From contig NZ_CP014275.1 of the NCBI RefSeq assembly GCF_001578105.1, forward strand, positions 3,786,501 through 3,850,500: a stretch of 64,000 nucleotides of DNA, given 5' to 3'. This stretch comes from Martelella sp. AD-3. GTDB lineage: Bacteria > Pseudomonadota > Alphaproteobacteria > Rhizobiales > Rhizobiaceae. Numbering within the stretch: the stretch's first letter is position 1; each line of letters starts with the position of its first letter. The position numbers and the translations under genes were made by a program. Positions 1 to 64,000 of the stretch are shown here, piece by piece. The notes beneath the pieces are model-generated. The model was not told the DNA's origin, did not search any database, and saw only the letters and a list, made by a program, of their open reading frames with translations.

Positions 1-1
1 C

Positions 2-586
2 GGGGCGGCCTGCCCCGTGGTGGAAATGTGGGATCATGACGAGCGCCCGATCGACAGCGCGATCGGCTTTTCCAACCGCAGGGCAGGGCAACTGGCAGGG
101 CGCCATTTCGCCGAACGCGGATTTGAAAAGGTCGCCTATGTCGGCGCGATCCTTTCCAGCGATCCTCGCGCGGCAGCGCGTGCCGAAGGATTTACAACGC
201 GGTTCGCCGAAGATGGCAGACACAGCCCCCTGGTCATCACCGCGGCCGGTCGCGATATCGCCGAAGGCGGCATCGCGCTCAGGCAGGCTCTCGAACGGCA
301 GCCCGACACCCGGGCAATCGCCTTCTCCGGCGACATGCTCGCCGTCGGCGCGATGTTCGAGGCGGCGCGCCTGGGGCTTCGCATCCCCGAGGATATGGCC
401 GTTCTGGGCTATGGCGATCTCGATATCGCGGCCTGCACCAACCCGCCGCTGACGACAATCCGCCCACCGCATGAAAAGATCGGCAAGGCCGTGGCGGAGC
501 ATCTTCTGGACCGGATCGGACATGACGACGCGGAGCGGGAGAACCTCGACCTCGGCGTGGAACTGATCGTGCGCGCCACGACCTGA
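2..586 (+). CDS. LacI-family transcriptional regulator, 3' part only
   Basis: The reading frame is open from the window edge, so the N-terminal helix-turn-helix lies outside. What remains, about 194 residues, is the C-terminal half of a periplasmic-binding-protein-like sensor domain. It has the family's AFSGDMLAVGAM and GYGDLDIAAC-type segments followed by TTIRPPHEKIG, the usual LacI/GntR-type ending. It would bind a small effector in the cytoplasm and control DNA binding. It lies 31 bp before a 3-hydroxyacyl-CoA dehydrogenase gene on the same strand and may control it, but no operator can be seen because the upstream DNA is missing. A GTG or ATG inside the visible part is not the true start. 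Confidence 0.85.
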   Translation, partial: GAACPVVEMWDHDERPIDSAIGFSNRRAGQLAGRHFAERGFEKVAYVGAILSSDPRAAARAEGFTTRFAEDGRHSPLVITAAGRDIAEGGIALRQALERQPDTRAIAFSGDMLAVGAMFEAARLGLRIPEDMAVLGYGDLDIAACTNPPLTTIRPPHEKIGKAVAEHLLDRIGHDDAERENLDLGVELIVRATT

Positions 587-617
587 CGAAGGTTGGAGAA
601 AAGGGAGGGGAGGCCCG

Positions 618-1568
618 ATGTCGATAGAAAAAGTTGCCGTGATCGGCGCCGGCACCATGGGCCATGCGCTGGCGCTGGTGCATACGCTGGGCGGATGCCG
701 GGTGATGCTGCATGATGCCTCTGCCGAAGTGCTGGCAGGGGCGCCTGCCCTGATCGCCACGGCCAGCGACACGCTTTGCGAGGCCGGCACGATATCGACG
801 TACGTGGCCGAGGCTGCGCGCAACCGCGTGCTCCGCGCAGACGCGATCGAACAAGCTGTCGCGAATGCCGATCTGATCGTCGAGGCCGTAGTGGAAAAGG
901 CCGAGGTCAAACGCGCCGTTTTCGGGGAGATCGACCGCTTCGCCCCGGCTTCGGCCATCATCGCCTCCAATACCTCCTATCTCGATATCTTTCCCCTGAT
1001 CCCGTCATCACGGCAGGAAAACGCGGCAATCGCGCACTGGTATTCGCCGCCCTATATCGTCGATCTGGTGGATATCGCGCCGGGTCCGTCGACCGCCCCT
1101 CGGATAATCGAGGCATTGCGCGCGCTCTACGCGGGTTTCGGCAAGGCGCCGCTGGTGTTTGACCGGCTGGTGCCCGGCTACATCGCCAACCGGCTGCAGG
1201 CGGCGCTCAATCTGGAATGCCTGCGCATGATCGATGAGGGGTGGGCGAGTGCTGCCGATATCGACTTTTCGATCCGGCACGGACTGGTCGATCGCCTGGC
1301 CCTGCTCGGCCATATGCGCAAGATGGATTACACCGGGCTTGAAATGATCCGCAACGGGCTTGCCGCGCGCACCTATCAGCCGCCGGAAAACACCGGACAC
1401 AGCCCCTCCCTCGCCCGCCTCATCGAAGAGGGACGAACCGGCGTGCGCACCGGCAAGGGTTTCTACGACTATGGCGAAGAACCGGTGGAAGAACTGCTGC
1501 GAAGGCGCGATCTCGGCTTGCTGCGGCTGAAGGCAATGATTTCAGGGATCACGGGAGGACAGGAATGA
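618..1568 (+). CDS. 3-hydroxyacyl-CoA dehydrogenase family protein
   Basis: This 316-residue protein begins with a Rossmann nucleotide-binding motif, GAGTMG, near residue 11. It has the family's later IASNTSYLDIF segment (about residues 113-123) and a C-terminal helical domain ending GKGFYDYGEE. It probably oxidises the 3-hydroxyl group of an acyl-CoA or a related hydroxy acid with NAD+. The length suits a stand-alone dehydrogenase (HadH, or lambda-crystallin and carnitine-dehydrogenase relatives), not a FadB fusion. A strong Shine-Dalgarno, AAGGGAGGGGAGG, precedes the ATG. Its stop overlaps the start of the next gene by 4 bp (ATGA), so the two are translationally coupled. The exact substrate cannot be read from sequence. 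Confidence 0.88.
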   Translation: MSIEKVAVIGAGTMGHALALVHTLGGCRVMLHDASAEVLAGAPALIATASDTLCEAGTISTYVAEAARNRVLRADAIEQAVANADLIVEAVVEKAEVKRAVFGEIDRFAPASAIIASNTSYLDIFPLIPSSRQENAAIAHWYSPPYIVDLVDIAPGPSTAPRIIEALRALYAGFGKAPLVFDRLVPGYIANRLQAALNLECLRMIDEGWASAADIDFSIRHGLVDRLALLGHMRKMDYTGLEMIRNGLAARTYQPPENTGHSPSLARLIEEGRTGVRTGKGFYDYGEEPVEELLRRRDLGLLRLKAMISGITGGQE

Positions 1569-2326
1569 TCAAGGCCGATCTCAAGGGAAAACGCGCGCTG
1601 GTGACGGGCGGCGCCTCGGGCATCGGGCTGGCAACGGTGACGATGCTGGCCGAAATGGGCGCAAAGGTTGCAATCAACCATCTGGAAGGTGACCCGGCGG
1701 GCCCGGAGAAGGTCGCCGAGTTGCAGGCGCAGGGGCTGGACGTGGTCGCGGCGCCCGGCAATATCTCGATCCCCGGCAATGCCGAAGCCATGGTCGAAAC
1801 CGCCATTGAGACCATGGGCGGGCTCGACTATCTCGTCAACAATGCCGGCACATCCGGCACCAGGGACAAGATTCCGCCCTCCGATCTGGACAGGATGACG
1901 GAGGATTTCTGGCAGCTCTTGCTCGGCACAAACCTGATCGGCCCGTTCCGCTGCGCCCATGCCGCCGCGCCCGCTCTGAAGCAGAGCCGCGGCGCGATCG
2001 TCAACATGGCGTCGATCGCCGGCATCGGCCAGCAGGGCAGTTCCATCGCCTATGCCGCCAGCAAGTCCGGACTGGTCAGCCTGACCCGGAGCCTTGCGCG
2101 CGGCCTTGCGCCGGAGGTGCGGGTCAACGCGGTCGCCCCCGGCCAGACCCGCACCCCCTGGACCGACGACTGGCCGGAGGAGCGCAAGCAATGGGCCCGC
2201 GATCTCGCCGTCTTGAAGCGCCGCTCGGAGCCGGAAGATATCGCCGAAGCCGTACTCTATCTCTGCGCCGGGGCCAGCATGGTGACCGGTCATGTTCTGG
2301 TGGTCGATGGCGGCATGACGCTGTAG
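1565..2326 (+). CDS. SDR-family NAD(P)-dependent oxidoreductase
   Basis: This is a 253-residue classical short-chain dehydrogenase. It has the cofactor motif TGGASGIG near residue 15, NNAG near residue 91, the catalytic Ser in NMASIAGIG, the YAASK catalytic Tyr/Lys pair near residue 159, and the usual end GHVLVVDGGMTL. It overlaps the upstream 3-hydroxyacyl-CoA dehydrogenase by ATGA, so both probably act on one hydroxy or keto intermediate. FabG-like 3-ketoacyl reductase activity and a specific secondary-alcohol dehydrogenase are both possible. A long palindrome lies just after the stop. Confidence 0.88.
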   Translation: MIKADLKGKRALVTGGASGIGLATVTMLAEMGAKVAINHLEGDPAGPEKVAELQAQGLDVVAAPGNISIPGNAEAMVETAIETMGGLDYLVNNAGTSGTRDKIPPSDLDRMTEDFWQLLLGTNLIGPFRCAHAAAPALKQSRGAIVNMASIAGIGQQGSSIAYAASKSGLVSLTRSLARGLAPEVRVNAVAPGQTRTPWTDDWPEERKQWARDLAVLKRRSEPEDIAEAVLYLCAGASMVTGHVLVVDGGMTL

Positions 2327-2332
2327 CGAAAA

Positions 2333-2360
2333 CGCGGTCAGGCGATATCGCCTGACCGCG
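2333..2360. terminator. 28-bp perfect palindrome between convergent genes
   Basis: CGCGGTCAGGCGAT is followed directly by its reverse complement, giving a perfect 28-bp palindrome 6 bp after the SDR stop and 36 bp from the convergent acyl-CoA dehydrogenase stop. In RNA from either strand it would form a GC-rich hairpin. There is no T-run, so it is either a bidirectional terminator of the weak type or an mRNA-stabilising structure. Confidence 0.6.
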
Positions 2361-2396
2361 GAACGCGCCGCAACCGCTTATACCGAGGACAAATGA

Positions 2397-3482
2397 TTAG
2401 GCCGCCTTGGCAAAGCGCTTGAGATGCGCCGCCCTGCTTCCGCCGGTCTGGGTGAGGACCAGAAGGCGCTTGACCATGTGGCCGACGGCAAGCTCGTCGG
2501 AAACGCCCATGCCGCCGTGAAGCTGGACGGCATCGCGGAGCACCGCGCGGGCCGCATCCGAAATCTTCACCCGCGCGGCCGAGACCAGTCTGGCGCGGAA
2601 CGCGGCGTCTTCGCTTTCCATCGCCTCGGCGGCCAGCAGAACCATGGAGCGGGCCTCCTCGCAGGCGATGAACATGTCGGCCATCTTGTGCTGCACCACC
2701 TGGAACTTGCCGATCGGGCGACCGAACTGCTCGCGCATCTGGACATAGTCCAGCGTTGCCGTGTGCAGGGCGTCGATCACGCCTGAGGTTTCGGCAAGCA
2801 CACCTAAAAGCGCAAGATCGGCGCCAAACTCCAATGCCGCGTCGCAGCCGGAGATCGCCTCGGCCGCCGGCAGCGTCACATCGTCAAGAAACACCTGCGC
2901 GGCGGCCTGGCCATCGACAAGCCGGCATGGCGTCACCGCCACGTCTGCGGCAGCAACGCGCGCCAGAAGGCGCGATCCGTCCAGTTCCGCAACGACCCAG
3001 AAGGCGTCTGCGGCGGCGGCTCCGATCACGGCGGGAGAAGTGCCGGAAAGGACAAGGCGATCGCCCTCCCGCCGTGCCGGAACCGGTGCGCCATCCCGCC
3101 CCGCGACGACGACCTCGATCGTCTCGCCGGCAAGAAGCGGCGCAAGTCTTTCGGCCGCGTCACCGGGCGAAAGCGCGCGGGCCAGCATGGCGGCGCAGCC
3201 GAGGCTGACGGCGCCGACGGGCTCCAGGACCAGGCCTGCGCCCAGCACCTCCATCATCGGCACGATCTGCGCCGGCGTCAGGCCCAGGCCGCCGGCTTCC
3301 TCCGGCACGCAGGCCGCGAGCCAGCCGAGCTCGGCCATTTCGGCCCAGTGCCGCGGCACATCGCCCGGCGCGGCCGAAAGGGCCTTTGCCCTCTGCTCCA
3401 GCGCGTAATTGTCGGCAACGAAGCGCTCCGCCGTATCCTTCAGCAGCAGCGCCTCTTCCGTCGGAAGTTCAAAACGTATCAT
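2397..3482 (-). CDS. acyl-CoA dehydrogenase, probable non-catalytic partner subunit
   Basis: This 361-residue protein has the acyl-CoA dehydrogenase fold: an N-terminal helical domain, a middle beta domain, and a C-terminal helical domain with REQFGRPIGKFQVVQHKMAD and LHGGMGVSDEL. It is slightly short for the family (about 380). At the two positions where the catalytic Glu is usual, it lacks it: the C-terminal YEGT-type loop reads TGGSRAAH, and the isovaleryl-CoA-dehydrogenase-type position reads GADLALLG. It sits 12 bp after the other acyl-CoA dehydrogenase gene in one operon. The pair therefore looks like the alpha2-beta2 FadE enzymes known from steroid and branched-acid degradation, with this one as partner subunit. 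That assignment is inference. Confidence 0.85.
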   Translation of the reverse strand: MIRFELPTEEALLLKDTAERFVADNYALEQRAKALSAAPGDVPRHWAEMAELGWLAACVPEEAGGLGLTPAQIVPMMEVLGAGLVLEPVGAVSLGCAAMLARALSPGDAAERLAPLLAGETIEVVVAGRDGAPVPARREGDRLVLSGTSPAVIGAAAADAFWVVAELDGSRLLARVAAADVAVTPCRLVDGQAAAQVFLDDVTLPAAEAISGCDAALEFGADLALLGVLAETSGVIDALHTATLDYVQMREQFGRPIGKFQVVQHKMADMFIACEEARSMVLLAAEAMESEDAAFRARLVSAARVKISDAARAVLRDAVQLHGGMGVSDELAVGHMVKRLLVLTQTGGSRAAHLKRFAKAA

Positions 3483-3494
3483 GCGGCATCTCCC

Positions 3495-4652
3495 TCAAAG
3501 TCCCAGGACCTGGTCAGCCAGGATGCTGCGCTGAATTTCGTTGCTGCCGCCATAGATCGACAGTTTTCGCCAGTTCAGGAACTGATAGGCGACATTGGCG
3601 AACAGGGCGTCGGCACAGTCGCCAGCGCTTTCCGGCAGTGCGGCGGGGCCGGCGATATCCAGCATCAGTTCGGTCAACCCCTGCTGCACTTCGGTTCCCC
3701 TCACCTTCAGAAGCGAGGTTTCCGCGCCCAGCGTGCGGCCCGCCTCGGCAGCGGCCAGAAGGCGCAGCGTGGTGGCCTCGATCGCCATGATATCGATCTC
3801 GAAGGAGGCAAGCCTTGCGGAAATCTCCGGATCGTCGCTGAGGCCGACAGCGTCTGCCATCTCCCGCACGCGCGAAAGAAGATGTTTCGAACGCCCGACG
3901 CCGCCGATGCCCAGCCGTTCGTGCTCAAGCAACGCCTTGGCATAGGTCCAGCCCTTGTTGATCTCGCCGACGACCAGATCGTCGGGCACGAAGACATTGT
4001 CGAGGAAGATTTCGTTGACCTCTTCGGTCCCGTCCATCAGTCTGATCGGGCGACGCGATACGCCGGTTGCCGCCATGTCGATCAGCATCATCGAAATGCC
4101 CTGCTGCTTCTTGACCTCGGGATCGGTGCGCACGAGGCAGAAGATCCAGTTGGCATATTGCGCATAGGTCGTCCACGTCTTGGAGCCGGAAACCAGCCAG
4201 CCGCCGTCAGTCCTGACGGCGCGGGTGCGCAGCGAGGCGAGATCGGAACCGGCCCCCGGCTCGCTGAAGCCCTGACACCACCAGTCCTCGCACGACAGGA
4301 TGCGGGGCAGGAAACGCTGCTGCTGCTCGGCGCTGCCGAAGCGGATCAGGATCGGGCCGATCATCTTCAGCCCGAAACCCGGCAGCGGCGGCGTGTTAAG
4401 CCGGAACATCTCTTCATCGGCAATCAGCCGCTGCCGCGCCGTCCAGCCGGGACCGCCATGTTCTGCCGGCCAACCCGGAGCCACCCAGCCCTTGCGGTGC
4501 ATGCTCTCGTGCCAGCGCACGAAATCCTCGCGCGCAAGCGGGCTGCCGCGCGATACCTTGGCCTTGGTCGAGGGATCGAGTTCGGCCGCGACGAAAGCGC
4601 GGATCTCGGCGCGAAACGCGCTGTCCTCGGGTGCGTTGAGAAGATCGGTCAC
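3495..4652 (-). CDS. acyl-CoA dehydrogenase, probable catalytic subunit
   Basis: This 385-residue FAD enzyme would put a 2,3-double bond into an acyl-CoA and pass electrons to ETF (etfBA lies at 27.7 kb). It has the flavin-contact segment GFSEPGAGSDLASL (about residues 128-141), GSKTWTT, and the C-terminal GGSNEIQRSIL. The common C-terminal catalytic Glu is replaced by Gly (YGGS instead of YEGT). However, HERLGIGG at about residues 244-251 puts Glu245 where isovaleryl-CoA dehydrogenase keeps its base. Its start overlaps the stop of the upstream synthetase gene by 4 bp. Substrates are likely branched or cyclic rather than plain fatty acyl-CoA, by analogy with other Glu-shifted pairs. Confidence 0.88.
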   Translation of the reverse strand: MTDLLNAPEDSAFRAEIRAFVAAELDPSTKAKVSRGSPLAREDFVRWHESMHRKGWVAPGWPAEHGGPGWTARQRLIADEEMFRLNTPPLPGFGLKMIGPILIRFGSAEQQQRFLPRILSCEDWWCQGFSEPGAGSDLASLRTRAVRTDGGWLVSGSKTWTTYAQYANWIFCLVRTDPEVKKQQGISMMLIDMAATGVSRRPIRLMDGTEEVNEIFLDNVFVPDDLVVGEINKGWTYAKALLEHERLGIGGVGRSKHLLSRVREMADAVGLSDDPEISARLASFEIDIMAIEATTLRLLAAAEAGRTLGAETSLLKVRGTEVQQGLTELMLDIAGPAALPESAGDCADALFANVAYQFLNWRKLSIYGGSNEIQRSILADQVLGL

Positions 4653-6838
4653 GCCTCATCCTCCGGTTTGACAATCAGCGCATCGACGGCAACGCAGCCC
4701 TCGCCTTCGGGCAGGACGAGAACCGGGTTGATATCGATGCTTTCAATGGCGTCCTGGTGGGCGACAGACAGGGCGGAAAGCCGCATGATCGCGTCCTCCA
4801 GCGCCGCGCGATCGGCTACAGGGGACCCGCGATAACCGGCAAGCAGCCGGCCAAGACGGGTTTCGTCGATCATCTCGGCAACGTCAGCGCGGGCAAGCGG
4901 GGCGCGGCGCAGCGCCACATCGTTCAGCAGTTCGGTCATCACCCCGCCGACGCCGACGAGGATCATGGGCCCGAAATCGGGATCGTTCTGCATGCCGAGA
5001 ATAACCTCGACGCCGCCGCCGATCATTTTCTGCACCAGGCATGGGGCCGGCTTGCCGTTCAGCGTGTGGCCGGCAAGCTTTTCGGCAAGGTCGGCATAGG
5101 CACGGCGCACGGCATCACCATCGCCGAGCTTCAGGTGCACCAGCCCGGCATCGCTCTTGTGTTCCATGCCGTCGGCCAGCCCCTTGAGCACGACCGGATA
5201 GCCGATCGCCTCGGCGGCGCGCAGCGCTTCCGCCTCGCTCCCCGCCAGGATGTCGCCGACCATCGGCAGGCCGTAGGCAAGAAGCGCCTGCTTGGCGACA
5301 TCCTCGGCCATCGTCCGCCCGCCGCCGGCAAGCAAGGCGTCGACGCGCGCGCCTGCATCCGCAGGAATTTGCGGTCCCACGCCTTCATCTGCCGGGCGTT
5401 TCGCGCGCTTGTGATAATCGACAAACCGTTTCAGCGCCTTCAGCATTGGCTGGCTGCCGCGATAGATCGGCAGCCTTCCGTCGCGGGCAAGCTGTTCGTA
5501 GCCCGCTTCCACCACCTTGCCGCCGTCATAGACGACGATGACCGGCTTCTCCGCCGTCTCGCTCAGTTCCAGCACCGGGCCGATCAACCGGCCGCGCCAG
5601 TTCTCTCGCACCTGATGGATAAACACGACGAGAATATCCGTATTCTCATCCTCGAGGGCGATCTTCAGGCTCTGGCCCCAGCGTTCGGGGTGATTGTTGA
5701 CATTGCCCGAGAGGTCAAGCGGATTGACCGGCGGGGTGAAATCGAGAAGCGGGCGCAGGCCCTCGACGGTCTTTTCGGTAAAATCCGCCATCGGCAGGTC
5801 GAGCGCCTCGCACTGGTCCGCCATGACCCCGCTCCAGCCGCCGGAAAAGGTCACCACGGCGATGCGCTCGCCGCGCGGCGGCGGGCATTTTTCGAAGAGC
5901 GCCGCCGCCTCCGCCAGTTCCATCGGGTCATCGACGGAAACGACATTGTTCTGGCGAAACACGGCCTCATAGGTGCGAAACGCGCCGGCCATCTTGCCGG
6001 TATGGGCAAGGGCCGTGCGCGCGGCGCGCTTGCTGCGGCCAAGCTTCAGCACGATCAGCGGCTTGTCGACGGCTTGCGCCTTCCTTGCCAGCTCTAGAAA
6101 ACGCGATGGCGTGCGCAACCCTTCGAGAGTCATGCAGACCGAGGCAATTTCCGGATCATCGAGCGCCCAGCTCGCATAGTCCGTCGCCTCGACATTGAGC
6201 TCATTGCCGGTGGAGACGAGATAGCGCATGCGCACGCCCTGGTCATGGGCGCGCGCCAGAAGCACCATCAAAAGCTGACCGCTCTGGGAAATCAGCGCCG
6301 TGCGGCCGGCTGACATATCCTCGGGAAAGGTCGCCGCCGTCAGCCCCATGAAGCCGCTTTCGAGATTGGCAAGGCCAAGGCAGTTCGGCCCGCAGATGGC
6401 GATACGGTTGCGGTTGGCGATCTCGCGCAGGGTCTCTTCCATGGCGCGCCCCTCCTCGCCGGTCTCCGAAAAGCCCGATGCGAGAATGACGGCGCCGCGC
6501 ACGCCCTTCCTGCCGCAATCCTCCAGAATGGCCGGCAGCAGCTTCTGCGGCACGAAGATGAGGACGGCATCGACAGGCTCGGGGATGGCCGAGACGGACG
6601 GATAGCATTTGAGATCGTTCAGCGTGTCATATTTGGGATTGACCGGGAAGATGCGCCCCGCAAAGCCGAGCCGGCGCAGCACCGGGACCGCCATGCCGCT
6701 CCAGCCGTCACTCCTGTTGCTCGCGCCGACAACGGCGACGCTTTTCGGGTTCATCAGCCCCGAGAGCTGAGCGAAGATGCCCTCGCCTGCCGCGGCCTCC
6801 TGACCGGCCTCCGAACCGGACGCAGCATTGTTAAACAT
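4649..6838 (-). CDS. NDP-forming acyl-CoA synthetase (acetate--CoA ligase family)
   Basis: This 729-residue protein has the order found in fused ADP/GDP-forming acyl-CoA synthetases. An N-terminal CoA-binding Rossmann domain starts about residue 30 (SVAVVGASNRSDGWSG). Next come succinyl-CoA-ligase-like flavodoxin domains (GPNCLGLAN, ISQSGQL), and a C-terminal ATP-grasp domain begins near residue 500 (GYPVVLKGLADGMEHKSDAG). It would activate a free carboxylic acid to its CoA thioester reversibly. It is the first gene of the operon that continues with two acyl-CoA dehydrogenases, so it probably starts the pathway. A Shine-Dalgarno (GGGAGG) precedes the ATG, and a promoter with an IclR-type operator lies upstream. 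The substrate is unknown. Confidence 0.87.
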   Translation of the reverse strand: MFNNAASGSEAGQEAAAGEGIFAQLSGLMNPKSVAVVGASNRSDGWSGMAVPVLRRLGFAGRIFPVNPKYDTLNDLKCYPSVSAIPEPVDAVLIFVPQKLLPAILEDCGRKGVRGAVILASGFSETGEEGRAMEETLREIANRNRIAICGPNCLGLANLESGFMGLTAATFPEDMSAGRTALISQSGQLLMVLLARAHDQGVRMRYLVSTGNELNVEATDYASWALDDPEIASVCMTLEGLRTPSRFLELARKAQAVDKPLIVLKLGRSKRAARTALAHTGKMAGAFRTYEAVFRQNNVVSVDDPMELAEAAALFEKCPPPRGERIAVVTFSGGWSGVMADQCEALDLPMADFTEKTVEGLRPLLDFTPPVNPLDLSGNVNNHPERWGQSLKIALEDENTDILVVFIHQVRENWRGRLIGPVLELSETAEKPVIVVYDGGKVVEAGYEQLARDGRLPIYRGSQPMLKALKRFVDYHKRAKRPADEGVGPQIPADAGARVDALLAGGGRTMAEDVAKQALLAYGLPMVGDILAGSEAEALRAAEAIGYPVVLKGLADGMEHKSDAGLVHLKLGDGDAVRRAYADLAEKLAGHTLNGKPAPCLVQKMIGGGVEVILGMQNDPDFGPMILVGVGGVMTELLNDVALRRAPLARADVAEMIDETRLGRLLAGYRGSPVADRAALEDAIMRLSALSVAHQDAIESIDINPVLVLPEGEGCVAVDALIVKPEDEA

Positions 6839-6867
6839 ACCATTCCTCCCTTGGTCTCCCCGGCCGG

Positions 6868-6896
6868 ACTATTCCCGAAACGCTTCCAAGGGTCAA
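6868..6896 (-). promoter_or_regulatory. predicted promoter of the acyl-CoA synthetase operon
   Basis: Read on the minus strand, TTGACC (6896-6891) is followed after 17 bp by AATAGT (6873-6868), a good fit to a housekeeping sigma-70-type promoter, about 30 bp before the start codon. The shared palindromic operator lies 20 bp upstream of the -35 box, a place that would suit activation. Confidence 0.45.
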
Positions 6897-6915
6897 CATG
6901 TTTTTTGGAACATAT

Positions 6916-6930
6916 GTCTGCAATGCAGAC
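6916..6930. promoter_or_regulatory. putative IclR operator, copy 1
   Basis: GTCTGCAATGCAGAC is a perfect palindrome around one central base. It lies between the iclR stop and the acyl-CoA synthetase start. A near-identical site (GCCTGCATTGCAGAC at 7869-7883) lies before the DUF35-thiolase operon on the other side of iclR. The shared core is ATATGYCTGCAWTGCAGAC. The length and symmetry fit IclR-family operators. The assignment to the neighbouring IclR protein is inference. Confidence 0.65.
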
Positions 6931-6942
6931 ACTCATAAATAT

Positions 6943-7746
6943 CTACTCGGAATAACGCCGCCGCAAGCGCCCCTCGATGACACGCGCCGAATTCATCAGT
7001 GCCGCAGCGTAATCGGCACCCACCTTCTCGGGCGTGAGCGCGGATGAAAGCCCGGAAATCGACAGGAGAAGCGGATCGCCATCCTCGGCAAAACGGATCG
7101 TCGTGGCAGCCGCATTCAGCTCCGGCCACCAGCAGCCGAACGAGGTCACATAGCCCTCGGATCGATACCGTTCCACCTCGGTAGCCAGAAGCGGCGCCTG
7201 CGCATCATAAAGCGCAGGGTCGGCCACCTTTAGCTGCCGTAGCATCGCCGCGCGGCGCGGCTCGGACAGCGCGGAAAGATAGGCCCTTCCGATTGCGGTC
7301 TGCAGCACCGGCACCAGAGCGCCGACATCCAGATTGAGCACGATCGCCTCTGGCCGCCGGGCCAGATCGAGATAGCGAATGCCGCCATCGCTCGCCACGC
7401 CAAGGGCAACGGAGAAGGGCCCAAGCTCGGAAAGCGCCTCCATCGACGGCCGCGCCAGTTCGTTGATGCCGGTGCTGACCAGCGCGGCCCGGCTGAGTTC
7501 GATAACGCGCGGCGCCAGGCTGTAGCCGGAGGAGCGCGCATGATGGACGAGATAGCCCAGCCTGTGCAGCGTATGCGTAAACCGGGCGACCGTGGAGCGC
7601 GGCAGGCCAGTCCGCTCGGCAAGCGCCTGATTGGTGAGCGCCCGGTCATCCGGCCGATAGGCCGTAATGACCCGCAGGCCGCGCTGCAGCGACGTCACGA
7701 AATGGCGGTCGCCGGCATTCTCATCCTCGGCATCGAACTCGGTCAT
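6943..7746 (-). CDS. IclR-family transcriptional regulator
   Basis: This 267-residue protein has an N-terminal winged helix-turn-helix (TNQALAERTGLPRSTVARFTHTL split across about residues 38-62, wing GYLVHH). A C-terminal IclR effector domain (about 95-260) follows, with GVASDGGIRYLDLAR and the LLSISGLSSALTPEKVG ending. The family dimerises or tetramerises and binds small aromatic or carboxylic metabolites, acting as repressor or activator. The gene lies between two catabolic operons that share a 15-bp palindrome, so it is the probable local regulator of the acyl-CoA pathway. A Shine-Dalgarno-like GGAGCGGGG precedes the ATG. Confidence 0.9.
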   Translation of the reverse strand: MTEFDAEDENAGDRHFVTSLQRGLRVITAYRPDDRALTNQALAERTGLPRSTVARFTHTLHRLGYLVHHARSSGYSLAPRVIELSRAALVSTGINELARPSMEALSELGPFSVALGVASDGGIRYLDLARRPEAIVLNLDVGALVPVLQTAIGRAYLSALSEPRRAAMLRQLKVADPALYDAQAPLLATEVERYRSEGYVTSFGCWWPELNAAATTIRFAEDGDPLLLSISGLSSALTPEKVGADYAAALMNSARVIEGRLRRRYSE

Positions 7747-7824
7747 CCCCGCTCCTTTTCAATATAACCAGAGAAGCTCTAGGCCCGAACCCACCCTCAT
7801 GCAAGCCGCCGGACGCTCCTCGTC

Positions 7825-7853
7825 TTGCCAGAAGGGCCAAAGCTTGCTAACTA
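7825..7853 (+). promoter_or_regulatory. possible promoter of the DUF35-thiolase operon
   Basis: TTGCCA (7825-7830) is followed after 17 bp by TAACTA (7848-7853), which runs into TATAAT (7852-7857) in an AT-rich stretch. The putative IclR operator lies about 15 bp downstream, over the expected early transcribed region, which would suit repression. Confidence 0.35.
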
Positions 7854-7868
7854 TAATTTAAAATATAT

Positions 7869-7883
7869 GCCTGCATTGCAGAC
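7869..7883. promoter_or_regulatory. putative IclR operator, copy 2
   Basis: GCCTGCATTGCAGAC matches the perfect palindrome at 6916-6930 at 13 of 15 positions read in the same direction, with the central base and one arm base changed. Flanking bases ATATG are also shared. It sits 67 bp before the DUF35 gene start. Confidence 0.65.
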
Positions 7884-7950
7884 GATACTGCATTTTTCCG
7901 AAACGGGGAAGAGCGTATCGCGGCAGGCGCGCATTCAGGGAGGAAAAGCG

Positions 7951-8358
7951 ATGACGGCTCAATTGCCGGCTTCAGGGCCGGATCTCGAATTTCAGACCCA
8001 TGTCGAGGATGGCCGGCTCTGGCTTCAGACATGCGAGGACTGCGACACGGCGATCTTCATGCCCCGCATCATCTGCCCCCATTGCGGTTCGCTCAGGCTG
8101 GCCTGGCATCCCGCCTCGGGGCTTGGAACCGTCTACTCCCGAACGGTCCTCTACGGCCGCCCGAAGCCCGGCGATACCCGCCCCACGCGCCATGCGCTCG
8201 TCCTTGTGGACCTGGACGAAGGCCCGCGCATGATGAGCCGCCTGCCCGATACGGATCCCGATGACATTGCTATCGGCCTGCGGGTGAAGGCGCGCGTCGA
8301 AGGCGAAGCCGGCGCCCATGTCATCGTTTTCGACCCCGCCGGGGAGGCAAACGCATGA
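7951..8358 (+). CDS. Zn-ribbon/OB-fold DUF35 protein, partner of a thiolase-like enzyme
   Basis: This 135-residue protein has an N-terminal rubredoxin-like zinc ribbon (CEDC at about residues 29-32, CPHC at about 45-48) and a C-terminal OB-fold (GTVYSRTVLYGRP onward). DUF35 proteins bind acyl-CoA and pair with thiolase-fold enzymes. The start is set at 7951 because GGGAGGAAAAGCG lies just before it; an earlier in-frame ATG at 7825 has no ribosome site and would cover the promoter. The stop overlaps the next start by ATGA. The tight coupling to a thiolase-like gene supports a two-subunit enzyme like Ltp2-ChsH2. Confidence 0.87.
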   Translation: MTAQLPASGPDLEFQTHVEDGRLWLQTCEDCDTAIFMPRIICPHCGSLRLAWHPASGLGTVYSRTVLYGRPKPGDTRPTRHALVLVDLDEGPRMMSRLPDTDPDDIAIGLRVKARVEGEAGAHVIVFDPAGEANA

Positions 8359-9506
8359 CCACGCGCTTACGCGGCAAAGCCGCCATTGTCGGCGTCGGAA
8401 CGGCCGGACTGGGCGAAGCACCCGGTTTCAACGCCATGGATATCCAGGCGCTCGCCGTTCACGAGGCGCTGGAAGACGCCGGATTGAAACTGTCCGATGT
8501 CGACGGCCTGTTCACGGCCAATATGAGCCACACCTTTCCGGCAATCTCGACGATCGAATATCTGGGGCTGAAGCCGCGCTGGATCGACGGCACCAATACC
8601 GGCGGCTCCAGCTTCGTTGCCCATGCCCTGTCGGCCACCATGGCGCTTGAGGCCGGATTGTGCGACGTTGCGCTGATCTGCTACGGCGCGACCTTACGTT
8701 CGGATGCCGGTCGCATGACGCCGGCCGCCGAGCAGCCGACCTATGAGATCCCCCACAAGCCGCGCTATCCGATGACGGCCTATGCCATGGCGGCGGCCAC
8801 TCATATGGCGCGTTTCGGCACCACGCGCGCGCAGCTTGCCGAGGTTGCCGTCGCCGCGCGCGCCTGGGCGCGGATGAACCCCGAGGCCTTCGAGCGCGAT
8901 CCGCTGACGGTCGATGACGTGCTGTCGTCGCGCATGGTGATGGAGCCGCTCAGCCTGCGCGATTGCTGTCTTCTGACCGATGGCGCCGGCGCCGTGGTGA
9001 TGACCCGCGCGGACCGGGCCCGCGACCTGCCCAAAAAACCCGTCTATTTCCTCGGCGGCGGCATCGCCTCCTATAACAGGGCCGTCTCCGAAATGCCGGA
9101 CCTGACGACGACGGCCGCCCGCGATTCGGGCGAACGCGCCTTTGCCATGGCCGGGCTGAAGCCGAAGGACATGAACGTGCTCCAGCTCTATGATGCCTTC
9201 ACCATCAACGTCATCCTGTTTCTGGAAGATCTCGGTTTCTGCCCCAAGGGCGAAGGCGGCGCCTTCGTGTCCGGCGGGCGCATAGCCCCCGGCGGCGAAC
9301 TGCCGGTCAACACCAATGGCGGCGGGCTCTCCTTCTGCCATCCCGGCATGTACGGCGTGTTCACGCTGATCGAGGCCACGCGGCAATTGCGCGGCACGGC
9401 CAGCGAACGGCAGATCGCCGATGCCGAAACGGCGCTCTGCCACGGCAACGGGATCACCCTGTCGCACCAGGCGACGGCGATTTTCGGAACCGAGGCAACC
9501 CTTTGA
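8355..9506 (+). CDS. thiolase-fold protein, possible Ltp2-type acyl-CoA retro-aldolase
   Basis: This 383-residue protein belongs to the SCP-x/non-specific lipid-transfer thiolase group. The nucleophilic Cys of true thiolases is absent: the loop reads GTNTGGSSFVAH (residues 79-90), with Ser in its place. The HDCF motif is LYDAF with Tyr279, and the usual GHP loop is HPGMYG with Tyr333. Replacing thiolase His/Cys by tyrosines is what I recall for Ltp2-type aldolases that split the side chain of steroid acyl-CoAs with a DUF35 partner. A Cys in LCHGNG (362) is kept. It is therefore more likely a retro-aldolase, or a beta-keto enzyme of unusual chemistry, than an acetyl-CoA acetyltransferase. It is coupled to DUF35 by ATGA. 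Confidence 0.8.
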   Translation: MTTRLRGKAAIVGVGTAGLGEAPGFNAMDIQALAVHEALEDAGLKLSDVDGLFTANMSHTFPAISTIEYLGLKPRWIDGTNTGGSSFVAHALSATMALEAGLCDVALICYGATLRSDAGRMTPAAEQPTYEIPHKPRYPMTAYAMAAATHMARFGTTRAQLAEVAVAARAWARMNPEAFERDPLTVDDVLSSRMVMEPLSLRDCCLLTDGAGAVVMTRADRARDLPKKPVYFLGGGIASYNRAVSEMPDLTTTAARDSGERAFAMAGLKPKDMNVLQLYDAFTINVILFLEDLGFCPKGEGGAFVSGGRIAPGGELPVNTNGGGLSFCHPGMYGVFTLIEATRQLRGTASERQIADAETALCHGNGITLSHQATAIFGTEATL

Positions 9507-9521
9507 CGCGGAGATAAGACC

Positions 9522-11597
9522 ATGACCAACACGCTGATCGAACAGGAAAAGCGCGGCGCGCTCGGCATCATCCGCATGAACCGCCCGCCGGTCAACGCGC
9601 TCGGATATGAACTGCGCAGCCAGATCGCCGGGGCCCATCGCGCTTTCGAGGGCGATCCGGACATCGCCGTCACCGTGCTCACCGCATCGGGCCGCGTCTT
9701 TTCCGGCGGCGCGGACATAACCGAGTTCAACACCGGCCGCAAGCATCCCTACCTGACCGAACTGATCACCATGCTGGAAGAGGGCAAAAAACCCGTCGTG
9801 GCGATCGTCAACGGCATCGCCTTCGGCGGCGGCTTCGAACTGGCGCTCGGCTGCGACTATATCTATGCCTTGCCGGCCGCGAAGTTCTCCTTCCCGGAAA
9901 TCAAGCTCGGAAATATTCCAGGCGCCGGCGGCACGCAGAAGCTGCCGCGGCTTGCCGGCGGGCCGAAAGCGCTGGAGCTTATTCTCACCGGCAGGACGAT
10001 CACGGCCGACGAAGCCGTGGCGCTCGGTGTCGCCGAAACCGTTTTCGAAAATGAGGCTGACGCGCTGACCCGCCTCGAAAAGGCCGTGGCCGAAGGCCTG
10101 CCGCGCCGCCGGGTCCGCGACCTTGTCATGAGCGGCTCGCCGGATGAACTTGACGCGGTTGCCGAAGGGCATCTGCGCCGCAGCCGGGGCGCGCCGGCGG
10201 AAAAGACCGCGCTCGAAGCCGTGCGCAAGGCCTATGACACGCCCATCGACGAGGCGCTTGCATGGGAACGCGATACATTCCAGATCCTCAACGCCACGCC
10301 GGAAGCGCGCGCCATGCGGCATCTGTTCTTCGCCGAACGCGAGGCGCGCAAGATTGCCGACCTGCCAAAGGATACGCCGCAGCGGACCGTCGCATCCGTC
10401 GGCGTCATCGGCGCCGGCACGATGGGCCGCAGCATCGCCATGTGTTTCGCCGATGCCGGCCTGCCGGTCACCCTCGTGGAAGAAGCCGAGGACCGGCTGG
10501 ATGCGGGCCTTGCCGCCATCCGCAAGACCTATGAGGCATCACGCGACAAGGGCCGGATTTCCGATGCTGACGTAACCGTGCGGATGGCGCTGATTACGGG
10601 CACGATCGCGCTCGAAAGCCTTGCCTCCGTCGATCTCGCCATCGAGGCCGTATTCGAGTCCATGCCGGTGAAACGCGCCGTCTTTGCCGCGCTCGACAGG
10701 ATCTGCAAGAAGGGCGCAATCCTTGCCACCAATACCTCCACGCTGGATGTCGACCACATAGCGGCCGCGACCGAGCGGCCGCAGGATGTCATCGGCCTGC
10801 ATTTCTTCAGCCCGGCCCATATCATGAAGCTGCTGGAGGTCGTGCGGGCGGCAAAAACCGCGCCGGACGTGGTCGCGACAGCGATGGAGATCGGCCGGAA
10901 ACTTGGAAAACACAGCGTTCTGGTTGGTGTTTGCGACGGCTTTGCCGGCAATCGCATGTTCATCAACTTCAACCGCGAGGCCCAGATTTTGATCGAGGAG
11001 GGCGCCCTGCCATGGCAGGTCGATGCGGTCATGACCCGCTGGGGTCTGGCCATGGGGCCATTGGCGGTGATGGATCTTGCCGGCCTTGATATCGGCTACC
11101 ATATCCGCCAGGCGCGCGGTGCCCAGACCCCCTACCCCTTCACCACGGCAGACCGTCTTTTCGAGGTCGGTCGGCTCGGCCAGAAAACCGGCAAGGGCTG
11201 GTATCTCTACGAAGAGGGCGCGCGGCGCGGAACGCCCGACCCGGAGGTCGAGGCCCTGATCAAGGCGGTCTCAAGGGAAAAGGGGATAACACGGCGCGCG
11301 GTGAGCGATGACGAAATCCTGCGCCGATGCATGTGGCAGCTGGTCAATACCGGCTACCAGATCGTCGAGGAAGGCATCGCCCAGCGTGTCAGCGATCTCG
11401 ATGTCATCTTCGTCAACGGCTATGGCTTTCCCCGCACGCGCGGCGGCCCGATGTGCTTTGCCCGCGAAACCGGACTTGCGCAGGTGGCGCGCGACGTCAT
11501 CCGCTACCACGCCGAGATCGGCCCGCACTGGAAACCTTCAGCGCTGCTGCTCGATGAGGCGGGCATATCCCGGCGTGAGCCGGCGCGATCGCCCTGA
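9522..11597 (+). CDS. enoyl-CoA hydratase / 3-hydroxyacyl-CoA dehydrogenase fusion
   Basis: This 691-residue multifunctional beta-oxidation protein is of the FadB/FadJ/peroxisomal type. Residues about 1-190 are a crotonase domain (SGGADITEF, FGGGFELALGCDY with a catalytic-position Glu, IPGAGGTQKLPRL). A Rossmann dehydrogenase follows from about residue 293 (VGVIGAGTMGRSIA, then GLHFFSPAHIMKLLEVV), and two 3-hydroxyacyl-CoA dehydrogenase C-terminal helical units end it (GFAGNRMFINFN; GYGFPRTRGGPM). It hydrates an enoyl-CoA and oxidises the product. It is the third gene of the IclR-flanked operon, 15 bp after the thiolase-like gene, with GCGGAGATAAG as ribosome site. Confidence 0.9.
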   Translation: MTNTLIEQEKRGALGIIRMNRPPVNALGYELRSQIAGAHRAFEGDPDIAVTVLTASGRVFSGGADITEFNTGRKHPYLTELITMLEEGKKPVVAIVNGIAFGGGFELALGCDYIYALPAAKFSFPEIKLGNIPGAGGTQKLPRLAGGPKALELILTGRTITADEAVALGVAETVFENEADALTRLEKAVAEGLPRRRVRDLVMSGSPDELDAVAEGHLRRSRGAPAEKTALEAVRKAYDTPIDEALAWERDTFQILNATPEARAMRHLFFAEREARKIADLPKDTPQRTVASVGVIGAGTMGRSIAMCFADAGLPVTLVEEAEDRLDAGLAAIRKTYEASRDKGRISDADVTVRMALITGTIALESLASVDLAIEAVFESMPVKRAVFAALDRICKKGAILATNTSTLDVDHIAAATERPQDVIGLHFFSPAHIMKLLEVVRAAKTAPDVVATAMEIGRKLGKHSVLVGVCDGFAGNRMFINFNREAQILIEEGALPWQVDAVMTRWGLAMGPLAVMDLAGLDIGYHIRQARGAQTPYPFTTADRLFEVGRLGQKTGKGWYLYEEGARRGTPDPEVEALIKAVSREKGITRRAVSDDEILRRCMWQLVNTGYQIVEEGIAQRVSDLDVIFVNGYGFPRTRGGPMCFARETGLAQVARDVIRYHAEIGPHWKPSALLLDEAGISRREPARSP

Positions 11598-11753
11598 ATT
11601 TCCGTTCAGCGAAGAGGCGCTGCTGCAGAAGACGAAAGGCGCGGAACACGCCACCACGGGTTCCCGGCTTGCCATGCAGCAACCTCATCGCCGGCCCTTC
11701 GACACAAAACGGTAATATAAGTTTCAAGCGCCGGACACACGAGCCCCCTAGAA

Positions 11754-11771
11754 ATTGCACGCGCGTGCAAT
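11754..11771. promoter_or_regulatory. putative LacI-type operator of the glycerophosphodiester ABC operon
   Basis: ATTGCACGCGCGTGCAAT is a perfect 18-bp palindrome with the central CG typical of LacI-family sites. It lies 33 bp upstream of the preferred GTG start of the solute-binding protein. The regulator is probably the LacI protein encoded later in the same operon (17872-18909). Confidence 0.6.
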
Positions 11772-11804
11772 GATGCATGCTGGAACGAATTGAAGGGGCT
11801 TCCC

Positions 11805-13160
11805 GTGAGCATACTCAAGACAACCAAAACCGCCCTTCTGGGCTCCGTACTGGCAATGGGCTTCGCTTCCGGCGCCCTGGCCGAAGATTATACCATCACC
11901 GTCTGGTCCGGCGGCACCGGCGAAACCGGCAGCTATCGCTGGGAAGCAATCCAGATGGCCGCGGACATTCTGGAGCGCGAATACGCGGTGACGGGCCAGG
12001 ATGTGAGCATCACAGTCGAGCATCAGGAATGGACAGGCTGGGACGACTTCAAGCAGGCCGTTACCCTCGCCGCCGAGGCCGGCAATGCGCCCAACATTAT
12101 CGTCTCCGGCCATGAGGACATCGGCCCCTGGTCGCGCTCGGGCCTGCTGCGCCCGGTCGAGGATTATGTCGATTTTGACGCCTGGCCGCTCAGCCAGATC
12201 TATCCGAACCTGATCGACATCGCCAGCTATGACGGCGTCGTCTGGGGCCTGCCGCAGGATGCGGAAGCCCGTCCGTTCTTCTTCTCCCGCGCGCATCTGG
12301 CGGAAATCGGCTATTCGCAAGAGGAGATTGATGCCCTGCCGCAGCGCGTTCAGGACGGCGAATATACGCTCTACGACATGCTCGACGATGCCAAGGCGAT
12401 GCAGGACAAGGGCGTCGTCGCCGAACGCCGCGGCTTCATGCCGCGCGTCAACAACGGCACCGACTACTGGCAGTTCTATGTCAGCTTCGGCGGCGACATG
12501 GTCGATCCGGAAACCGGCAAGCTCGTGCTCGACCGACAGGCGCTCACCGACATGTACCAGTTCTTCGTCGACGCCGCCGATATGGGCGTGGTCTCCTCCA
12601 CCCATCTGGGCACGACCTGGGACGACTGGCACCAGGCAGTTTCCAGCGATCAGGTCGGCATCTGGCACGGCGGCACCTGGCACAAGGCCGAATGGGAAGC
12701 CAAATGGGGTCTTGAAGACTTCTTCGGCGAGATCCAGTACAGCCTGATCCCCGCCGGCAACGAACGCGGCCGCGCCAACACGATCAGCCATCCGCTCGTC
12801 TACCTCCTCTCCACCACCGGCACCGATGATGATGCCGTCATCGCCTCCGAACTGATCACCATCGCCACGGAGCCGCGCATCGCCGCGCTTCATGCCGTCA
12901 AGTCCGGCAAGGTCGCAATCGGCTCGGAAGAGGCGAAGGTTCCGGTCTTTGCCAATGACCGGTGGAGCAGCATCGCCACCACCGAGCTTCTGCCCTATGC
13001 CACGGCGGTTCCGAACGACATCGACTTCGGCGTCGTCTGGAAGGCCATGTATGCCGGGCTCGAATCCTCGTGGACAGGCACGTCCTCGGTGGAGGATGCC
13101 GTCAACACTGTCGAAAGTGAAGTCACCGGCCAGCTCGGCGACGCGATCATCGTGCGCTGA
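11805..13160 (+). CDS. ABC transporter family-1 solute-binding protein
   Basis: This is a periplasmic binding protein of about 451 residues with a Sec signal peptide (KTTKTALLGSVLAMGF then ASGALA before EDYTITVWSGG). The mature protein has the family-1 (maltose/sn-glycerol-3-phosphate) fold, for example GVVWGLPQDAEARPFFFSR and GIWHGGTWHKAEW. I chose the GTG at 11805 because AAGGGG sits 6 bp before it; a TTG at 11790 would add five residues and has no ribosome site. It is the first gene of an importer operon with two permeases, an ATPase and a glycerophosphodiesterase, so the ligand may be a glycerophosphodiester. Confidence 0.9.
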   Translation: MSILKTTKTALLGSVLAMGFASGALAEDYTITVWSGGTGETGSYRWEAIQMAADILEREYAVTGQDVSITVEHQEWTGWDDFKQAVTLAAEAGNAPNIIVSGHEDIGPWSRSGLLRPVEDYVDFDAWPLSQIYPNLIDIASYDGVVWGLPQDAEARPFFFSRAHLAEIGYSQEEIDALPQRVQDGEYTLYDMLDDAKAMQDKGVVAERRGFMPRVNNGTDYWQFYVSFGGDMVDPETGKLVLDRQALTDMYQFFVDAADMGVVSSTHLGTTWDDWHQAVSSDQVGIWHGGTWHKAEWEAKWGLEDFFGEIQYSLIPAGNERGRANTISHPLVYLLSTTGTDDDAVIASELITIATEPRIAALHAVKSGKVAIGSEEAKVPVFANDRWSSIATTELLPYATAVPNDIDFGVVWKAMYAGLESSWTGTSSVEDAVNTVESEVTGQLGDAIIVR

Positions 13161-13169
13161 TTGACCCTG

Positions 13170-13196
13170 CCCCGGAGCCGCCCGCCGGCTCCGGGG
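13170..13196 (+). other. intercistronic hairpin after the solute-binding-protein gene
   Basis: CCCCGGAGCC (13170-13179) pairs with GGCTCCGGGG (13187-13196) around a 7-base loop, 10 bp after the binding-protein stop and 28 bp before the permease. There is no T-run. In ABC operons such hairpins usually protect the binding-protein mRNA or partly reduce read-through, giving more binding protein than permease. Confidence 0.65.
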
Positions 13197-13224
13197 CCCT
13201 TGCTTTCCTGACGGACCATAGACA

Positions 13225-14535
13225 ATGAAAAACAGAGCCAATGGTTTGGGCCTTGTGCTGATGGCGCCGGCAGTATTGCTGCTCGTCGCCTTCTTCCTGC
13301 TGCCGGCAACACTGACCGGCATCTTCGCCTTCACCAATATGAGCACATCCACAGGCATTTCGGGCGGCGCCTATGTCGTCACCGAAACCGTCCTGCGCAA
13401 GCTTGAGGCTACCGACCTCGACCCGAAACTGCGTGCCGGCCTCGGCGAGAAAAGCTATGCGGTGAACGCCGAAACGCTCGCGGCTGCGACGTCGGCCGAT
13501 ATCGAACCCGGTTTTCTCGCGGAAATCGAGGACCGACTTTCAGGCAAAACCTATGCGGCCTCCTCCGCCTTCGAGGGCGATCTGAAGTCCCTGCCCTCGC
13601 GGCCGCGGCGCATCCGCGACCTGAAGCTTGCGGCCGAACCGTTCGAACGCTCGGTGATCAACACCCGCTATTCCGATCGCGGCCAGTTTGAGGCAGCGCT
13701 CCAGACCTTCCTGCCGGCGGCAACGAAGGCCGATCTCGAGACGATCGCGACGGCTTCCTACACCGGCTGGACCTGGACCAGGGACAATTTCATCGACCTC
13801 TTCACCCGCGCCGACACGCTGCGACTGGTCGCCAACACCGTATTCTACGTCTGCGCCACGCTCGCCTTCAACGTTTTCGTCGGCCTGTTTCTCGCTATCG
13901 CCGTCTTTTACCTGCCAAGTCGCGCCGGGGGCGTCTTCAACGTGCTCTGGCTGCTGCCGCGCATCACCCCGGTCGTGCTCTACGCCATCATGTGGAAATG
14001 GTTCACCTGGGAGAACGGCTTTCTCTATGTCGCCGCAGAGGACCTCGGGCTTCCCGCCTTCAACTACATGAAGGGTTCCGTGCCGACCGCCTGGGCGACG
14101 GTGATCCTCGTCAACGGCTTTGTCGGCGCCTCTTTCGGCATGATCCTGTTTTCCGGAGCGCTGAGGGCGATCCCCATCCAGCAGCTCTGGTCGAGCGAGG
14201 TCGACGGCGCAAACCGTTGGCAGCAGGTGACGCGGATCATCCTTCCACAGATGCGCTGGCCGATCCTGTTCGTCACCTCCTATCAGACGCTGTCTCTGCT
14301 TTCCTCCTACGAACTGATCTGGCTGACCACGAATGGCGGACCGGGAAGCACAACCACCGTCTGGTCTCTGGAAGCCTTCCACACCGCCCTCAACAACTAT
14401 ACCGGCAATCTGCAATACGGGCTCGGCGCGGCCATGGCGCTCATCCTCGTCATTGTCGGTCTCGTCCTCTCCATCCTCTATCTGCGCCTGTTCAGGTTCA
14501 ACGAACTGGTCAGCAAACCGAAGATCGAGTTCTAG
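13225..14535 (+). CDS. ABC sugar-type permease with large periplasmic insertion
   Basis: This is a 436-residue inner-membrane permease of the MalF/UgpA group. TM1 lies at about residues 8-36. The normal core begins again near residue 183 with TWTRDNFIDLF and TM2 at about 198-228. The EAA loop that contacts the ATPase is EVDGANRWQQVTRIILPQM. Most relatives have about 290-310 residues; the extra 130-140 residues between TM1 and TM2 (about 40-182) are charged and non-membrane. MalF has a comparable P2 loop that reaches into the periplasm and contacts its binding protein. The membrane topology is as expected for a heterodimer with the next gene. Confidence 0.88.
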   Translation: MKNRANGLGLVLMAPAVLLLVAFFLLPATLTGIFAFTNMSTSTGISGGAYVVTETVLRKLEATDLDPKLRAGLGEKSYAVNAETLAAATSADIEPGFLAEIEDRLSGKTYAASSAFEGDLKSLPSRPRRIRDLKLAAEPFERSVINTRYSDRGQFEAALQTFLPAATKADLETIATASYTGWTWTRDNFIDLFTRADTLRLVANTVFYVCATLAFNVFVGLFLAIAVFYLPSRAGGVFNVLWLLPRITPVVLYAIMWKWFTWENGFLYVAAEDLGLPAFNYMKGSVPTAWATVILVNGFVGASFGMILFSGALRAIPIQQLWSSEVDGANRWQQVTRIILPQMRWPILFVTSYQTLSLLSSYELIWLTTNGGPGSTTTVWSLEAFHTALNNYTGNLQYGLGAAMALILVIVGLVLSILYLRLFRFNELVSKPKIEF

Positions 14536-14536
14536 A

Positions 14537-15361
14537 ATGACCAAGAACCACACTGTCTGGCCCGTCATCTTCGTCCTCGCGCTGTTCAGCGCGCCGCTGG
14601 CGATCATGTATCTTTTCCTCGTGGTAGACACCTTCTCCAATTCGGCGCCCGGCTCGTTCCTGCCCTATGAATTCACGCTGCAGCACTGGCGTTTTCTCTG
14701 GAACCCGAACGTGACCGGCGATGTCTGGAAGCCGACGCTCAACACCTTCCTGTTCACGGTCAGCATGGTCACGATCGTGCTCGGCGTGTCGACCACGGCC
14801 GGTTATGCGATCTCACGGCTCAACCTGCCGTTCCGCCGGTTTTTCCTGTCATCGCTGATGGTGATGCACGCCTTTCCGACCGTGACGCTGCTCATCGGCG
14901 TGTTTCTGGTGCTGCAATATGCCGGGCTCTACAACACGCTGATCGGCGTCATTCTGGTCAAGGCCAGCCTGATGCTGCCGCTCGGCATCTGGATCATGAA
15001 GGGGTTTTACGATTCCGTGCCCTGGGAGATCGAGATGGCCGGCGTCCAGGACGGCGCCAGCCGGTTCACGGTCTGGTGGCGGCTGATCCTTCCGCAGGTC
15101 AAGCCGGGGCTGATGGCGCTTTCCATCTTTGTCTTCATCGATGGCTGGAGCGAATACCTTCTGCCGCGCATTCTTGCCCCGGCGGCACAGATCGAGGTGC
15201 TCTCGGTCTATCTCGAGGCCGTCTCCGATCCCGATTCCGTCACCTATAATTTCAATCTCTTCAAGTCCGTCGGGCTGTTCTACACCCTGCCGGTCATCGT
15301 TCTCTTCGTGCTGTTCCAGAAGCCGCTGATGAACATCTTCAGTGGAGGCACCAAAGGCTGA
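14537..15361 (+). CDS. ABC sugar-type permease, MalG/UgpE-like
   Basis: This is a 274-residue inner-membrane protein with six predicted TM helices, the first at about residues 8-28 (VWPVIFVLALFSAPLAIMYL). The EAA motif reads EMAGVQDGASRFTVWWRLILPQVKPG. It pairs with the 436-residue permease. The start at 14537 follows 1 bp after the previous stop; a longer in-frame reading from 14333 would lie inside that gene and is rejected. The stop shares one base with the ATPase start (TGATG), so translation is coupled. Confidence 0.9.
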   Translation: MTKNHTVWPVIFVLALFSAPLAIMYLFLVVDTFSNSAPGSFLPYEFTLQHWRFLWNPNVTGDVWKPTLNTFLFTVSMVTIVLGVSTTAGYAISRLNLPFRRFFLSSLMVMHAFPTVTLLIGVFLVLQYAGLYNTLIGVILVKASLMLPLGIWIMKGFYDSVPWEIEMAGVQDGASRFTVWWRLILPQVKPGLMALSIFVFIDGWSEYLLPRILAPAAQIEVLSVYLEAVSDPDSVTYNFNLFKSVGLFYTLPVIVLFVLFQKPLMNIFSGGTKG

Positions 15362-16416
15362 TGCAAGTCTCTCTTTCCAATTTCACCAAATCCTTCGACG
15401 GCACGCCGGTGATCGAAGACCTGAACCTGACCGTCCGCTCCGGCGAGATGATGGCCCTGCTCGGTCCCTCCGGCTGCGGCAAGTCAACCACGCTCTTCGC
15501 CGTCTGCGGCATTCACCGCATCAACAAGGGCAAGATCCTTTTCGCCGACAGGGATGTTTCGATGCTGCCGAGCCAGAAGCGCAATGTCGGCGTCGTATTT
15601 CAGAATTACGCGCTCTATCCGCACATGTCCGTATTTGACAATATCGCCTTTCCGCTGAGCGTCAGGCGCATGAACAAGGCCGATATCAAGCGCGAGGTCG
15701 AGGCGATCGCCGGCCTTGCCCATATCGACAACCTGCTGGAGCGCAAACCCGGCCAGCTTTCGGGCGGCCAGCAGCAGCGCGTCGCCCTTGCCCGCGCCAT
15801 CGTGCGCCGGCCGAACGTACTTCTGCTCGACGAGCCGCTCGCCAATCTCGACGCCAAGCTGCGGCTCGAAATGCGTTCGGAGATCCGCCGCATCCAGCTC
15901 GAGACCGGCATTACCGCCATTCTGGTGACCCATGACCAGGTCGAGGCGATGTCGATGTGCGACCGGGTCGCGATCATGGACAAGGGCAGGATCCTGCAGC
16001 TTGACCGCCCGACCGCGCTTTATGAAGCCCCGGCCAACCGTTTCGTCGCCGGCTTCCTCGGCAATCCGCCGATCGTCTTTGCCGAAGGCCGCATCGACGG
16101 GGGATCGTTGCTGACCGACGACGCGATCCGCCTGCCCTTGCCGAAACGGCTCGAAGGCCGGCCGGAAGGAGAGCGGATCGCACTCGGCATCAGGCCGGAG
16201 CATTTCGGCGGCAGCCATCCCGACACCGCAACCGGCGCCGTCAGCTTCATCGAACCGCAGGGCCGCGAAATGCTGTTTGACGTCAGGCTGGGCGAGAAGA
16301 CCGTGCTGCGCTCGATCCAGCCGGTGCGAAACGACGTGAGGATCGGCGAAACGGTTTCCTGGGGGCTTGAGACGGAGAAACTGCTGGCCTTCGATGCGTC
16401 GGGACAGGCGATATGA
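15361..16416 (+). CDS. ABC transporter ATP-binding protein, UgpC/MalK-like
   Basis: This 351-residue ATPase powers the importer. It has Walker A GPSGCGKST (about residues 38-46), Q-loop QNYALYPHM, signature LSGGQQQR (about 135-142), Walker B VLLLDEPLANLDA, switch His in VTHDQVEA, and a C-terminal OB-type regulatory domain (about 235-350) as in MalK/UgpC. The D-loop and sensor parts look intact. It starts on the last base of the permease stop and its end overlaps the glycerophosphodiesterase start by ATGA, so transporter and enzyme are made together. Confidence 0.92.
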   Translation: MQVSLSNFTKSFDGTPVIEDLNLTVRSGEMMALLGPSGCGKSTTLFAVCGIHRINKGKILFADRDVSMLPSQKRNVGVVFQNYALYPHMSVFDNIAFPLSVRRMNKADIKREVEAIAGLAHIDNLLERKPGQLSGGQQQRVALARAIVRRPNVLLLDEPLANLDAKLRLEMRSEIRRIQLETGITAILVTHDQVEAMSMCDRVAIMDKGRILQLDRPTALYEAPANRFVAGFLGNPPIVFAEGRIDGGSLLTDDAIRLPLPKRLEGRPEGERIALGIRPEHFGGSHPDTATGAVSFIEPQGREMLFDVRLGEKTVLRSIQPVRNDVRIGETVSWGLETEKLLAFDASGQAI

Positions 16417-17882
16417 CAAGACGACCGGAGAACACCGAACCCTGGCCCCTCGCGACGGGGGAGCCCGCCTGCATCGCCCATCGCGGCGCCTCGGCGCATG
16501 CGCCGGAAAACACGCTTTCCGCCTTCCGGACCGCTGCCGAACTGGGCGCGGAGATGTGGGAAATTGACGTGCAGTTGACGGCCGATGGCGTGCCGGTGAT
16601 CACGCATGACGCGAACCTGAAGCGCATCGCCGGCATCGATCGCGCGATCGCCGATCTTCGCTTCGAACGCCTGCGCGATCTCGCGCCGGATATCCCGACC
16701 CTTGGCGAAACGCTCGATCTTGCTGCAAGTCTGGACCAGGCGCTCTATATCGAGCTCAAGGCCGAGGGAGCAGGCCGCATTGCATGGAACCATCTGCTTG
16801 CGAACGGCTTTGACCGTGCCGTGCTCGGCAGTTTCAGCATGGACGAAGTCCGCTCGCTCGCCGATGCGGGTTGTCCGTTTCCGCTTTCGACCCTCGTCCC
16901 GCTCGGCGCGGACCCGTTTTCACGGGCGGCGGAAACCCGGGCCGACATCATTCACCTGTGCTGGGAGAGGGGCGGCGGCGAGCGCCCGCAGGACCAGGTC
17001 GACGCAGCGCTCCTTCAGCGTGCGAAGGACGAGGGTCTGGACGTCGTGCTCTGGCACGAGGAGCGCAAGCCTGTGCTCGAGGCGCTGATGGAACTGCCGG
17101 TGCTCGGAATCTGTACCAACCAGCCCGAACTGATGCGCGGCTTCGACCGTTTCGCGGGTTTGGCCACCGAGATCGTCTGCCATCGCGGCGCCAATCATTT
17201 CGCCCCCGAAAACACGCTGGCCGCAGCGCGGTTGAGCTTCGATCAGGGCGCGCGCTACGTCGAGATCGACGTGCATATGAGCGCCGATGGCGAAATCGTG
17301 GTCATTCATGATGCGACGCTGGACCGCACGACGACGGGAGCCGGGCCTGTCTCGGCGCACAATCTCGCCGAACTCAAGAGCTTGAGCGCCGGCGCATGGT
17401 TCTCACCCTTTTATGCGGCGGAAACCATACCGACGCTTGGCGAGATGATCGCGCTTGCAAGATCCCGCGACGCGCGGCTTTATATCGAAAACAAGACGGT
17501 CGATGCGAAAGCGCTTGTGGACTTCGTGCGGTCTGAGGATTTTCTTGCCGACTGCTTCTTCTGGTCGGAGGATCCGGCTTTGCAGGAAGGCATGCGGCGG
17601 GAAGCGCCCGACGCCAATATCAAGGCTGCGGCAGGTCGCTATCAGAATGTGACGGAAATGGAAAACCATCTGGCGCCGCAGCTTGCCGAAATTCACTATC
17701 CGGACTATGCCCGCCTCGGACCTCGATACCTCGAGAAAGGGATCATCCCGATGATGCAGTATTTCGGAGAGGATCCCGCAGTCTTCGACCGGATCGTCGT
17801 TATGGCTCCCCCCATGATCAATCTCGATCGGGCCGATCTTCTCGCGGCGGCGCTTCGACGGCGGATTTGCGATGACCGATGA
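16413..17882 (+). CDS. tandem-domain glycerophosphodiester phosphodiesterase
   Basis: This 489-residue cytoplasmic protein (no signal peptide) contains two glycerophosphodiesterase TIM-barrel domains in a row. Domain 1 spans about residues 20-245 (AHRGASAHAPENT with His23, WEIDVQLTADG, ITHDANL). Domain 2 spans about 253-485 (CHRGANHFAPENT, VEIDVHMSADG, IHDATLDRTTTGAG). Both keep the HR...E..D...H pattern. The enzyme would split glycerophosphodiesters into sn-glycerol 3-phosphate and an alcohol, or release the polyol phosphate. Single-domain forms of about 250 residues are usual. Its overlap with the ATPase gene links it to the importer's cargo. Confidence 0.9.
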   Translation: MTRRPENTEPWPLATGEPACIAHRGASAHAPENTLSAFRTAAELGAEMWEIDVQLTADGVPVITHDANLKRIAGIDRAIADLRFERLRDLAPDIPTLGETLDLAASLDQALYIELKAEGAGRIAWNHLLANGFDRAVLGSFSMDEVRSLADAGCPFPLSTLVPLGADPFSRAAETRADIIHLCWERGGGERPQDQVDAALLQRAKDEGLDVVLWHEERKPVLEALMELPVLGICTNQPELMRGFDRFAGLATEIVCHRGANHFAPENTLAAARLSFDQGARYVEIDVHMSADGEIVVIHDATLDRTTTGAGPVSAHNLAELKSLSAGAWFSPFYAAETIPTLGEMIALARSRDARLYIENKTVDAKALVDFVRSEDFLADCFFWSEDPALQEGMRREAPDANIKAAAGRYQNVTEMENHLAPQLAEIHYPDYARLGPRYLEKGIIPMMQYFGEDPAVFDRIVVMAPPMINLDRADLLAAALRRRICDDR

Positions 17883-18909
17883 CACCCGCTCCGGCCGGGC
17901 GCCGACCGCCGAGGATGTCGCCCGGCTTGCGGGCGTCCACCGCTCCGCCGTCTCGCGCACCTTCACCCCCGGCGCAAGCGTCGCCCCGCAAACGCGCGAA
18001 AAGGTGCTTGAGGCAGCCGCCGCGCTCGGCTATCGCGTCAATTTCCTCGCGCGCAGCCTGTCACGCCAGCGCTCCAACCTGGTCGGACTCGTCGTTTCCG
18101 ACATCGACAACCCGTTTCGGGCGCAATTGCTGGCCGAACTCGGGACGAGCCTTGTCGCCTCCGGCTATCGTCCGCTTCTCCTGCCGACAGAGCGCGGCGG
18201 CAAGGTCGCCCGCCATATCGACATGATGCTGCACTACAATGTCGCCGGCGCCATCGTTACCGATGATGCATCGCCCGCCGAGATCGCCCGCCAATGCGCC
18301 GATCACGGCGTACCGCTGGTGCTGATCAACAAGCGGCCCGTTGCCGATACGGTGCTGAACGTTTCGATGGACACGGAAACTGCGGGCAAACTGGCCGCGC
18401 GCGCGCTTTTCGATGCCGGATGCCGGCGCGTGGCGCTGGCGAGCCAGCGGCGCAGTTCGCACTCGATCGGCCTGCGCCGCTCCGCCTTCTGGCGGGCATG
18501 CGAGCGGCTTAATGTCGAGATCGCCGGCGAGTATTTCGGCGAACTGCCGAATTATGAAGGCGGACGCGCGGCCGCTGATGCCTTTCTCGCCGACGCCATC
18601 GATGTCGATGGCGTCTATTGCGCCAATGACTATCTGGCGCTCGGCTTCATCGACGCCATCCGCCATCTGAGCGCGCTGTCGATCCCCGGCGATCTCAAGC
18701 TCGTTGCCTGCGACGACATTCCCGAGGCCGGCTGGCTCGCCTATGACCTGACGACGGTACGCCAGGACCCGGTGCGAACGGCCGACGCTGCCGTCAACGG
18801 CCTTCTGGCGCGGATTACCGAACCCGAGACGCCCGTGCATCCCATCATTGTCGACGTTCATCTGGTCGAACGCAGTTCAACCGCCGTCATGCCGGCTCCT
18901 CAGATATGA
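17872..18909 (+). CDS. LacI-family transcriptional regulator
   Basis: This 345-residue regulator has an N-terminal LacI HTH (TAEDVARLAGVHRSAVSRTF, about residues 10-29), a hinge helix (VNFLARSLSRQRS), and a type-I periplasmic-binding-like effector domain from about residue 64 (LVGLVVSDIDNPF) to the end. It overlaps the phosphodiesterase gene by 11 bp and lies inside the operon it probably controls, through the palindrome at 11754-11771. The effector may be inositol, a glycerophosphodiester or a breakdown product. Confidence 0.9.
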   Translation: MTDDTRSGRAPTAEDVARLAGVHRSAVSRTFTPGASVAPQTREKVLEAAAALGYRVNFLARSLSRQRSNLVGLVVSDIDNPFRAQLLAELGTSLVASGYRPLLLPTERGGKVARHIDMMLHYNVAGAIVTDDASPAEIARQCADHGVPLVLINKRPVADTVLNVSMDTETAGKLAARALFDAGCRRVALASQRRSSHSIGLRRSAFWRACERLNVEIAGEYFGELPNYEGGRAAADAFLADAIDVDGVYCANDYLALGFIDAIRHLSALSIPGDLKLVACDDIPEAGWLAYDLTTVRQDPVRTADAAVNGLLARITEPETPVHPIIVDVHLVERSSTAVMPAPQI

Positions 18910-18982
18910 ATGCAGCCTGGAGCCGGCGACTCCGCCGAGCCTTGCCGAGCCTCTCCATAATCCGAAAAGACACCGCCCTTCC

Positions 18983-19831
18983 ATGAACATGCCTTCCCTG
19001 ACCGACCGCGCCGAAAGGCTTGCCGCCGCCAAGACCGTCATCACCGCGGCCGGCGCGCGCGCGCTCGACTTCTACCGTCGCTACAAGACCCTCGCCGTTG
19101 AAACCAAACAGAACGACCAGGATCTGGTCTCCGTTGCGGATCGATCCGTCGAAGACTTCATCCGCTCGCGAATTGCAGAGATGTTCCCCGATGACGGGTT
19201 TCTGGGCGAGGAACACGGCATGAAGGCCGGCACAAGCGCCTTCTGCTGGATCGTCGATCCGATCGACGGCACAAGCCCCTTTCTCAACGGTCTGGATAGC
19301 TGGTCGGTGGTGATTGCCCTTGCCGAGGCCGGCCGCACCGTTCTCTCGCTCGTCGCCCACCCCGCAACCGGCACGCTTTACTGGGCCGAGGAGGGCAAAG
19401 GCGCCTGGCGCGACGGCCAGCCGATTTCCGTCAACGCGGCCACGCCCTTTTCGGGAGGAACCGTCGCCATCGGACCCGGCGCCAGAAACCATGCAGAGGC
19501 TGTCGGCAGGATCGTCGCCGAAGTCCTTCAAAACGGCGGCAGCTTCATGCGCAACGGCTCTGCCGCGCTCAGCCTCGCCCATGTGGCGCAGGGTAGCTAT
19601 CTCGGCTTCTACGAGCCCGAACTCAGCGCCTGGGATTGTGTCGCGGGCCTGCTTCTGGTGCGGGAGGCCGGCGGTATCGCCGAGGATCCCTTTGCCGGCA
19701 AGCTTTCGAAGGAACGATGGCCCTGCCTTGCCGCCGCGCCCCAGATCGCACCGCAATTGCGAGCGATCATTGCCGGCAAGCCGGTTTGCCCCACCGGAGC
19801 GCCAGCATCCTCATCCCACCCCACGGCCTAA
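18983..19831 (+). CDS. inositol-monophosphatase-family phosphatase
   Basis: This 282-residue Mg2+ phosphatase has the family motifs GEEHG (about residues 73-77), DPIDGTSPFL (about 91-100) and WDCVAGLLLVREAGG (about 212-226). The family includes inositol-1-phosphatase, HisN and CysQ; the sequence alone does not separate them. The start is set at the ATG at 18983; an earlier in-frame reading from 18848 would lie in the lacI gene. Its place after importer, phosphodiesterase and regulator suggests that it dephosphorylates a product of the diesterase, such as inositol phosphate from glycerophosphoinositol. Confidence 0.87.
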   Translation: MNMPSLTDRAERLAAAKTVITAAGARALDFYRRYKTLAVETKQNDQDLVSVADRSVEDFIRSRIAEMFPDDGFLGEEHGMKAGTSAFCWIVDPIDGTSPFLNGLDSWSVVIALAEAGRTVLSLVAHPATGTLYWAEEGKGAWRDGQPISVNAATPFSGGTVAIGPGARNHAEAVGRIVAEVLQNGGSFMRNGSAALSLAHVAQGSYLGFYEPELSAWDCVAGLLLVREAGGIAEDPFAGKLSKERWPCLAAAPQIAPQLRAIIAGKPVCPTGAPASSSHPTA

Positions 19832-19943
19832 GGCTGAACCCTTCAAACTTTCAGCGGCGTCCCTTGCACCGGGGGTGAAGGGTCTGGAGCGCCGTGCGTC
19901 CATTCGGACTCACAAAGGACGCCCTAACCTGTTGAATCGACGG

Positions 19944-19987
19944 ATCGTGCTTTCCAAAAGTCGATCCCGATTTTCGGAAAGCGCGAT
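19944..19987. repeat. palindromic intergenic repeat, rhizobial type
   Basis: An imperfect 44-bp palindrome has outer arms ATCGTGCTTTCC (19944-19955) and GGAAAGCGCGAT (19976-19987), which pair with one T-G wobble. The middle is AAAAGTCGATCCCGATTTTC. The wording resembles the short mosaic repeats spread through rhizobial genomes. I found no second clear copy in this window. The rest of 19832-20050 holds no gene that I can support. Confidence 0.4.
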
Positions 19988-20050
19988 ACGCTGGAAGCCG
20001 CGCCGGCTTCCATGTGCCCACCGGAGCAGACTACTCGTTGACATCCAGTC

Positions 20051-20092
20051 ATCACCTGTTTATTTCCGAACGGTCGGAAATAAACAGGTGAT
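20051..20092. promoter_or_regulatory. 19-bp inverted repeat before tetR: operator and possible RBS-masking hairpin
   Basis: ATCACCTGTTTATTTCCGA (20051-20069) and its exact reverse complement (20074-20092) flank the 4-base centre ACGG. The repeat ends 2 bp before the tetR start codon. Its inner part has the size and form of a TetR operator, so autoregulation is likely. If transcribed, the right arm contains the only Shine-Dalgarno-like sequence (AGGTGA), which would be buried in a 19-bp stem. Confidence 0.75.
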
Positions 20093-20094
20093 CC

Positions 20095-20667
20095 ATGGCG
20101 CGTCCCAGAAAACATGATCAGAGCAAGATACTCGACGCGGTCGAGCGGGTTGTTGCACGCGACGGCGTGCTGACCGTCGATGCAGTTGCCAAGGAGGCAG
20201 GCGTATCGAAAGCCACAGTGCTTTATGAGCACGCCAGCAAGCGCGATCTCGTCGCGGCCCTGGTGGAACGCACGATCATGGCGGACAACGCCTTCAACGC
20301 GGCCTGTGCGGCATCATTTGCCGGCGAGGCCGACGCGCCCCTCAAGGGGCGTATCCTGGCCGCTCGGCGCAGCCCGCCGGCGCCCGAGGGAAATCCTGCG
20401 GTGCTGAGCCTCGTCTCCGCGCTGATGCAGGATGCCGATCTGCGCGCCGAGTTCCGGCGGAACCAGAAAGCGCTCTCCACGCATTTGCTGGCCGAAGCGA
20501 GCAATCCCCGGGCTGCACGGCTTGCCTGGCTGGCGCTCGAGGGCCTCAAATTCCAGCAACACCTCGAACTGCACGACTGGGACACGGCCGCGCGCGCGGA
20601 AATCCTGGACGACATCGAAACGCTCGCCGGTCTCGGCAAAGACAGCATCGGAAATGACAATGGCTGA
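20095..20667 (+). CDS. TetR-family transcriptional regulator
   Basis: This 190-residue regulator has an N-terminal TetR HTH (ILDAVERVVARDG, VAKEAGVSKATVLYEHASKRDL, about residues 11-55). A C-terminal helical ligand domain follows, with the TetR_C-like stretch HLLAEASNPRAARLAWLALEG near residues 140-160. It is probably a repressor of itself and of the epimerase gene it overlaps by 8 bp, through the large inverted repeat just before its start. The ligand is unknown. Confidence 0.9.
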   Translation: MARPRKHDQSKILDAVERVVARDGVLTVDAVAKEAGVSKATVLYEHASKRDLVAALVERTIMADNAFNAACAASFAGEADAPLKGRILAARRSPPAPEGNPAVLSLVSALMQDADLRAEFRRNQKALSTHLLAEASNPRAARLAWLALEGLKFQQHLELHDWDTAARAEILDDIETLAGLGKDSIGNDNG

Positions 20668-21634
20668 GGGACACGTCTTCATCACCGGCGCTGCAGGCTA
20701 TGTGGGGCGCAACCTGCTGCGCCACTTTGTCGCCAGAGGGCGTGCGGTGACCGGTCTTGTCCGCAGCCCGGAGGCTGCCGAGCGGATTGCATCCTGGGGC
20801 GCTCGTCCGGTTCTGGGCGACATGCTGACCGCCGAGCTGGTCCCGCTCATGTCCGGCGCTGACTGGCTGATCCACGCCGCCGCCAATGTCGATCACACAA
20901 CGGGGTCTGCGGCCTCTTCAGTTAACCCGGATGGCACGCGTCGGGTCTTGGAGGCGGCGCACGCGGCCGGTGTCGAGAAGGCCATCCATATCAGTACCGA
21001 TTCCGTGCTGCAGGACGGCCGTCCCCTGCGTAATGTCGACGAGACGGCGCCCTATCCGGACCGTCCCGCCGGGGCATATTCAGCCGGGAAGGCTGAGGCG
21101 GAGAGGGTCGCCCGGCACGCCGCCGCTCAAGGCCAGCATGTTGTCATCCTGCGCCCGCGCATGGTGTGGGGCCGGGATGATACGACAGCGCTGCCCGTGC
21201 TGGTCGAGGCCGTGAAAAGCGGCAGGTTCGCCTGGATCTCGGGCGGCGGCTATCGCTCCTCCACCCTGCATGTCGCCAATCTGTGCCATGCCATGGATCT
21301 TGCCTTCGCCCATGGAGAGCGTGGCGCAATCTACCATGTGACGGATGGTCCGGCCCGCACCTTTCGCGAAACCGTGACCGGCCTGCTGGCGAGCCAGGGC
21401 CTGGAAGCCGGCGGCAGGAGCGTGCCGCGCGCCGCGCTCCGCATCATCGCCGGTATCGGCGACGGGTTGCACCGGCTGAGCGGCGGCCGGCTCGGCGGGC
21501 CGCTGAGCTATCAGGACTATGCCACCAGCGCGGTCGAGATCACGCTTGATACCCAAAAGGCCGAACGCGAACTCGGCTACAGTCCGGTGATCTCCTGGGA
21601 GGAGGGCCTGGGCGAACTGCGAGCGCTCCGGTAA
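20660..21634 (+). CDS. NAD-dependent epimerase/dehydratase family protein (extended SDR)
   Basis: This 324-residue protein has the extended-SDR motif TGAAGYVG near the N terminus, SGADWLIHAAANVDH, the Ser in HISTDSV, and the catalytic YSAGK Tyr/Lys pair. A C-terminal substrate domain ends with TQKAERELGYSPVISWEEGL. It resembles 3-beta-hydroxysteroid-dehydrogenase or dihydroflavonol-reductase relatives more than sugar-nucleotide epimerases. I prefer the ATG at 20660, because CGGAA lies 6 bp before it; ATG at 20654 is also possible. It is co-transcribed with tetR. Confidence 0.87.
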   Translation: MAEGHVFITGAAGYVGRNLLRHFVARGRAVTGLVRSPEAAERIASWGARPVLGDMLTAELVPLMSGADWLIHAAANVDHTTGSAASSVNPDGTRRVLEAAHAAGVEKAIHISTDSVLQDGRPLRNVDETAPYPDRPAGAYSAGKAEAERVARHAAAQGQHVVILRPRMVWGRDDTTALPVLVEAVKSGRFAWISGGGYRSSTLHVANLCHAMDLAFAHGERGAIYHVTDGPARTFRETVTGLLASQGLEAGGRSVPRAALRIIAGIGDGLHRLSGGRLGGPLSYQDYATSAVEITLDTQKAERELGYSPVISWEEGLGELRALR

Positions 21635-21662
21635 ATGTCATGATCATAAGCTTGGGTGGGGG

Positions 21663-22049
21663 CTACCGCTGGGGCCGCTCGGGCAGGAGTTGACCGAGAG
21701 TCACTTGCGCGAACTGCGACAGAAACAGCGATTCCGCCTTTCCCATTGTGCCTGAAAGAGCCGTGTTGACGCGCTTTTGCGCCTTGCAATCGGGATGTTC
21801 GCTCCGGTTCCCGATTGCAAACAGGGCGGGTCGCCCGAGGGCCTCGTAAACGGCGAGCAGCGGGATCCCGTCCAGAGGCCGCGCAAGCTGCCAGCCTCCG
21901 CCGTGGCCTTTCGCGGATTTGACAAGACCGGCCTCGCGCAGTCCCGCCATCGTCCGGCGAAACACGGCCGGATTGGCGCCCATGCTCCTGGCCAGCGTCT
22001 CGGAGGTCAAAGGTCCATCGAACTGGCCCATATGGTTGCATTTACACAT
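21663..22049 (-). CDS. Rrf2-family regulator, probably missing its first helix
   Basis: The 128-residue product matches the YwnA-like Rrf2 regulators from about HMGQFDGPLTSETLA onward: the recognition helix is NPAVFRRTMAGLREAGLV, the wing KGHGGGW, then VYEALGRPALFAIGN. Full-length relatives have about 15-20 residues more at the front (helix 1). Here the preceding residues (MCKCN) do not look like that helix, and 16 bp further on the HNH gene ends. No Cys cluster for an Fe-S centre is present. It may be a 5'-truncated, non-functional copy. The start at 22049 is a choice between weak options; ATG 22031 is another. No good ribosome site precedes either. Confidence 0.6.
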   Translation of the reverse strand: MCKCNHMGQFDGPLTSETLARSMGANPAVFRRTMAGLREAGLVKSAKGHGGGWQLARPLDGIPLLAVYEALGRPALFAIGNRSEHPDCKAQKRVNTALSGTMGKAESLFLSQFAQVTLGQLLPERPQR

Positions 22050-22065
22050 TCGTCGACCCGCCCGC

Positions 22066-22623
22066 CTACGGTTCCAGTTCGCTGTCCCAGTAGAGATAGT
22101 CGAGCCAGCTTTCATGCAGATAGTTCGGCGGAAACAGGCGGCCGTTGTTGTGCAGGTCCTGCACCGTCGGCTGGAACGGCTTCTGGTGGGGGATCATGCC
22201 GGCCTGTTTGGGCAGGCGCGAGCCCTTCTTCAGGTTGCAGGGCGAGCAGGCGGCGACGACGTTTTCCCAGGTGGTCTGGCCGCCGCGACAGCGCGGGATC
22301 ACATGGTCGAAGGTCAGTTCGTCGCGGGTGCCGCAATACTGGCACTGAAACCGGTCGCGCAGGAACACGTTAAAGCGGGTAAAGGCCGGGTTGCGCGAAG
22401 GTTTGATATAGGTTTTCAGGCAGACCACGCTTGGCAGGCGCATGGAAAAGCTCGGCGACGAGACAGCCTGGTCATATTCGGCGATAATGTTCACGCGGTC
22501 GAGAAAGACGGCCTTGATCGCGTCCTGCCACGACCACAGCGACAAGGGGTAATAGCTCAGGGGCCTGTAGTCGGCGTTCAGAACAAGCGCCGGCAAGGCC
22601 TGAGGCGAGACTGCAATCGTCAA
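22066..22623 (-). CDS. HNH endonuclease
   Basis: This is a 185-residue protein with an HNH nuclease core at about residues 92-135: CQYCGTRDELTFDHVIPRC, then N in WENVVAACSPCN, with two CxxC pairs that bind a structural zinc. The N-terminal part (ALVLNADYRPLSYYPLSLWSW) is typical of a widespread stand-alone bacterial family. No restriction methylase, intein or phage gene is nearby, so it is probably a conserved chromosomal nuclease of unknown role. A ribosome site (GGAGAG) precedes the ATG. Confidence 0.88.
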   Translation of the reverse strand: MTIAVSPQALPALVLNADYRPLSYYPLSLWSWQDAIKAVFLDRVNIIAEYDQAVSSPSFSMRLPSVVCLKTYIKPSRNPAFTRFNVFLRDRFQCQYCGTRDELTFDHVIPRCRGGQTTWENVVAACSPCNLKKGSRLPKQAGMIPHQKPFQPTVQDLHNNGRLFPPNYLHESWLDYLYWDSELEP

Positions 22624-22738
22624 GTTGCTCTCCTGATCGATTCGGCATCCTTCTCCTGTATATTAGGCTTGTTGTTACAGCATTGTGAAGCCTGATAAAT
22701 CGGAGGGCGGAAAGCGGAAGATAAGCGGCGGCTATTCT

Positions 22739-23383
22739 TTATCCCACCGGAAGAACGTCTTTTTTCATGACGCCGGCGTAGTAGGCCCAGAGGATGCGGG
22801 CCGCCACAGCGCGGTAGGGCCGCCATGCCTCGGCAAGCGCCCTGAGCACGCCGATGTCGGGCTTGCGGTCAAGCGAGAAGGCGTGCGCAGCAGCGGCGCG
22901 CAACGCAAGATCGCCGGCCGGAAAAATATCGATATGCCCGGCCGAGAACATCAGATAGACCTCCGCCGTCCACGGCCCGACGCCGCGATGGACCGTAAGC
23001 GCGGCAATGGCCTCATCGCTCGGAAGGTCGCCCACAAGCTGAAGGTCGAGGTCGCCGCGGATGATCGCCAGCGCTATCGCCTCGAGGCTGGCCTGCTTGG
23101 CGCGGGTGAGGCCGAAGCCGGCGCGGGCGTCGTCCGGCAGGGCCAGAAAGGCTTCCGCCGTCAGGGGCTGACAGGCCGCGGCAATGCGGGCGAAGATGGC
23201 GGACGCCGCCCGTTTCGAAATCAGCTGGCCGGTGATCACCTCCGCAAGGCCGGCAAAGCCGCAGGGCATCAGCCTGAGCGGGATTTCTCCACTTTGTGCC
23301 GCAATCCTTGCCATCGACGGCGCGCTTTCGCATAACCGGTCGATGGCGCGATCAAGATCCGCGGCATTGCTGAGGCGTTGCAT
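22739..23383 (-). CDS. DNA-3-methyladenine glycosylase II (HhH-GPD, AlkA-like)
   Basis: This 214-residue base-excision repair enzyme would remove alkylated purines from DNA. It has the helix-hairpin-helix-GPD motif HRGVGPWTAEVYLMF (about residues 134-148), followed by the catalytic Asp in FPAGDLALRAA. The length fits the short AlkA form without the N-terminal domain of E. coli AlkA. It is divergent from gluQ, with a 29-bp gap. Confidence 0.88.
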   Translation of the reverse strand: MQRLSNAADLDRAIDRLCESAPSMARIAAQSGEIPLRLMPCGFAGLAEVITGQLISKRAASAIFARIAAACQPLTAEAFLALPDDARAGFGLTRAKQASLEAIALAIIRGDLDLQLVGDLPSDEAIAALTVHRGVGPWTAEVYLMFSAGHIDIFPAGDLALRAAAAHAFSLDRKPDIGVLRALAEAWRPYRAVAARILWAYYAGVMKKDVLPVG

Positions 23384-23412
23384 CGGCCCTATCCCTTCTC
23401 AAGAAGTCCTCA

Positions 23413-24309
23413 ATGGTGAAACGTCATCGCATGAACCAGAACCACGATCGACCCGTTTTCCGCTTTGCGCCGAGCCCGAACGGCCGCCTGCACCTGGGTC
23501 ACGCGCTCTCGGCGCTTGAAAACGAGCGGCAGGCGAGAGAGACGGGCGGCAGGCTGCTGCTGAGGATCGAGGATATCGACCGCGCCCGCTGCACGCCGGC
23601 ACTGGAGAAAGGCGTCATCGCCGACCTGCGCTGGCTCGGGATCAGCTTTGACGGGCCGGTCTTCCGACAGTCGGAACATTTCGCCGATTACCAGAACATG
23701 CTGCAAATGCTGATCGACCGCAACCTCGCCTATCCGGCCTTCATGACGCGCGGCGAGGTAAGACGGCTGGTCAGCGAAAGCGAGGCTTCGGGAACGATCT
23801 GGCCGCGCGATCCCGATGGCGCGCCGCTTTATCCCGACCGCGATCGCCGGCGTCCCTTGCAGGAGCGGCAGGACATGCTGGCCGCGGGCATGCGCCATGC
23901 CTTTCGGCTCGACATGGCGGCAGCCGTCGAAACGCTCGACGCGCCGCTTTCCTGGCTGGAGCAAACGGCGGACGGCATTGTCGAAACGCCGGCCGATCCC
24001 GCCGTCTGGGGTGATATCGTGCTGTCGCGATCGGATGCGCCGTCGAGCTATCACCTTTCCGTCGTCACCGATGATGCCGCCCAGGGCGTAACCCATGTGG
24101 TGCGCGGCATGGACCTCCTTCAGGCCACCGCCGTCCACAGGTTGCTGCAGGCGCTTCTCGGCCTGCCCGCTCCCATCTACCGCCACCATCGGCTGCTGCT
24201 GGGCACGGACGGACGCAAGCTTTCGAAATCGAACGGCGACACAGCGCTCTGCGAACTGCGCGCAAACGGCGTCTCACCGGCCGATATTCGGGTCATGTGC
24301 GGTTTCTGA
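23413..24309 (+). CDS. gluQ: glutamyl-Q tRNA(Asp) synthetase
   Basis: This 298-residue paralogue of the GluRS catalytic domain lacks the anticodon-binding domain. It attaches glutamate to the queuosine base of tRNA-Asp. It has the class I motif HLGHA (HIGH variant, about residues 27-31), LLRIEDIDRAR, and the KLSKS loop near residue 275. The ATG at 23413 is used; ATG at 23431 would also give a complete domain. The last 36 bp overlap the convergent YihY-family gene. Confidence 0.9.
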   Translation: MVKRHRMNQNHDRPVFRFAPSPNGRLHLGHALSALENERQARETGGRLLLRIEDIDRARCTPALEKGVIADLRWLGISFDGPVFRQSEHFADYQNMLQMLIDRNLAYPAFMTRGEVRRLVSESEASGTIWPRDPDGAPLYPDRDRRRPLQERQDMLAAGMRHAFRLDMAAAVETLDAPLSWLEQTADGIVETPADPAVWGDIVLSRSDAPSSYHLSVVTDDAAQGVTHVVRGMDLLQATAVHRLLQALLGLPAPIYRHHRLLLGTDGRKLSKSNGDTALCELRANGVSPADIRVMCGF

Positions 24310-25188
24310 ATGCTTCGCCTTGCGGGCGTGATGCCGGCTCCAGGGCGCGTGCTTGATGACCTTGTACTTCAGCAGCGCCGCGTTCACCTCCGCGCCCAGA
24401 AGCAGGATCACGCCGATCGAATAGAGGAAGACCAGCAGGATCATCGGCGTTGCGAGACCGGCATAGGTTGCGCTGTACTGGGCGAAGGTGCCGAGATAAT
24501 AGGCGAAGCCGGACGCGAAGATCGACCAGACGACCAGCGTCAGGATGACGCCGGGCAGGACGTCGACAAGCCGCCTTCTGCCGGCCGCCAGGAAAAGATG
24601 GGCAATCACCAGGCCGAACATCAGGAGCAGGAATGTGCCGAGCAGGCGGGCATTGGAGAGAAGATTGAGCGCGTCCTCGAGCCAGGGGAACCAGCGCTCC
24701 GCGAAATGCAGCGCGATCGGCACCACCACGAACATGATGCTGAGGAAGGCGAAGATGATCGACGCCAGTAGCACGAAACCGAGGCTCTTGATGCGAAGCC
24801 ACCACCAGCTGCGCGTTTCCTCGACGCGATAGGCGCGGTTGAGCGAAAGACGGACCGCTTCCACCCCGTTGGAGGCGAAGTAGGCTGCCGCCAGCACCGA
24901 AATCGTCAGAAGCCCGCCGCGCGGCACCGTCAGCACCTCGCGGATCTGGTTTGACACCGGCTCCGCGATCGCCTCCGGCCAGGCGCCGACGATGAAATTG
25001 ATGGCCACGTTGGCGAACTCGTCGGCGCCGAGAAAGCCGGCAAGCGTCGTGCCGAAGATCAGGAAGGGAAACAGCGCCAGCAGCGTGGAAAGCGCCACAT
25101 GGCTTGCCATCGCCCATCCGTCATCCTCGCTGAAGTGGTAGAGCGCATCATAGGCAACCTTCCACGTCATCCGGATCGCTGTCTTCAT
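24274..25188 (-). CDS. YihY/BrkB-family inner-membrane protein
   Basis: This is a protein of about 304 residues with several TM helices (SHVALSTLLALFPFLIFGTTL; LGFVLLASIIFAFLSIMFVVV; LLGTFLLLMFGLVIAHLFL; PMILLVFLYSIGVILLLGAEV), ending in a charged tail (HARKAKHSETAHDPN). The family was once called RNase BN but is a membrane protein of uncertain function, perhaps a transporter or an envelope factor. I start it at 25188, where GGGAGCCAGA precedes the ATG; a longer reading from 25263 would run into the next gene's promoter. It overlaps gluQ tail to tail. Confidence 0.87.
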   Translation of the reverse strand: MKTAIRMTWKVAYDALYHFSEDDGWAMASHVALSTLLALFPFLIFGTTLAGFLGADEFANVAINFIVGAWPEAIAEPVSNQIREVLTVPRGGLLTISVLAAAYFASNGVEAVRLSLNRAYRVEETRSWWWLRIKSLGFVLLASIIFAFLSIMFVVVPIALHFAERWFPWLEDALNLLSNARLLGTFLLLMFGLVIAHLFLAAGRRRLVDVLPGVILTLVVWSIFASGFAYYLGTFAQYSATYAGLATPMILLVFLYSIGVILLLGAEVNAALLKYKVIKHAPWSRHHARKAKHSETAHDPNIGR

Positions 25189-25280
25189 TCTGGCTCCCAA
25201 TGGCGGTTCGTCTGCATTTGTGGCGCTCCTGGCTTCCTTATATAGGATGATGAGCGGCTTCATGTACCGGAGAGTGTCAA

Positions 25281-26114
25281 TTGGCTGAAAAATCCACGAT
25301 AATCGTCACCGGCTGTTCCACCGGCATCGGCGCCTTTTGCGCCCGCGCGCTGAAGGACGAGGGCTGGAGGGTGTTTGCGACCGCGCGGCGCGCTGAGGAT
25401 CTGGCAGCCCTCGAGGCCGACGGTCTCGAGGCCCTCTATCTCGACTACACCGACGAGGCCTCGATTGCCGCCCTTGTCGAAACCGTGCTGGAACGCACAG
25501 GAGGCACGCTTGACGCGCTGTTCAACAATGGCGCTTACGGCCAGACCGGCGCGGTGGAGGATGTTGCGACCGATGTGCTGCGGGCCCAGTTCGAGGCAAA
25601 TGTCTTCGGCTGGCATGAACTCACGCGCCGCATCGTGCCGGTGATGCGGCGGCAGGGCCACGGCCGCATCATTCAGTGCTCGTCCATCCTCGGCCTCCTC
25701 CCCTACCGCTTTCGCGGGCCTTATTCCGCCTCGAAATATGCGCTCGAGGCCCTCTCGCTCACCCTGCGCATGGAGCTTGACGGCAGCGGCATTTTCGTCA
25801 GCCTGATCGAGCCGGGACCGATCGCCTCGAAATTCACCGCCAATGCGCTGAAGCACATCAGGGCCAGCATCGACATCGACGGCTCGGTCCATGCCGAGGA
25901 CTATCGAAAACAACTGGCGCGGCTCGACGGATCAGGCCCGCCCAACCGGCACAAGCTGGAACCCGACGCCGTCCATGCCGTTTTGAAGAAGGCGCTGGCG
26001 GCGAAACGGCCGAGACCGCATTACCTGGTGACAACGCCCGCCAAGCAGGGCGCTCTCCTGAAACGGGTCATGCCGGCCGACTGGTTCTATCGCCTGATGG
26101 GACGCATGAGCTGA
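25281..26114 (+). CDS. SDR-family oxidoreductase
   Basis: This is a 277-residue short-chain dehydrogenase with TGCSTGIG near residue 10, [31 protein letters not shown] (catalytic Ser, Tyr, Lys), and a longer C-terminal segment as in the DHRS7/retinol-dehydrogenase-like SDRs (LPYRF and EPGPI). It starts with TTG after GGAGAG. It lies 14 bp before the macro-domain gene, probably in one transcript. The substrate is unknown. Confidence 0.87.
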
Positions 26115-26128
26115 AGGAGACGAGCGCC

Positions 26129-26647
26129 ATGGACGCCATTTCCGTGATCAGGGCCGACATCACCGCGCTTGAGGTCGACGCCATCGTCAACGCGGCCAAC
26201 AGCACGCTTCTGGGCGGCGGCGGGGTCGACGGCGCCATCCACCGTGCGGCAGGGCCCGGTCTCCTTGCCGAATGCCGCACTCTTGGCGGGTGCCCCACCG
26301 GCGAGGCGCGGATCACCGGCGGCCACAACCTTGCCGCACGCCATGTCATCCACACGGTCGGCCCGGTCTGGCGCGGCGGCGCACGCGGGGAAGCGGCGCT
26401 TCTTGAGAGCTGCTACCGCACCGCGCTGAAGCTTGCCGCCGAGCACGACTGCCGCACGATCGCCTTTCCCGCGATCTCGACCGGCATATACGGCTTTCCC
26501 GCCGACAGGGCGGCGGTCATCGCCGCAAGCACGATCGCAGCGACGTGCGCCGAACATGCCGTCATCGAGGCGGTTTATCTGGTCGCCTTCGATCAGGGCA
26601 CCGAAGCTCATCTGAAGAAGGCCGTTGCCGCCCTTCGAACCGTTTGA
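26129..26647 (+). CDS. macro-domain O-acetyl-ADP-ribose deacetylase-like protein
   Basis: This is a 172-residue single macro domain of the YmdB/MacroD type: [24 protein letters not shown] split over about residues 20-43, then ISTGIYGFP for the phosphate-binding loop. The family hydrolyses O-acetyl-ADP-ribose or mono-ADP-ribose links. Nothing nearby suggests a toxin-antitoxin role. A ribosome site GAAGGAGACGAG precedes the ATG. Confidence 0.9.
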
Positions 26648-26739
26648 ACGCAGTTTGCCAATTGTCAGGCCCTTGCAAGCGCGCCGAATTTGTCGTCTCA
26701 TGCGCCCTCCCGCTTCGCCGGGTACATCGGAGGAGAACC

Positions 26740-26937
26740 ATGTCCAGCTTTTTCATATTCGTGACTATCATTGCGATGATGCTGGTCGTGTTCTTTCTCG
26801 TGCGCGGCCTCATCAACATGATGAAGGGCGGCAGCGGCGAATTTTCCAACAAGATGATGCAAGGCCGCATCGCCTTCCAGGCAATCGCCATCGTCCTCAT
26901 CATGTTCACCCTCTGGCTCATCCAGTCCGGACACTGA
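26740..26937 (+). CDS. small twin-TM protein, HIG1-domain family
   Basis: This 65-residue protein has two membrane helices (FFIFVTIIAMMLVVFFLV and FQAIAIVLIMFTLWLI) joined by a polar, Gly/Lys-rich loop (MMKGGSGEFSNKMMQGR). This is the pattern of bacterial HIG1-domain proteins, which in some species associate with cytochrome oxidase. The start at 26740 follows GGAGGAG; a longer in-frame reading is not supported. It sits 13 bp before the cobalamin adenosyltransferase gene. Confidence 0.85.
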   Translation: MSSFFIFVTIIAMMLVVFFLVRGLINMMKGGSGEFSNKMMQGRIAFQAIAIVLIMFTLWLIQSGH

Positions 26938-26950
26938 TTTCACGAACAGC

Positions 26951-27523
26951 ATGGTCAAACTCAACAGGATCTATACCCGCACCGGAGACGGCGGCACCAC
27001 CGGGCTTGCAAGCGGCCCGCGCCGCAGGAAGTCGGATGCGCGGCTTGTCGCCATCGGCGACGTGGACGAAACCAACGCGGCGCTCGGCCTCGTGCGGCTC
27101 GAGGCGGAAGACGAGGGTCCGCTGGCCGAGGCGCTGAAGCGGATCCAGAACGACCTCTTCGATCTGGGCGCCGATCTGGCGACGCCGGAGACCGGCGAGG
27201 CCCTCTCCTACGAACCGCTGAGGATCGTCGATGCCCAGGTCGACTGGCTCGAAGCCGAGATCGACCGGCTGAACGCGAGGCTTGCGCCGCTCACCTCCTT
27301 CGTGCTGCCCGGCGGCGGCCCGCTTGCGAGCGGCCTGCATATGGCCCGCACCGTCTGCCGCCGCGCAGAACGCGCGATGGTGGCGCTTTCGGGCGAGGAA
27401 GCAGTCGGCGCCCCTGCCCTTTCCTATATCAACCGGCTTTCCGACTACCTCTTCGTTGCCGCCCGCCATGCCAATGACGACGGCAGGTTCGACATTCTTT
27501 GGGAACCGGGAAAAAACCGCTGA
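26951..27523 (+). CDS. cob(I)yrinic acid a,c-diamide adenosyltransferase, PduO-type
   Basis: This is a 190-residue trimeric ATP:cobalamin adenosyltransferase. It has the N-terminal ATP-binding motif YTRTGDGGTTGLASG (about residues 8-22), IGDVDETNAALG, and the C-terminal CRRAERAMVAL and YINRLSDYLFVAARHAN. It makes adenosylcobalamin, needed for instance by methylmalonyl-CoA mutase. The order HIG1 protein, adenosyltransferase, etfBA is a familiar alphaproteobacterial grouping, as I recall. Confidence 0.92.
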   Translation: MVKLNRIYTRTGDGGTTGLASGPRRRKSDARLVAIGDVDETNAALGLVRLEAEDEGPLAEALKRIQNDLFDLGADLATPETGEALSYEPLRIVDAQVDWLEAEIDRLNARLAPLTSFVLPGGGPLASGLHMARTVCRRAERAMVALSGEEAVGAPALSYINRLSDYLFVAARHANDDGRFDILWEPGKNR

Positions 27524-27535
27524 TTTTGCAGAAAT

Positions 27536-27553
27536 TTGCCCGGTTTCGGGCAA
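27536..27553. terminator. small hairpin after the adenosyltransferase gene
   Basis: TTGCCCG and CGGGCAA pair as a 7-bp stem around the loop GTTT, 12 bp after the stop codon. No proper T-run follows, only TGATTCTTTG, so it is at best a weak terminator separating this unit from etfBA. Confidence 0.35.
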
Positions 27554-27560
27554 TGATTCT

Positions 27561-27588
27561 TTGTCAAAGCAGGCAAATGAAATTATTC
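27561..27588 (+). promoter_or_regulatory. possible etfBA promoter
   Basis: TTGTCA (27561-27566) and TTATTC (27583-27588) are 16 bp apart, about 120 bp before the etfB start. Good -35, mediocre -10. Confidence 0.3.
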
Positions 27589-27707
27589 ATGTCGCCCATT
27601 GGCAAGCGAGCGCGGCCGAAAGACCGCAATCTCACCCACGCCGGAATGCACGTTCCGGCCCCAATGTCTCGATTGAGGCCATCCGGCCCTGATCCAGGAG
27701 GAAGAAG

Positions 27708-28457
27708 ATGAAGGTTCTGGTCCCGGTAAAGCGGGTTGTCGATTACAACGTCAAGATACGCGTGAAGCCGGATGGCTCCGGTGTCGAGCTTGCCAATGTG
27801 AAGATGTCGATGAACCCTTTCGACGAGATCGCGGTGGAAGAGGCGCTCCGCCTGAAGGAAGCCGGCATCGCCACCGAAGTGGTTGCCGTCTCCATCGGTC
27901 CTGCGAAAGCCGAGGAAACCATTCGCACGGCGCTCGCCATGGGCGCCGATCGCGGCATCCTGATAGCGACCGACGAGACCGTCGAGCCGCTTGCCGTCGC
28001 CAAGCTCTTGAAGAAGGTGGCCGAGGCGGAGGAGCCCGGCCTTGTCATTCTCGGCAAGCAGGCGATTGACGATGACAGCAACCAGACCGGCCAGATGCTG
28101 TCCGCCCTTCTCGGCTGGGGCCAGGCTACCTATGCCTCAAAACTGGAAGTCGGAGACGGCGAAGCGACCGTCACCCGCGAGATCGACGGCGGGCTGCAGA
28201 CCATCACGGTCAGACTGCCGGCGATCGTCACCACGGATCTTCGCCTGAACGAACCGCGCTACGCCTCGCTGCCGAACATCATGAAGGCGAAGAAAAAACC
28301 GGTCGACAAGAAGACGCCTGAGGATTTCGGCGTCGACATTGCCCGCCGTCTGGACGTGCTGAAGACCGAGGAGCCGGAAACCCGCAAGGCCGGCGTCAAG
28401 GTGGCGAATGCCGCCGAACTGGTCGACAAGCTGAAAAACGAAGCCGGCGTGCTGTAG
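27708..28457 (+). CDS. etfB: electron transfer flavoprotein beta subunit
   Basis: This 249-residue subunit binds AMP and supports electron flow from acyl-CoA dehydrogenases to ETF-ubiquinone oxidoreductase. It has the start [36 protein letters not shown], and the ETF-beta signature region ([27 protein letters not shown]). It is coupled to etfA 12 bp downstream. It would serve the acyl-CoA dehydrogenases at 2.4-4.7 kb, among others. A ribosome site GGAGGAAG precedes the ATG. Confidence 0.95.
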
Positions 28458-28469
28458 GGAGAAACCACC

Positions 28470-29399
28470 ATGACCATTCTTCTCATTGCAGAACATGACG
28501 GCGCGACTGTCTCCGAACAAACCGCCAAGGCCGCAACGGCCGCTGCCGCGATCGGCGGCGACATCCATGTGCTGGTCGCCGGTAAGGGCTGCGCTTCAGC
28601 CGCCGAAGCGGCCGGGAAGATCAACGGCGTTTCCAAGGTGCTGCTGGCGGAAAGCGACGCGCTGGCAGAGAGCCTGGCCGAGCCGCTTTCCGCCACCATC
28701 CTGTCGCTTGCCGATGGCTATGACGTGATCATGACGGCCGCCACCACCACCGGCAAGAACGTGCTGCCGCGCGTGGCCGCGCTTCTGGACGTGATGCAGG
28801 TCTCCGAGATCATCGAAGTCGTCGCTCCCGACACGTTCAAGCGTCCGACCTATGCCGGAAACGCGATCGAAACGGTGAAATCGCTCGACGCCAAGAAGGT
28901 GATCTCCGTGCGCACCGCCGGCTTTGCCGCTGCCGGCATGAACGGCTCTGCGCCGGTGGAGACCGTCGGCGCGGCGGAAGACCCCGGCCTCTCCTCGTTC
29001 GTGAAGAACGAGATCGCCAAATCCGAGCGCCCGGAACTGACCTCGGCGAAGATCATCATTTCCGGCGGCCGTGCGCTTGGCTCGTCGGAAAAATTCCGGG
29101 AGGTGATCCTTCCCGTCGCCGACAAGCTCGGAGCCGCCGTTGGCGCCTCGCGCGCAGCGGTTGATGCCGGCTACGCGCCGAATGACTGGCAGGTGGGCCA
29201 GACCGGCAAGGTCGTCGCGCCCGAGCTTTACATCGCCTGCGGCATTTCCGGCGCCATCCAGCATCTCGCCGGCATGAAAGATTCGAAGGTCATCGTCGCC
29301 ATCAACAAGGACGAGGAAGCCCCGATCTTCCAGGTGGCCGATTACGGCCTCGTCGGTGACCTGTTTGAAATTCTGCCCGCGCTTGAAAAGGCGCTCTGA
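28470..29399 (+). CDS. etfA: electron transfer flavoprotein alpha subunit
   Basis: This is a 309-residue FAD-carrying subunit. The C-terminal FAD domain shows [59 protein letters not shown] and [20 protein letters not shown], all diagnostic of EtfA. The length is standard. It forms a heterodimer with EtfB in the cytoplasm. A GC-rich hairpin follows the gene. Confidence 0.95.
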
Positions 29400-29405
29400 T
29401 CTATT

Positions 29406-29435
29406 TCGCGCCGGTCGCTCAGAAGGCCGGCGCGA
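29406..29435 (+). terminator. hairpin downstream of etfA
   Basis: TCGCGCCGG (29406-29414) pairs perfectly with CCGGCGCGA (29427-29435) around 12 bases, 6 bp after the etfA stop. There is no T-run; it probably protects the etf mRNA end or gives partial termination before yjbQ. Confidence 0.5.
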
Positions 29436-29449
29436 CAAAGGAATGCACC

Positions 29450-29875
29450 ATGCCCCAGACCCGACTGACCGTTCAGACCCGTGGACAGGGCCTTTATGAA
29501 TTCACCGACGAGGCCTGCCGCTTCGTGGGCGCCAACACCGAAGAGGACGGTCTTCTGACCGTTTTCGTGCGCCATACATCCTGCTCGCTTCTGATCCAGG
29601 AAAATGCCGATCCCGACGTCAAACGCGACCTCTCGGCCTATTTTTCGAGGCTCGTGCCGCGCGCGGACGACCCGGCCATGGACTATCTCGTCCACCGGCT
29701 GGAAGGCCCGGACGATATGCCGGCCCATATCAAGACGGCGCTGACCCAGGTCTCGCTCGCAATTCCCGTATCCGCCGGCAGGCCGGCGCTCGGAACCTGG
29801 CAGGGACTTTACCTGTTCGAACACCGCGACCGCCCGCACCGGCGCGAGATCGTGCTGCATCTCTCGATCGCATAG
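29450..29875 (+). CDS. YjbQ/UPF0047 family protein
   Basis: This is a 141-residue single-domain protein with the conserved VRHTSCSLLIQENADPDV (about residues 41-58), PAHIKTAL and GTWQGLYLFEHRDRPHRREIVLHL at the end. Members have been reported as having weak thiamine-phosphate synthase activity; the true role is unclear. Its stop codon adjoins a decayed flavin-reductase remnant. Confidence 0.9.
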   Translation: MPQTRLTVQTRGQGLYEFTDEACRFVGANTEEDGLLTVFVRHTSCSLLIQENADPDVKRDLSAYFSRLVPRADDPAMDYLVHRLEGPDDMPAHIKTALTQVSLAIPVSAGRPALGTWQGLYLFEHRDRPHRREIVLHLSIA

Positions 29876-30200
29876 CCGACCGGCTTTCGGTTCCTCGGCA
29901 TCGGCCGACAAACCCGTCGTCGTCAGTGCGTCGCCCGGCCCCTTCGGCGCGTCGCTGGCGCCGAATCAGCGGCTGAGCGTCCTGCGCACGCTCAGAACCA
30001 GGCCATACCGGGTTGGCCGCATCATGCACACCCCGGCGCATCAGGCCGTCGACGAGACCGGCAGGCCGGCGGACGAGCGCACCACGAAGAACCTGCCGGA
30101 GATGCCTTCAGGCTTTTCGGAAAGCCTTGACTGCGAAACCGGCTCGGGTGGACAACACGACCTTCCCGAGCCTTTGGCGCGGCCGCTCAAAGCAGCCTGA
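29874..30200 (+). pseudogene. 3' remnant of an NADPH-dependent FMN reductase gene
   Basis: One open frame of 108 codons, starting without a start codon right at the yjbQ stop, reads SRPAFGSSASADKPVVVSAS and then PGPFGASLAP, and later HQAVDETGRPADERTTKNL. This corresponds to the C-terminal half of FMN reductases (ASRP..., KPVA..SASPG..GG, then a DE.G.LTDERT.K.L segment). The GG after SASPG is changed, the N-terminal half including the flavin-binding GSLR-type motif is absent, and the end overlaps the convergent lysR gene by 14 bp. I read it as a deletion remnant. No other gene is visible in the 29876-30186 gap, which also contains a hairpin (30141-30148 with 30165-30172). Confidence 0.55.
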
Positions 30201-31086
30201 CGCGGGTCACATAGGCCTCGAAGAAGTCAGAGAACCGGGCGATGCGCATCGGCAGGCGTTCATAGGGCGGGTAGTAGAGCGTCAGCCAGAGTTCGCTCGG
30301 CGTCCAGTCGTCGAGCACCTGAACAAGCCGCCCTTCGGCAAGTGCGGTCTCGACGATGAAATAGGGCAGAAGCGCCACCCCTTCCCCGTTTTCGGCAAGC
30401 CGCGCCAGGAATTCGCCATTGTTGCCGGCAAGCACGGATCCGGCTCGCACGCGTCGCCGCCGGCCTCCATTGGTAAGTTCCCAGTTTTCCGACACGGCCT
30501 CCGCATCGAAGCCAAGGCAGGCCGCTGCCTGAAGGTCATCCGGATCCTGTGGCGCTCCATTGGCCGCGAGGTAACCGGGAGAGGCAACCAGCACCCTCCG
30601 GATCGGGCAGAGCTTGCGCCAGATTGTCGACTTGTCGTCCGGCGGCCCCGAAATGCGGATGGCAAGATCATAACGGGCTGCGACGATGTCGACGAAACTG
30701 TCGGTCAAGGTGACGGACATGCTGACTGCAGGGTTTTCCGCCCTGAACCCCGAAAGGACATCCGGCAGAACCTGCTGTCCAAGCGAGAGCGGCGCGTTCA
30801 CCCTTATATGGCCGCTGATGGCCGCCTCCTGCTCGCGGACTTCCTCTGCCGCATCGTCGAAAGCCTGCAGCAGAGGCCGCATCCGGGCGGCATAGACGGC
30901 GCCGGCCGATGTCAAAGAGACTTGCCGTGTCGTGCGTACGAAAAGCTGCACGCCGAGCCGTTCCTCCAACGCACCGACGGCCCGCGTGACGCTGGGCGCG
31001 GTCATCGACAGGACGCGGGCGGCAGCGGCAAAGCTGCCCAGTTCCGCAACGTTCAGGAAGACACGAATATCATTCAAATCTTTCAT
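30187..31086 (-). CDS. LysR-family transcriptional regulator
   Basis: This 299-residue regulator has an N-terminal HTH (FLNVAELGSFAAAARVLSMT, then APSVTRAVGALEERLGVQLF, about residues 9-48) and a C-terminal type-II periplasmic-binding effector domain (about 90-295). The AAEVREQEAAISGHIRVNAP linker is typical of the large LysR group containing many quinone- and aldehyde-responsive regulators. It is divergent from a VOC dioxygenase and an esterase, with an AT-rich palindrome in the gap. It probably regulates them and itself. Confidence 0.9.
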   Translation of the reverse strand: MKDLNDIRVFLNVAELGSFAAAARVLSMTAPSVTRAVGALEERLGVQLFVRTTRQVSLTSAGAVYAARMRPLLQAFDDAAEEVREQEAAISGHIRVNAPLSLGQQVLPDVLSGFRAENPAVSMSVTLTDSFVDIVAARYDLAIRISGPPDDKSTIWRKLCPIRRVLVASPGYLAANGAPQDPDDLQAAACLGFDAEAVSENWELTNGGRRRRVRAGSVLAGNNGEFLARLAENGEGVALLPYFIVETALAEGRLVQVLDDWTPSELWLTLYYPPYERLPMRIARFSDFFEAYVTRVRLL

Positions 31087-31101
31087 TCGAGCATTATTAC
31101 A

Positions 31102-31115
31102 ATTATTGCAATAAT
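31102..31115. promoter_or_regulatory. putative LysR box
   Basis: ATTATTGCAATAAT is a perfect 14-bp palindrome in an AT-rich divergent intergenic region, 16 bp from the lysR start and 97 bp before the dioxygenase gene. It contains the T-N11-A spacing usual for LysR sites. Confidence 0.6.
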
Positions 31116-31211
31116 ATCGTCAATTTTATTCCTGTTCATGTTTGCGGCCGTCGCCATCATCTTAACGGTCAGAAATGAGGTCCGTAGGCCTCGCAGGAAC
31201 AAAGGATCACC

Positions 31212-32147
31212 ATGATGTTACAGCAAATCAAGGGCCTGCATCACATCACCTCGATGGCGGGCGACGCCCAGAAGAACAGCGACTTCTTCACCAAGACGCT
31301 CGGCCTTCGCCGCGTCAAGAAGACGGTCAATTTCGACTCTCCCGATGTCTATCACCTCTATTACGGTGATGAAGTCGGCACCCCCGGTTCGGTGATGACC
31401 TATTTCCCGTTCCCGCATATCGCCAGGGGAAAGCCCGGCACGGGCGAAGTTGGCGAAACGCTTTTCGCGGTTCCAAAAGGCTCGCTCCCCTTCTGGAGAG
31501 AACGGCTTTCGGCGCTGAATGTCGGAGAAATCTCCGAAAGCGAAGTCTTCGGTGAAAAACGGCTTCATTTTGCCGGTCCCGATCACGATGCCTTCGCGCT
31601 GGTGGAAGTCGATAATGATGACCGTGCCGGCCGGCTGAAGGGCGATGTCGCCGAAGCAGAAGCCATCCGCGGTTTCCGTGGCGCAAGCCTACGTCTCAAG
31701 GACAGCGGCGCGACATCCGAACTGCTCGGCTTCATGGGATATGAACAGGTCGACAGCAAGGATGACTGGACCCGCTATGCCATCGCGAACGGCAACGGCG
31801 CCGATGTCATCGACATTGAAACGCTGCCTTCTGCCAATGCGGCCCGTCAGGGCGCAGGCTCGGTGCATCACATTGCGTTTGCGGTTGAAGACCGTGCCGC
31901 ACAGCTCGAAGTCCGCAAGGCGCTGATGGATACCGGATACAACGTCACGCCGGTCATCGACCGCAACTACTTCTGGGCGATCTACTTCCGCACGCCGGGC
32001 GGCGTGCTGTTCGAAATCGCCACCAACGAGCCCGGCTTCGATGCCGATGAGGACACCGCCCATCTCGGCGAAGCGCTCAAGCTGCCACCGCAGTATGAGA
32101 GCCACCGCGCCAAGATCGAGGACATCCTCACGCCGATCGAGGACTGA
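31212..32147 (+). CDS. VOC-family ring-cleaving dioxygenase (MhqO-like)
   Basis: This is a 311-residue protein with two glyoxalase/VOC modules. It starts with IKGLHHITSMAGDAQKN, a second metal-type His is in GSVHHIAFAVED (about residues 215-226), and the last Glu is in GGVLFEIATNEPGFD. The MhqO/LinE-like family is linked to hydroquinone or quinone breakdown. Together with the esterase gene 52 bp downstream and the divergent LysR it matches the mhq-type quinone-resistance modules known from other bacteria. Start at 31212; 31215 is equally possible. Confidence 0.87.
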   Translation: MMLQQIKGLHHITSMAGDAQKNSDFFTKTLGLRRVKKTVNFDSPDVYHLYYGDEVGTPGSVMTYFPFPHIARGKPGTGEVGETLFAVPKGSLPFWRERLSALNVGEISESEVFGEKRLHFAGPDHDAFALVEVDNDDRAGRLKGDVAEAEAIRGFRGASLRLKDSGATSELLGFMGYEQVDSKDDWTRYAIANGNGADVIDIETLPSANAARQGAGSVHHIAFAVEDRAAQLEVRKALMDTGYNVTPVIDRNYFWAIYFRTPGGVLFEIATNEPGFDADEDTAHLGEALKLPPQYESHRAKIEDILTPIED

Positions 32148-32199
32148 CGCCATTTTCAAGGCGGCGGACCGGACGTCCGCCTGCCGGAGGTTTGAAACC

Positions 32200-32805
32200 A
32201 TGACCGAAGATCTCTATCAGGCCTATACAAGGAAAGGCGAAAGCGGAAAGCCGCTGGTCTTCACCTTCCACGGCACGGGCGGCAACGAGAACCAGTTCGT
32301 GCCGCTGGTGGACGGACTTATCCCCGGCGCTCAAATCGTCTCGCCGCGCGGCGATGTCTCCGAATATGGCGCGCTGCGCTTTTTCCGGCGCACCGGCGAA
32401 GGCGTCTATGACATGGATGACCTTGCCCGCCGCACCGATAAGATGACGCGCTTCATCGCCAGTCACAAGGCGGACAATCCGGGTCGCGATGTCTATGCGC
32501 TCGGCTATTCCAACGGCGCGAACATCCTTGCGTCGGTGCTGTTCCGAAAACCGGAGCTTTTCGACCGTGTCGCCCTGCTGCATCCGCTGATCCCCTGGAG
32601 GCCTGATGACAATGCAGGCCTTTCCGGGCGGAAGATACTGGTGACGGGCGGCGAACGCGACCCAATCTGCCCGCCGGCCCTTTCGGCCGCGCTCATCGAC
32701 TATTTCAAGGCGCAAAATGCCGACGTCCAGTCGGCGATGCATGGCGGCGGCCATGAAATCCGTCCCGACGAGATTTCTGCCATCACCCGGTTTCTCAATG
32801 GCTGA
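32200..32805 (+). CDS. alpha/beta hydrolase, phospholipase/carboxylesterase family (MhqD-like)
   Basis: This is a 201-residue alpha/beta hydrolase. The nucleophile elbow is GYSNGAN (about residues 104-110), the acid is in GERDPICP, and the His in GGGHEIRPDEI; the oxyanion region is FHGTGGNENQF. The start at 32200 follows TGCCGGAGG. It is second in the putative quinone-response operon. Substrates are probably short acyl esters. Confidence 0.88.
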   Translation: MTEDLYQAYTRKGESGKPLVFTFHGTGGNENQFVPLVDGLIPGAQIVSPRGDVSEYGALRFFRRTGEGVYDMDDLARRTDKMTRFIASHKADNPGRDVYALGYSNGANILASVLFRKPELFDRVALLHPLIPWRPDDNAGLSGRKILVTGGERDPICPPALSAALIDYFKAQNADVQSAMHGGGHEIRPDEISAITRFLNG

Positions 32806-33119
32806 CGGCAGAGCCCTGCCATTCCAATAAGCCGTCTCCCGCCCTCGCCAGAGCGCCGGAGACGGCGCGAGATTGAACCCATGATCCTGATCCACGACAC
32901 CGCCCATCGCGGCCACAGGCGGCAAGGCTGGCTCGACAGCCAGGTTCAGGTGCCCGAGCCTGTGACGATCGAATAAGGGCCCGTTGCCGCCGCTCGCATC
33001 GGCTGCCTATGGCACAGGTGCACAGGAAGCTCAAAGCGGGGACAGGTCATACCCGGACGAACGTCCAACCGACACGTTCTGTTCTGGCGTCCAAACCGAG
33101 AATGCGTTTTGAAATCAAA
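32806..33119. other. intergenic stretch, no convincing gene
   Basis: The 314 bp between the esterase and tRNA-Gln hold a hairpin with 9-bp arms GCCGTCTCC (32831-32839) and GGAGACGGC (32858-32866), a candidate terminator without T-run. A 31-codon reading frame lies at 32881-32976, without a ribosome site. I see nothing else. Confidence 0.5.
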
Positions 33120-33193
33120 TGGCTGGGGAACCTGGATTCGAACCAGGACTAACGGAGTCAGAGTCCGTGGGTCTACCGTTAACCTATTCCCCA
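33120..33193 (-). tRNA. tRNA-Gln (anticodon CUG)
   Basis: On the minus strand the acceptor arms TGGGGAA and TTCCCCA pair fully, and the discriminator G and the 3' CCA are encoded. The anticodon stem ACGGA/TCCGT encloses the loop CTCTGAC, giving anticodon CTG, which reads the glutamine codon CAG. The T arm CCTGG-TTCGAAT-CCAGG is standard. Total length 74 nt with CCA. Confidence 0.96.
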
Positions 33194-33480
33194 ACATCCG
33201 GCGGCGGAAGCGCCGGTGACGTGGAGGGCTTATAAACAGAATTGGCCCGGCTTGCCAAGGGGGTTTTCGAAAATTTCCTTTCGATTGAAAAGCATCCGTT
33301 CCCTGGCAAGGGACAATCGCGGGCCTGCACACTGCCATGCTCCGCCCTTCAGCAGACAGAAAAGGCATTGGCCTTCCTTGTCCCCGCTGCTATGATGGCG
33401 GCAACTGAAAAACAATTGAGCGCCATGTTGCGAGCGGCCCTTGGCGGTGACGGCTTGCGCGGCGCGATGGAACTGAAAAA

Positions 33481-35103
33481 GTGGAAGACCCCCAAAACAG
33501 CGACAGGCTGTCTGATGGCGGGGCGCGCTTGACAAAAGGCAGCGAGGGCAAGCGTGCCCGCCGTCGCCGATCCCGGAAGGGCAGCAGCAATGCCGCCGCC
33601 GGAGTGCCCGCACTGAAGAGCGGCGCGGATGCGCCGGCAGAACAGGCTCTGCCCCCGGGTGAAGCCGGTCCCCGCAAACGCAAGCGCCGTCGTGGCAAAC
33701 GACGCGGCGGAGGCGATAGCGTCATTTCGGCTGGCGGCGACAGCCAGGGTTCAGACCCTCAGGCGGCCGGTGCGGATAAAAAGGGCGAAGCTTCCAAGGG
33801 CGGAGCCGCCGGAGGAAACCACAAGAAGCGCAGACGCCGCCGAAAGGCCCATACGCGCGGTCCGCTCGGCGTGGATGGATGCAAGCATCAGCACGCGGGC
33901 GCGCAGTCCGCAGCCCCCCCGGAAGGCGGCGCAAAGCGGACCGACGCCCCGGCCTCGGCTCCTACCGGCAATCCGGCTGCCCTCAGCGGTTCAGCGCCTG
34001 CCCCGGCCTCTCAGGCCAATGCCCGTCCGGCGCCGCGCGGCCCAAGACCCGGCGGAGGGCACCATCACGGCGGCAACACGCTTTATGCCGCGCTCGACCT
34101 CGGCACCAATAATTGCCGGCTTCTGATTGCCCAGCCCACGCGTCATCACCAGTTCCGCGTTGTCGACGGCTTCTCGCGCATCGTCAGGCTCGGCGAGGGA
34201 CTGGCGGCCACCGGCAGCCTGTCGCCGGACGCCATGGACCGCGCGGTCGAGGCGCTTTCGCTCTGCGCCGCCAAGCTCAGGGGCCGGTCGGTGCGCCGCA
34301 TGCGGCTGATCGCGACGGAGGCCTGCCGCGCGGCCGACAATGGCGACGCCTTCCTGAAGCGGGTGCGAAGCGAGACGGGCCTCGAACTCGAGATCATCAA
34401 CCGCGAAACCGAGGCGCGCCTGGCCGTTTCCAGCTGCGCCTCTCTGATCGGCAGGGAGACGCGCGCTGCAGTGCTTTTCGATATCGGCGGCGGCTCCTCC
34501 GAGATCGCCGTCATCAGGCTTGGCGAGAACCGCTCCCCGCGCATCGCCAACCATATCTCGCACTGGACATCGCTGCCGGTCGGCGTCGTGACACTGTCTG
34601 AACGCTACGGCGGGCATCATGTCACGCCGGCGATCTTCGAGGACATGGTGGCGGAAGTCACCGCACTGCTTGGCGATTTCCACTGCCCGGAGGTCGAGGG
34701 CGGGGCCGATGACGACGGGTTCCACCTGATCGGCACGTCCGGAACGGTCACGACGCTTGCCGGAGTCCATCTCGACCTGCCGCGCTATGACCGGCGCAAG
34801 GTCGACGGCATCTGGCTCTCCGACGATGAGGTCACCGCGATGCAGGAAAAGCTGCTCTCCTGGGATTTCGCGGGACGGGCAGCCAATCCCTGCATCGGTC
34901 CGGACCGGGCCGATCTGGTGCTCGCGGGCTGCGCCATTCTGGAAGCGATCCGCCGCCGCTGGCCGGCGCAGCGCATGCGGGTTGCCGACCGGGGCCTGCG
35001 CGAGGGCATTCTGACCGACATGATGATGCGCGACGGCGTGTGGCGCTCGAAAAGACGCCGGGGCGGCTTCAATCGCCCGCCCCGCAACGACAACAAGGAC
35101 TGA
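33481..35103 (+). CDS. Ppx/GppA exopolyphosphatase with long basic N-terminal tail
   Basis: This is a 540-residue protein. Residues 1 to about 195 are low-complexity and rich in Lys/Arg/Gly/Ala/Pro (clusters [12 protein letters not shown] and [10 protein letters not shown]), with no fold that I recognise. From about residue 198 comes an ASKHA-fold Ppx/GppA domain: [58 protein letters not shown]. It would hydrolyse polyphosphate or pppGpp. The GTG start at 33481 is the longest sensible start; the tail may bind RNA, ribosomes or polyphosphate. It sits 2 bp before rlmE. Confidence 0.88.
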
Positions 35104-35105
35104 CC

Positions 35106-35810
35106 ATGGCCAGACAACCTGCAAAACCGGTCCGCACGGGCCGCAAGATCGGCCAGAAGGTCAAGAAGACCAAGCTGAAGGCCTCTTCGCGGCGCTGGAT
35201 CGAGCGGCATATCAACGACCCTTACGTCCAGCGGGCGAAGACCGAGGGTTTCAGGGCGCGTGCCGCCTACAAGCTGCTCGAGATAGACGAGAAGCACCAT
35301 ATCCTGAAGGGCGCGCGCCGGATCATCGATCTCGGCGCGGCGCCTGGAAGCTGGTCGCAGATCGCCGCCAAGGTGACCGATTCGACGGATACCGACGTCC
35401 GCGTTGCCGCGATCGACTTTCTAGAGATGGCGCCCGTTCCCGGCGTCAAGTTCTTCGAGATGGACTTTCTCGACGACGCGGCGCCAACGCTCCTGCGCGC
35501 GGCGCTCGACGGCCCGCCCGATCTCGTGATCTCCGACATGGCCGCGCCGACCACGGGCCACAAGCGAACGGATCACCTGCGCACGATGCATCTTTGCGAA
35601 GTCGCGGCGCATTTCGCCGTCGAAACGCTGGCCGAGGGCGGTCACTTCCTCGCCAAGACCTTCCAGGGCGGCGCCGAACACGACCTCCTGACCATGCTGA
35701 AGCAGAACTTCCGGCAGGTGGTCCACGTCAAGCCCGCGGCCTCCCGTTCGGAGTCGGTCGAGATGTTCCTGCTTGCCAAACACTTCAAGGGCCGTGCGCG
35801 GCCGGGCTGA
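35106..35810 (+). CDS. rlmE: 23S rRNA (uridine-2'-O)-methyltransferase RlmE (FtsJ)
   Basis: This is a 234-residue SAM-dependent methyltransferase for U2552 of 23S rRNA. It has the SAM loop [12 protein letters not shown] (about residues 75-86), the catalytic-tetrad region RVAAIDF and [22 protein letters not shown] with the catalytic Lys, and [15 protein letters not shown] with the final Glu. The N terminus is basic ([16 protein letters not shown]), longer than in E. coli, as in other alphaproteobacteria. ATG at 35106. It is translated with ppx. Confidence 0.93.
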
Positions 35811-35903
35811 GACCCCGCGTGGCAAGGGTTAAGCCGGCCCGGGCCCGACCAGGCCGATCCGGGTGAACCGAATGCCGCAAAGGCATCCGGCGGAAACGGC
35901 TCC

Positions 35904-36665
35904 TCAGAATTGCCGGCGCAGCGCCTTGAGCCCCGTCATGAAGACGCCGACATCGGTGCCCACGGCGAGGAATTCGATCCCCATCTTCTGGTATTTCTTC
36001 GTGAGTTCCGCATCGCCGATGAGAATGCCGGCGGCCTTGTCCGATGCCTTGATGCGTTCCAGCGCATCGATGACCGTCTCCTGCACTTCCGCCGCGCCGA
36101 CCTGTCCGGGAAAGCCCATGTCGGCAGCCAGATCGGAAGGGCCGACGAAGACGCCGTCGACGCCCTCGGTGGCCAGGATGTCGTCAAGCGCTGCGATCCC
36201 CGCGCGGCTTTCGACCTGCACCAGCACGCAGATTTCGTCGCTCGCCGTGGAGAGATAGTCGGAGACGGTATCGTAGAGCGAGGCGCGGGCAAGAGCTGCC
36301 CCTATGCCGCGGGCACCCTTTGGCGGATAGCGCACAGAGCGCACGACCTCCGAAGCCTGCGCGCCGCTTTCGATCATCGGCACCAGGAAATTGCGCACGC
36401 CGATATCCAGATACTGTTTCATGAGCGCCCGGTCATCCGAGGGCGGACGCACCACCACAGCCGGATCGAAGGCTGCCAGTGCGCGCAACTGATCGAGGAT
36501 CGAGCGGAGATCGTTCGGCCCGTGCTCGCCGTCGACCAGCAGCCAGTCGAAACCGGCCTGGGCGCAAAGCTCCGCGGTCGTCGCCTCGCCGAGACCGAGC
36601 CACAGGCCGATCTTCTGTTCACCGCGCCTCAGTGCGGCCTTGAATTCATTCGTATCTACAGGCAC
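35904..36665 (-). CDS. HpcH/HpaI-type aldolase
   Basis: This is a 253-residue class II pyruvate aldolase: GLWLGLGEATTAELCAQAGFDWLLVDGEH split over about residues 20-48 with the catalytic His-type segment, RPPSDDRALMKQYLDIGVRNFLVPM, metal Glu in VQVESRAGI and Asp in FVGPSDLAADMG. It cleaves 4-hydroxy-2-oxo diacids or 2-keto-3-deoxy sugar acids to pyruvate plus an aldehyde. It follows the dehydrogenase operon on the same strand after a 177-bp gap, so its aldehyde could be oxidised by the semialdehyde dehydrogenase and its pyruvate by the E1/E2 complex. HpaI and GarL cannot be told apart here. Confidence 0.88.
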   Translation of the reverse strand: MPVDTNEFKAALRRGEQKIGLWLGLGEATTAELCAQAGFDWLLVDGEHGPNDLRSILDQLRALAAFDPAVVVRPPSDDRALMKQYLDIGVRNFLVPMIESGAQASEVVRSVRYPPKGARGIGAALARASLYDTVSDYLSTASDEICVLVQVESRAGIAALDDILATEGVDGVFVGPSDLAADMGFPGQVGAAEVQETVIDALERIKASDKAAGILIGDAELTKKYQKMGIEFLAVGTDVGVFMTGLKALRRQF

Positions 36666-36842
36666 GCTCGCCTCCCAAGGAACATTTGACGCGTCCGGCA
36701 GGAGAGAATCACCGGCCCCGCCTCGATCCGCCGAGCGTATTGAGCCACACGACCGGCCCGCCAGACAATCCCCTTGGCAGGATCATTCGGCGCGCCCGCG
36801 CCATGCCCCTTCATCGCCGGACAGGCTCACGCCTCCCCCGCC

Positions 36843-37751
36843 TCAGGCAAAGAGCATCCGGCGCGGATCGGCAAGAAGCCGGGCATAATGGCAGAGGAAC
36901 CGCGCGGCATCCGCGCCGTTGATCACCCGGTGATCATAGGAAAGGTCGAGCGGCGCCATCAGCACAGGCTGCCAGGCCTCGTTCTCCCAGACCGGAACGG
37001 TTTCCGCTCGCGTGATACCGAGAATGGCCACTTCCGGCGGGTTGACCAACGGCGTGAACGCCGTGCCGCCGATGCCGCCGAGATTGGAAACGGACATCGA
37101 CGCCCCGCCCATTTCGTCAGGCCGAAGCTTGCGGTCGCCGGCCCTCTTCGCCAGGTCGGCAATCTCGGCGGAGATCTGCCACAGGCCCTTGCGGTCCGCA
37201 TCGCGGATCACCGGCACCATCAGCCCGTGCGGCGTGTCGACGGCGACGCCGATGTGGCAATAGTCTTTCCGGATCAACACCTTGCCGTCTGCCGACAGCG
37301 ATGAATTGAACAGCGGAAAGGCTTTGAGGGTGAGCGCCAGCGCCTTGATGTGAAAGGCAAGCGCGGTGAGCCTCAGCCCTTTGGCCGAAGCTTCCGCCTT
37401 GAGGCTCGTGCGAAAGGCTTCGAGCGCGCGCATGTCGGCGCGATCGTGATGGGTGACCTGCGGGATCATCCGGTTGGCGGCCGAAAGATTGTCGGCGGCA
37501 AGGTTTGCGATCCGCGTCATCGGTTCTTCGCTGACGGGTCCGTAAGCCGCATGGTCGATATCCCAGTACCGTCGGTCATCTGCGCTGGCGGTTCCCCCGA
37601 CAACCGGTGCGGAGCCGTCCAGATGCTGGTCGACATCCTCGCGCGCCAGATTGGTGCGACCCGATTTTCGCGCAACATCGGAAAGGTCGATGCCCTTGCG
37701 TCCGGCATAGGCCACCACGGCCGGGCTTGCGATGAAATCCTTGTCGCTCAT
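36843..37751 (-). CDS. 2-oxoacid dehydrogenase E2 catalytic protein lacking lipoyl domains
   Basis: This 302-residue protein begins with a peripheral-subunit-binding domain (ASPAVVAYAGRKGIDLSDV, about residues 7-40). A complete acyltransferase catalytic domain follows (about 75-302; IGVAVDTPHGLMVPVIRDAD, SVSNLGGIGGTAFTPLVNPPE, SYDHRVINGADAARF). The catalytic His is present; the usual Asp of DHRxxDG is Asn. There is no lipoyl domain, although normal E2 proteins carry one to three at the N terminus. The start is at 37751 (MSDKDF), since longer readings enter the next gene. It probably takes acyl groups from the lipoyl arms of the product of 39200-40564, with the aldehyde dehydrogenase gene in between. 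Confidence 0.88.
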   Translation of the reverse strand: MSDKDFIASPAVVAYAGRKGIDLSDVARKSGRTNLAREDVDQHLDGSAPVVGGTASADDRRYWDIDHAAYGPVSEEPMTRIANLAADNLSAANRMIPQVTHHDRADMRALEAFRTSLKAEASAKGLRLTALAFHIKALALTLKAFPLFNSSLSADGKVLIRKDYCHIGVAVDTPHGLMVPVIRDADRKGLWQISAEIADLAKRAGDRKLRPDEMGGASMSVSNLGGIGGTAFTPLVNPPEVAILGITRAETVPVWENEAWQPVLMAPLDLSYDHRVINGADAARFLCHYARLLADPRRMLFA

Positions 37752-37752
37752 G

Positions 37753-39183
37753 TCACCATTCCGCCGAAATATACTGGGTTTCCATGAATTCGAGCATGCC
37801 TTCATGACCGCCCTCGCGCCCGAGCCCGGACTGCTTGACCCCGCCGAAGGGGGCCGCCGGATCGGAGACGAGGCCCCGGTTGAGACCGACCATGCCGTAT
37901 TCCAGCCGTTCGCAGACGCCCATGGCGCGCTTCATGTCCTCGGAGAAGACATAAGCGACCAGCCCGTATTCGGTGTCATTGGCGCGCCGGATCACGTCTT
38001 CCTCGTCGCTGAAGGTCTGCAGCGCCGCGACGGGACCGAAAATTTCGTCATGGACGCAGTCAGCGGTTTCGGGGACGTTCGACAGCACGGTCGGGGGATA
38101 GAAAAAACCTTTGCCGTTCGGCCGCGTGCCGCCAAGCTCGAGTTTCGCGCCCTTCGCGACGGCATCCTCGACGAAGCCCGCGACCTTGTCGCGGGTCGAT
38201 GCGTTGACCAGCGGCCCGACATCGATGCCATCCTCCAGGCCGTTGCCGAGTTTCAGCGCGGCCATGGCGGCGGTGAATTTTTCCGTGAACTCCGCGCTGA
38301 CCTTTTCATGAATGTAAAACCGGTTCGCCGCCGTGCAGGCCTCGCCGAGATTGCGCATCTTCGCCAGCATGGCGCCTGCGACCGCCTTGTCGAGATCGGC
38401 ATCCTCGAACACGATCAGCGGCGCATTGCCGCCAAGCTCCATGGCCGGCTTGACCACCTGATCGGCGGCCGATTTGAGCAAGCTGCGCCCGACGCCGGTG
38501 GAGCCGGTAAAGGAGACGACGCGCACGCGCGGATCATGCAGCATATGATCGACAATCCGGCCGGAATGTTTCGACGGCAGGACGTTGACGAGCCCCTTCG
38601 GCACGCCCGCTTCCTCCAGAAGCGGCATCAGCGCCAGCATGGTCAGCGGCGTTTCCGTCGCCGGCTTGATGATCACCGCGCAACCGGCGGCCAGCGCCGG
38701 CGCGATCTTGCGCGTGCCCATGGCCGCCGGATAGTTCCACGGCGTGACCAGAACCGAAATGCCGGCCGGCTTGTGCTGCACGACGATGCGCGCGCCGGAT
38801 GACGGCGCATGGGTGATAAGCCCGTCGGCCCTGACGGCTTCTTCGGCAAACCAGCGGAAGAACTCGGCCGCATAGGTCGCCTCGCCCATGGCATCTGCCC
38901 GCGCCTTGCCGTTTTCCAGCGTAATATAACGGGCAAAGTCCTCCAGCCGAGCGGTCATGAGTTCCCACGCCTTGCGGAGAATTTCGGATCGTTCGCGCGG
39001 CGTTTTCGCCTGCCATACGGCCATCGCCTTTTCGGCGGCATCAAGCGCCGCATCGGCATCCGGGGTATCGGCGGAGGCCACAGAAGCGAGAACCTCTTCG
39101 GTCGCCGGGTTGATGACGTAAAAGCGCTCGCCGCTTGCGGCCTCACGCCAGCTTCCGTCGATATAGAGATTGGTAAAGTCCAT
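37753..39183 (-). CDS. gabD: NAD(P)-dependent succinate-semialdehyde dehydrogenase
   Basis: This is a 476-residue aldehyde dehydrogenase with PWNYPAAMGTRKIAPALAAGC, FTGSTGVGRSL, the general base Glu in MELGGNAP, the catalytic Cys in NLGEACTAANRF (about residue 280), and SGLGREGGHEGMLEFMETQYI at the end, typical of the GabD group. It oxidises succinic semialdehyde or a similar omega-semialdehyde. The start is at 39183; a longer reading is a shadow. It lies 1 bp from the E2 catalytic gene and 16 bp from the lipoyl E2-like gene, inside the complex operon. Confidence 0.9.
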   Translation of the reverse strand: MDFTNLYIDGSWREAASGERFYVINPATEEVLASVASADTPDADAALDAAEKAMAVWQAKTPRERSEILRKAWELMTARLEDFARYITLENGKARADAMGEATYAAEFFRWFAEEAVRADGLITHAPSSGARIVVQHKPAGISVLVTPWNYPAAMGTRKIAPALAAGCAVIIKPATETPLTMLALMPLLEEAGVPKGLVNVLPSKHSGRIVDHMLHDPRVRVVSFTGSTGVGRSLLKSAADQVVKPAMELGGNAPLIVFEDADLDKAVAGAMLAKMRNLGEACTAANRFYIHEKVSAEFTEKFTAAMAALKLGNGLEDGIDVGPLVNASTRDKVAGFVEDAVAKGAKLELGGTRPNGKGFFYPPTVLSNVPETADCVHDEIFGPVAALQTFSDEEDVIRRANDTEYGLVAYVFSEDMKRAMGVCERLEYGMVGLNRGLVSDPAAPFGGVKQSGLGREGGHEGMLEFMETQYISAEW

Positions 39184-39199
39184 GATCTGGCTCCGAATT

Positions 39200-40564
39200 T
39201 CAAAGAAGATGGCGCAGCGGCTCTTCGAGGCGACCGGCAAAACCTGTGACAAAGGCAAGTGCCGCTGCCTCGCCCAACTGGTTGTCGTGATAGTCGAACC
39301 CGATGATGAAAGCGTCCCGGTCGCGACCAATCGTCAGGACGGGCGCCGCCACAGCCCGCGCCGTCGCGCGGATCACGGGCGAGCCCGTCAGGTCGCGCAG
39401 GATGATATCCGCTTCGCCCTCTTCGGCCTCCTCTTCCAGCGCACCAAGGCGGGTGCGGTCGGCATCGGCAAAGCGGGCAGGACTGGCTCCCGGTTCCTCA
39501 ATGCCAATGACGATCGTATTTTCGTCCGTTAAAGCACCCCGCAGCGCCGCTGCGGCAAAGCCAAGCCAGATACTGGAAGGTGACGGGGCATCATGGGTTT
39601 CTGCCTGCAGCCAATCGAGCAAAGACGAAAAGCCGGAAGCGGGAACCTGGGCCTCGATATGCAGCGGCACGCTTGCCGGAGTGGCCGCCGGTGAAGCATC
39701 CGCTCGCGCACCCAATGCGCGCAAGGTTTCAAGGTCGGATACATGATAGGGCTGGGCAATGCCCTCTTCGGCAAGCCGCGTCAGATCAAGACCTTCTTCA
39801 TGCGCTACCCACCGCGCCTTTGGCGAGGCCAGAATAGGCCCCTCAACGGGCGCGGCGGGCCGCGGCGGCGCCTTGGGTTTTGACGGTGCCTTGCGACTGT
39901 CGGGGGCTGTTTTTTCCGCCTCAGTAACAACAGATGGCTGCGGGGCGGATGAAGGTTTTGCCGCTTTAGCGCTGCGCCGCACGGGGTTTTCAGGCTTTTC
40001 GGCCGAAATCACGGCAATCACCGAGCCGACGGGTACGGCCTCATCGGCATCGGCCAGAATGGCGGCGACATAGCCGTCATGTCCGGCCTCGACCTCCATC
40101 ACCGATTTGTCGGTTTCCACCTCGAGCAAGATGTCGCCGGCCGAAACCTTGTCGCCCGGTTCCTTGCACCAGCTGACGATCAGCCCGGTATCCTGGGCCA
40201 TACCCAGTGCTGGCATGATGATCTCCGCGCCTTCCGGCAGGGACTCCTCATCGGCTTCACTGGCGCTTGGAGCACTCTCGCCGCCCGCGTCTTTTTCAGC
40301 GGGCTTTGCGCTTTCAACATCGTCCTTGCTCTCGACGATCACGGCCACGACGGAACCGACCGGCACATCGTCACCGTCACCCGCCGAAACGGCGCTCAGA
40401 AAGCCATCGGCAGCCGCCTCGACCTCCATCACCGCCTTGTCGGTTTCGACCTCCATGATCGCCTCGCCGGAAGAAACGGGCTCGCCGCTCGTCTTCAGCC
40501 ACCGCACGATCTTGCCGGTGTCCTGCGCCATGCCGAGCGCGGGCATTATCACATCATGCGGCAT
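39200..40564 (-). CDS. double-lipoyl E2-like protein with degraded catalytic domain
   Basis: This 454-residue protein has two N-terminal lipoyl domains, residues about 3-78 (lipoyl Lys43 in ETDKAV) and about 112-187 (Lys153 in ETDKSV). Each starts with IMPALGMAQDTG. An Ala/Pro/Lys-rich linker follows, then a peripheral-subunit-binding domain at about 240-280 (LASPKARWVAHEEGLDLTRL), and a C-terminal part of only about 150 residues that resembles an acyltransferase domain. The DHRxxxG motif is reduced to YHDNQLG, and most of the core is missing. It may be inactive as an acyltransferase, like E3-binding protein, and serve as lipoyl donor. The start at 40564 overlaps the E1-beta gene by 11 bp. 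Confidence 0.85.
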   Translation of the reverse strand: MPHDVIMPALGMAQDTGKIVRWLKTSGEPVSSGEAIMEVETDKAVMEVEAAADGFLSAVSAGDGDDVPVGSVVAVIVESKDDVESAKPAEKDAGGESAPSASEADEESLPEGAEIIMPALGMAQDTGLIVSWCKEPGDKVSAGDILLEVETDKSVMEVEAGHDGYVAAILADADEAVPVGSVIAVISAEKPENPVRRSAKAAKPSSAPQPSVVTEAEKTAPDSRKAPSKPKAPPRPAAPVEGPILASPKARWVAHEEGLDLTRLAEEGIAQPYHVSDLETLRALGARADASPAATPASVPLHIEAQVPASGFSSLLDWLQAETHDAPSPSSIWLGFAAAALRGALTDENTIVIGIEEPGASPARFADADRTRLGALEEEAEEGEADIILRDLTGSPVIRATARAVAAPVLTIGRDRDAFIIGFDYHDNQLGEAAALAFVTGFAGRLEEPLRHLL

Positions 40565-41549
40565 GGAAAAGCTCCCCGCGCACCGAAAGGCGCGCCTTTT
40601 CAGCCACCCGTTCAGGCGTCGGCACAGTGATATCCTCCAGCGCCGGCGAGAACGGCACCGGCACATCCATCGCCCCCATGCGCAAGACCGGCGCATCGAG
40701 GTGATAGAAGGCCTTTTCCGCGATGCGACTGGCAATCTCGCCGGTAATGCCGAAGCTCTGATGGCCCTCATCGATCACCATGGCGCGCGATGTCTTTTTG
40801 ACCGATTTGAGGATGGTTTCCTCGTCCAGCGGCACGATGGTGCGCGGATCGATGACTTCCGCCGAAATCCCGTCCTTTGCCAGGAGTTCGGCTGCTGCCA
40901 GCGCCACCTGCACCATGGAGGACGTCGCGACAAGCGTGATATCCTCACCCTCGCGCAGGATCGCGGCCTCGCCAAAGGGGATCAGATATTCCTCCTCCGG
41001 CACCTCGGCCTTGTCGTTATACATCAGCTTGTCTTCGAAGATGACGACCGGATTATTGTCGCGGATCGCCGTCTTCATCAGTCCCTTGGCCTCATAGGCC
41101 GAAGACGGGAGCGCGACCTTCAGGCCGGGAATATGCGCGACAAGCGCATGCAACGACTGGGAATGCTGGGCGGCAGAACGCCGCGTCGCCCCCAGATTGG
41201 TGCGCACCACCAGCGGCACGTTGAGCTTGCCGCCGGACATGTAGTGGATCTTGGCCGCCTGGTTGCAGAGCTGGTCCATGATCAGGAACAGGAAGTCGCC
41301 GAACATCAGATCGACGATGGGGCGCGCGCCGGTCATCGCCGCGCCGACGGCAAGGCCCATGAAGCCCGGCTCGGCAATCGGCGTATCGATGACGCGCTCG
41401 GTCCCGAATTCCTCCACCAGGCCGGACAACACCTTGAACGGCGTTCCGGCCTCGGCGACGTCCTCGCCGATGATGAAGGTCGTGGGGTCACGGCGCAGTT
41501 CTTCGGCCAACGCCTCGTTCACGGCCTGGGATAGCGTGATCTTTCGCAT
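40554..41549 (-). CDS. 2-oxoacid (acetoin/pyruvate-type) dehydrogenase E1 beta subunit
   Basis: This is a 331-residue transketolase-like subunit: LSQAVNEALAEELRRDPTTFIIGEDVAEAGTPFKVL, TPIAEPGFMGLAVGAAMTG, FLIMDQLCNQAAKIHYMSGG, and the C-terminal transketolase domain (VIDPRTIVPLDEETI, DEGHQSFGITGEIASRI). The best general match by eye is the AcoB/PdhB group. It forms an alpha2-beta2 thiamine-diphosphate enzyme with the next-upstream gene product and would decarboxylate a 2-oxo acid or split acetoin. Confidence 0.9.
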   Translation of the reverse strand: MRKITLSQAVNEALAEELRRDPTTFIIGEDVAEAGTPFKVLSGLVEEFGTERVIDTPIAEPGFMGLAVGAAMTGARPIVDLMFGDFLFLIMDQLCNQAAKIHYMSGGKLNVPLVVRTNLGATRRSAAQHSQSLHALVAHIPGLKVALPSSAYEAKGLMKTAIRDNNPVVIFEDKLMYNDKAEVPEEEYLIPFGEAAILREGEDITLVATSSMVQVALAAAELLAKDGISAEVIDPRTIVPLDEETILKSVKKTSRAMVIDEGHQSFGITGEIASRIAEKAFYHLDAPVLRMGAMDVPVPFSPALEDITVPTPERVAEKARLSVRGELFHAA

Positions 41550-41561
41550 GGAATGTCCTCC

Positions 41562-42545
41562 TCAGTCCGCAAAAACGTGCATGTCGACTTCATGCTTGTC
41601 CGGATATTTTGCCTTCAGCGCATAGTCGACGGCGGCGGCCGCATCGTCGCGAATCTCGGCTTTGAGGGCCTCAAGCTCGTCCTTCGAGGCAATCCCTTCG
41701 CCGGTCAGCCATTTGGAAAACTTCTCGATCGGGTCGCGGTTTTCCTTCCATTCCTTCTCCTCGGCCTTGGATCGGTAGTATTCGCGGTTGATGTCGCCGA
41801 CATGGTGGCCGTGATAGCGATAGGTCCGGAGTTCGATGAAGAACGGCCCCTTGCCCCGGCGGCAGCGCTGCACCAGGTCGCGCGTCAGTTCATTGACCGC
41901 CAGCACATCCTGCCCGTCGACCTCGAAAGCCTCGATGCCGAAGGCCCGCGCCCGGTCGGTGATCGAACCGGCGGCGATCTCGGCCGTCGCCGTATATTCG
42001 GAATAGCCGTTGTTCTCGCAGGCATAGATCACCGGCAGGTTCCAAAGCGCTGCCATGTTCATGACCTCGTAGAGGAGCCCCTGCGCGGTTGCCCCGTCGC
42101 CGAAGAAGCAGACGGTCACATCGTCGGACTTCTGCATTTTCGCGCGCAGCGCGGAGCCGGTGGCAATGCCCATCGAGCCGCCGACGATGGCGTTGGCGCC
42201 GAGATTGCCGTGGCTCTGGTCGGCGATATGCATCGACCCGCCCTTGCCCCGGCAATAGCCCTCCTCCTTGCCGAGGAGTTCGCAGAACATCGCCTGAAAA
42301 TCCGCCCCCTTGGCCACGCAATGGCCGTGGCCGCGATGGGTTGAGGTGATCCGGTCGCTGTCGGTCAGCGCCTCGCAGATGCCGACCGCGACCGCCTCCT
42401 CGCCGGAATACATATGCGTCAGACCCGGCATCTTGGCCGAGAGGTAGAGCTGGTTGGCATTATCCTCGAAGGTGCGGATGCGAACCATCTGCCGGTACAT
42501 GCGCAGATAGTCCTCGCGATTATGCTTGTTGTCTGAAGCGCTCAT
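41562..42545 (-). CDS. 2-oxoacid (acetoin/pyruvate-type) dehydrogenase E1 alpha subunit
   Basis: This is a 327-residue thiamine-diphosphate-binding subunit with the ThDP motif GDGATAQG ... ENNGY (about residues 159-189), STHRGHGHCVAKG, GKGGSMHIADQSHGNLGANAIVGG, and the phosphorylation-loop region RTYRYHGHHVGD. It belongs to the AcoA/PdhA type. The start is at 42545 (MSASDNK), preceded by GAGGCGGGAAA; a longer reading overlaps the M24 gene and is rejected. The complete complex also needs E3 (lipoamide dehydrogenase), which is not in this window. Confidence 0.9.
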   Translation of the reverse strand: MSASDNKHNREDYLRMYRQMVRIRTFEDNANQLYLSAKMPGLTHMYSGEEAVAVGICEALTDSDRITSTHRGHGHCVAKGADFQAMFCELLGKEEGYCRGKGGSMHIADQSHGNLGANAIVGGSMGIATGSALRAKMQKSDDVTVCFFGDGATAQGLLYEVMNMAALWNLPVIYACENNGYSEYTATAEIAAGSITDRARAFGIEAFEVDGQDVLAVNELTRDLVQRCRRGKGPFFIELRTYRYHGHHVGDINREYYRSKAEEKEWKENRDPIEKFSKWLTGEGIASKDELEALKAEIRDDAAAAVDYALKAKYPDKHEVDMHVFAD

Positions 42546-42558
42546 GACGTTTCCCGCC

Positions 42559-43857
42559 TCAATACCGGTTGGCAATCGGCAGTTCCTCTGCCGGAAACAG
42601 CGAGATGACCTCGCACCCCTTGTCGGTGACGACGACCTCCTCCTCGATGCGGGCAGCGGAAAAGCCATCGGCGGCAGGGCAATAGGTTTCCAGCGCGAAC
42701 ACCATGCCGGTCTGGATTTCCATCGGATTATCGAGCGACACCGCTCGCGAGATGATCGGGCGTTCGTGCAGCGCAAGACCAAGGCCGTGGCCGAACTGCA
42801 GACCGAAGGCGGAGAGTTCGTCCGGAAAACCGAATTCCTCCGCCTTCGGCCATGCCTTGGCCACGACATCGGTGGTCACGCCCGGCTTGATCAGCGCGAT
42901 CGAGGCATCGATCCATTCGCGCGCCTTCACATAGGCGTCGACCTGGGCGGGCGTCGAGCGGCCGATATTGAAGGTGCGGTAGTAGCAGGTGCGATAACCC
43001 TGATAGCTCTGCAGGATATCGAAGAAGGCCTGGTCGCCGGGCCGGAAAAGCCTGTCGGTGAAATTGTGCGGATGAGGATTGCAGCGCTCGCCGGAAATGG
43101 CGTTGATCGCCTCGACATCGTCGGAACCCATTTCATAGAGCATCTTGTTGGACAGAGCGACGATCTCGTTCTCGCGCACGCCCGGTTTCAGCTCCTCGTA
43201 AATCATGTGGTAGACGCCATCGACCATGCTGGCGGCCTGCGTCAGAAGCTGGATCTCGTCCCAGTTCTTGATCTCGCGAGCCGAAAGCATGATCTGCTGG
43301 CCGTCGACGACATTGATGCCAGCCGCCTTCAGCGCCTCGAACATGGCGGTTTCGGCATAATCGACGCCAACCGGCATATCGGCCATGCCGGCATCGCGGA
43401 TGAGACCTGCAATCTCCTCGGCATATTTTTTCATCAGCCCGAAAGAGGGCGGAATGGTGCCGCGCATGCCGACGACGCCGGCCCGGCAATGATCGGGGAT
43501 CAGCCAGTCGGAGAATTTGCGGTGGTGCACGGCAGCCGAACCGAAATCCCAGACGTAAGGCGCGTCATCACCCGTCAGCAGGCAGAAACGGCACATCTTG
43601 TCGCGTTCCCACTCGCCGATCTTGGTGGCGGAGACATAGCGGATATTGTTGACGTCGAAGAGCAGCAGCGAGCCTGCATCGCTGTTCTTCAGAGCCTGTC
43701 GGGTGCGTGACAGGCGGTAGCGGCGCAACCGGTCGTGATCGACGCGCCGTTCGAAGTCGACGGACGTATGGCCCCAGGCCGGCAGCCGTCCTTCCCAGTT
43801 CCACTGGGGCAATAGATCCTGCGGGGTGAGCACGTTGGGTGTCAGTGCGCGGTTCAT
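42559..43857 (-). CDS. M24 (pita-bread) family protein, creatinase- or DddP-like
   Basis: This is a 432-residue protein with an N-terminal creatinase-like domain (LLLFDVNNIRYVSATKIG) and a C-terminal pita-bread fold. The C-terminal ligands are present: His in FGHGLGLALHERP, Glu in FALETYC, Glu in RIEEEVVVT. But the aspartate pair of metal-dependent M24 peptidases is incomplete: where D...(10)...D is expected the sequence is FFDILQSYQGYRTCYYRTF, so the second Asp is lost. Non-metal creatinases show similar losses, and the N-terminal wording resembles DddP-type DMSP lyases. A C-N or C-S bond hydrolase is likely; peptidase activity is doubtful. It lies 13 bp before the E1 alpha gene. Confidence 0.85.
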   Translation of the reverse strand: MNRALTPNVLTPQDLLPQWNWEGRLPAWGHTSVDFERRVDHDRLRRYRLSRTRQALKNSDAGSLLLFDVNNIRYVSATKIGEWERDKMCRFCLLTGDDAPYVWDFGSAAVHHRKFSDWLIPDHCRAGVVGMRGTIPPSFGLMKKYAEEIAGLIRDAGMADMPVGVDYAETAMFEALKAAGINVVDGQQIMLSAREIKNWDEIQLLTQAASMVDGVYHMIYEELKPGVRENEIVALSNKMLYEMGSDDVEAINAISGERCNPHPHNFTDRLFRPGDQAFFDILQSYQGYRTCYYRTFNIGRSTPAQVDAYVKAREWIDASIALIKPGVTTDVVAKAWPKAEEFGFPDELSAFGLQFGHGLGLALHERPIISRAVSLDNPMEIQTGMVFALETYCPAADGFSAARIEEEVVVTDKGCEVISLFPAEELPIANRY

Positions 43858-43933
43858 GAAATCCTCCCTCGGGCAGCGCGATCGCCTGCCTGCTCGGTTG
43901 AAATTGTCGTCTGCAAATCGAAGCGTCGCGGCG

Positions 43934-44740
43934 CTACTGGATCACCCAGCCGCCATCGATATGGATCATCTGGCCGGTCATGTAGTCGCTGTCGTGACTG
44001 GCGAGGAATGCCGCCGTGCCCTTCACGTCGTCGGGATAGGACACTTTCTTCAGCGCCAGATCGTTCTCAGCCAGGTCCTCGAACGCCTGTCCTTCCTTCT
44101 GCTTGAAGCCCATCTCGACCAGATCCTTGTCGAGCTGCGCCCAAAGCGGCGTCTTGACCACGCCCGGTGCATAGCCGTTGACGGTGATGTTGTGCTCGGC
44201 AAGCGTGACCGCGCCGCAATGGGTAAGCGCCAGGCAGCCATATTTCGAGGTGCAGTAGACCGTCACATCGTAAAGCGGTTTGCGCGATGCGACCGAGCCG
44301 ACATTGATCAGCTTGTAGACATGCTCCTGCTTGCCCTGCTTGATCATCTGCCGGGCAACGGCCTGCATGCCGAGCCACATGCCCTTGGTGTTCACATTCA
44401 TGATGAAGTCCCAATTGTCCTCATCGATGTCCATGAAGAATTTCGGCTTGTTGACCCCGGCATTGAACAGGCCGACATTGATCATGCCGAACGCCTCGAC
44501 GGTGGCTTGAACCGCGGCATCATTGTCATCGCGGCTCGTCACATCCATCTTCACCGCGATCGCCCGGCCGTTGCCGGCGGCGTTGATCTTGTCGGCCAGC
44601 GCCTTGCCCAGTTCCAGGTCAAGGTCGCCGATGCAGACATTGGCGCCCTGCTCGGCGAAATGCTCGGCATTGGTCGCGCCCATGCCCTGGGCGCCGCCGG
44701 TGATCAGGATGTTTTTGCCTTTGAGGCGGTTGGGGTCCAT
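43934..44740 (-). CDS. SDR-family oxidoreductase, paralogue of 47873-48670
   Basis: This is a 268-residue short-chain dehydrogenase with ITGGAQGMG, FNAGVNKPKFF, the catalytic YCTSK Tyr/Lys, NGYAPGVVKTPLW, and the DSDYMTGQMIHIDGG end. It shares long stretches with the SDR of the divergent operon, for instance NAGVN.P..F.D, ..NW.FIM.VN and DSDYMTGQ. The type is close to sorbitol and butanediol dehydrogenases. It is the first enzyme gene after the HTH-SBP regulator and probably oxidises a polyol or hydroxy acid. Confidence 0.88.
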   Translation of the reverse strand: MDPNRLKGKNILITGGAQGMGATNAEHFAEQGANVCIGDLDLELGKALADKINAAGNGRAIAVKMDVTSRDDNDAAVQATVEAFGMINVGLFNAGVNKPKFFMDIDEDNWDFIMNVNTKGMWLGMQAVARQMIKQGKQEHVYKLINVGSVASRKPLYDVTVYCTSKYGCLALTHCGAVTLAEHNITVNGYAPGVVKTPLWAQLDKDLVEMGFKQKEGQAFEDLAENDLALKKVSYPDDVKGTAAFLASHDSDYMTGQMIHIDGGWVIQ

Positions 44741-44785
44741 GGTCTCTCCTCCCGTGTTGACCGGCCCTTTGACTTTGCAAAGAGC

Positions 44786-46612
44786 CTATGTGACGCGTTT
44801 TCGCATGGCCTCGTCCGCGCGCGCCTGAGCGCGCGAGAGGGCCTGTTTCGGACTGACGATGCCGCGCAGCATGTCGTGCAGCTCATGACCGCAGATCTGG
44901 ATGATGTCGGAAATTTCCGGGATCGGCGGGCGCGGCCAGAACTGCAGCTCGTCGCGCCAGGACATCTGGTCGACGCTCTCGAAGATCGGCGACAGGCGGC
45001 GCACTTCCGGATCGGAACCGACGGAATAGCGCGGCGCGGTGCGGCTGCCATTCTGGATGAAAAGCTTTTGTGCTTCCGGCGAGGTGAAGGCGACGAGCGC
45101 CTCGACCGCTTCGTCCACCCGCTCCTGCGGCAGGTTGGCGGGAACGCCGAAGACATAACCGCCGACCGGCGCGATCGGCGTGCCGCCCGGCCCGTGCGGA
45201 TGCGGCAGATAGCCGGTATTGCCGAAGGCGGGCGATTGCGGATCGAGCTCGAAATAGGGTGCCAGAAGCGTGTAGCCGTAGGCCATTGCGACCTTGCCTT
45301 CGGCGTAAGGCCGGACGCGCTCATACCAGGACATGGACAGGATATCGGGTGGCGAGAATTCCATCAGCGCCAGCAGATATTCCGCCGCTTCGAGCGCCTT
45401 CGGCGTGTCGATGGTCGGGTGAAGATCGTCGCGCTCCAGATGATCGGCATCGAAACCACCGGCGATCTCTTTCAGGTTGATGATCGGCTGGCCGAAATCG
45501 GCGCAGGCCATCATGAATGTGTGGCCGAGCGCCGTGCCGCGCGCCGCGTTCCAGGCAATGCCGTAGACGCCCATGCGCGGGTCATGCAGGCGGGCCGCGG
45601 CCTCCAGCACAGCCTCCGTCGTTTCCGGCGGCTCAAGGGCGGCTTCCGCGAACAGGTCGCGGCGATAGAAGAACAGTTCCGGCGTTGTCTGGCTCGGCAC
45701 GCCATAGGCCACGCCGTCCCAGTGGGCGGCCCGCCACCCGGCGGTGTGAAAATCACCGGGGTCGAGCCTGTCGAGATCCATGATGGAGGACAGCGGGCGC
45801 AGGACGCCTTTCTTCACGAACTCCCCAAGCCAGGGCAGGTCGACGGCGATCAGATCGTAGCGGCTGACGGCGCGTTCGGCATTGCGCAGCGCCTCGCCGC
45901 GCAGGCGGTCGATCGAGAAGGCGCGTTGGTGAATGTTGCAGCCGACCAGATGCTCGAACTGACGCTTCAGATTGCTCATCACCATGAAGGTCGGGTCGCC
46001 ATGGACGAGGATGCGCAGGCCGCCCGAGAGCTTCATCGGCGTCGGCAGCGCCTGCGGCGGACCGATCAGCATCTTGCCCGGCTGGTAGGAGCCGCCGAAA
46101 TAATAGTCCGAGTTTTCCTGGGTAAAGCCGTCGGCGCCGAAACGCACGGCCGCCAGACGGTGGATGCGGCGGGCCAGCTGGCACCAGTTGTCCAGCATCT
46201 CCGGGCTTGGATGCAGGGAAACGCTTTTACCGGTTTTGGAGCGGGGACGTTGCTCCACCGCGCCTGATTCCAGCAGTTCGGTCAGCTTGCGCGTCGCCGT
46301 CGCATAGGGCACTCCGGAGGCCGCGATGATCGATGACGGGATCACCATACGCCCTTCCAGGTGCCGGCGCAGAAGATGCAGGCTCATGTTGAGATAGGGG
46401 TTCGGCGCATTCGGCGTGGTGGCGTCATCGACCTCGACCAGCACATCTTCCATGAACCGCACGACGGCCTCCAGCTCGGCGGAAACGGAAGGTTTTGCCT
46501 CCGCCCCGCCGCCCATGGCAGCGCCATATCCATTTTGAATATTTTGTGCGATATCCTGATTCATCTGTCCCGGCAAACCGTGCTCCGGTCTGCGCCTCGT
46601 TGGCGATGCCAT
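44786..46612 (-). CDS. winged-helix regulator fused to a family-1 solute-binding-protein domain
   Basis: This 608-residue protein has no signal peptide and no TM helix, so it should be cytoplasmic. Residues about 74-135 form a winged HTH (MSLHLLRRHLEGRMVIPSS, helix 2 IIAASG, recognition helix PYATATRKLTELLESGAV, wing RSKTGKSVSLH). Residues about 197-605 are a family-1 extracellular solute-binding domain: LRILVHGDPTFMVM, YDLIAVDLPWLGEFVKKGVL, WDGVAYGVPSQTTPELFFYRRDLF, GKVAMAYGYTLLAPYF, PVGGYVFGVPANLP, AFTSPEAQKLFIQNG. I know SgrR as HTH plus a different (family-5) binding domain; this pairing is its family-1 analogue. A strong GGAGGAGAG precedes the ATG. It sits at a divergent promoter between two catabolic operons and probably senses their substrate. 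Confidence 0.85.
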   Translation of the reverse strand: MASPTRRRPEHGLPGQMNQDIAQNIQNGYGAAMGGGAEAKPSVSAELEAVVRFMEDVLVEVDDATTPNAPNPYLNMSLHLLRRHLEGRMVIPSSIIAASGVPYATATRKLTELLESGAVEQRPRSKTGKSVSLHPSPEMLDNWCQLARRIHRLAAVRFGADGFTQENSDYYFGGSYQPGKMLIGPPQALPTPMKLSGGLRILVHGDPTFMVMSNLKRQFEHLVGCNIHQRAFSIDRLRGEALRNAERAVSRYDLIAVDLPWLGEFVKKGVLRPLSSIMDLDRLDPGDFHTAGWRAAHWDGVAYGVPSQTTPELFFYRRDLFAEAALEPPETTEAVLEAAARLHDPRMGVYGIAWNAARGTALGHTFMMACADFGQPIINLKEIAGGFDADHLERDDLHPTIDTPKALEAAEYLLALMEFSPPDILSMSWYERVRPYAEGKVAMAYGYTLLAPYFELDPQSPAFGNTGYLPHPHGPGGTPIAPVGGYVFGVPANLPQERVDEAVEALVAFTSPEAQKLFIQNGSRTAPRYSVGSDPEVRRLSPIFESVDQMSWRDELQFWPRPPIPEISDIIQICGHELHDMLRGIVSPKQALSRAQARADEAMRKRVT

Positions 46613-46629
46613 TTTCTCTCCTCCCTATT

Positions 46630-46699
46630 TGTCCAAAACAGCGATCCCGAAATATCGCTTAAAAATCCAATACGGATAATTAAAAATTCATTTTGGACA
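46630..46699. promoter_or_regulatory. inverted pair of TGTCCAAAA sites in the divergent promoter
   Basis: TGTCCAAAA (46630-46638) and its reverse complement TTTTGGACA (46691-46699) lie 52 bp apart in the AT-rich gap between the HTH-SBP regulator gene and the ribose-type importer. Between them are ATCC-AATAC-GGAT (46665-46677) and several A/T runs. The pair is a candidate operator for the HTH-SBP protein, controlling both directions. The binding is inference. Confidence 0.45.
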
Positions 46700-46821
46700 T
46701 TTTAGGCAGGTCCATTGCAGCCGAATTAGTGGTGTATGAGAGCCATTGCCCGGGAGAGGCCCGACCGGTTGCCGGAGGGCTGAGGCAATACATCCAGTTT
46801 ATCGTTTGGGAGGAACGAACT

Positions 46822-47784
46822 ATGAGATTTTCAGCCAGGCTCACCTTGGCCGCCACGACCGCGATTGCAGGGCTCGCCCTTGCCGGCGCGGCATCCGCCG
46901 AGAGCTACAAGATCGGCATCACCCAGAACAATGTCGGCGTCGACAGCTATCAGACAACCTATGAGCAGGCCTTCATCAACGCAGCCGGCGCCAACCCCGA
47001 CGTCGAGACCGTCGTCCTCGACGCAGGCGGCGACGTCGCCCGCCAGATCGCCCAGGTGGAAGACCTGATCCAGCAGAAGGTCGACGCCATCATCATCTGG
47101 CCGACCAATGGCGAGGCCGTCATTCCGGCCGTGCGCAAGGCCCACAAGGCTGGTATTCCCGTGATCGTCACCAATTCCAACATCGCAGAGCCCGGCTTCG
47201 ATTTCGTCGCCTCCTTCTCCGGTCCGGACAATATCACGCAGGGCGCGCGCTCGGCCGAGATCATGTGCGACAAGTTCAAGGACATGGGCATCGCCGACGA
47301 GGCGAAGATCGTGCAGATCTCGGGACAACCGGGCTACACGACCGCGATCGAGCGTGCCAAGGGCTTTGAGGACCGCCTTCCGGAGGTCTGCCCGAATGTC
47401 GATCTGGTCGAGACCCAGCCGGGCGATTGGAACCGGGAAAAGTCGCAGAAGGTGATGGAAGCCTTCCTCGTAAAATATGACGATATCGACGGGGTTTACG
47501 CCGGCGACGACAATATGGGCGTCGGCGCGCTCAACGCCGCCAAGGCCGCCGGCCGCGACGGCATCATCTTCGTCGGCGCAACCAACTTCTCCGTCGGCTA
47601 CGAAGCCATGCAAAACGGCGATTACTGGGGCTCGATCTACCAGTCGCCGGTCGATGACGCCGAGGCCGCGCTTCAGACCGCAATCGACGTGCTCGACGGC
47701 AAGGACGTGCCGTTCCTCAACTATTTCGACACGCCGAAGATCACCCAGGACAATATGGACCAGTTCACCAAGCCGGTGTTTTGA
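46822..47784 (+). CDS. ribose-type ABC transporter substrate-binding protein
   Basis: This is a 320-residue periplasmic protein with a Sec signal (RLTLAATTAIAGLALAGAASA, written in two parts: 5-16 and 17-25). The mature part is a type-I sugar-binding fold: IGITQNNVGVDSYQTTYEQ, AQVEDLIQQKVDAIIIWPTNGEAV, AGIPVIVTNSNI, DGVYAGDDNMGVGAL. It is RbsB-like in size. The start is at 46822 after GGGAGGAACG; an in-frame extension from 46693 covers the operator region. It is first in the importer operon 46822-53807. The ligand is probably a monosaccharide or polyol. Confidence 0.9.
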   Translation: MRFSARLTLAATTAIAGLALAGAASAESYKIGITQNNVGVDSYQTTYEQAFINAAGANPDVETVVLDAGGDVARQIAQVEDLIQQKVDAIIIWPTNGEAVIPAVRKAHKAGIPVIVTNSNIAEPGFDFVASFSGPDNITQGARSAEIMCDKFKDMGIADEAKIVQISGQPGYTTAIERAKGFEDRLPEVCPNVDLVETQPGDWNREKSQKVMEAFLVKYDDIDGVYAGDDNMGVGALNAAKAAGRDGIIFVGATNFSVGYEAMQNGDYWGSIYQSPVDDAEAALQTAIDVLDGKDVPFLNYFDTPKITQDNMDQFTKPVF

Positions 47785-47802
47785 TCTCCTTCGTCTTGCG
47801 GA

Positions 47803-47831
47803 GCGGGGCCAGGCGCAAGCCTGCGCCCCGC
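47803..47831 (+). other. intercistronic hairpin after the binding-protein gene
   Basis: GCGGGGC plus CAGGC pair with GCCTG and GCCCCGC with one bulged base, closed by the GNRA loop GCAA. It starts 19 bp after the binding-protein stop and lies before the SDR gene. There is no T-run, so mRNA protection or partial attenuation is likely. Confidence 0.6.
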
Positions 47832-47872
47832 CCTATTCCTGAAATCACAATTTAAATGACGGGAGAGGCTCA

Positions 47873-48670
47873 GTGGGTCGTGTCTCTGGACGTTCCTGCA
47901 TCGTGACGGGAGCGGCGCGCGGTATCGGCCGCGCGATCGGCGAAGCGCTTTTGGACGAAGGCGCCGATGTCTGTTTTGCCGACATCAACGCCGAGAAGAT
48001 CGCCGCGGTGGCAGAAGACAATCGCGAGCGGGCGCAGCGAAACGGCGGGCGGGTCACCCATGCCGTGGTCGACGTGACGAAACGCGACCAGGTGCGCGCC
48101 ATGATCGCCCACGCGGTCTCGGTCTTCGGCAAGCTCGACGTCAAGTTCAACAATGCCGGCGTCAACCGGCCGATGAATTTTCTCGACGTGACCGAGGAGA
48201 ACTGGAACTTCATCATGTCCGTCAACGGTCTCGGCTGCCTGATCGGCATGCAGGAGGCGGCACGGCAGATGATCAGCCAGAAGACCGGCGGCAAGATCAT
48301 CAACACGACCTCGATCGCCGGCAGGCAGGGCTTCGACAATGTCGCGCCCTACTGCGCCTCGAAGGCGGGCGTGATATCGCTGATCCAGTCCGGCGCGCGC
48401 GATCTCGCCAAACACAACATCACCGTGACCGGCTTTGCGCCCGGCGTGGTGGCGACGGAAATGTGGGAACAGGTCGACCGCGACCTGATGGAGATCGGCG
48501 CGGCGGAGAAGCCCGGCCAGGCCATGGCCGCGTTCTCGGCCGACATTCTGCGCGGCAAGGTGGCCCGGCCGGACGACATTACCGGCACGACCACCTTCCT
48601 CGCCTCGCCCGACAGCGATTACATGACCGGGCAAGTGGTGATGATCGACGGCGGCATGACGCTCGTTTGA
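47873..48670 (+). CDS. SDR-family oxidoreductase, paralogue of 43934-44740
   Basis: This is a 265-residue short-chain dehydrogenase with VTGAARGIG, FNNAGVNRPMNFLDV, the YCASK catalytic pair, TGFAPGVVATEMW, and DSDYMTGQVVMIDGGMTLV at the end. It starts with GTG after GGGAGAGG. It is inserted between the binding-protein and permease genes of a ribose-type importer, so it should act on the imported compound, probably oxidising a polyol to a ketose. The SDR across the divergent promoter is a close relative. Confidence 0.88.
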   Translation: MGRVSGRSCIVTGAARGIGRAIGEALLDEGADVCFADINAEKIAAVAEDNRERAQRNGGRVTHAVVDVTKRDQVRAMIAHAVSVFGKLDVKFNNAGVNRPMNFLDVTEENWNFIMSVNGLGCLIGMQEAARQMISQKTGGKIINTTSIAGRQGFDNVAPYCASKAGVISLIQSGARDLAKHNITVTGFAPGVVATEMWEQVDRDLMEIGAAEKPGQAMAAFSADILRGKVARPDDITGTTTFLASPDSDYMTGQVVMIDGGMTLV

Positions 48671-48739
48671 AGCGCGCATGCGAAGACAAGGGCGGATAGC
48701 GCCCGCAATGGCCTGAAACCGGAGCTTTGGGAGGAGCTT

Positions 48740-49714
48740 GTGGCGAATTTTACCCGAAAAGATGTGGGCGCTTTGCTGGCCCGTCAGGGAATCCTGATCG
48801 CCTTCGTGGTGTTCATGATCGGCTTTGCTCTGATCAACCAGCGCTTTGTCGCGCCGGACAATATTCTGGGCGTGATCCGCTCCTCGGCCATTCTGGGCGT
48901 CATCGCGCTCGGCGTCACCTTCGTCGTCATCGGCGGCAATCTCGACTTGTCCGTCGGCTCGATGATGTCCTTTTCCACCATCGTCGTCCTCGACCTTCAT
49001 GACAGGCTTGGCCCGGTGCTGGGCATTCCGGCCATGTATGCGATGACGCTGGCGCTCGGCGCCTTCAACGGCTTCCTGATCGGTTACCTCCGGCTCAACT
49101 CGCTGATCGTCACGCTCGGCATGCTGTCGGCAATCTACGGCCTGACGCTGACCTATTCCGGCGGCAAGAACATGGACATCGCCGACAAGGAAGGCACCTG
49201 GTTCTCCGTGTTCGGCCAGGGCGACATCCTTGGCATCCCCTCCCCGATCGTCATTTTCGCGGGTCTGGCCATCGTGCTTGCCCTGCTGCTTGCCAAGACG
49301 CCGTTTGGCCGCAAGGTCTATGCCGTCGGCGGCAATGGTGTCGCGGCAACCTTTTCCGGCATTCCGCGCGCCCGCATCGTGTTCTTCACCTACCTGATCT
49401 CCTCCTTCTGCGTGGCGACCGCCGGCCTTATCCAGGCCAGTCGCTCGCTCGGCAGCCAGAACACGGTCGGCCAGGGCATGGAGCTCGAGGTTCTGGCCGC
49501 CGTCATCCTCGGCGGCGCGTCGCTACTCGGCGGGTCCGGCACCGTGTTCAAGACCGTCATCGGCGTGCTGATCCTCGGCTTTATCCAGAACGGACTTCTG
49601 CTCGCCGGCCTCCAGTTCTACGTCCAGTATGTCGTCACCTGGGTGATCATCATTCTTGCGGTCTGGCTCGACATTGCCGCCAAGCGCGGCCGTCTCTGGT
49701 CGCCGATCGCGTGA
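48740..49714 (+). CDS. ribose-type ABC transporter permease
   Basis: This is a 324-residue RbsC-type inner-membrane permease with about eight to ten TM helices. The conserved segments are VTFVVIGGNLDLSVGSMMSF (about residues 58-77), VTLGMLSAIYGLTLTYSGG, AVGGNGVAATFSGIPRARI, and EVLAAVILGGASLLGGSGTV. It starts with GTG after GGGAGGAGC. It pairs with the permease 10 bp downstream; having two different permeases in one importer is common in this family. Confidence 0.92.
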   Translation: MANFTRKDVGALLARQGILIAFVVFMIGFALINQRFVAPDNILGVIRSSAILGVIALGVTFVVIGGNLDLSVGSMMSFSTIVVLDLHDRLGPVLGIPAMYAMTLALGAFNGFLIGYLRLNSLIVTLGMLSAIYGLTLTYSGGKNMDIADKEGTWFSVFGQGDILGIPSPIVIFAGLAIVLALLLAKTPFGRKVYAVGGNGVAATFSGIPRARIVFFTYLISSFCVATAGLIQASRSLGSQNTVGQGMELEVLAAVILGGASLLGGSGTVFKTVIGVLILGFIQNGLLLAGLQFYVQYVVTWVIIILAVWLDIAAKRGRLWSPIA

Positions 49715-49724
49715 GGAGATGACC

Positions 49725-50722
49725 ATGACCAGACAGAATTACACGAAATACGTCAAGCAGGGCGCGATCTGGGGCTTCATCCTCGTCGAGCTGATCTTCT
49801 TCTCCGTTGCCGGCCATTTCCTGTCGCTGTCGGACACCGCCTTCATGGGCTTCGACAACATGCTGCTGCTTTTGAAGCAGTCGGTCCCGATCGGCATCAT
49901 CGCGATCGGCATGACGGTGATCATGATCAACGGCAATATCGACCTTTCCGTCGGCGCGACCTTCGCGCTGGCCGGGATCGTGATGCTGGATTCCATGACA
50001 TGGCCAATCTTTGCCGGGCTCGGCGACTGGGTGATCCCGGTCTCCTGGGCGCTGGCGCTTCTGACCGGCGCAATCCTCGGCGGGCTCAACGGCCTCATCG
50101 TGTGGAAAACCGGCGTCGACGCCTTCATCGTCACGCTCGGCGCCATGCTCGGCTATCGCGGCCTCGTGTTCATGTATAACGGCGAGAACCCGACCTCGCA
50201 TCTGAACTGGACACTGGTTGATTTCGCAGAAGCGCAGTTCCTCGGCATCCATACGGCAAGCTGGTTCTTCCTCGCCGTCACCGCCATCATCTGGCTGGTG
50301 ATGACGAAAACCGTGCATGGCCGCAATGCCTATGCGATCGGCGACAATCGCGAGGCGGCGATCAATGCCGGCATTCGCGTCGGTCCGCATTTCCTGCGCA
50401 ACTTCATCCTGATCGGCTTTCTCGCGGCCCTCAGCGCCGTGGTGTTTTACTCAGAAAGCGGGTCGGTCAACCCCAATGACGGCGAGCTTTATGAATTGTG
50501 GGCGATCACGGCTGTGGTTCTCGGCGGCACAAAGCTTGCCGGCGGTTCGGGTTCGATCCTCTCCACCTTCGGCGGCGTCATCGCCATCCAGCTTCTGCGC
50601 AAGGGCCTCGGCTATATCGGCGCGGATACCGAAACCGTCAATCTCGTGATCGGCCTCATTCTCATCGCCGTCCTGTTTCTGGACCGTCAGTTGAACCGCA
50701 AAGGCAGAGGGGAGCTCAGGAT

Positions 50723-50726
<4 letters not shown>
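49725..50726 (+). CDS. second ribose-type ABC transporter permease
   Basis: This is a 333-residue RbsC-type permease with MTVIMINGNIDLSVGATFALAG, IVTLGAMLGYRGLVFMYNG, AIGDNREAAINAGIRV, AVVLGGTKLAGGSGS. The N-terminal cytoplasmic stretch is followed by TM1 (GFILVELIFFSVAGHFL). The start is at 49725 (GAGGAGATGACC before it); the in-frame extension from 49656 lies in the previous gene. It overlaps the ATPase start by ATGA. Confidence 0.92.
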
Positions 50727-52233
<1,507 letters not shown>

Positions 52234-52234
<1 letters not shown>

Positions 52235-53103
52235 TGCGGATCGGATTTGCAGGGCTTGGCCGCATGGGCCAGGCCATGGCGCGCAATCTGGTGCGCGCCG
52301 GACATGATGTTATCGTCTGGAACCGCTCCGCCGACAGGGCGACAGGCTTTGCGACGGAGACCGGCGCGCGCGCGGCTGAAACCCCGCGGGAACTGGCGGA
52401 TGATGCCGACATCATCATCGCCATGCTGGCGGATGATGCCGCCTCCGAAACGGTGCATTTTGGCGAGGACGGGCTTTTTGCCGGCAGCCGGGCGCGCTGG
52501 TTCATCGAAATGGGAACGATGAGCCCTGACCATATCGTCCGCCTGGCCGGGACGGCCCCTCCGGGCGCGACGGTGATCGATGCACCCGTCTCCGGCGCGA
52601 CAAAGGCAGCCGAAGAGGCGACCTTGCTGATCATGGCCGGGTGCGATGCGGAAACCGGCGCGCCGCTTCTTCCGGTGTTCGATGCGCTCGGAAAAAGGAC
52701 AATTTTCCTCGGCGAAAGCGGCCGTGGCGCTGTGATGAAGCTCTCGGTCAACGCCCTGATCCACGGCATCAACCAGACGCTCGCCGAAGCCATGACGCTT
52801 GCGGAGGCCGCGGGCATCGCCCCGGAAGCGGCCTTCGAGGTGATCGAGGCCTCCGCAGCGGCGGCTCCGATGCTGACATACCGCCGCCCGCTCTATCTCG
52901 ATGAAGCCGCCCATGACGTGACGTTTACGGTTGCGCTTGCCCGCAAGGACATGGAAGTCACGGCGGCGCTTGCGGACCAATTGGGCACCGCCATGCCGCA
53001 AGGTCTCAAGACGCTCGAGACGCTGAAAGCGGCCGAAAGCGCCGGCTATGGCGCCCGTGACATGGCCTCGATCCTCAATTTCATGCGAAAGGAAAAGACA
53101 TGA
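52234..53103 (+). CDS. 3-hydroxyisobutyrate-dehydrogenase-family oxidoreductase
   Basis: This is a 289-residue beta-hydroxyacid dehydrogenase with an N-terminal Rossmann fold (GFAGLGRMGQAMARNLVRAGH), the DAPVSGATKAAEEATL substrate loop (about residues 116-131) and a C-terminal helical domain with the catalytic Lys in GAVMKLSVNALIHG. It oxidises a 3-hydroxy acid such as tartronate semialdehyde or 3-hydroxyisobutyrate. It shares one base with the ATPase stop and overlaps thuA by ATGA, so it is part of the importer's pathway. Confidence 0.9.
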
Positions 53104-53807
53104 AGGCCGTCCTGTTTGTCGGTGGCTGGGAAGGCCACGCGCCGACCGAATTTTCCGACTGGTACGCCGACCTTTTGAAGGACAACGGCTTCAGCGTCGA
53201 TGTCTACGACACGATGGAGCCACTGGAACGCCCTGCTGATCTTGCCGGCATCGACCTCATCACTCCGATCTGGTCATCGGCCCGCTCCGGCCACCGCGAG
53301 GAATTCGGCACGATGAGCAAGCCGCAGGAAGACGGCCTTCTGAAGCTGGTCGGCGAGGGCTGCGGCATTGCCGGCTGGCACGGTCATATGGGCGACGCCT
53401 TCCGCGATCGTCCGACCTATCACTTCCTCATCGGCGGCCAGTTCGTCGCCCACCCGCCCGGCTGGCCCGACAACCTTCAGCCACGCGAGGACTATATCGA
53501 TTACGACGTCACCATCTGCCGTCCGTCCGACCCGATCGTCGAGGGCATCAGGAGCTTCAGGCTGCGCTCCGAGCAATATTACATGCTGACCGACCCTTCG
53601 AACGAGGTCCTGGCAACCACGACCTTTTCCGGCGACCACCTCTGGTGGATCGAGGGCACGGTCATCCCCGTCGTGTGGAAACGCCGCTGGGACAAGGGCC
53701 GCGTGTTCTACTGCTCGATCGGCCATGAACTCGCCGACCTGCAAGTGCCGCAGGTGAGCGAGATCATCCGTCGCGGGGCGCTTTGGGCGGCGCGCGGCGG
53801 GACCTGA
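53100..53807 (+). CDS. ThuA-like protein
   Basis: This is a 235-residue member of the class-I-glutamine-amidotransferase-like ThuA family. It has MKAVLFVGGWEGHAPTEFS, GEGCGIAGWHGHMGDAFRDRP, YHFLIGGQFVAHPPGWPDN, YYMLTDPSNEVLATTTF, PVVWKRRWDKGRVFYCSIGH. ThuA proteins accompany sugar uptake operons in rhizobia (trehalose utilisation) and probably act on keto-sugars; no reaction is settled. It ends the operon that starts at 46822 and is coupled to the upstream dehydrogenase by ATGA. Confidence 0.9.
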   Translation: MKAVLFVGGWEGHAPTEFSDWYADLLKDNGFSVDVYDTMEPLERPADLAGIDLITPIWSSARSGHREEFGTMSKPQEDGLLKLVGEGCGIAGWHGHMGDAFRDRPTYHFLIGGQFVAHPPGWPDNLQPREDYIDYDVTICRPSDPIVEGIRSFRLRSEQYYMLTDPSNEVLATTTFSGDHLWWIEGTVIPVVWKRRWDKGRVFYCSIGHELADLQVPQVSEIIRRGALWAARGGT

Positions 53808-53816
53808 GCTTCCTGC

Positions 53817-54584
53817 CTAAACCGTCACGAGATGGCTGACGATTGGCTTTCCCGGCTCGACGATGTGAAGCGCGTATTGCGCCGGATCGGTGGAAAAGCG
53901 GTAGGGCTGGCCTTCGCGCAGGTCCAGCGCAAGCTGGTGGGACGCCGACGATGCAATGAAAACCGGCACGCCTGCGAGGCTGCCGGTGATCGCCCGGTGC
54001 ATGTGACCGCAGAGAATGCCCTTGATCCCGCCATGGCCGGCAACGAGCTCCGCGAAACGCGGACGCCCTTCGCCGAGCGCAATCGCATCCATATTCCCCT
54101 GGCCCGTCGCGATCGGCGGGTGATGCATGAAGATCAGAATCTCCTCGCCGCTGTTCCGGCTCAGCGCGTCTTCCAGCCATGCGAGCCGCGCGGTGCAAAG
54201 CGCGCCCTGCGGCGCGCCGTCCACCAGCGTATCAAGGCCCAGGATGGTGACGGAGCGGGAGGCGTCCTCGACGCAGAGATGCCCCGAGCCAGTCTCTTCC
54301 ACCATGCCTTCGAGCCCCTTCAGCATCGGCGCGCGGGCATCGTGGTTGCCCGGAACCGCCAGAACCGGAATGCCGAGTGACCGGAGCGCCCGGCCGATAT
54401 GAAGGCATTCCGCCTCTCCCGCGTCTTCGCAAAGATCGCCCGAAAACAGGATAAGGTCGGGCTTCACCGGCTGATCGGCAAGGCTTTGCATCAAGCGGTC
54501 GAACGCGGCTTCCGTGTCGAACCGCCCGGCAAGCTTGCGCCCGCCGAGAACAAGATGCGTATCGGTGATCTGCGCTATCAGCAT
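53817..54584 (-). CDS. calcineurin-like metallophosphoesterase (CpdA-type)
   Basis: This is a 255-residue class III nucleotide-cyclase-independent phosphodiesterase fold with all metal motifs: DTH (8-10), GDLCED, GNHD, HHPP, and GHMH. It resembles 3',5'-cyclic-nucleotide phosphodiesterase CpdA and also glycerophosphodiesterase GpdQ. It is convergent with thuA (9-bp gap). Whether it belongs to a nearby pathway or to cAMP control cannot be said. Confidence 0.88.
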   Translation of the reverse strand: MLIAQITDTHLVLGGRKLAGRFDTEAAFDRLMQSLADQPVKPDLILFSGDLCEDAGEAECLHIGRALRSLGIPVLAVPGNHDARAPMLKGLEGMVEETGSGHLCVEDASRSVTILGLDTLVDGAPQGALCTARLAWLEDALSRNSGEEILIFMHHPPIATGQGNMDAIALGEGRPRFAELVAGHGGIKGILCGHMHRAITGSLAGVPVFIASSASHQLALDLREGQPYRFSTDPAQYALHIVEPGKPIVSHLVTV

Positions 54585-54631
54585 CGTGGATGTCCTTCGC
54601 GAGAGGCAGTCCCGTCTATGCTACCCCTGTT

Positions 54632-55495
54632 TTACTTCAGCCGTTTGATCAGGCTCGACGTGTCCCAGCGGCCGCCGCCGTCCTTCTGGATATCGGCATA
54701 GAACTGGTCGACAAGGGCCGTGACCGGCAGGGAAGCGCCGTTGCGTCGGGCCTCGGTCAGGCAGATATCGAGGTCCTTTCGCATCAGGTCGACGGCGAAC
54801 CCGAAATCGAACTTGCCCTCATTCATCGTCGCGCCGCGATTTTCCATCTGCCAGGAGCCGGCCGCGCCCTTGGTGATGATGTCGAGCACGATGTCGACAT
54901 CGATCCCGGCCTTCTGGGCAAAGTGAATGCCTTCGGACAGCGCCTGCACCAGACCGCCGATGCAGATCTGGTTGACCATCTTGGCAAGCTGCCCGCTGCC
55001 GGCCTCGCCGACGCGGCGCACCGAACGGCCATAGCTTTCCATGACCGGACGCGCCCGCTCGAAATCGGCCTCGTCGCCGCCGCACATGACGGTCAGGACG
55101 CCGTTCACCGCGCCGGATTCGCCGCCGGAGACCGGAGCGTCGACAAAACCGATACCCTTTTTCTTTGCCGCTGCGTAAAGCTCGCGCGCGACTTCCGCGG
55201 AAGCTGTGGTGTGATCGACGAAGATCGAGCCTGCCTTCATGGCTGAAAGCGCACCGTCCTCGCCAAGCACCACCTCGCGCAGATCGTCATCATTGCCGAC
55301 GCAGCAGAAAACGATGTCCTTGCCGGTCGCGGCGGCGGCCGGCGTTTCGGCCATGCATCCCTCGTAATCGCCAGTCCATTTTTCCGCCTTTGCCGCCGTG
55401 CGGTTATAGACCGTCACCTGATGGCCTTTCCTGACCAGATGGCCAGCCATCGGATAGCCCATCACGCCCAGACCGAGAAATGCAATATTCGCCAT
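54632..55495 (-). CDS. 3-hydroxyisobutyrate/tartronate-semialdehyde dehydrogenase family protein
   Basis: This is a 287-residue oxidoreductase with IAFLGLGVMGYPMAGHLVRKGH, the substrate loop FVDAPVSGGESGAVNGVLTVM, and the catalytic Lys in SGQLAKMVNQICIGG. Compared with the family member at 52234-53103 it keeps the classical GGxxGA loop, so the two are distinct paralogues. The start is at 55495 (MANIAF); a longer in-frame reading covers the gap before lacI. It may form a unit with the phosphoesterase gene downstream. Confidence 0.9.
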   Translation of the reverse strand: MANIAFLGLGVMGYPMAGHLVRKGHQVTVYNRTAAKAEKWTGDYEGCMAETPAAAATGKDIVFCCVGNDDDLREVVLGEDGALSAMKAGSIFVDHTTASAEVARELYAAAKKKGIGFVDAPVSGGESGAVNGVLTVMCGGDEADFERARPVMESYGRSVRRVGEAGSGQLAKMVNQICIGGLVQALSEGIHFAQKAGIDVDIVLDIITKGAAGSWQMENRGATMNEGKFDFGFAVDLMRKDLDICLTEARRNGASLPVTALVDQFYADIQKDGGGRWDTSSLIKRLK

Positions 55496-55629
55496 TGGAA
55501 GCCTGCCCTTCGTCTTTTCAAAATGCTGACGACACCATGGCAATTGACGCGGGTTTGACAAGACCCGCTCTCCCAAAGCGGTTGATCTTTTGCGGTCAAG
55601 ACCCCGTGTCGTGACCGGCCAAAGCGCCA

Positions 55630-56688
55630 TCAACCGGTCGGCCGAGGCCGCTCCTCGCGCCTGAGCGGCGGATCGCTTTCGCCTTCGACCAGTTCCAGCG
55701 GCCAGATCTTGCCTTTCGGCACGTCCTTGTAGTTCTCGGCAAAGGCCGGCAGATTGGCGAGCAGCATTTCTCCAAGCATGCGCCCCAGAGCATCGAGATC
55801 AAGCCGGAAACAGGTGAGTCGCGGCAGCAGGAAACGGCCCACGGGGCTTTCGCGCTCGGCAATCACGGCGAGGTCGCGACCGGGCGCCAGCCCCGCTTCG
55901 CCAAGACGGCGATAAAGGCCGACCGACATCAGTTCGGCGATCAGGAGGATCGCGGTCGGACGGTCCTCGGTTGCCAGCACCTTCCCGGCGACATCATAGC
56001 CGCCCTCCTCGCTGGTCTCGGCATGAAAGACGATGTTCTCGTCGAACGGCAGGCCGCAATCCGCAAGCCCCTGCCGGTAGCCTTCGAGGAACAGCGGACC
56101 GAGATTGGCATCCACATTCGGCACGGCCACCGCAATGCGCCGGTGGCCCCGGCGACAGAGACGCGCAACAGAACTGCGGGCAATCCCCTCGAAATCAAGG
56201 TCGATCCAGGAGGCGTCGCCAAGGCTTTCACTGCGGCCGAGCGTCACGAACGGCATGTTGGCGCGCCTCAATATAGCGAAGCGTTCATCGTGCGTGCGGG
56301 TCGCCGTCAGAATCACCGCATCAACGATGCGTTGCGCCACCATGCGCTGGAGAAAACTGTCGGGATCCTCGTCGCGCGCGCACAGAAGAAGCACCAGATC
56401 GAGCTTGTGTTTCTTCAATGCGGCCTGCAGGCCGTGGATCACGCCGAAAAAGAAGTTGTCGTTGTTCTCGCCCAGGCTATTGCCTTGCGTCAGGATCAGG
56501 CCGACCGTGCTTGTCGTCCCCTTCCTGAGGCTTCGGCCAGACTGGTTGGGCACATAGCCGAGCTCCATTGCCGCCTTCAAAACCCGCTCGCGCGTCTGCG
56601 CATTCACGTCCGCCTTGCCGTTCAGCGCGCGCGAGACCGTACCAATCGAAAGTTGCAGGTGGTTCGCGAGCTGACGAATGCCCGTCAT
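55630..56688 (-). CDS. LacI-family transcriptional regulator of the alpha-xyloside operon
   Basis: This is a 352-residue regulator: HTH GIRQLANHLQLSIGTVSRAL (residues 3-22), NGKADVNAQTRERVLKAA, hinge NQSGRSLRKGTT, effector domain from about residue 62. It is divergent from the family-1 importer and alpha-xylosidase, with a canonical LacI operator over their promoter. It probably represses them until an alpha-xyloside or its product binds. Confidence 0.92.
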   Translation of the reverse strand: MTGIRQLANHLQLSIGTVSRALNGKADVNAQTRERVLKAAMELGYVPNQSGRSLRKGTTSTVGLILTQGNSLGENNDNFFFGVIHGLQAALKKHKLDLVLLLCARDEDPDSFLQRMVAQRIVDAVILTATRTHDERFAILRRANMPFVTLGRSESLGDASWIDLDFEGIARSSVARLCRRGHRRIAVAVPNVDANLGPLFLEGYRQGLADCGLPFDENIVFHAETSEEGGYDVAGKVLATEDRPTAILLIAELMSVGLYRRLGEAGLAPGRDLAVIAERESPVGRFLLPRLTCFRLDLDALGRMLGEMLLANLPAFAENYKDVPKGKIWPLELVEGESDPPLRREERPRPTG

Positions 56689-56703
56689 GGTCTCTCCAAT
56701 TTT

Positions 56704-56717
56704 GAGGTTCGTACCTC
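56704..56717. promoter_or_regulatory. inverted repeat near the lacI start
   Basis: GAGGT-TCGT-ACCTC lies 15 bp before the lacI start codon and directly upstream of the divergent -35 box. It could be a second operator or a site of another regulator. Confidence 0.3.
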
Positions 56718-56719
56718 TA

Positions 56720-56749
56720 TTGACAGCAGAACCGGTCCGTGTCTATTGT
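56720..56749 (+). promoter_or_regulatory. promoter of the alpha-xyloside importer operon
   Basis: TTGACA (56720-56725), a perfect -35, and TATTGT (56744-56749) are 18 bp apart. The LacI-type operator begins directly after the -10 and covers the expected transcription start. Confidence 0.65.
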
Positions 56750-56763
56750 CGTAAACGTTTACG
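56750..56763. promoter_or_regulatory. LacI-type operator
   Basis: CGTAAACGTTTACG is a perfect 14-bp palindrome with a central CG, the classic LacI/GalR-type site. It sits just after the -10 box of the importer promoter, so binding would block transcription. Confidence 0.75.
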
Positions 56764-56919
56764 GAGCGTGTTTTAGCGATTTCGGGGCTGTTAAGTCAAT
56801 GACAGTGAAGCGGCGCCTCGCGACGGGGTCCATGCGGCAACTGTTCCCCTGTCGACCTTAAACACAATCCGTCGAGACCGGCCGAGGACGGTCGGAAAAC
56901 CTATACGGGAGGCTATTTT

Positions 56920-58149
56920 ATGAATCGCGCCAAACTTATGCTGTGTGTTTCCGCGGCTGCCATCAGCCTGGGAACCGCCGTTCCGACGCTCGCGCAGGAA
57001 CCGGTCACGCTGAACATCTGGACCGTCGACAAGACCGGCCAGCCGACGCCGGACCTCGCCCGCGAATTTGACGAAAGCGAACCGAATATCGACGTCGTCT
57101 ACCGCGAGGTCAACTTCGCCGACCTGATGAGCGAGGCGATGCGCGCCTACTCGGTCGGCCGCGCGCCGGACATCTTCGCCGTCGACAATCCCGACACGGC
57201 AATGCTGGCCGCCAACGGCGCGCTCCTCGACCTGACGGACATGATCGAACAGTCCGACATCATCAATGTCGACGAGTATTTCGAAGGCCCGATGGCGTCT
57301 GCCACCTGGGACGGTCGCATCTACGGCGTTCCGAAGGCGACCAACACGATCGCGCTTTACTACAACAAGGACATGTTCGAGGAAGCCGGCATTGAAGAGC
57401 CGCCGAAGACCTGGGACGAACTGGTCGAGGACGCCCGCATCCTGAACGATCCGGAAAACGATGTTTACGGCGTCGCCTTCTCGGCCAAGGCCTCGGAAGA
57501 AGGCACGTTCCAGTTCCTGCCCTTCGTGCAGATGGCCGGCGGCAGCTACGACAACATCAATTCCGAGGGCGGCGTCGAGGCGCTGACCTTCTTCAAGACG
57601 CTTCTGGACGAGGGCCTCGCCTCGCCGGATACGGTTTCGCGCACGCAGTGGGCATCCACCGCCACCTTCAACGCCGGCAACGCGGCGATGGCGATCTCCG
57701 GCCCGTGGGAAATCAACCGCATGGCCGACGAGGCCGATTTCGACTGGGGCGTCACGCTTCTGCCGACGCCGGCCGAGGGCTCCCCGCGTTCGTCCGCCAT
57801 GGGCGACTACAACTGGGTGATCTTCTCCTCCACGGAACATCCGGAAGAAGCCTTCAAGGCGCTGGAGTTCTTCGCCGAGCAGGACAAGGACCTGTTCGAA
57901 CGCTTCGGCCAGATCCCGGCGCGCAACGACATCGACATCCCGCCGACAGGCAACGAGGCCAAGGACGAAGCGCTGCAGGTCTTCCTGGAGCAGATGCAGT
58001 ACTCCCAGCCGCGCGGTCCGCATCCGCAATGGCCGAAAATCTCCAAGGCCATCCAGACGGCCCTGCAATCCGCGCTCGCCGGCTCCCAGACGCCGCAGCA
58101 GGCGCTTGACCGGGCCCAGGCGCAGATCGACAAGATCACCGGAAAGTAA
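56920..58149 (+). CDS. ABC transporter family-1 solute-binding protein
   Basis: This is a 409-residue periplasmic binding protein with a Sec signal ([20 protein letters not shown] then AQ before [11 protein letters not shown]). Family-1 features: [24 protein letters not shown] (about residues 130-153), [14 protein letters not shown], and [12 protein letters not shown]. It leads the operon with two permeases, an ATPase and a YicI-type alpha-xylosidase, so the ligand is probably isoprimeverose, a xyloglucan oligosaccharide or another alpha-xyloside. Ribosome site ACGGGAGG. Confidence 0.92.
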
Positions 58150-58168
58150 TCTGCTTTTCCTGAAATCC

Positions 58169-58201
58169 GGGATATCCCGCCACGCCCCAAAAAGGGCGTG
58201 G
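58169..58201 (+). other. intercistronic hairpins after the binding-protein gene
   Basis: CGGGATATCCCG (58169-58180) is a perfect palindrome. It is followed by an 8-bp stem CCACGCCC/GGGCGTGG (58180-58201) with the loop CAAAAA. The same GATATCCCGG wording returns at about 58215, so an alternative longer pairing is possible. There is no terminal T-run, and the next gene starts 63 bp later. Confidence 0.55.
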
Positions 58202-58264
58202 ACGGAGAAGGCTTGCCTGATATCCCGGTTTTCATCCGTTTAATCGCCCAAGGGAGCTTCAACA

Positions 58265-59167
58265 ATGCGCAAGGCGCTCTCAACGCTCTGGGACGGCCGC
58301 GGTTTCGATCTGTTGCTGGTGGGCATTCCGCTCATCTTTCTGATCGCCATTTCCGGTTCGGCTCTGGTCTACAACGTGATCATGAGCTTTCAGGAAGTGG
58401 ACATTTTCAGTCTCGGCACCTTCTTTCGTCCCTTTGTCGGCCTCGACAACTATATCGCGGTGCTCACCGACCCGCAGGCCTGGCCGATCTTCGGCAATAC
58501 GCTGATCTTCGTGCTCTGCTCGCTGGGCGGACAATTCATCTTCGGGTTCTTCCTGGCGCTGTTCTTCAACATGCAGTTTCCGGGATCGACCTATCTGCGC
58601 GGCCTGTTTCTGGTCTCCTGGGTCATGCCGGGCCTCGTCACCGGCGCGATCTGGAACTGGCTTCTGGCCGGCGACTTCGGCGTGATCAACTTCTTCCTGC
58701 AGTCGATCGGCGTCATTGACGATCCGATCTTCTGGCGCTCGTCTCCGGACTTTGCGCTGTGGAGCGTGATCATCACCAATATCTGGTTCGGCACCGCCTT
58801 CAACATGATCCTTCTGTCGGTCGGCCTCGCCGCCATTCCGAAGGACCTTTATGAAGCCGCAAGCCTTGACGGCGCCAACGCATTCCGCCGCTTCTACACG
58901 ATCACGCTGCCGATGATGCGCCCGACGATCGGCGCGCTTCTCTCGCTCGGCCTGATCTTCACCCTCCAGCAGTTCGACCTGTTTGCCGCGATCACCGATG
59001 GCGGTCCGAACAATTCCTCGAACGTCGCCCAGTACTGGGCCTGGCAGCTTTCCTTCCGTGAATACGACTTCGCACGCGGCGCGACCGTTTCGGTGCTGAT
59101 GATCACACTCGTCATCATCGCGGCCGTCTTCTATGTGCGCTCGACCCGCCATGAGGTGCGCGGATGA
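58265..59167 (+). CDS. ABC sugar permease, MalF-type
   Basis: This is a 300-residue permease with six predicted TM helices (first about residues 17-40), EAA motif YEAASLDGANAFRRFYTITLPMM split around residue 200, and the normal family length. Unlike the permease at 13225-14535 it has no periplasmic insertion. Ribosome site AAGGGAGC. Its stop overlaps the second permease by ATGA. Confidence 0.92.
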   Translation: MRKALSTLWDGRGFDLLLVGIPLIFLIAISGSALVYNVIMSFQEVDIFSLGTFFRPFVGLDNYIAVLTDPQAWPIFGNTLIFVLCSLGGQFIFGFFLALFFNMQFPGSTYLRGLFLVSWVMPGLVTGAIWNWLLAGDFGVINFFLQSIGVIDDPIFWRSSPDFALWSVIITNIWFGTAFNMILLSVGLAAIPKDLYEAASLDGANAFRRFYTITLPMMRPTIGALLSLGLIFTLQQFDLFAAITDGGPNNSSNVAQYWAWQLSFREYDFARGATVSVLMITLVIIAAVFYVRSTRHEVRG

Positions 59168-59991
59168 CCCCGACAACCCGAAACACGCTGCTGATCGCCT
59201 GTGGTCTGGTCCTGGCAGCCATCTATCTGTTCCCGCTTTACTGGATGTATGTGACCGCGCTGAAGACCAGCACGGCGATGTTTGCCGCACCGCCAAGCTT
59301 CGTGCCGCCGAACCCGCAATGGGACGTCTTTGCCGGCGTCTGGGTCGAGCGCCACATGGCGACCTATCTGAAGAACTCGCTGATCATCGCAAGCTGCGCC
59401 GTCCTGTTCATCGCCACGCTTGGCTCGGGCTGCGCCTATGTTCTGGCCCGCTACCGCAGTGTGTGGGTCGATATCGGCCTGTTCCTGGTGCTGATGCTGC
59501 AGGTTCTGCCGGCCTCGCTGATGGTCACGCCGATCTTCGTCGGCTTCTCGCAGATCGGCCTGCTCGACTATCCGCGCATTGCCGTCATCGTGGCGATCAC
59601 CGCCAAGGCCATGCCGTTCTTCGTCGTGCTGGTGCGCGCCACCTTCATGAACGTGCCGGCGGAGCTGGAAGAGGCAGCCCTTGTGGATGGCAATTCCCGC
59701 TTCGGCGCCTTCTTCCACATCGTCCTGCCGCTTGCCCGCAACGGCATCCTCGTCAGCGCGCTTTTGATCTTCATGCAGGCCTTCGGCGAATTCGTCTATT
59801 CCAAATCGCTGATCCAGGATGTCGAGCTTCAGCCCGCCAGTGTCGGTCTCTCCACCTTCATGGGTCCGAACTCGGTCGATTGGAACAGGATCATGGCCTA
59901 CGCCTCGATCTACGTAACCCCCATCCTCGCCGCCTTTGTTCTTCTGCAGCGCAAGATCGTCTCCGGCCTGACCTCGGGAGCTTTGAAATGA
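59164..59991 (+). CDS. ABC sugar permease, MalG-type
   Basis: This is a 275-residue permease with TM1 (LLIACGLVLAAIYLFPLYWMYV) and the EAA motif LEEAALVDGNSRFGAFFHIVLPLARNG near residue 180. It forms the heterodimeric channel with the upstream permease. Translation is coupled on both sides by 4-bp overlaps. Confidence 0.92.
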   Translation: MTPTTRNTLLIACGLVLAAIYLFPLYWMYVTALKTSTAMFAAPPSFVPPNPQWDVFAGVWVERHMATYLKNSLIIASCAVLFIATLGSGCAYVLARYRSVWVDIGLFLVLMLQVLPASLMVTPIFVGFSQIGLLDYPRIAVIVAITAKAMPFFVVLVRATFMNVPAELEEAALVDGNSRFGAFFHIVLPLARNGILVSALLIFMQAFGEFVYSKSLIQDVELQPASVGLSTFMGPNSVDWNRIMAYASIYVTPILAAFVLLQRKIVSGLTSGALK

Positions 59992-61055
59992 CAACCCAGA
60001 TCGAATTCAACGCGGTCGAGAAATATTACGGCCGGTACCACGCCCTCAAGAATGTCAACCTCACGATCGAGAAGGGCGAGTTCGTCGCGCTCGTCGGCCC
60101 GTCCGGCTGCGGCAAGTCCACTTTGCTGCGCACGCTGGCAGGCCTGGAGAAGATTTCCGGCGGCGAGGTGAAGATCGCCGGCGACCTCATGAACGACATG
60201 CCGCCGCGCCGGCGCGACATTGCGATGGTGTTCCAGTCCTATGCGCTTTACCCGCATATGACGGTCGAGGAAAACCTGACCTACAGCCTGCGCACCCACG
60301 GCATGAAGAAGAAGGATGCCCAGGTGAAGGCCCGCGAAGTGGCCGAAACCACCGGACTCTCCAACCTTCTGGAACGCTATCCGCGTGAACTCTCCGGCGG
60401 CCAGCGCCAGCGCGTGGCCATGAGCCGCGCCATCATCCGCGACCCGAAGGCCTTTCTGTTCGACGAGCCGCTGTCGAACCTCGATGCGGCGTTGCGCGTT
60501 CACATGCGCAAGGAAATCCGCACGCTGCACGACCGTCTCGGCGCGACCTCGGTCTATGTCACCCATGACCAGATCGAGGCCATGACCATGGCCGACCGTG
60601 TCGTCCTGATGAAGGAAGGCCGGATCGAGCAGGAGGGCGCGCCGCTCGAACTCTATGACAGCCCGGCGAACCAGTTTGTCGCCGGCTTCATCGGCTCTCC
60701 GGCGATGAATTTCCTGCCGGCAATTGTGGGTGAGGATGGCCACAGCCTGAAGCTCGAACTCGGTGACGGCGATGTTCTGCCCTATGCGGGCAAGCTGGAG
60801 GCCGGCCGCAAGGTGACGGTGGGCTTGAGGCCCGAACATCTCGAGCTGGTTTCGGCGCAGGACGCCCAGTTCAGCCTGCCGCTCAGGATCGCCGAGGCGA
60901 CCGGTGCGACGACCTTCCTGTTCACCGACAGCGACCCGGAGATCGCCGTTGTCATCAACGACCGCGCCACCGTGACGCCCGGCGAGCCGCTGAACATGCG
61001 GATCGCCCCGGACCTCATCCACATCTTCGATCGCGAGACCGGCGTCCGGCTCTGA
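59988..61055 (+). CDS. ABC transporter ATP-binding protein, UgpC/MalK-like
   Basis: This is a 355-residue ATPase: Walker A GPSGCGKST, Q-loop QSYALYPHM, signature LSGGQRQRVAMSRA, Walker B FLFDEPLSNLDA, switch VTHDQIEAMTM, and a C-terminal OB-type domain (about 240-355) with VGLRPEHLEL. The start at 59988 overlaps the permease stop by ATGA; the reading from 59133 is a shadow. It is the energy unit of the alpha-xyloside importer. Confidence 0.93.
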   Translation: MTTQIEFNAVEKYYGRYHALKNVNLTIEKGEFVALVGPSGCGKSTLLRTLAGLEKISGGEVKIAGDLMNDMPPRRRDIAMVFQSYALYPHMTVEENLTYSLRTHGMKKKDAQVKAREVAETTGLSNLLERYPRELSGGQRQRVAMSRAIIRDPKAFLFDEPLSNLDAALRVHMRKEIRTLHDRLGATSVYVTHDQIEAMTMADRVVLMKEGRIEQEGAPLELYDSPANQFVAGFIGSPAMNFLPAIVGEDGHSLKLELGDGDVLPYAGKLEAGRKVTVGLRPEHLELVSAQDAQFSLPLRIAEATGATTFLFTDSDPEIAVVINDRATVTPGEPLNMRIAPDLIHIFDRETGVRL

Positions 61056-61126
61056 CCGGTCCCGCGCGCGCAGCGGCGGCGCCTCCCCGCCGCCGCTGCA
61101 GATGACATTTCAAAGGACTTGCAATC

Positions 61127-63445
61127 ATGAAAATCATGGACGGCAACTGGCATGTGCGCCAGAATTTCGACCTCAACCAGCCGCTTGAGGTCTTCGATGC
61201 CCGCGTAAAGGACGGCAAGCTCGTCATCCGCGCCACCACCTGGCCGATGAACGACCGCGCCAACCAGATCAATGCCCGGCTGATCATCCTCACTCTCTCC
61301 GCGCCGATGGAAGGCATGATCGGCGTGAAGAGCGAGCACTTCCGCGGCGGTCTCGACAAGGGCCCGCATTTCGATCTCTACAAGGATGAAGGCTTTACGC
61401 CGGAGATCGAGATCACGGACGAATTCGCCACGCTGAAAAGCGGCAACCTCACCGCCCGCATCGCCATGACGGGCCGCTGGAACCTCGAATTCCTGCGCGA
61501 CGACAAGCTTATCACCGGTTCCGACTACAAGGCCGGCGGCCACGCCATCGACCATGACGACAATGACCGCACCCATATGTTCGAGCGCTTGAGCCTTACC
61601 GTCGGCACCAAGGTCTACGGCCTCGGCGAACGTTTCACCGAGTTTGTCAAGAACGGCCAGATGGTCGATATCTGGAACCGCGACGGCGGCGCCAACACCG
61701 ACCAGGCCTACAAGAACATCCCCTTCTTCCTGACCAATCGCGGCTGGGGCGTGTTCGTCAACAATCCGGGCCGAGTCGAATTCGAAGTCGGCTCGGAGAA
61801 GGTTCACAAGGCGCTGTTCTCGGTTCCGGGCGAAAGCCTCGAATACTATGTCATCGACGGACCGGACCCCAAGGGCGTCATCGACCGCTACACCAGGCTC
61901 ACCGGTCGCCCGGCGCTGCCAGCCCGCTGGTCCTTCGGCCTGTGGCTGACAACCTCGTTCACCACCGAATATGACGAAGCGACCGTGACCGGCTTCCTCG
62001 ACGGCATGGCGGAGCGCGACATTCCGCTCCACGTCTTCCATTTCGACTGCTTCTGGATGCGCGGCCTGCACTGGTGCGATTTCGAATGGGATCCGGAGAC
62101 CTTCCCGGAACCGGAAGCCATGCTGAAGCGCTACAAGGAGCGCGGCCTCAATATCTGCGTCTGGATCAATCCCTATATTGCCCAGGAATCGAAGCTCTTC
62201 GACGAGGGCAAGGAGAACGGTTACCTGATCAAGCGCTCGGACGGCTCCGTCTGGCAGTGGGACCGCTGGCAGCCCGGCCAGGCCGTGGTCGACTTCACCA
62301 ACCCAGAGGCCTGCGACTGGTATGCCGGCTACCTGAAGGATCTGGTGGCCCAGGGCGTCGATTGCTTCAAGACCGATTTCGGCGAGCGCATTCCGGTCGA
62401 TGTCGCCTATCATGACGGCTCCGACGCCGAGACAATGCACAACTACTATACCTTCCTCTACAACAAGGTCGTCTATGAGGCCCTGCAGGAGACGAAGGGC
62501 AAGGACGAGGCGGTGTTGTTTGCCCGCTCCGCGACCACCGGCGGCCAGCAGTTCCCGGTTCACTGGGGCGGCGACTGCTATTCGGATTACGAATCCATGG
62601 CGGAATCCCTGCGCGGCGGCCTCTCGCTCGGCCTTTCCGGCTTCGGCTTCTGGAGCCATGATATCGGCGGCTTCGAGGCAACGGCGGAAGCCGATGTCTA
62701 CAAGCGCTGGTGCGCCTTCGGGCTTCTCTCCAGCCATTCGCGCCTGCACGGATCGAAATCCTATCGCGTGCCGTGGCTTTATGATGAGGAGGCCGTCGAT
62801 GTTCTGCGCTTCTTCACCAAGCTGAAGATGAAGCTGATGCCGACGATCTACGAAGCCGCCTGCGAAGCGCCCAAGACCGGCCTGCCGGTGATGCGCGCCA
62901 TGCTGCTGGAATTTCCGGAAGACCGCACCTGCGACGTGCTCGACCGCCAGTATATGCTCGGCGAAAAGCTTCTGGTGGCGCCGGTTCTCGACGCAGCGGG
63001 TGACGCCGAGATCTATCTGCCGAAAGGCCGCTGGACGCATCTTCTGTCCGGTGAAGAGGTCGAAGGCGGCAGATGGCGCGTCGAAAATCACGACTTCATG
63101 AGCCTGCCGCTTTATGTCCGCCCCTCAAGCCTCATCGTCTGGGGCGCGGTCGACCACAAGCCTGACTATGACTATGCGGACGGCGCGCTGTTTGCGCTTT
63201 ACGCACTGGAAGACGGCAAGACGGCAAAAGCCGCGATCTTCGCCGACAAGGGCGTGAAAGCGCAGGAGCTTGCCGTTTCCCGCAAGGGCAACACGCTGAC
63301 GGTCAACGCATCGGACGCGGATCGCCCGTGGCGCCTGCGTTTGCAGAACATCACCTCTGTCGCCAGCGCCGGAGATGCCGGTATCGCGGAAACCGCCGAA
63401 GGCGTGATCCTCGAAGGCAAGGGCAATGTCACGGTAACCTTCTGA
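61127..63445 (+). CDS. yicI: GH31 alpha-xylosidase, YicI-type
   Basis: This is a 772-residue cytoplasmic glycoside hydrolase, the same size as E. coli YicI and very similar by eye. It has WNRDGGANTDQAYKNIPFFL, HVFHFDCFWMRGLHWCDFEW, the nucleophile Asp417 in CFKTDFGERIPVD, ARSATTGGQQFPVHWGGDC with the acid/base Asp region, SGFGFWSHDIGGFE, and YMLGEKLLVAPVL. YicI releases xylose from alpha-1,6-linked xylosides such as isoprimeverose. It is the last gene of the LacI-controlled operon, before a strong terminator. Confidence 0.93.
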   Translation: MKIMDGNWHVRQNFDLNQPLEVFDARVKDGKLVIRATTWPMNDRANQINARLIILTLSAPMEGMIGVKSEHFRGGLDKGPHFDLYKDEGFTPEIEITDEFATLKSGNLTARIAMTGRWNLEFLRDDKLITGSDYKAGGHAIDHDDNDRTHMFERLSLTVGTKVYGLGERFTEFVKNGQMVDIWNRDGGANTDQAYKNIPFFLTNRGWGVFVNNPGRVEFEVGSEKVHKALFSVPGESLEYYVIDGPDPKGVIDRYTRLTGRPALPARWSFGLWLTTSFTTEYDEATVTGFLDGMAERDIPLHVFHFDCFWMRGLHWCDFEWDPETFPEPEAMLKRYKERGLNICVWINPYIAQESKLFDEGKENGYLIKRSDGSVWQWDRWQPGQAVVDFTNPEACDWYAGYLKDLVAQGVDCFKTDFGERIPVDVAYHDGSDAETMHNYYTFLYNKVVYEALQETKGKDEAVLFARSATTGGQQFPVHWGGDCYSDYESMAESLRGGLSLGLSGFGFWSHDIGGFEATAEADVYKRWCAFGLLSSHSRLHGSKSYRVPWLYDEEAVDVLRFFTKLKMKLMPTIYEAACEAPKTGLPVMRAMLLEFPEDRTCDVLDRQYMLGEKLLVAPVLDAAGDAEIYLPKGRWTHLLSGEEVEGGRWRVENHDFMSLPLYVRPSSLIVWGAVDHKPDYDYADGALFALYALEDGKTAKAAIFADKGVKAQELAVSRKGNTLTVNASDADRPWRLRLQNITSVASAGDAGIAETAEGVILEGKGNVTVTF

Positions 63446-63526
63446 GCGCGGGAATGCCCAGAGGAAATCGCGTTTGCCGCGGGTTCGGGCTAACGCGATC
63501 AAGAGATCGATCTAGCGCCATTTCAG

Positions 63527-63559
63527 ACGCCCCGGAGTGATCCGGGGCGTTTTTGTTTG
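63527..63559 (+). terminator. Rho-independent terminator
   Basis: ACGCCCCGGA (63527-63536) and TCCGGGGCGT (63541-63550) form a perfect 10-bp stem with the loop GTGA, followed by TTTTGTTT. It lies 81 bp after the alpha-xylosidase stop. This is the clearest intrinsic terminator in the window. Confidence 0.9.
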
Positions 63560-63585
63560 TAGCCGCACAATTCCCGGATGCATTT

Positions 63586-63746
63586 CGGCATGCATATTGA
63601 TATATAAAATATAAATTTCTAATTTATTATTTTATAAAATATGTATAATCTAATTTATAAAATAGTAAATTTTGATTTATTCAAGTAATAAATTGTGTTT
63701 ATTTATTTATATAAGAGTTTGTTAACCATTTTATACGATTTTAACC
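63586..63746. promoter_or_regulatory. very AT-rich upstream region
   Basis: From about 63590 the DNA changes abruptly to about 85% A/T (runs such as ATATAAAATATAAA and TTTATTTATTTATATAAG), against roughly 60% G/C elsewhere. It precedes the partial surface-protein gene. Many -10-like TATAAT/TATAAA words make one promoter hard to name. Such curved AT-rich DNA is typical for UP elements and for silencers of the MucR/Ros or H-NS type. Confidence 0.6.
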
Positions 63747-63815
63747 ATGAAAGGCGACGGGAAGTTGACTTCTAAACCCGTCAGATCTGCCTTGAATTGG
63801 AGAGGATCGGAAGAA

Positions 63816-64000
63816 ATGTCCCATGCAATCGAATCGACAGAAACGAAAACCGCTCGACCGACGCCCAAAAAGAACGCGCGCGCTTTTGCCCGTTTCCTGT
63901 CGGGCACGGCATTCACGACGCTGCTTCTGGCGAGCGGGGCGGCGCTTTACTGCGGCATGCCGCAACAGGCATCCGCACTGGATCTCTACTGGAATGCGCC
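63816..64000 (+). CDS. start of a secreted/autotransporter-like protein, cut by window edge
   Basis: Only about 61 residues are visible: a polar, basic leader (SHAIESTETKTARPTPKKNARAF split at residue 14), then a hydrophobic segment (GTAFTTLLLASGAALYCG) ending in MPQQASA before LDLYWNA. This is a long-type signal peptide with a cleavage site after ASA; the mature start LDLYW is common in autotransporter passenger domains. I chose ATG 63816 because GGAGAGGATCGGAAG precedes it; ATG 63747 is in frame and would add 23 residues, but has no ribosome site. Confidence 0.6.
   Translation, partial: MSHAIESTETKTARPTPKKNARAFARFLSGTAFTTLLLASGAALYCGMPQQASALDLYWNA

Follow-up and report, generated by a model that had tools for sequence, protein, structure and literature searches.

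A predicted one-component regulator that joins a MarR-like winged helix to a family-1 solute-binding domain, and a recurrent palindrome at its divergent promoters

The window analyzed here is a stretch of 64,000 nucleotides from Martelella sp. AD-3 (contig NZ_CP014275.1, positions 3,786,501 to 3,850,500), and all coordinates below count from its first letter. In agreement with a preliminary description of this DNA, which had placed the gene of interest at a divergent promoter, 209 bp separate the start of that gene, hereafter REG, from the start at 46822 of a gene for an RbsB-type solute-binding protein (SBP). REG is also the first gene of a dehydrogenase-complex operon, 45 bp before SDR1. Neighboring genes take their names from the Pfam and NCBIfam hits of the genes in the window or from BLAST against these, the names of PermB and of the ATPase resting on their own sequence and BLAST context. 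The genes and protein domains of the locus are as follows:

44786 to 46612, minus strand: REG, an open frame of 608 aa
46118 to 46492, minus strand: MarR-like DNA-binding domain of REG with flanking helices (residues 41-165)
46208 to 46399, minus strand: winged helix proper (residues 72-135)
44798 to 46024, minus strand: family-1 solute-binding (Venus-flytrap) domain of REG (residues 197-605)
43934 to 44740, minus strand: SDR1 dehydrogenase (Pfam), next gene in the same direction, found in 80 of 80 orthologous loci
42559 to 43857, minus strand: M24-family protein, for which the nearest NCBIfam model, DddP, scores 117.9 bits, far below its cut-off of 600
40554 to 42545, minus strand: E1 alpha and E1 beta of a pyruvate-dehydrogenase-like complex
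36843 to 40570, minus strand: lipoyl-only protein, aldehyde dehydrogenase and separate E2 catalytic domain
46822 to 47784, plus strand: RbsB-type periplasmic SBP of the divergent importer operon, co-occurring with the regulator in 38 of 38 genomes
47873 to 53807, plus strand: SDR2, two CUT2 permeases, ATPase, 3-HIBDH-like dehydrogenase and ThuA-like protein

The importer that adjoins REG is of the CUT2 type, with its own RbsB-type SBP, and not of the CUT1 type. The cluster from 36843 to 43857 is conserved and catabolic, and its lipoyl-only protein has two lipoyl stretches. Elsewhere in the window, at 55630-58200, a LacI-family regulator lies near a secreted family-1 SBP, apparently as a separate sugar system.

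The preliminary description had read REG as a winged helix-turn-helix (wHTH) at about residues 74-135 followed by a maltose-binding-like domain at about residues 197-605, and these bounds prove correct. Residues 251-515 match SBP_bac_1 (PF01547) well above the cut-off (E 7.5e-27, 95.6 bits, cut-off 26), residues 249-536 match SBP_bac_8, and in a structural search both lobes of this domain match SBPs in full, among them many whose structures were solved with sugars. Invariant residues are numerous across this domain in 68 orthologs. The N-terminal 141 aa match HTH_IclR (E 0.011), TrmB (0.026) and MarR_2 (0.085) over residues 77-125, all below the Pfam cut-offs. MarR_2 is matched at E<=0.01 by 26 of 33 N-terminal domains of relatives (best 6.4e-6), the window protein being without a match at that level; these 33 results are E-values only, and the proteins with bit scores given (window, paralogs) lie below the cut-off. 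AlphaFold2 predicts helices at residues 72-85, 92-98 and 103-116, strands at 119-123 and 131-135, and a helix at 137-158. The small domain was folded alone, a fold search with the full REG model being unable to probe it, and residues 41-165 then reach a pLDDT of 88.5 with MarR proteins as the top structural matches. The model includes a winged helix with flanking dimerization helices, a trait of the MarR family, and the HTH fold on which the earlier reading of the N-terminal 150 residues depended is thus predicted as a MarR-like one.

No hydrophobic leader precedes these domains. Over the first 100 aa the best 15-residue hydropathy of REG is 1.11, whereas two secreted SBPs of the same window, taken as controls, score 1.87 and 1.96. 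On the same scale 169 relatives have a median of 1.09 and a maximum of 1.73, the top relative lying near the secreted controls. By this measure, which is hydropathy only and not SignalP, no export signal or lipoprotein leader was found in REG or the 169 relatives, the identity of a secreted SBP is ruled out for REG, and the absence of a signal peptide, as originally proposed, is confirmed for its first 100 aa. The predicted domains and the missing leader give REG the traits of a one-component regulator, i.e., a DNA-binding and a small-molecule-binding domain in a presumably cytoplasmic protein, and its first interpretation as a transcription regulator is supported.

Regulators of comparable build are well known. 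In LacI/GalR and LysR proteins an HTH is joined to a sensor resembling periplasmic binding proteins, and SgrR, like DsvR, carries a family-5 solute-binding domain. LacI/GalR and LysR differ from REG in having another HTH and other binding-protein types, and REG has no match at E<=1 to LacI or LysR Pfam models. MarR proteins are about 140 aa long with a ligand site near the dimer interface; compared with MepR, MexR and HpaR, REG, at 608 aa, adds a 400-residue sensor and shares 6% identity with MepR. Compared with family-1 ABC SBPs (5iai, 1eu8, 4qrz), it is devoid of a hydrophobic leader, fused to a DNA-binding domain and adjacent to a CUT2 importer having its own SBP; 5iai, the best structural match of its SBP domain, is reportedly polyol-bound and was given no weight here as to the ligand. 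According to two papers, DsvR of V. cholerae, an SgrR homologue, has an N-terminal HTH and a C-terminal solute-binding domain (SBP_bac5), and SgrR of E. coli represses its own gene and activates sgrS (PMC13060122, PMC4021124). REG is like SgrR and DsvR in combining an HTH and a solute-binding domain in one regulator, whereas the domain is of family 5 in DsvR and of family 1 (MalE-type), behind a MarR-like wHTH, in REG. SgrR_N (PF12793) was not matched by REG (E<=1), by 33 relatives (E<=0.01) or by 8 paralogs (E<=0.05), and SBP_bac_5 (PF00496) is absent from REG and the 8 paralogs, in which the Pfam scan found only SBP_bac_1 and SBP_bac_8. The best reading is that REG would work like SgrR and fall outside the SgrR family, having neither SgrR_N nor SBP_bac_5. 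Domain databases may include other pairings of an HTH with an SBP domain, an example being GntR and SBP_bac_1 in Firmicutes. Judged by titles and abstract openings, the open-licence literature yielded no description of a regulator with a family-1 domain, and the opening claim that this is not a described regulator class holds as far as that literature was searched. The parts of two surveys of transcription-factor domains that answered to the terms searched hold no family-1 case (PMC5882156, PMC7017128).

REG belongs to a family of related proteins. A search with the whole protein returned 1742 proteins at E<=0.001 among 8000 candidates scored, ordinary SBPs possibly included, of which the best 120 were listed. 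With residues 41-200 as query, 269 proteins of similar length (0.55 to 1.75 times that of the query) were recovered, and SBP_bac_1 is present in all of the best 120 listed. Across GTDB species genomes 260 matched stretches encode a REG relative; the best 80 of them form the set of orthologous loci used below, which are not independent of one another. Relatives at E<=1e-100 occur in 4 of 13 Martelella genomes and in 5 of the 41 genomes searched overall. Strong matches were found in 8 of 385 genomes of the class (at least 95 bits and an open frame of at least 564 aa, read from the list) and in 6 of 398 of the phylum (at least 138 bits), one of them (G836) outside the class, and in the family of one strong-match genome 3 of 3 genomes have a relative. 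In its own genome the REG frame is the sole full-length match among 12. Relatives are also encoded in 32 of 72,556 plasmid records, where their names, if given, are 'extracellular solute-binding protein' and once 'ABC-type sugar transport system, periplasmic component'. The 61 kb plasmid pP92_e of Phaeobacter inhibens (L184) carries the whole importer-regulator-dehydrogenase cluster, which fits the patchy distribution of the cluster. A fusion of two genes through sequencing error is ruled out, since the two-domain frame recurs across many genomes; homologues with a common architecture and neighborhood, a search for which had been suggested at the outset, were found, and the frame is not an assembly artifact.

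The neighborhood is conserved as well. By tblastn with the window's genes, REG is divergent to the RbsB-type SBP gene in all 80 orthologous loci, with SDR1 downstream on the REG strand, and most loci that are long enough continue with M24, E1 alpha, E1 beta, the lipoyl protein, aldehyde dehydrogenase and E2. Exceptions are a locus with no match after SDR1 (L049), two with other SDRs after M24 (L075, L089) and one with the dehydrogenase genes on the opposite side (L030); in L081 two REG copies, at 8401 and 14324, lie about 6 kb apart, SDR1 follows the second, and operator-like sites are found near both. Outside Martelella, identity to the window's proteins is about 64-75% for REG and about 75-94% for the SBP, M24 and E1 proteins, while the lipoyl and 3-HIBDH-like proteins diverge as much as REG or more. 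Regulator and importer SBP are co-inherited: among 295 genomes of one family the importer SBP occurs in 38 (E<=1e-90), and a comparison of the two lists shows that exactly these 38 have a REG match at E<=1e-49, on a common contig in every case. The 12 further genomes of the 50 with a match have weaker ones only (paralogs or fragments) and no such SBP.

A palindrome, TATCCA-N3-TGGATA, noticed on reading the intergenic regions, recurs in the promoters of the orthologous importer/REG loci and is reported here as new. Scored with a weight matrix of the 80 orthologous loci, the sites of the window and the promoter features near them are:

46684 to 46700, no strand assigned: operator-like palindrome O1, 18.9 bits
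46663 to 46679, no strand assigned: operator-like palindrome O2, 20.7 bits, 21 bp from O1
46526 to 46542, no strand assigned: third palindrome O3, 23.4 bits, in REG codons 24-29, 137 bp from O2
46630 to 46636, minus strand: presumed half-site TTGGACA near the REG 5′ end, conserved and degenerate (columns +30 to +41 from the O2 centre)
46651 to 46656, minus strand: putative -10 of the REG promoter, the -35/spacer of which O2 would overlie

The shorter form ATCCA-N3-TGGAT (at least 8 of 10 positions) was counted 189 times in the 80 regions against 20.2 in Markov shuffles, three regions having none, and the weight matrix, made from 106 sites, yields 250 sites in these promoter regions, with 5.8 in shuffled sequence. 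Since the regions themselves supplied the matrix, the further checks carry more weight. Sites of at least 16 bits number 166 in the 1.61 Mb of the 80 loci, 144 of them within 500 bp upstream of codon 45, and the exact double pattern occurs in 55 of the 80 promoters and at 3 other places in the 1.61 Mb (reversed control, 0). At a threshold of at least 6 bits, 75 of 80 loci have a pair exactly 21 bp apart. The twin-site alignment comprises 78 loci, L059 and L080 being without the pair, and, counted from the O2 centre, 88% of the aligned loci have T at position +17 and 68% have A at position +18. Of the aligned loci 60 have a third site of at least 9 bits, at a distance of 135-139 bp in 46 and of 83-86 bp in 11; where it is more than 110 bp away, its distance to codon 45 leaves the same remainder modulo 3 in 47 of 48 loci, and it therefore most likely lies within translated sequence. 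These distances come near 13 and 8 helical turns, a phasing that is no more than suggestive, being inflated by the relatedness of the loci and by the constraint of the reading frame. T105 and R108 of the recognition helix are shared by all of 31 diverse members, as would be expected if this helix reads the shared core (TCC/GGA). The loose half-palindrome is not enriched over the whole of the bacterium's own genome (46 against 59 for the reversed control). A 16.2-bit operator-like match at 49581-49597 falls in the PermA frame, and 13 sites of at least 16 bits in the 80 orthologous loci share its 250-bp distance bin; it could reflect coding conservation or a distal operator.

Further material is provided by 33 paralogous loci that were not used for the matrix. 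Their regulators, 30-53% identical, lie beside other CUT2 importers, beside CUT1 genes that have their own SBP gene (L185, L190) or beside maleylacetate-reductase/intradiol-dioxygenase clusters; in L126 a GMC-type oxidoreductase, as read by eye, adjoins the paralog. With 19 sites of at least 13 bits in called ORFs set aside, 23 of the 33 loci have an intergenic site of at least 13 bits within 6.5 kb, against a mean of 0.81 and a maximum of 17 for 200 matrices of permuted palindromes; at 15 bits the count is 20 of 33 against a mean of 0.23 and a maximum of 5, the maxima perhaps coming from permutations near the true matrix. Ten loci are without a site. The positions fit promoters: sites lie between the SBP and permease genes in L126, L168 and L171, at that boundary in L172 and probably there in L167 and L174 (poor ORF calls), between SBP and SDR1 in L127, L165, L166 and L169, and, in the form ATTCA-N3-TGAAT, between regulator and SBP in L128-L130. 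Gene labels are approximate, the ORF calls of some loci being poor (e.g., L164, GC 0.70). L203, from a genome that does not belong to the class, again has two sites (9454 and 9475) with a spacing of 21 bp, directly ahead of the regulator, and the spacing in L127 is 20; L204, also with sites 21 bp apart, was left out of the evidence because its contig is as long as that of L087, which is already in the matrix. The recurrence of the palindrome in these loci outside the matrix, the twin sites of L203 included, points to REG as the owner of the sites. In L127, L128, L165, L166 and L169 the importer proteins share little with the window's (SBP 22-25%, ATPase 35-37% identity), whereas SDR1 is 57-65% and M24, where found, 67-91% identical; importers that vary beside a constant SDR1 and M24 suggest that the signal is a pathway compound and not the specific substrate of the importer.

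On this evidence we consider it likely that REG is a one-component regulator that holds O1, O2 and O3 with its MarR-like head, represses when inducer is lacking and senses an imported compound or a catabolite with a cytoplasmic flytrap. The winged-helix domain (residues 41-165), presumably dimeric, would bind TATCCA-N3-TGGATA at O1 and O2, which are 21 bp, or two helical turns, apart between the divergent importer and catabolic operons, and would also bind O3 inside its own gene. Without inducer REG would repress its own operon, and probably the importer too, through occupation of the -35 region and perhaps also through a DNA loop to O3. The family-1 domain, kept in the cytoplasm, would bind the imported compound or a catabolite, and closure of its lobes would alter the dimer so that DNA is released. 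The layout of O2 over the putative -35/spacer and O3 inside the gene is that of an autorepressor with an auxiliary operator, which argues for the repressor reading, and REG probably represses itself.

The same protein could act from the same sites as an activator, ligand-bound REG at O1 and O2 recruiting polymerase to the importer and catabolic promoters. Sites between two divergent transcription units and twin sites two turns apart suit activators too, and SgrR, which REG resembles, activates sgrS according to the papers cited above. Yet SgrR also represses its own gene, O2 would overlie the -35/spacer of the REG promoter, and a site inside the gene is a repressor arrangement, so that activation appears unlikely. 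That the SBP domain binds no ligand and serves solely as a platform for dimerization or protein docking is rather improbable, given the many invariant residues of this domain in 68 orthologs and its full two-lobe match to SBPs, many solved with sugars, both of which are consistent with a kept pocket without proving one. Slightly more doubtful again is that the palindromes serve a different regulator, one passed on together with the cluster, and that the wHTH-SBP protein has some other role: a LacI gene does lie at 55630-56688 in the window and L203 has a weak LacI match, but the palindromes recur beside diverged paralogs with different neighbors, and the window's LacI, unmatched in the 80 orthologous loci (searched with the window's genes, flanks ending at about 10 kb), is an unlikely owner of the sites. 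A plain transport SBP whose N-terminal extension is mere decoration, as every source name given (transport, solute-binding or sugar-binding protein) and the strong SBP fold would have it, is barely credible for a protein with a 125-residue MarR-like fold ahead of its SBP domain, no hydrophobic leader (1.11, against a median of 1.09 and a maximum of 1.73 in 169 relatives), and an adjoining CUT2 importer that has its own RbsB-type SBP.

If the main reading is right, REG would represent a new input domain for one-component regulation together with a predicted operator and a convenient test system. Many ligands of MalE-type proteins are already known, and from the fusion one could learn how closure of a flytrap is wired to a MarR-like head; it would also open a way into a catabolic cluster, so far uncharacterised, that is found repeatedly in marine Alphaproteobacteria. 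Annotation, where it gives a name, treats the products of these genes as transport or solute-binding proteins, so that a regulator role and its regulons would be missed. More tentatively, REG may belong to a widespread undescribed one-component family in which a MarR-like dimer is driven by a complete MalE-type flytrap and which, through its paralogs, is attached to many CUT2 (and some CUT1) importers and to hydroxyquinol-type pathways. Such a family would use one operator code, TCCA-N3-TGGA, present in the main group as a pair of sites separated by two turns and a further, intragenic site for looping, and would sense a shared catabolic intermediate in place of the importer's substrate, as suggested by importers that differ from one paralogous locus to the next beside a constant SDR1 and M24 enzyme.

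As to origin, among the relatives examined outside the family, those that score best against the DNA-binding domain are proteins of Alphaproteobacteria that combine a receiver-like part with a MarR-like wHTH; in contrast to REG, they have the receiver-like part (by eye) at the N-terminus and the wHTH at the C-terminus. Ten weak relatives outside the family have the MarR-like wHTH C-terminally, several of them, by eye, behind a receiver domain. In a tree of 47 SBP domains, a weakly supported branch (82/42) sets the 43 regulator domains apart, and very long branches lead to the 4 plain SBPs; a single capture of the SBP domain by regulators is a scenario that this tree does not contradict.

Two groups of paralogous loci deserve separate mention. 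In three small AT-rich genomes (1.4 Mb, GC 0.36-0.37; L128, L129 and L130) the regulator has diverged and adjoins a different CUT2 importer together with the same set of SDR, M24 and E1 genes; two or three promoters there carry ATTCA-N3-TGAAT. In L186, L187 and L190 the paralogs lie beside maleylacetate reductase and intradiol dioxygenase genes, and operator-like palindromes are found near divergent promoters.
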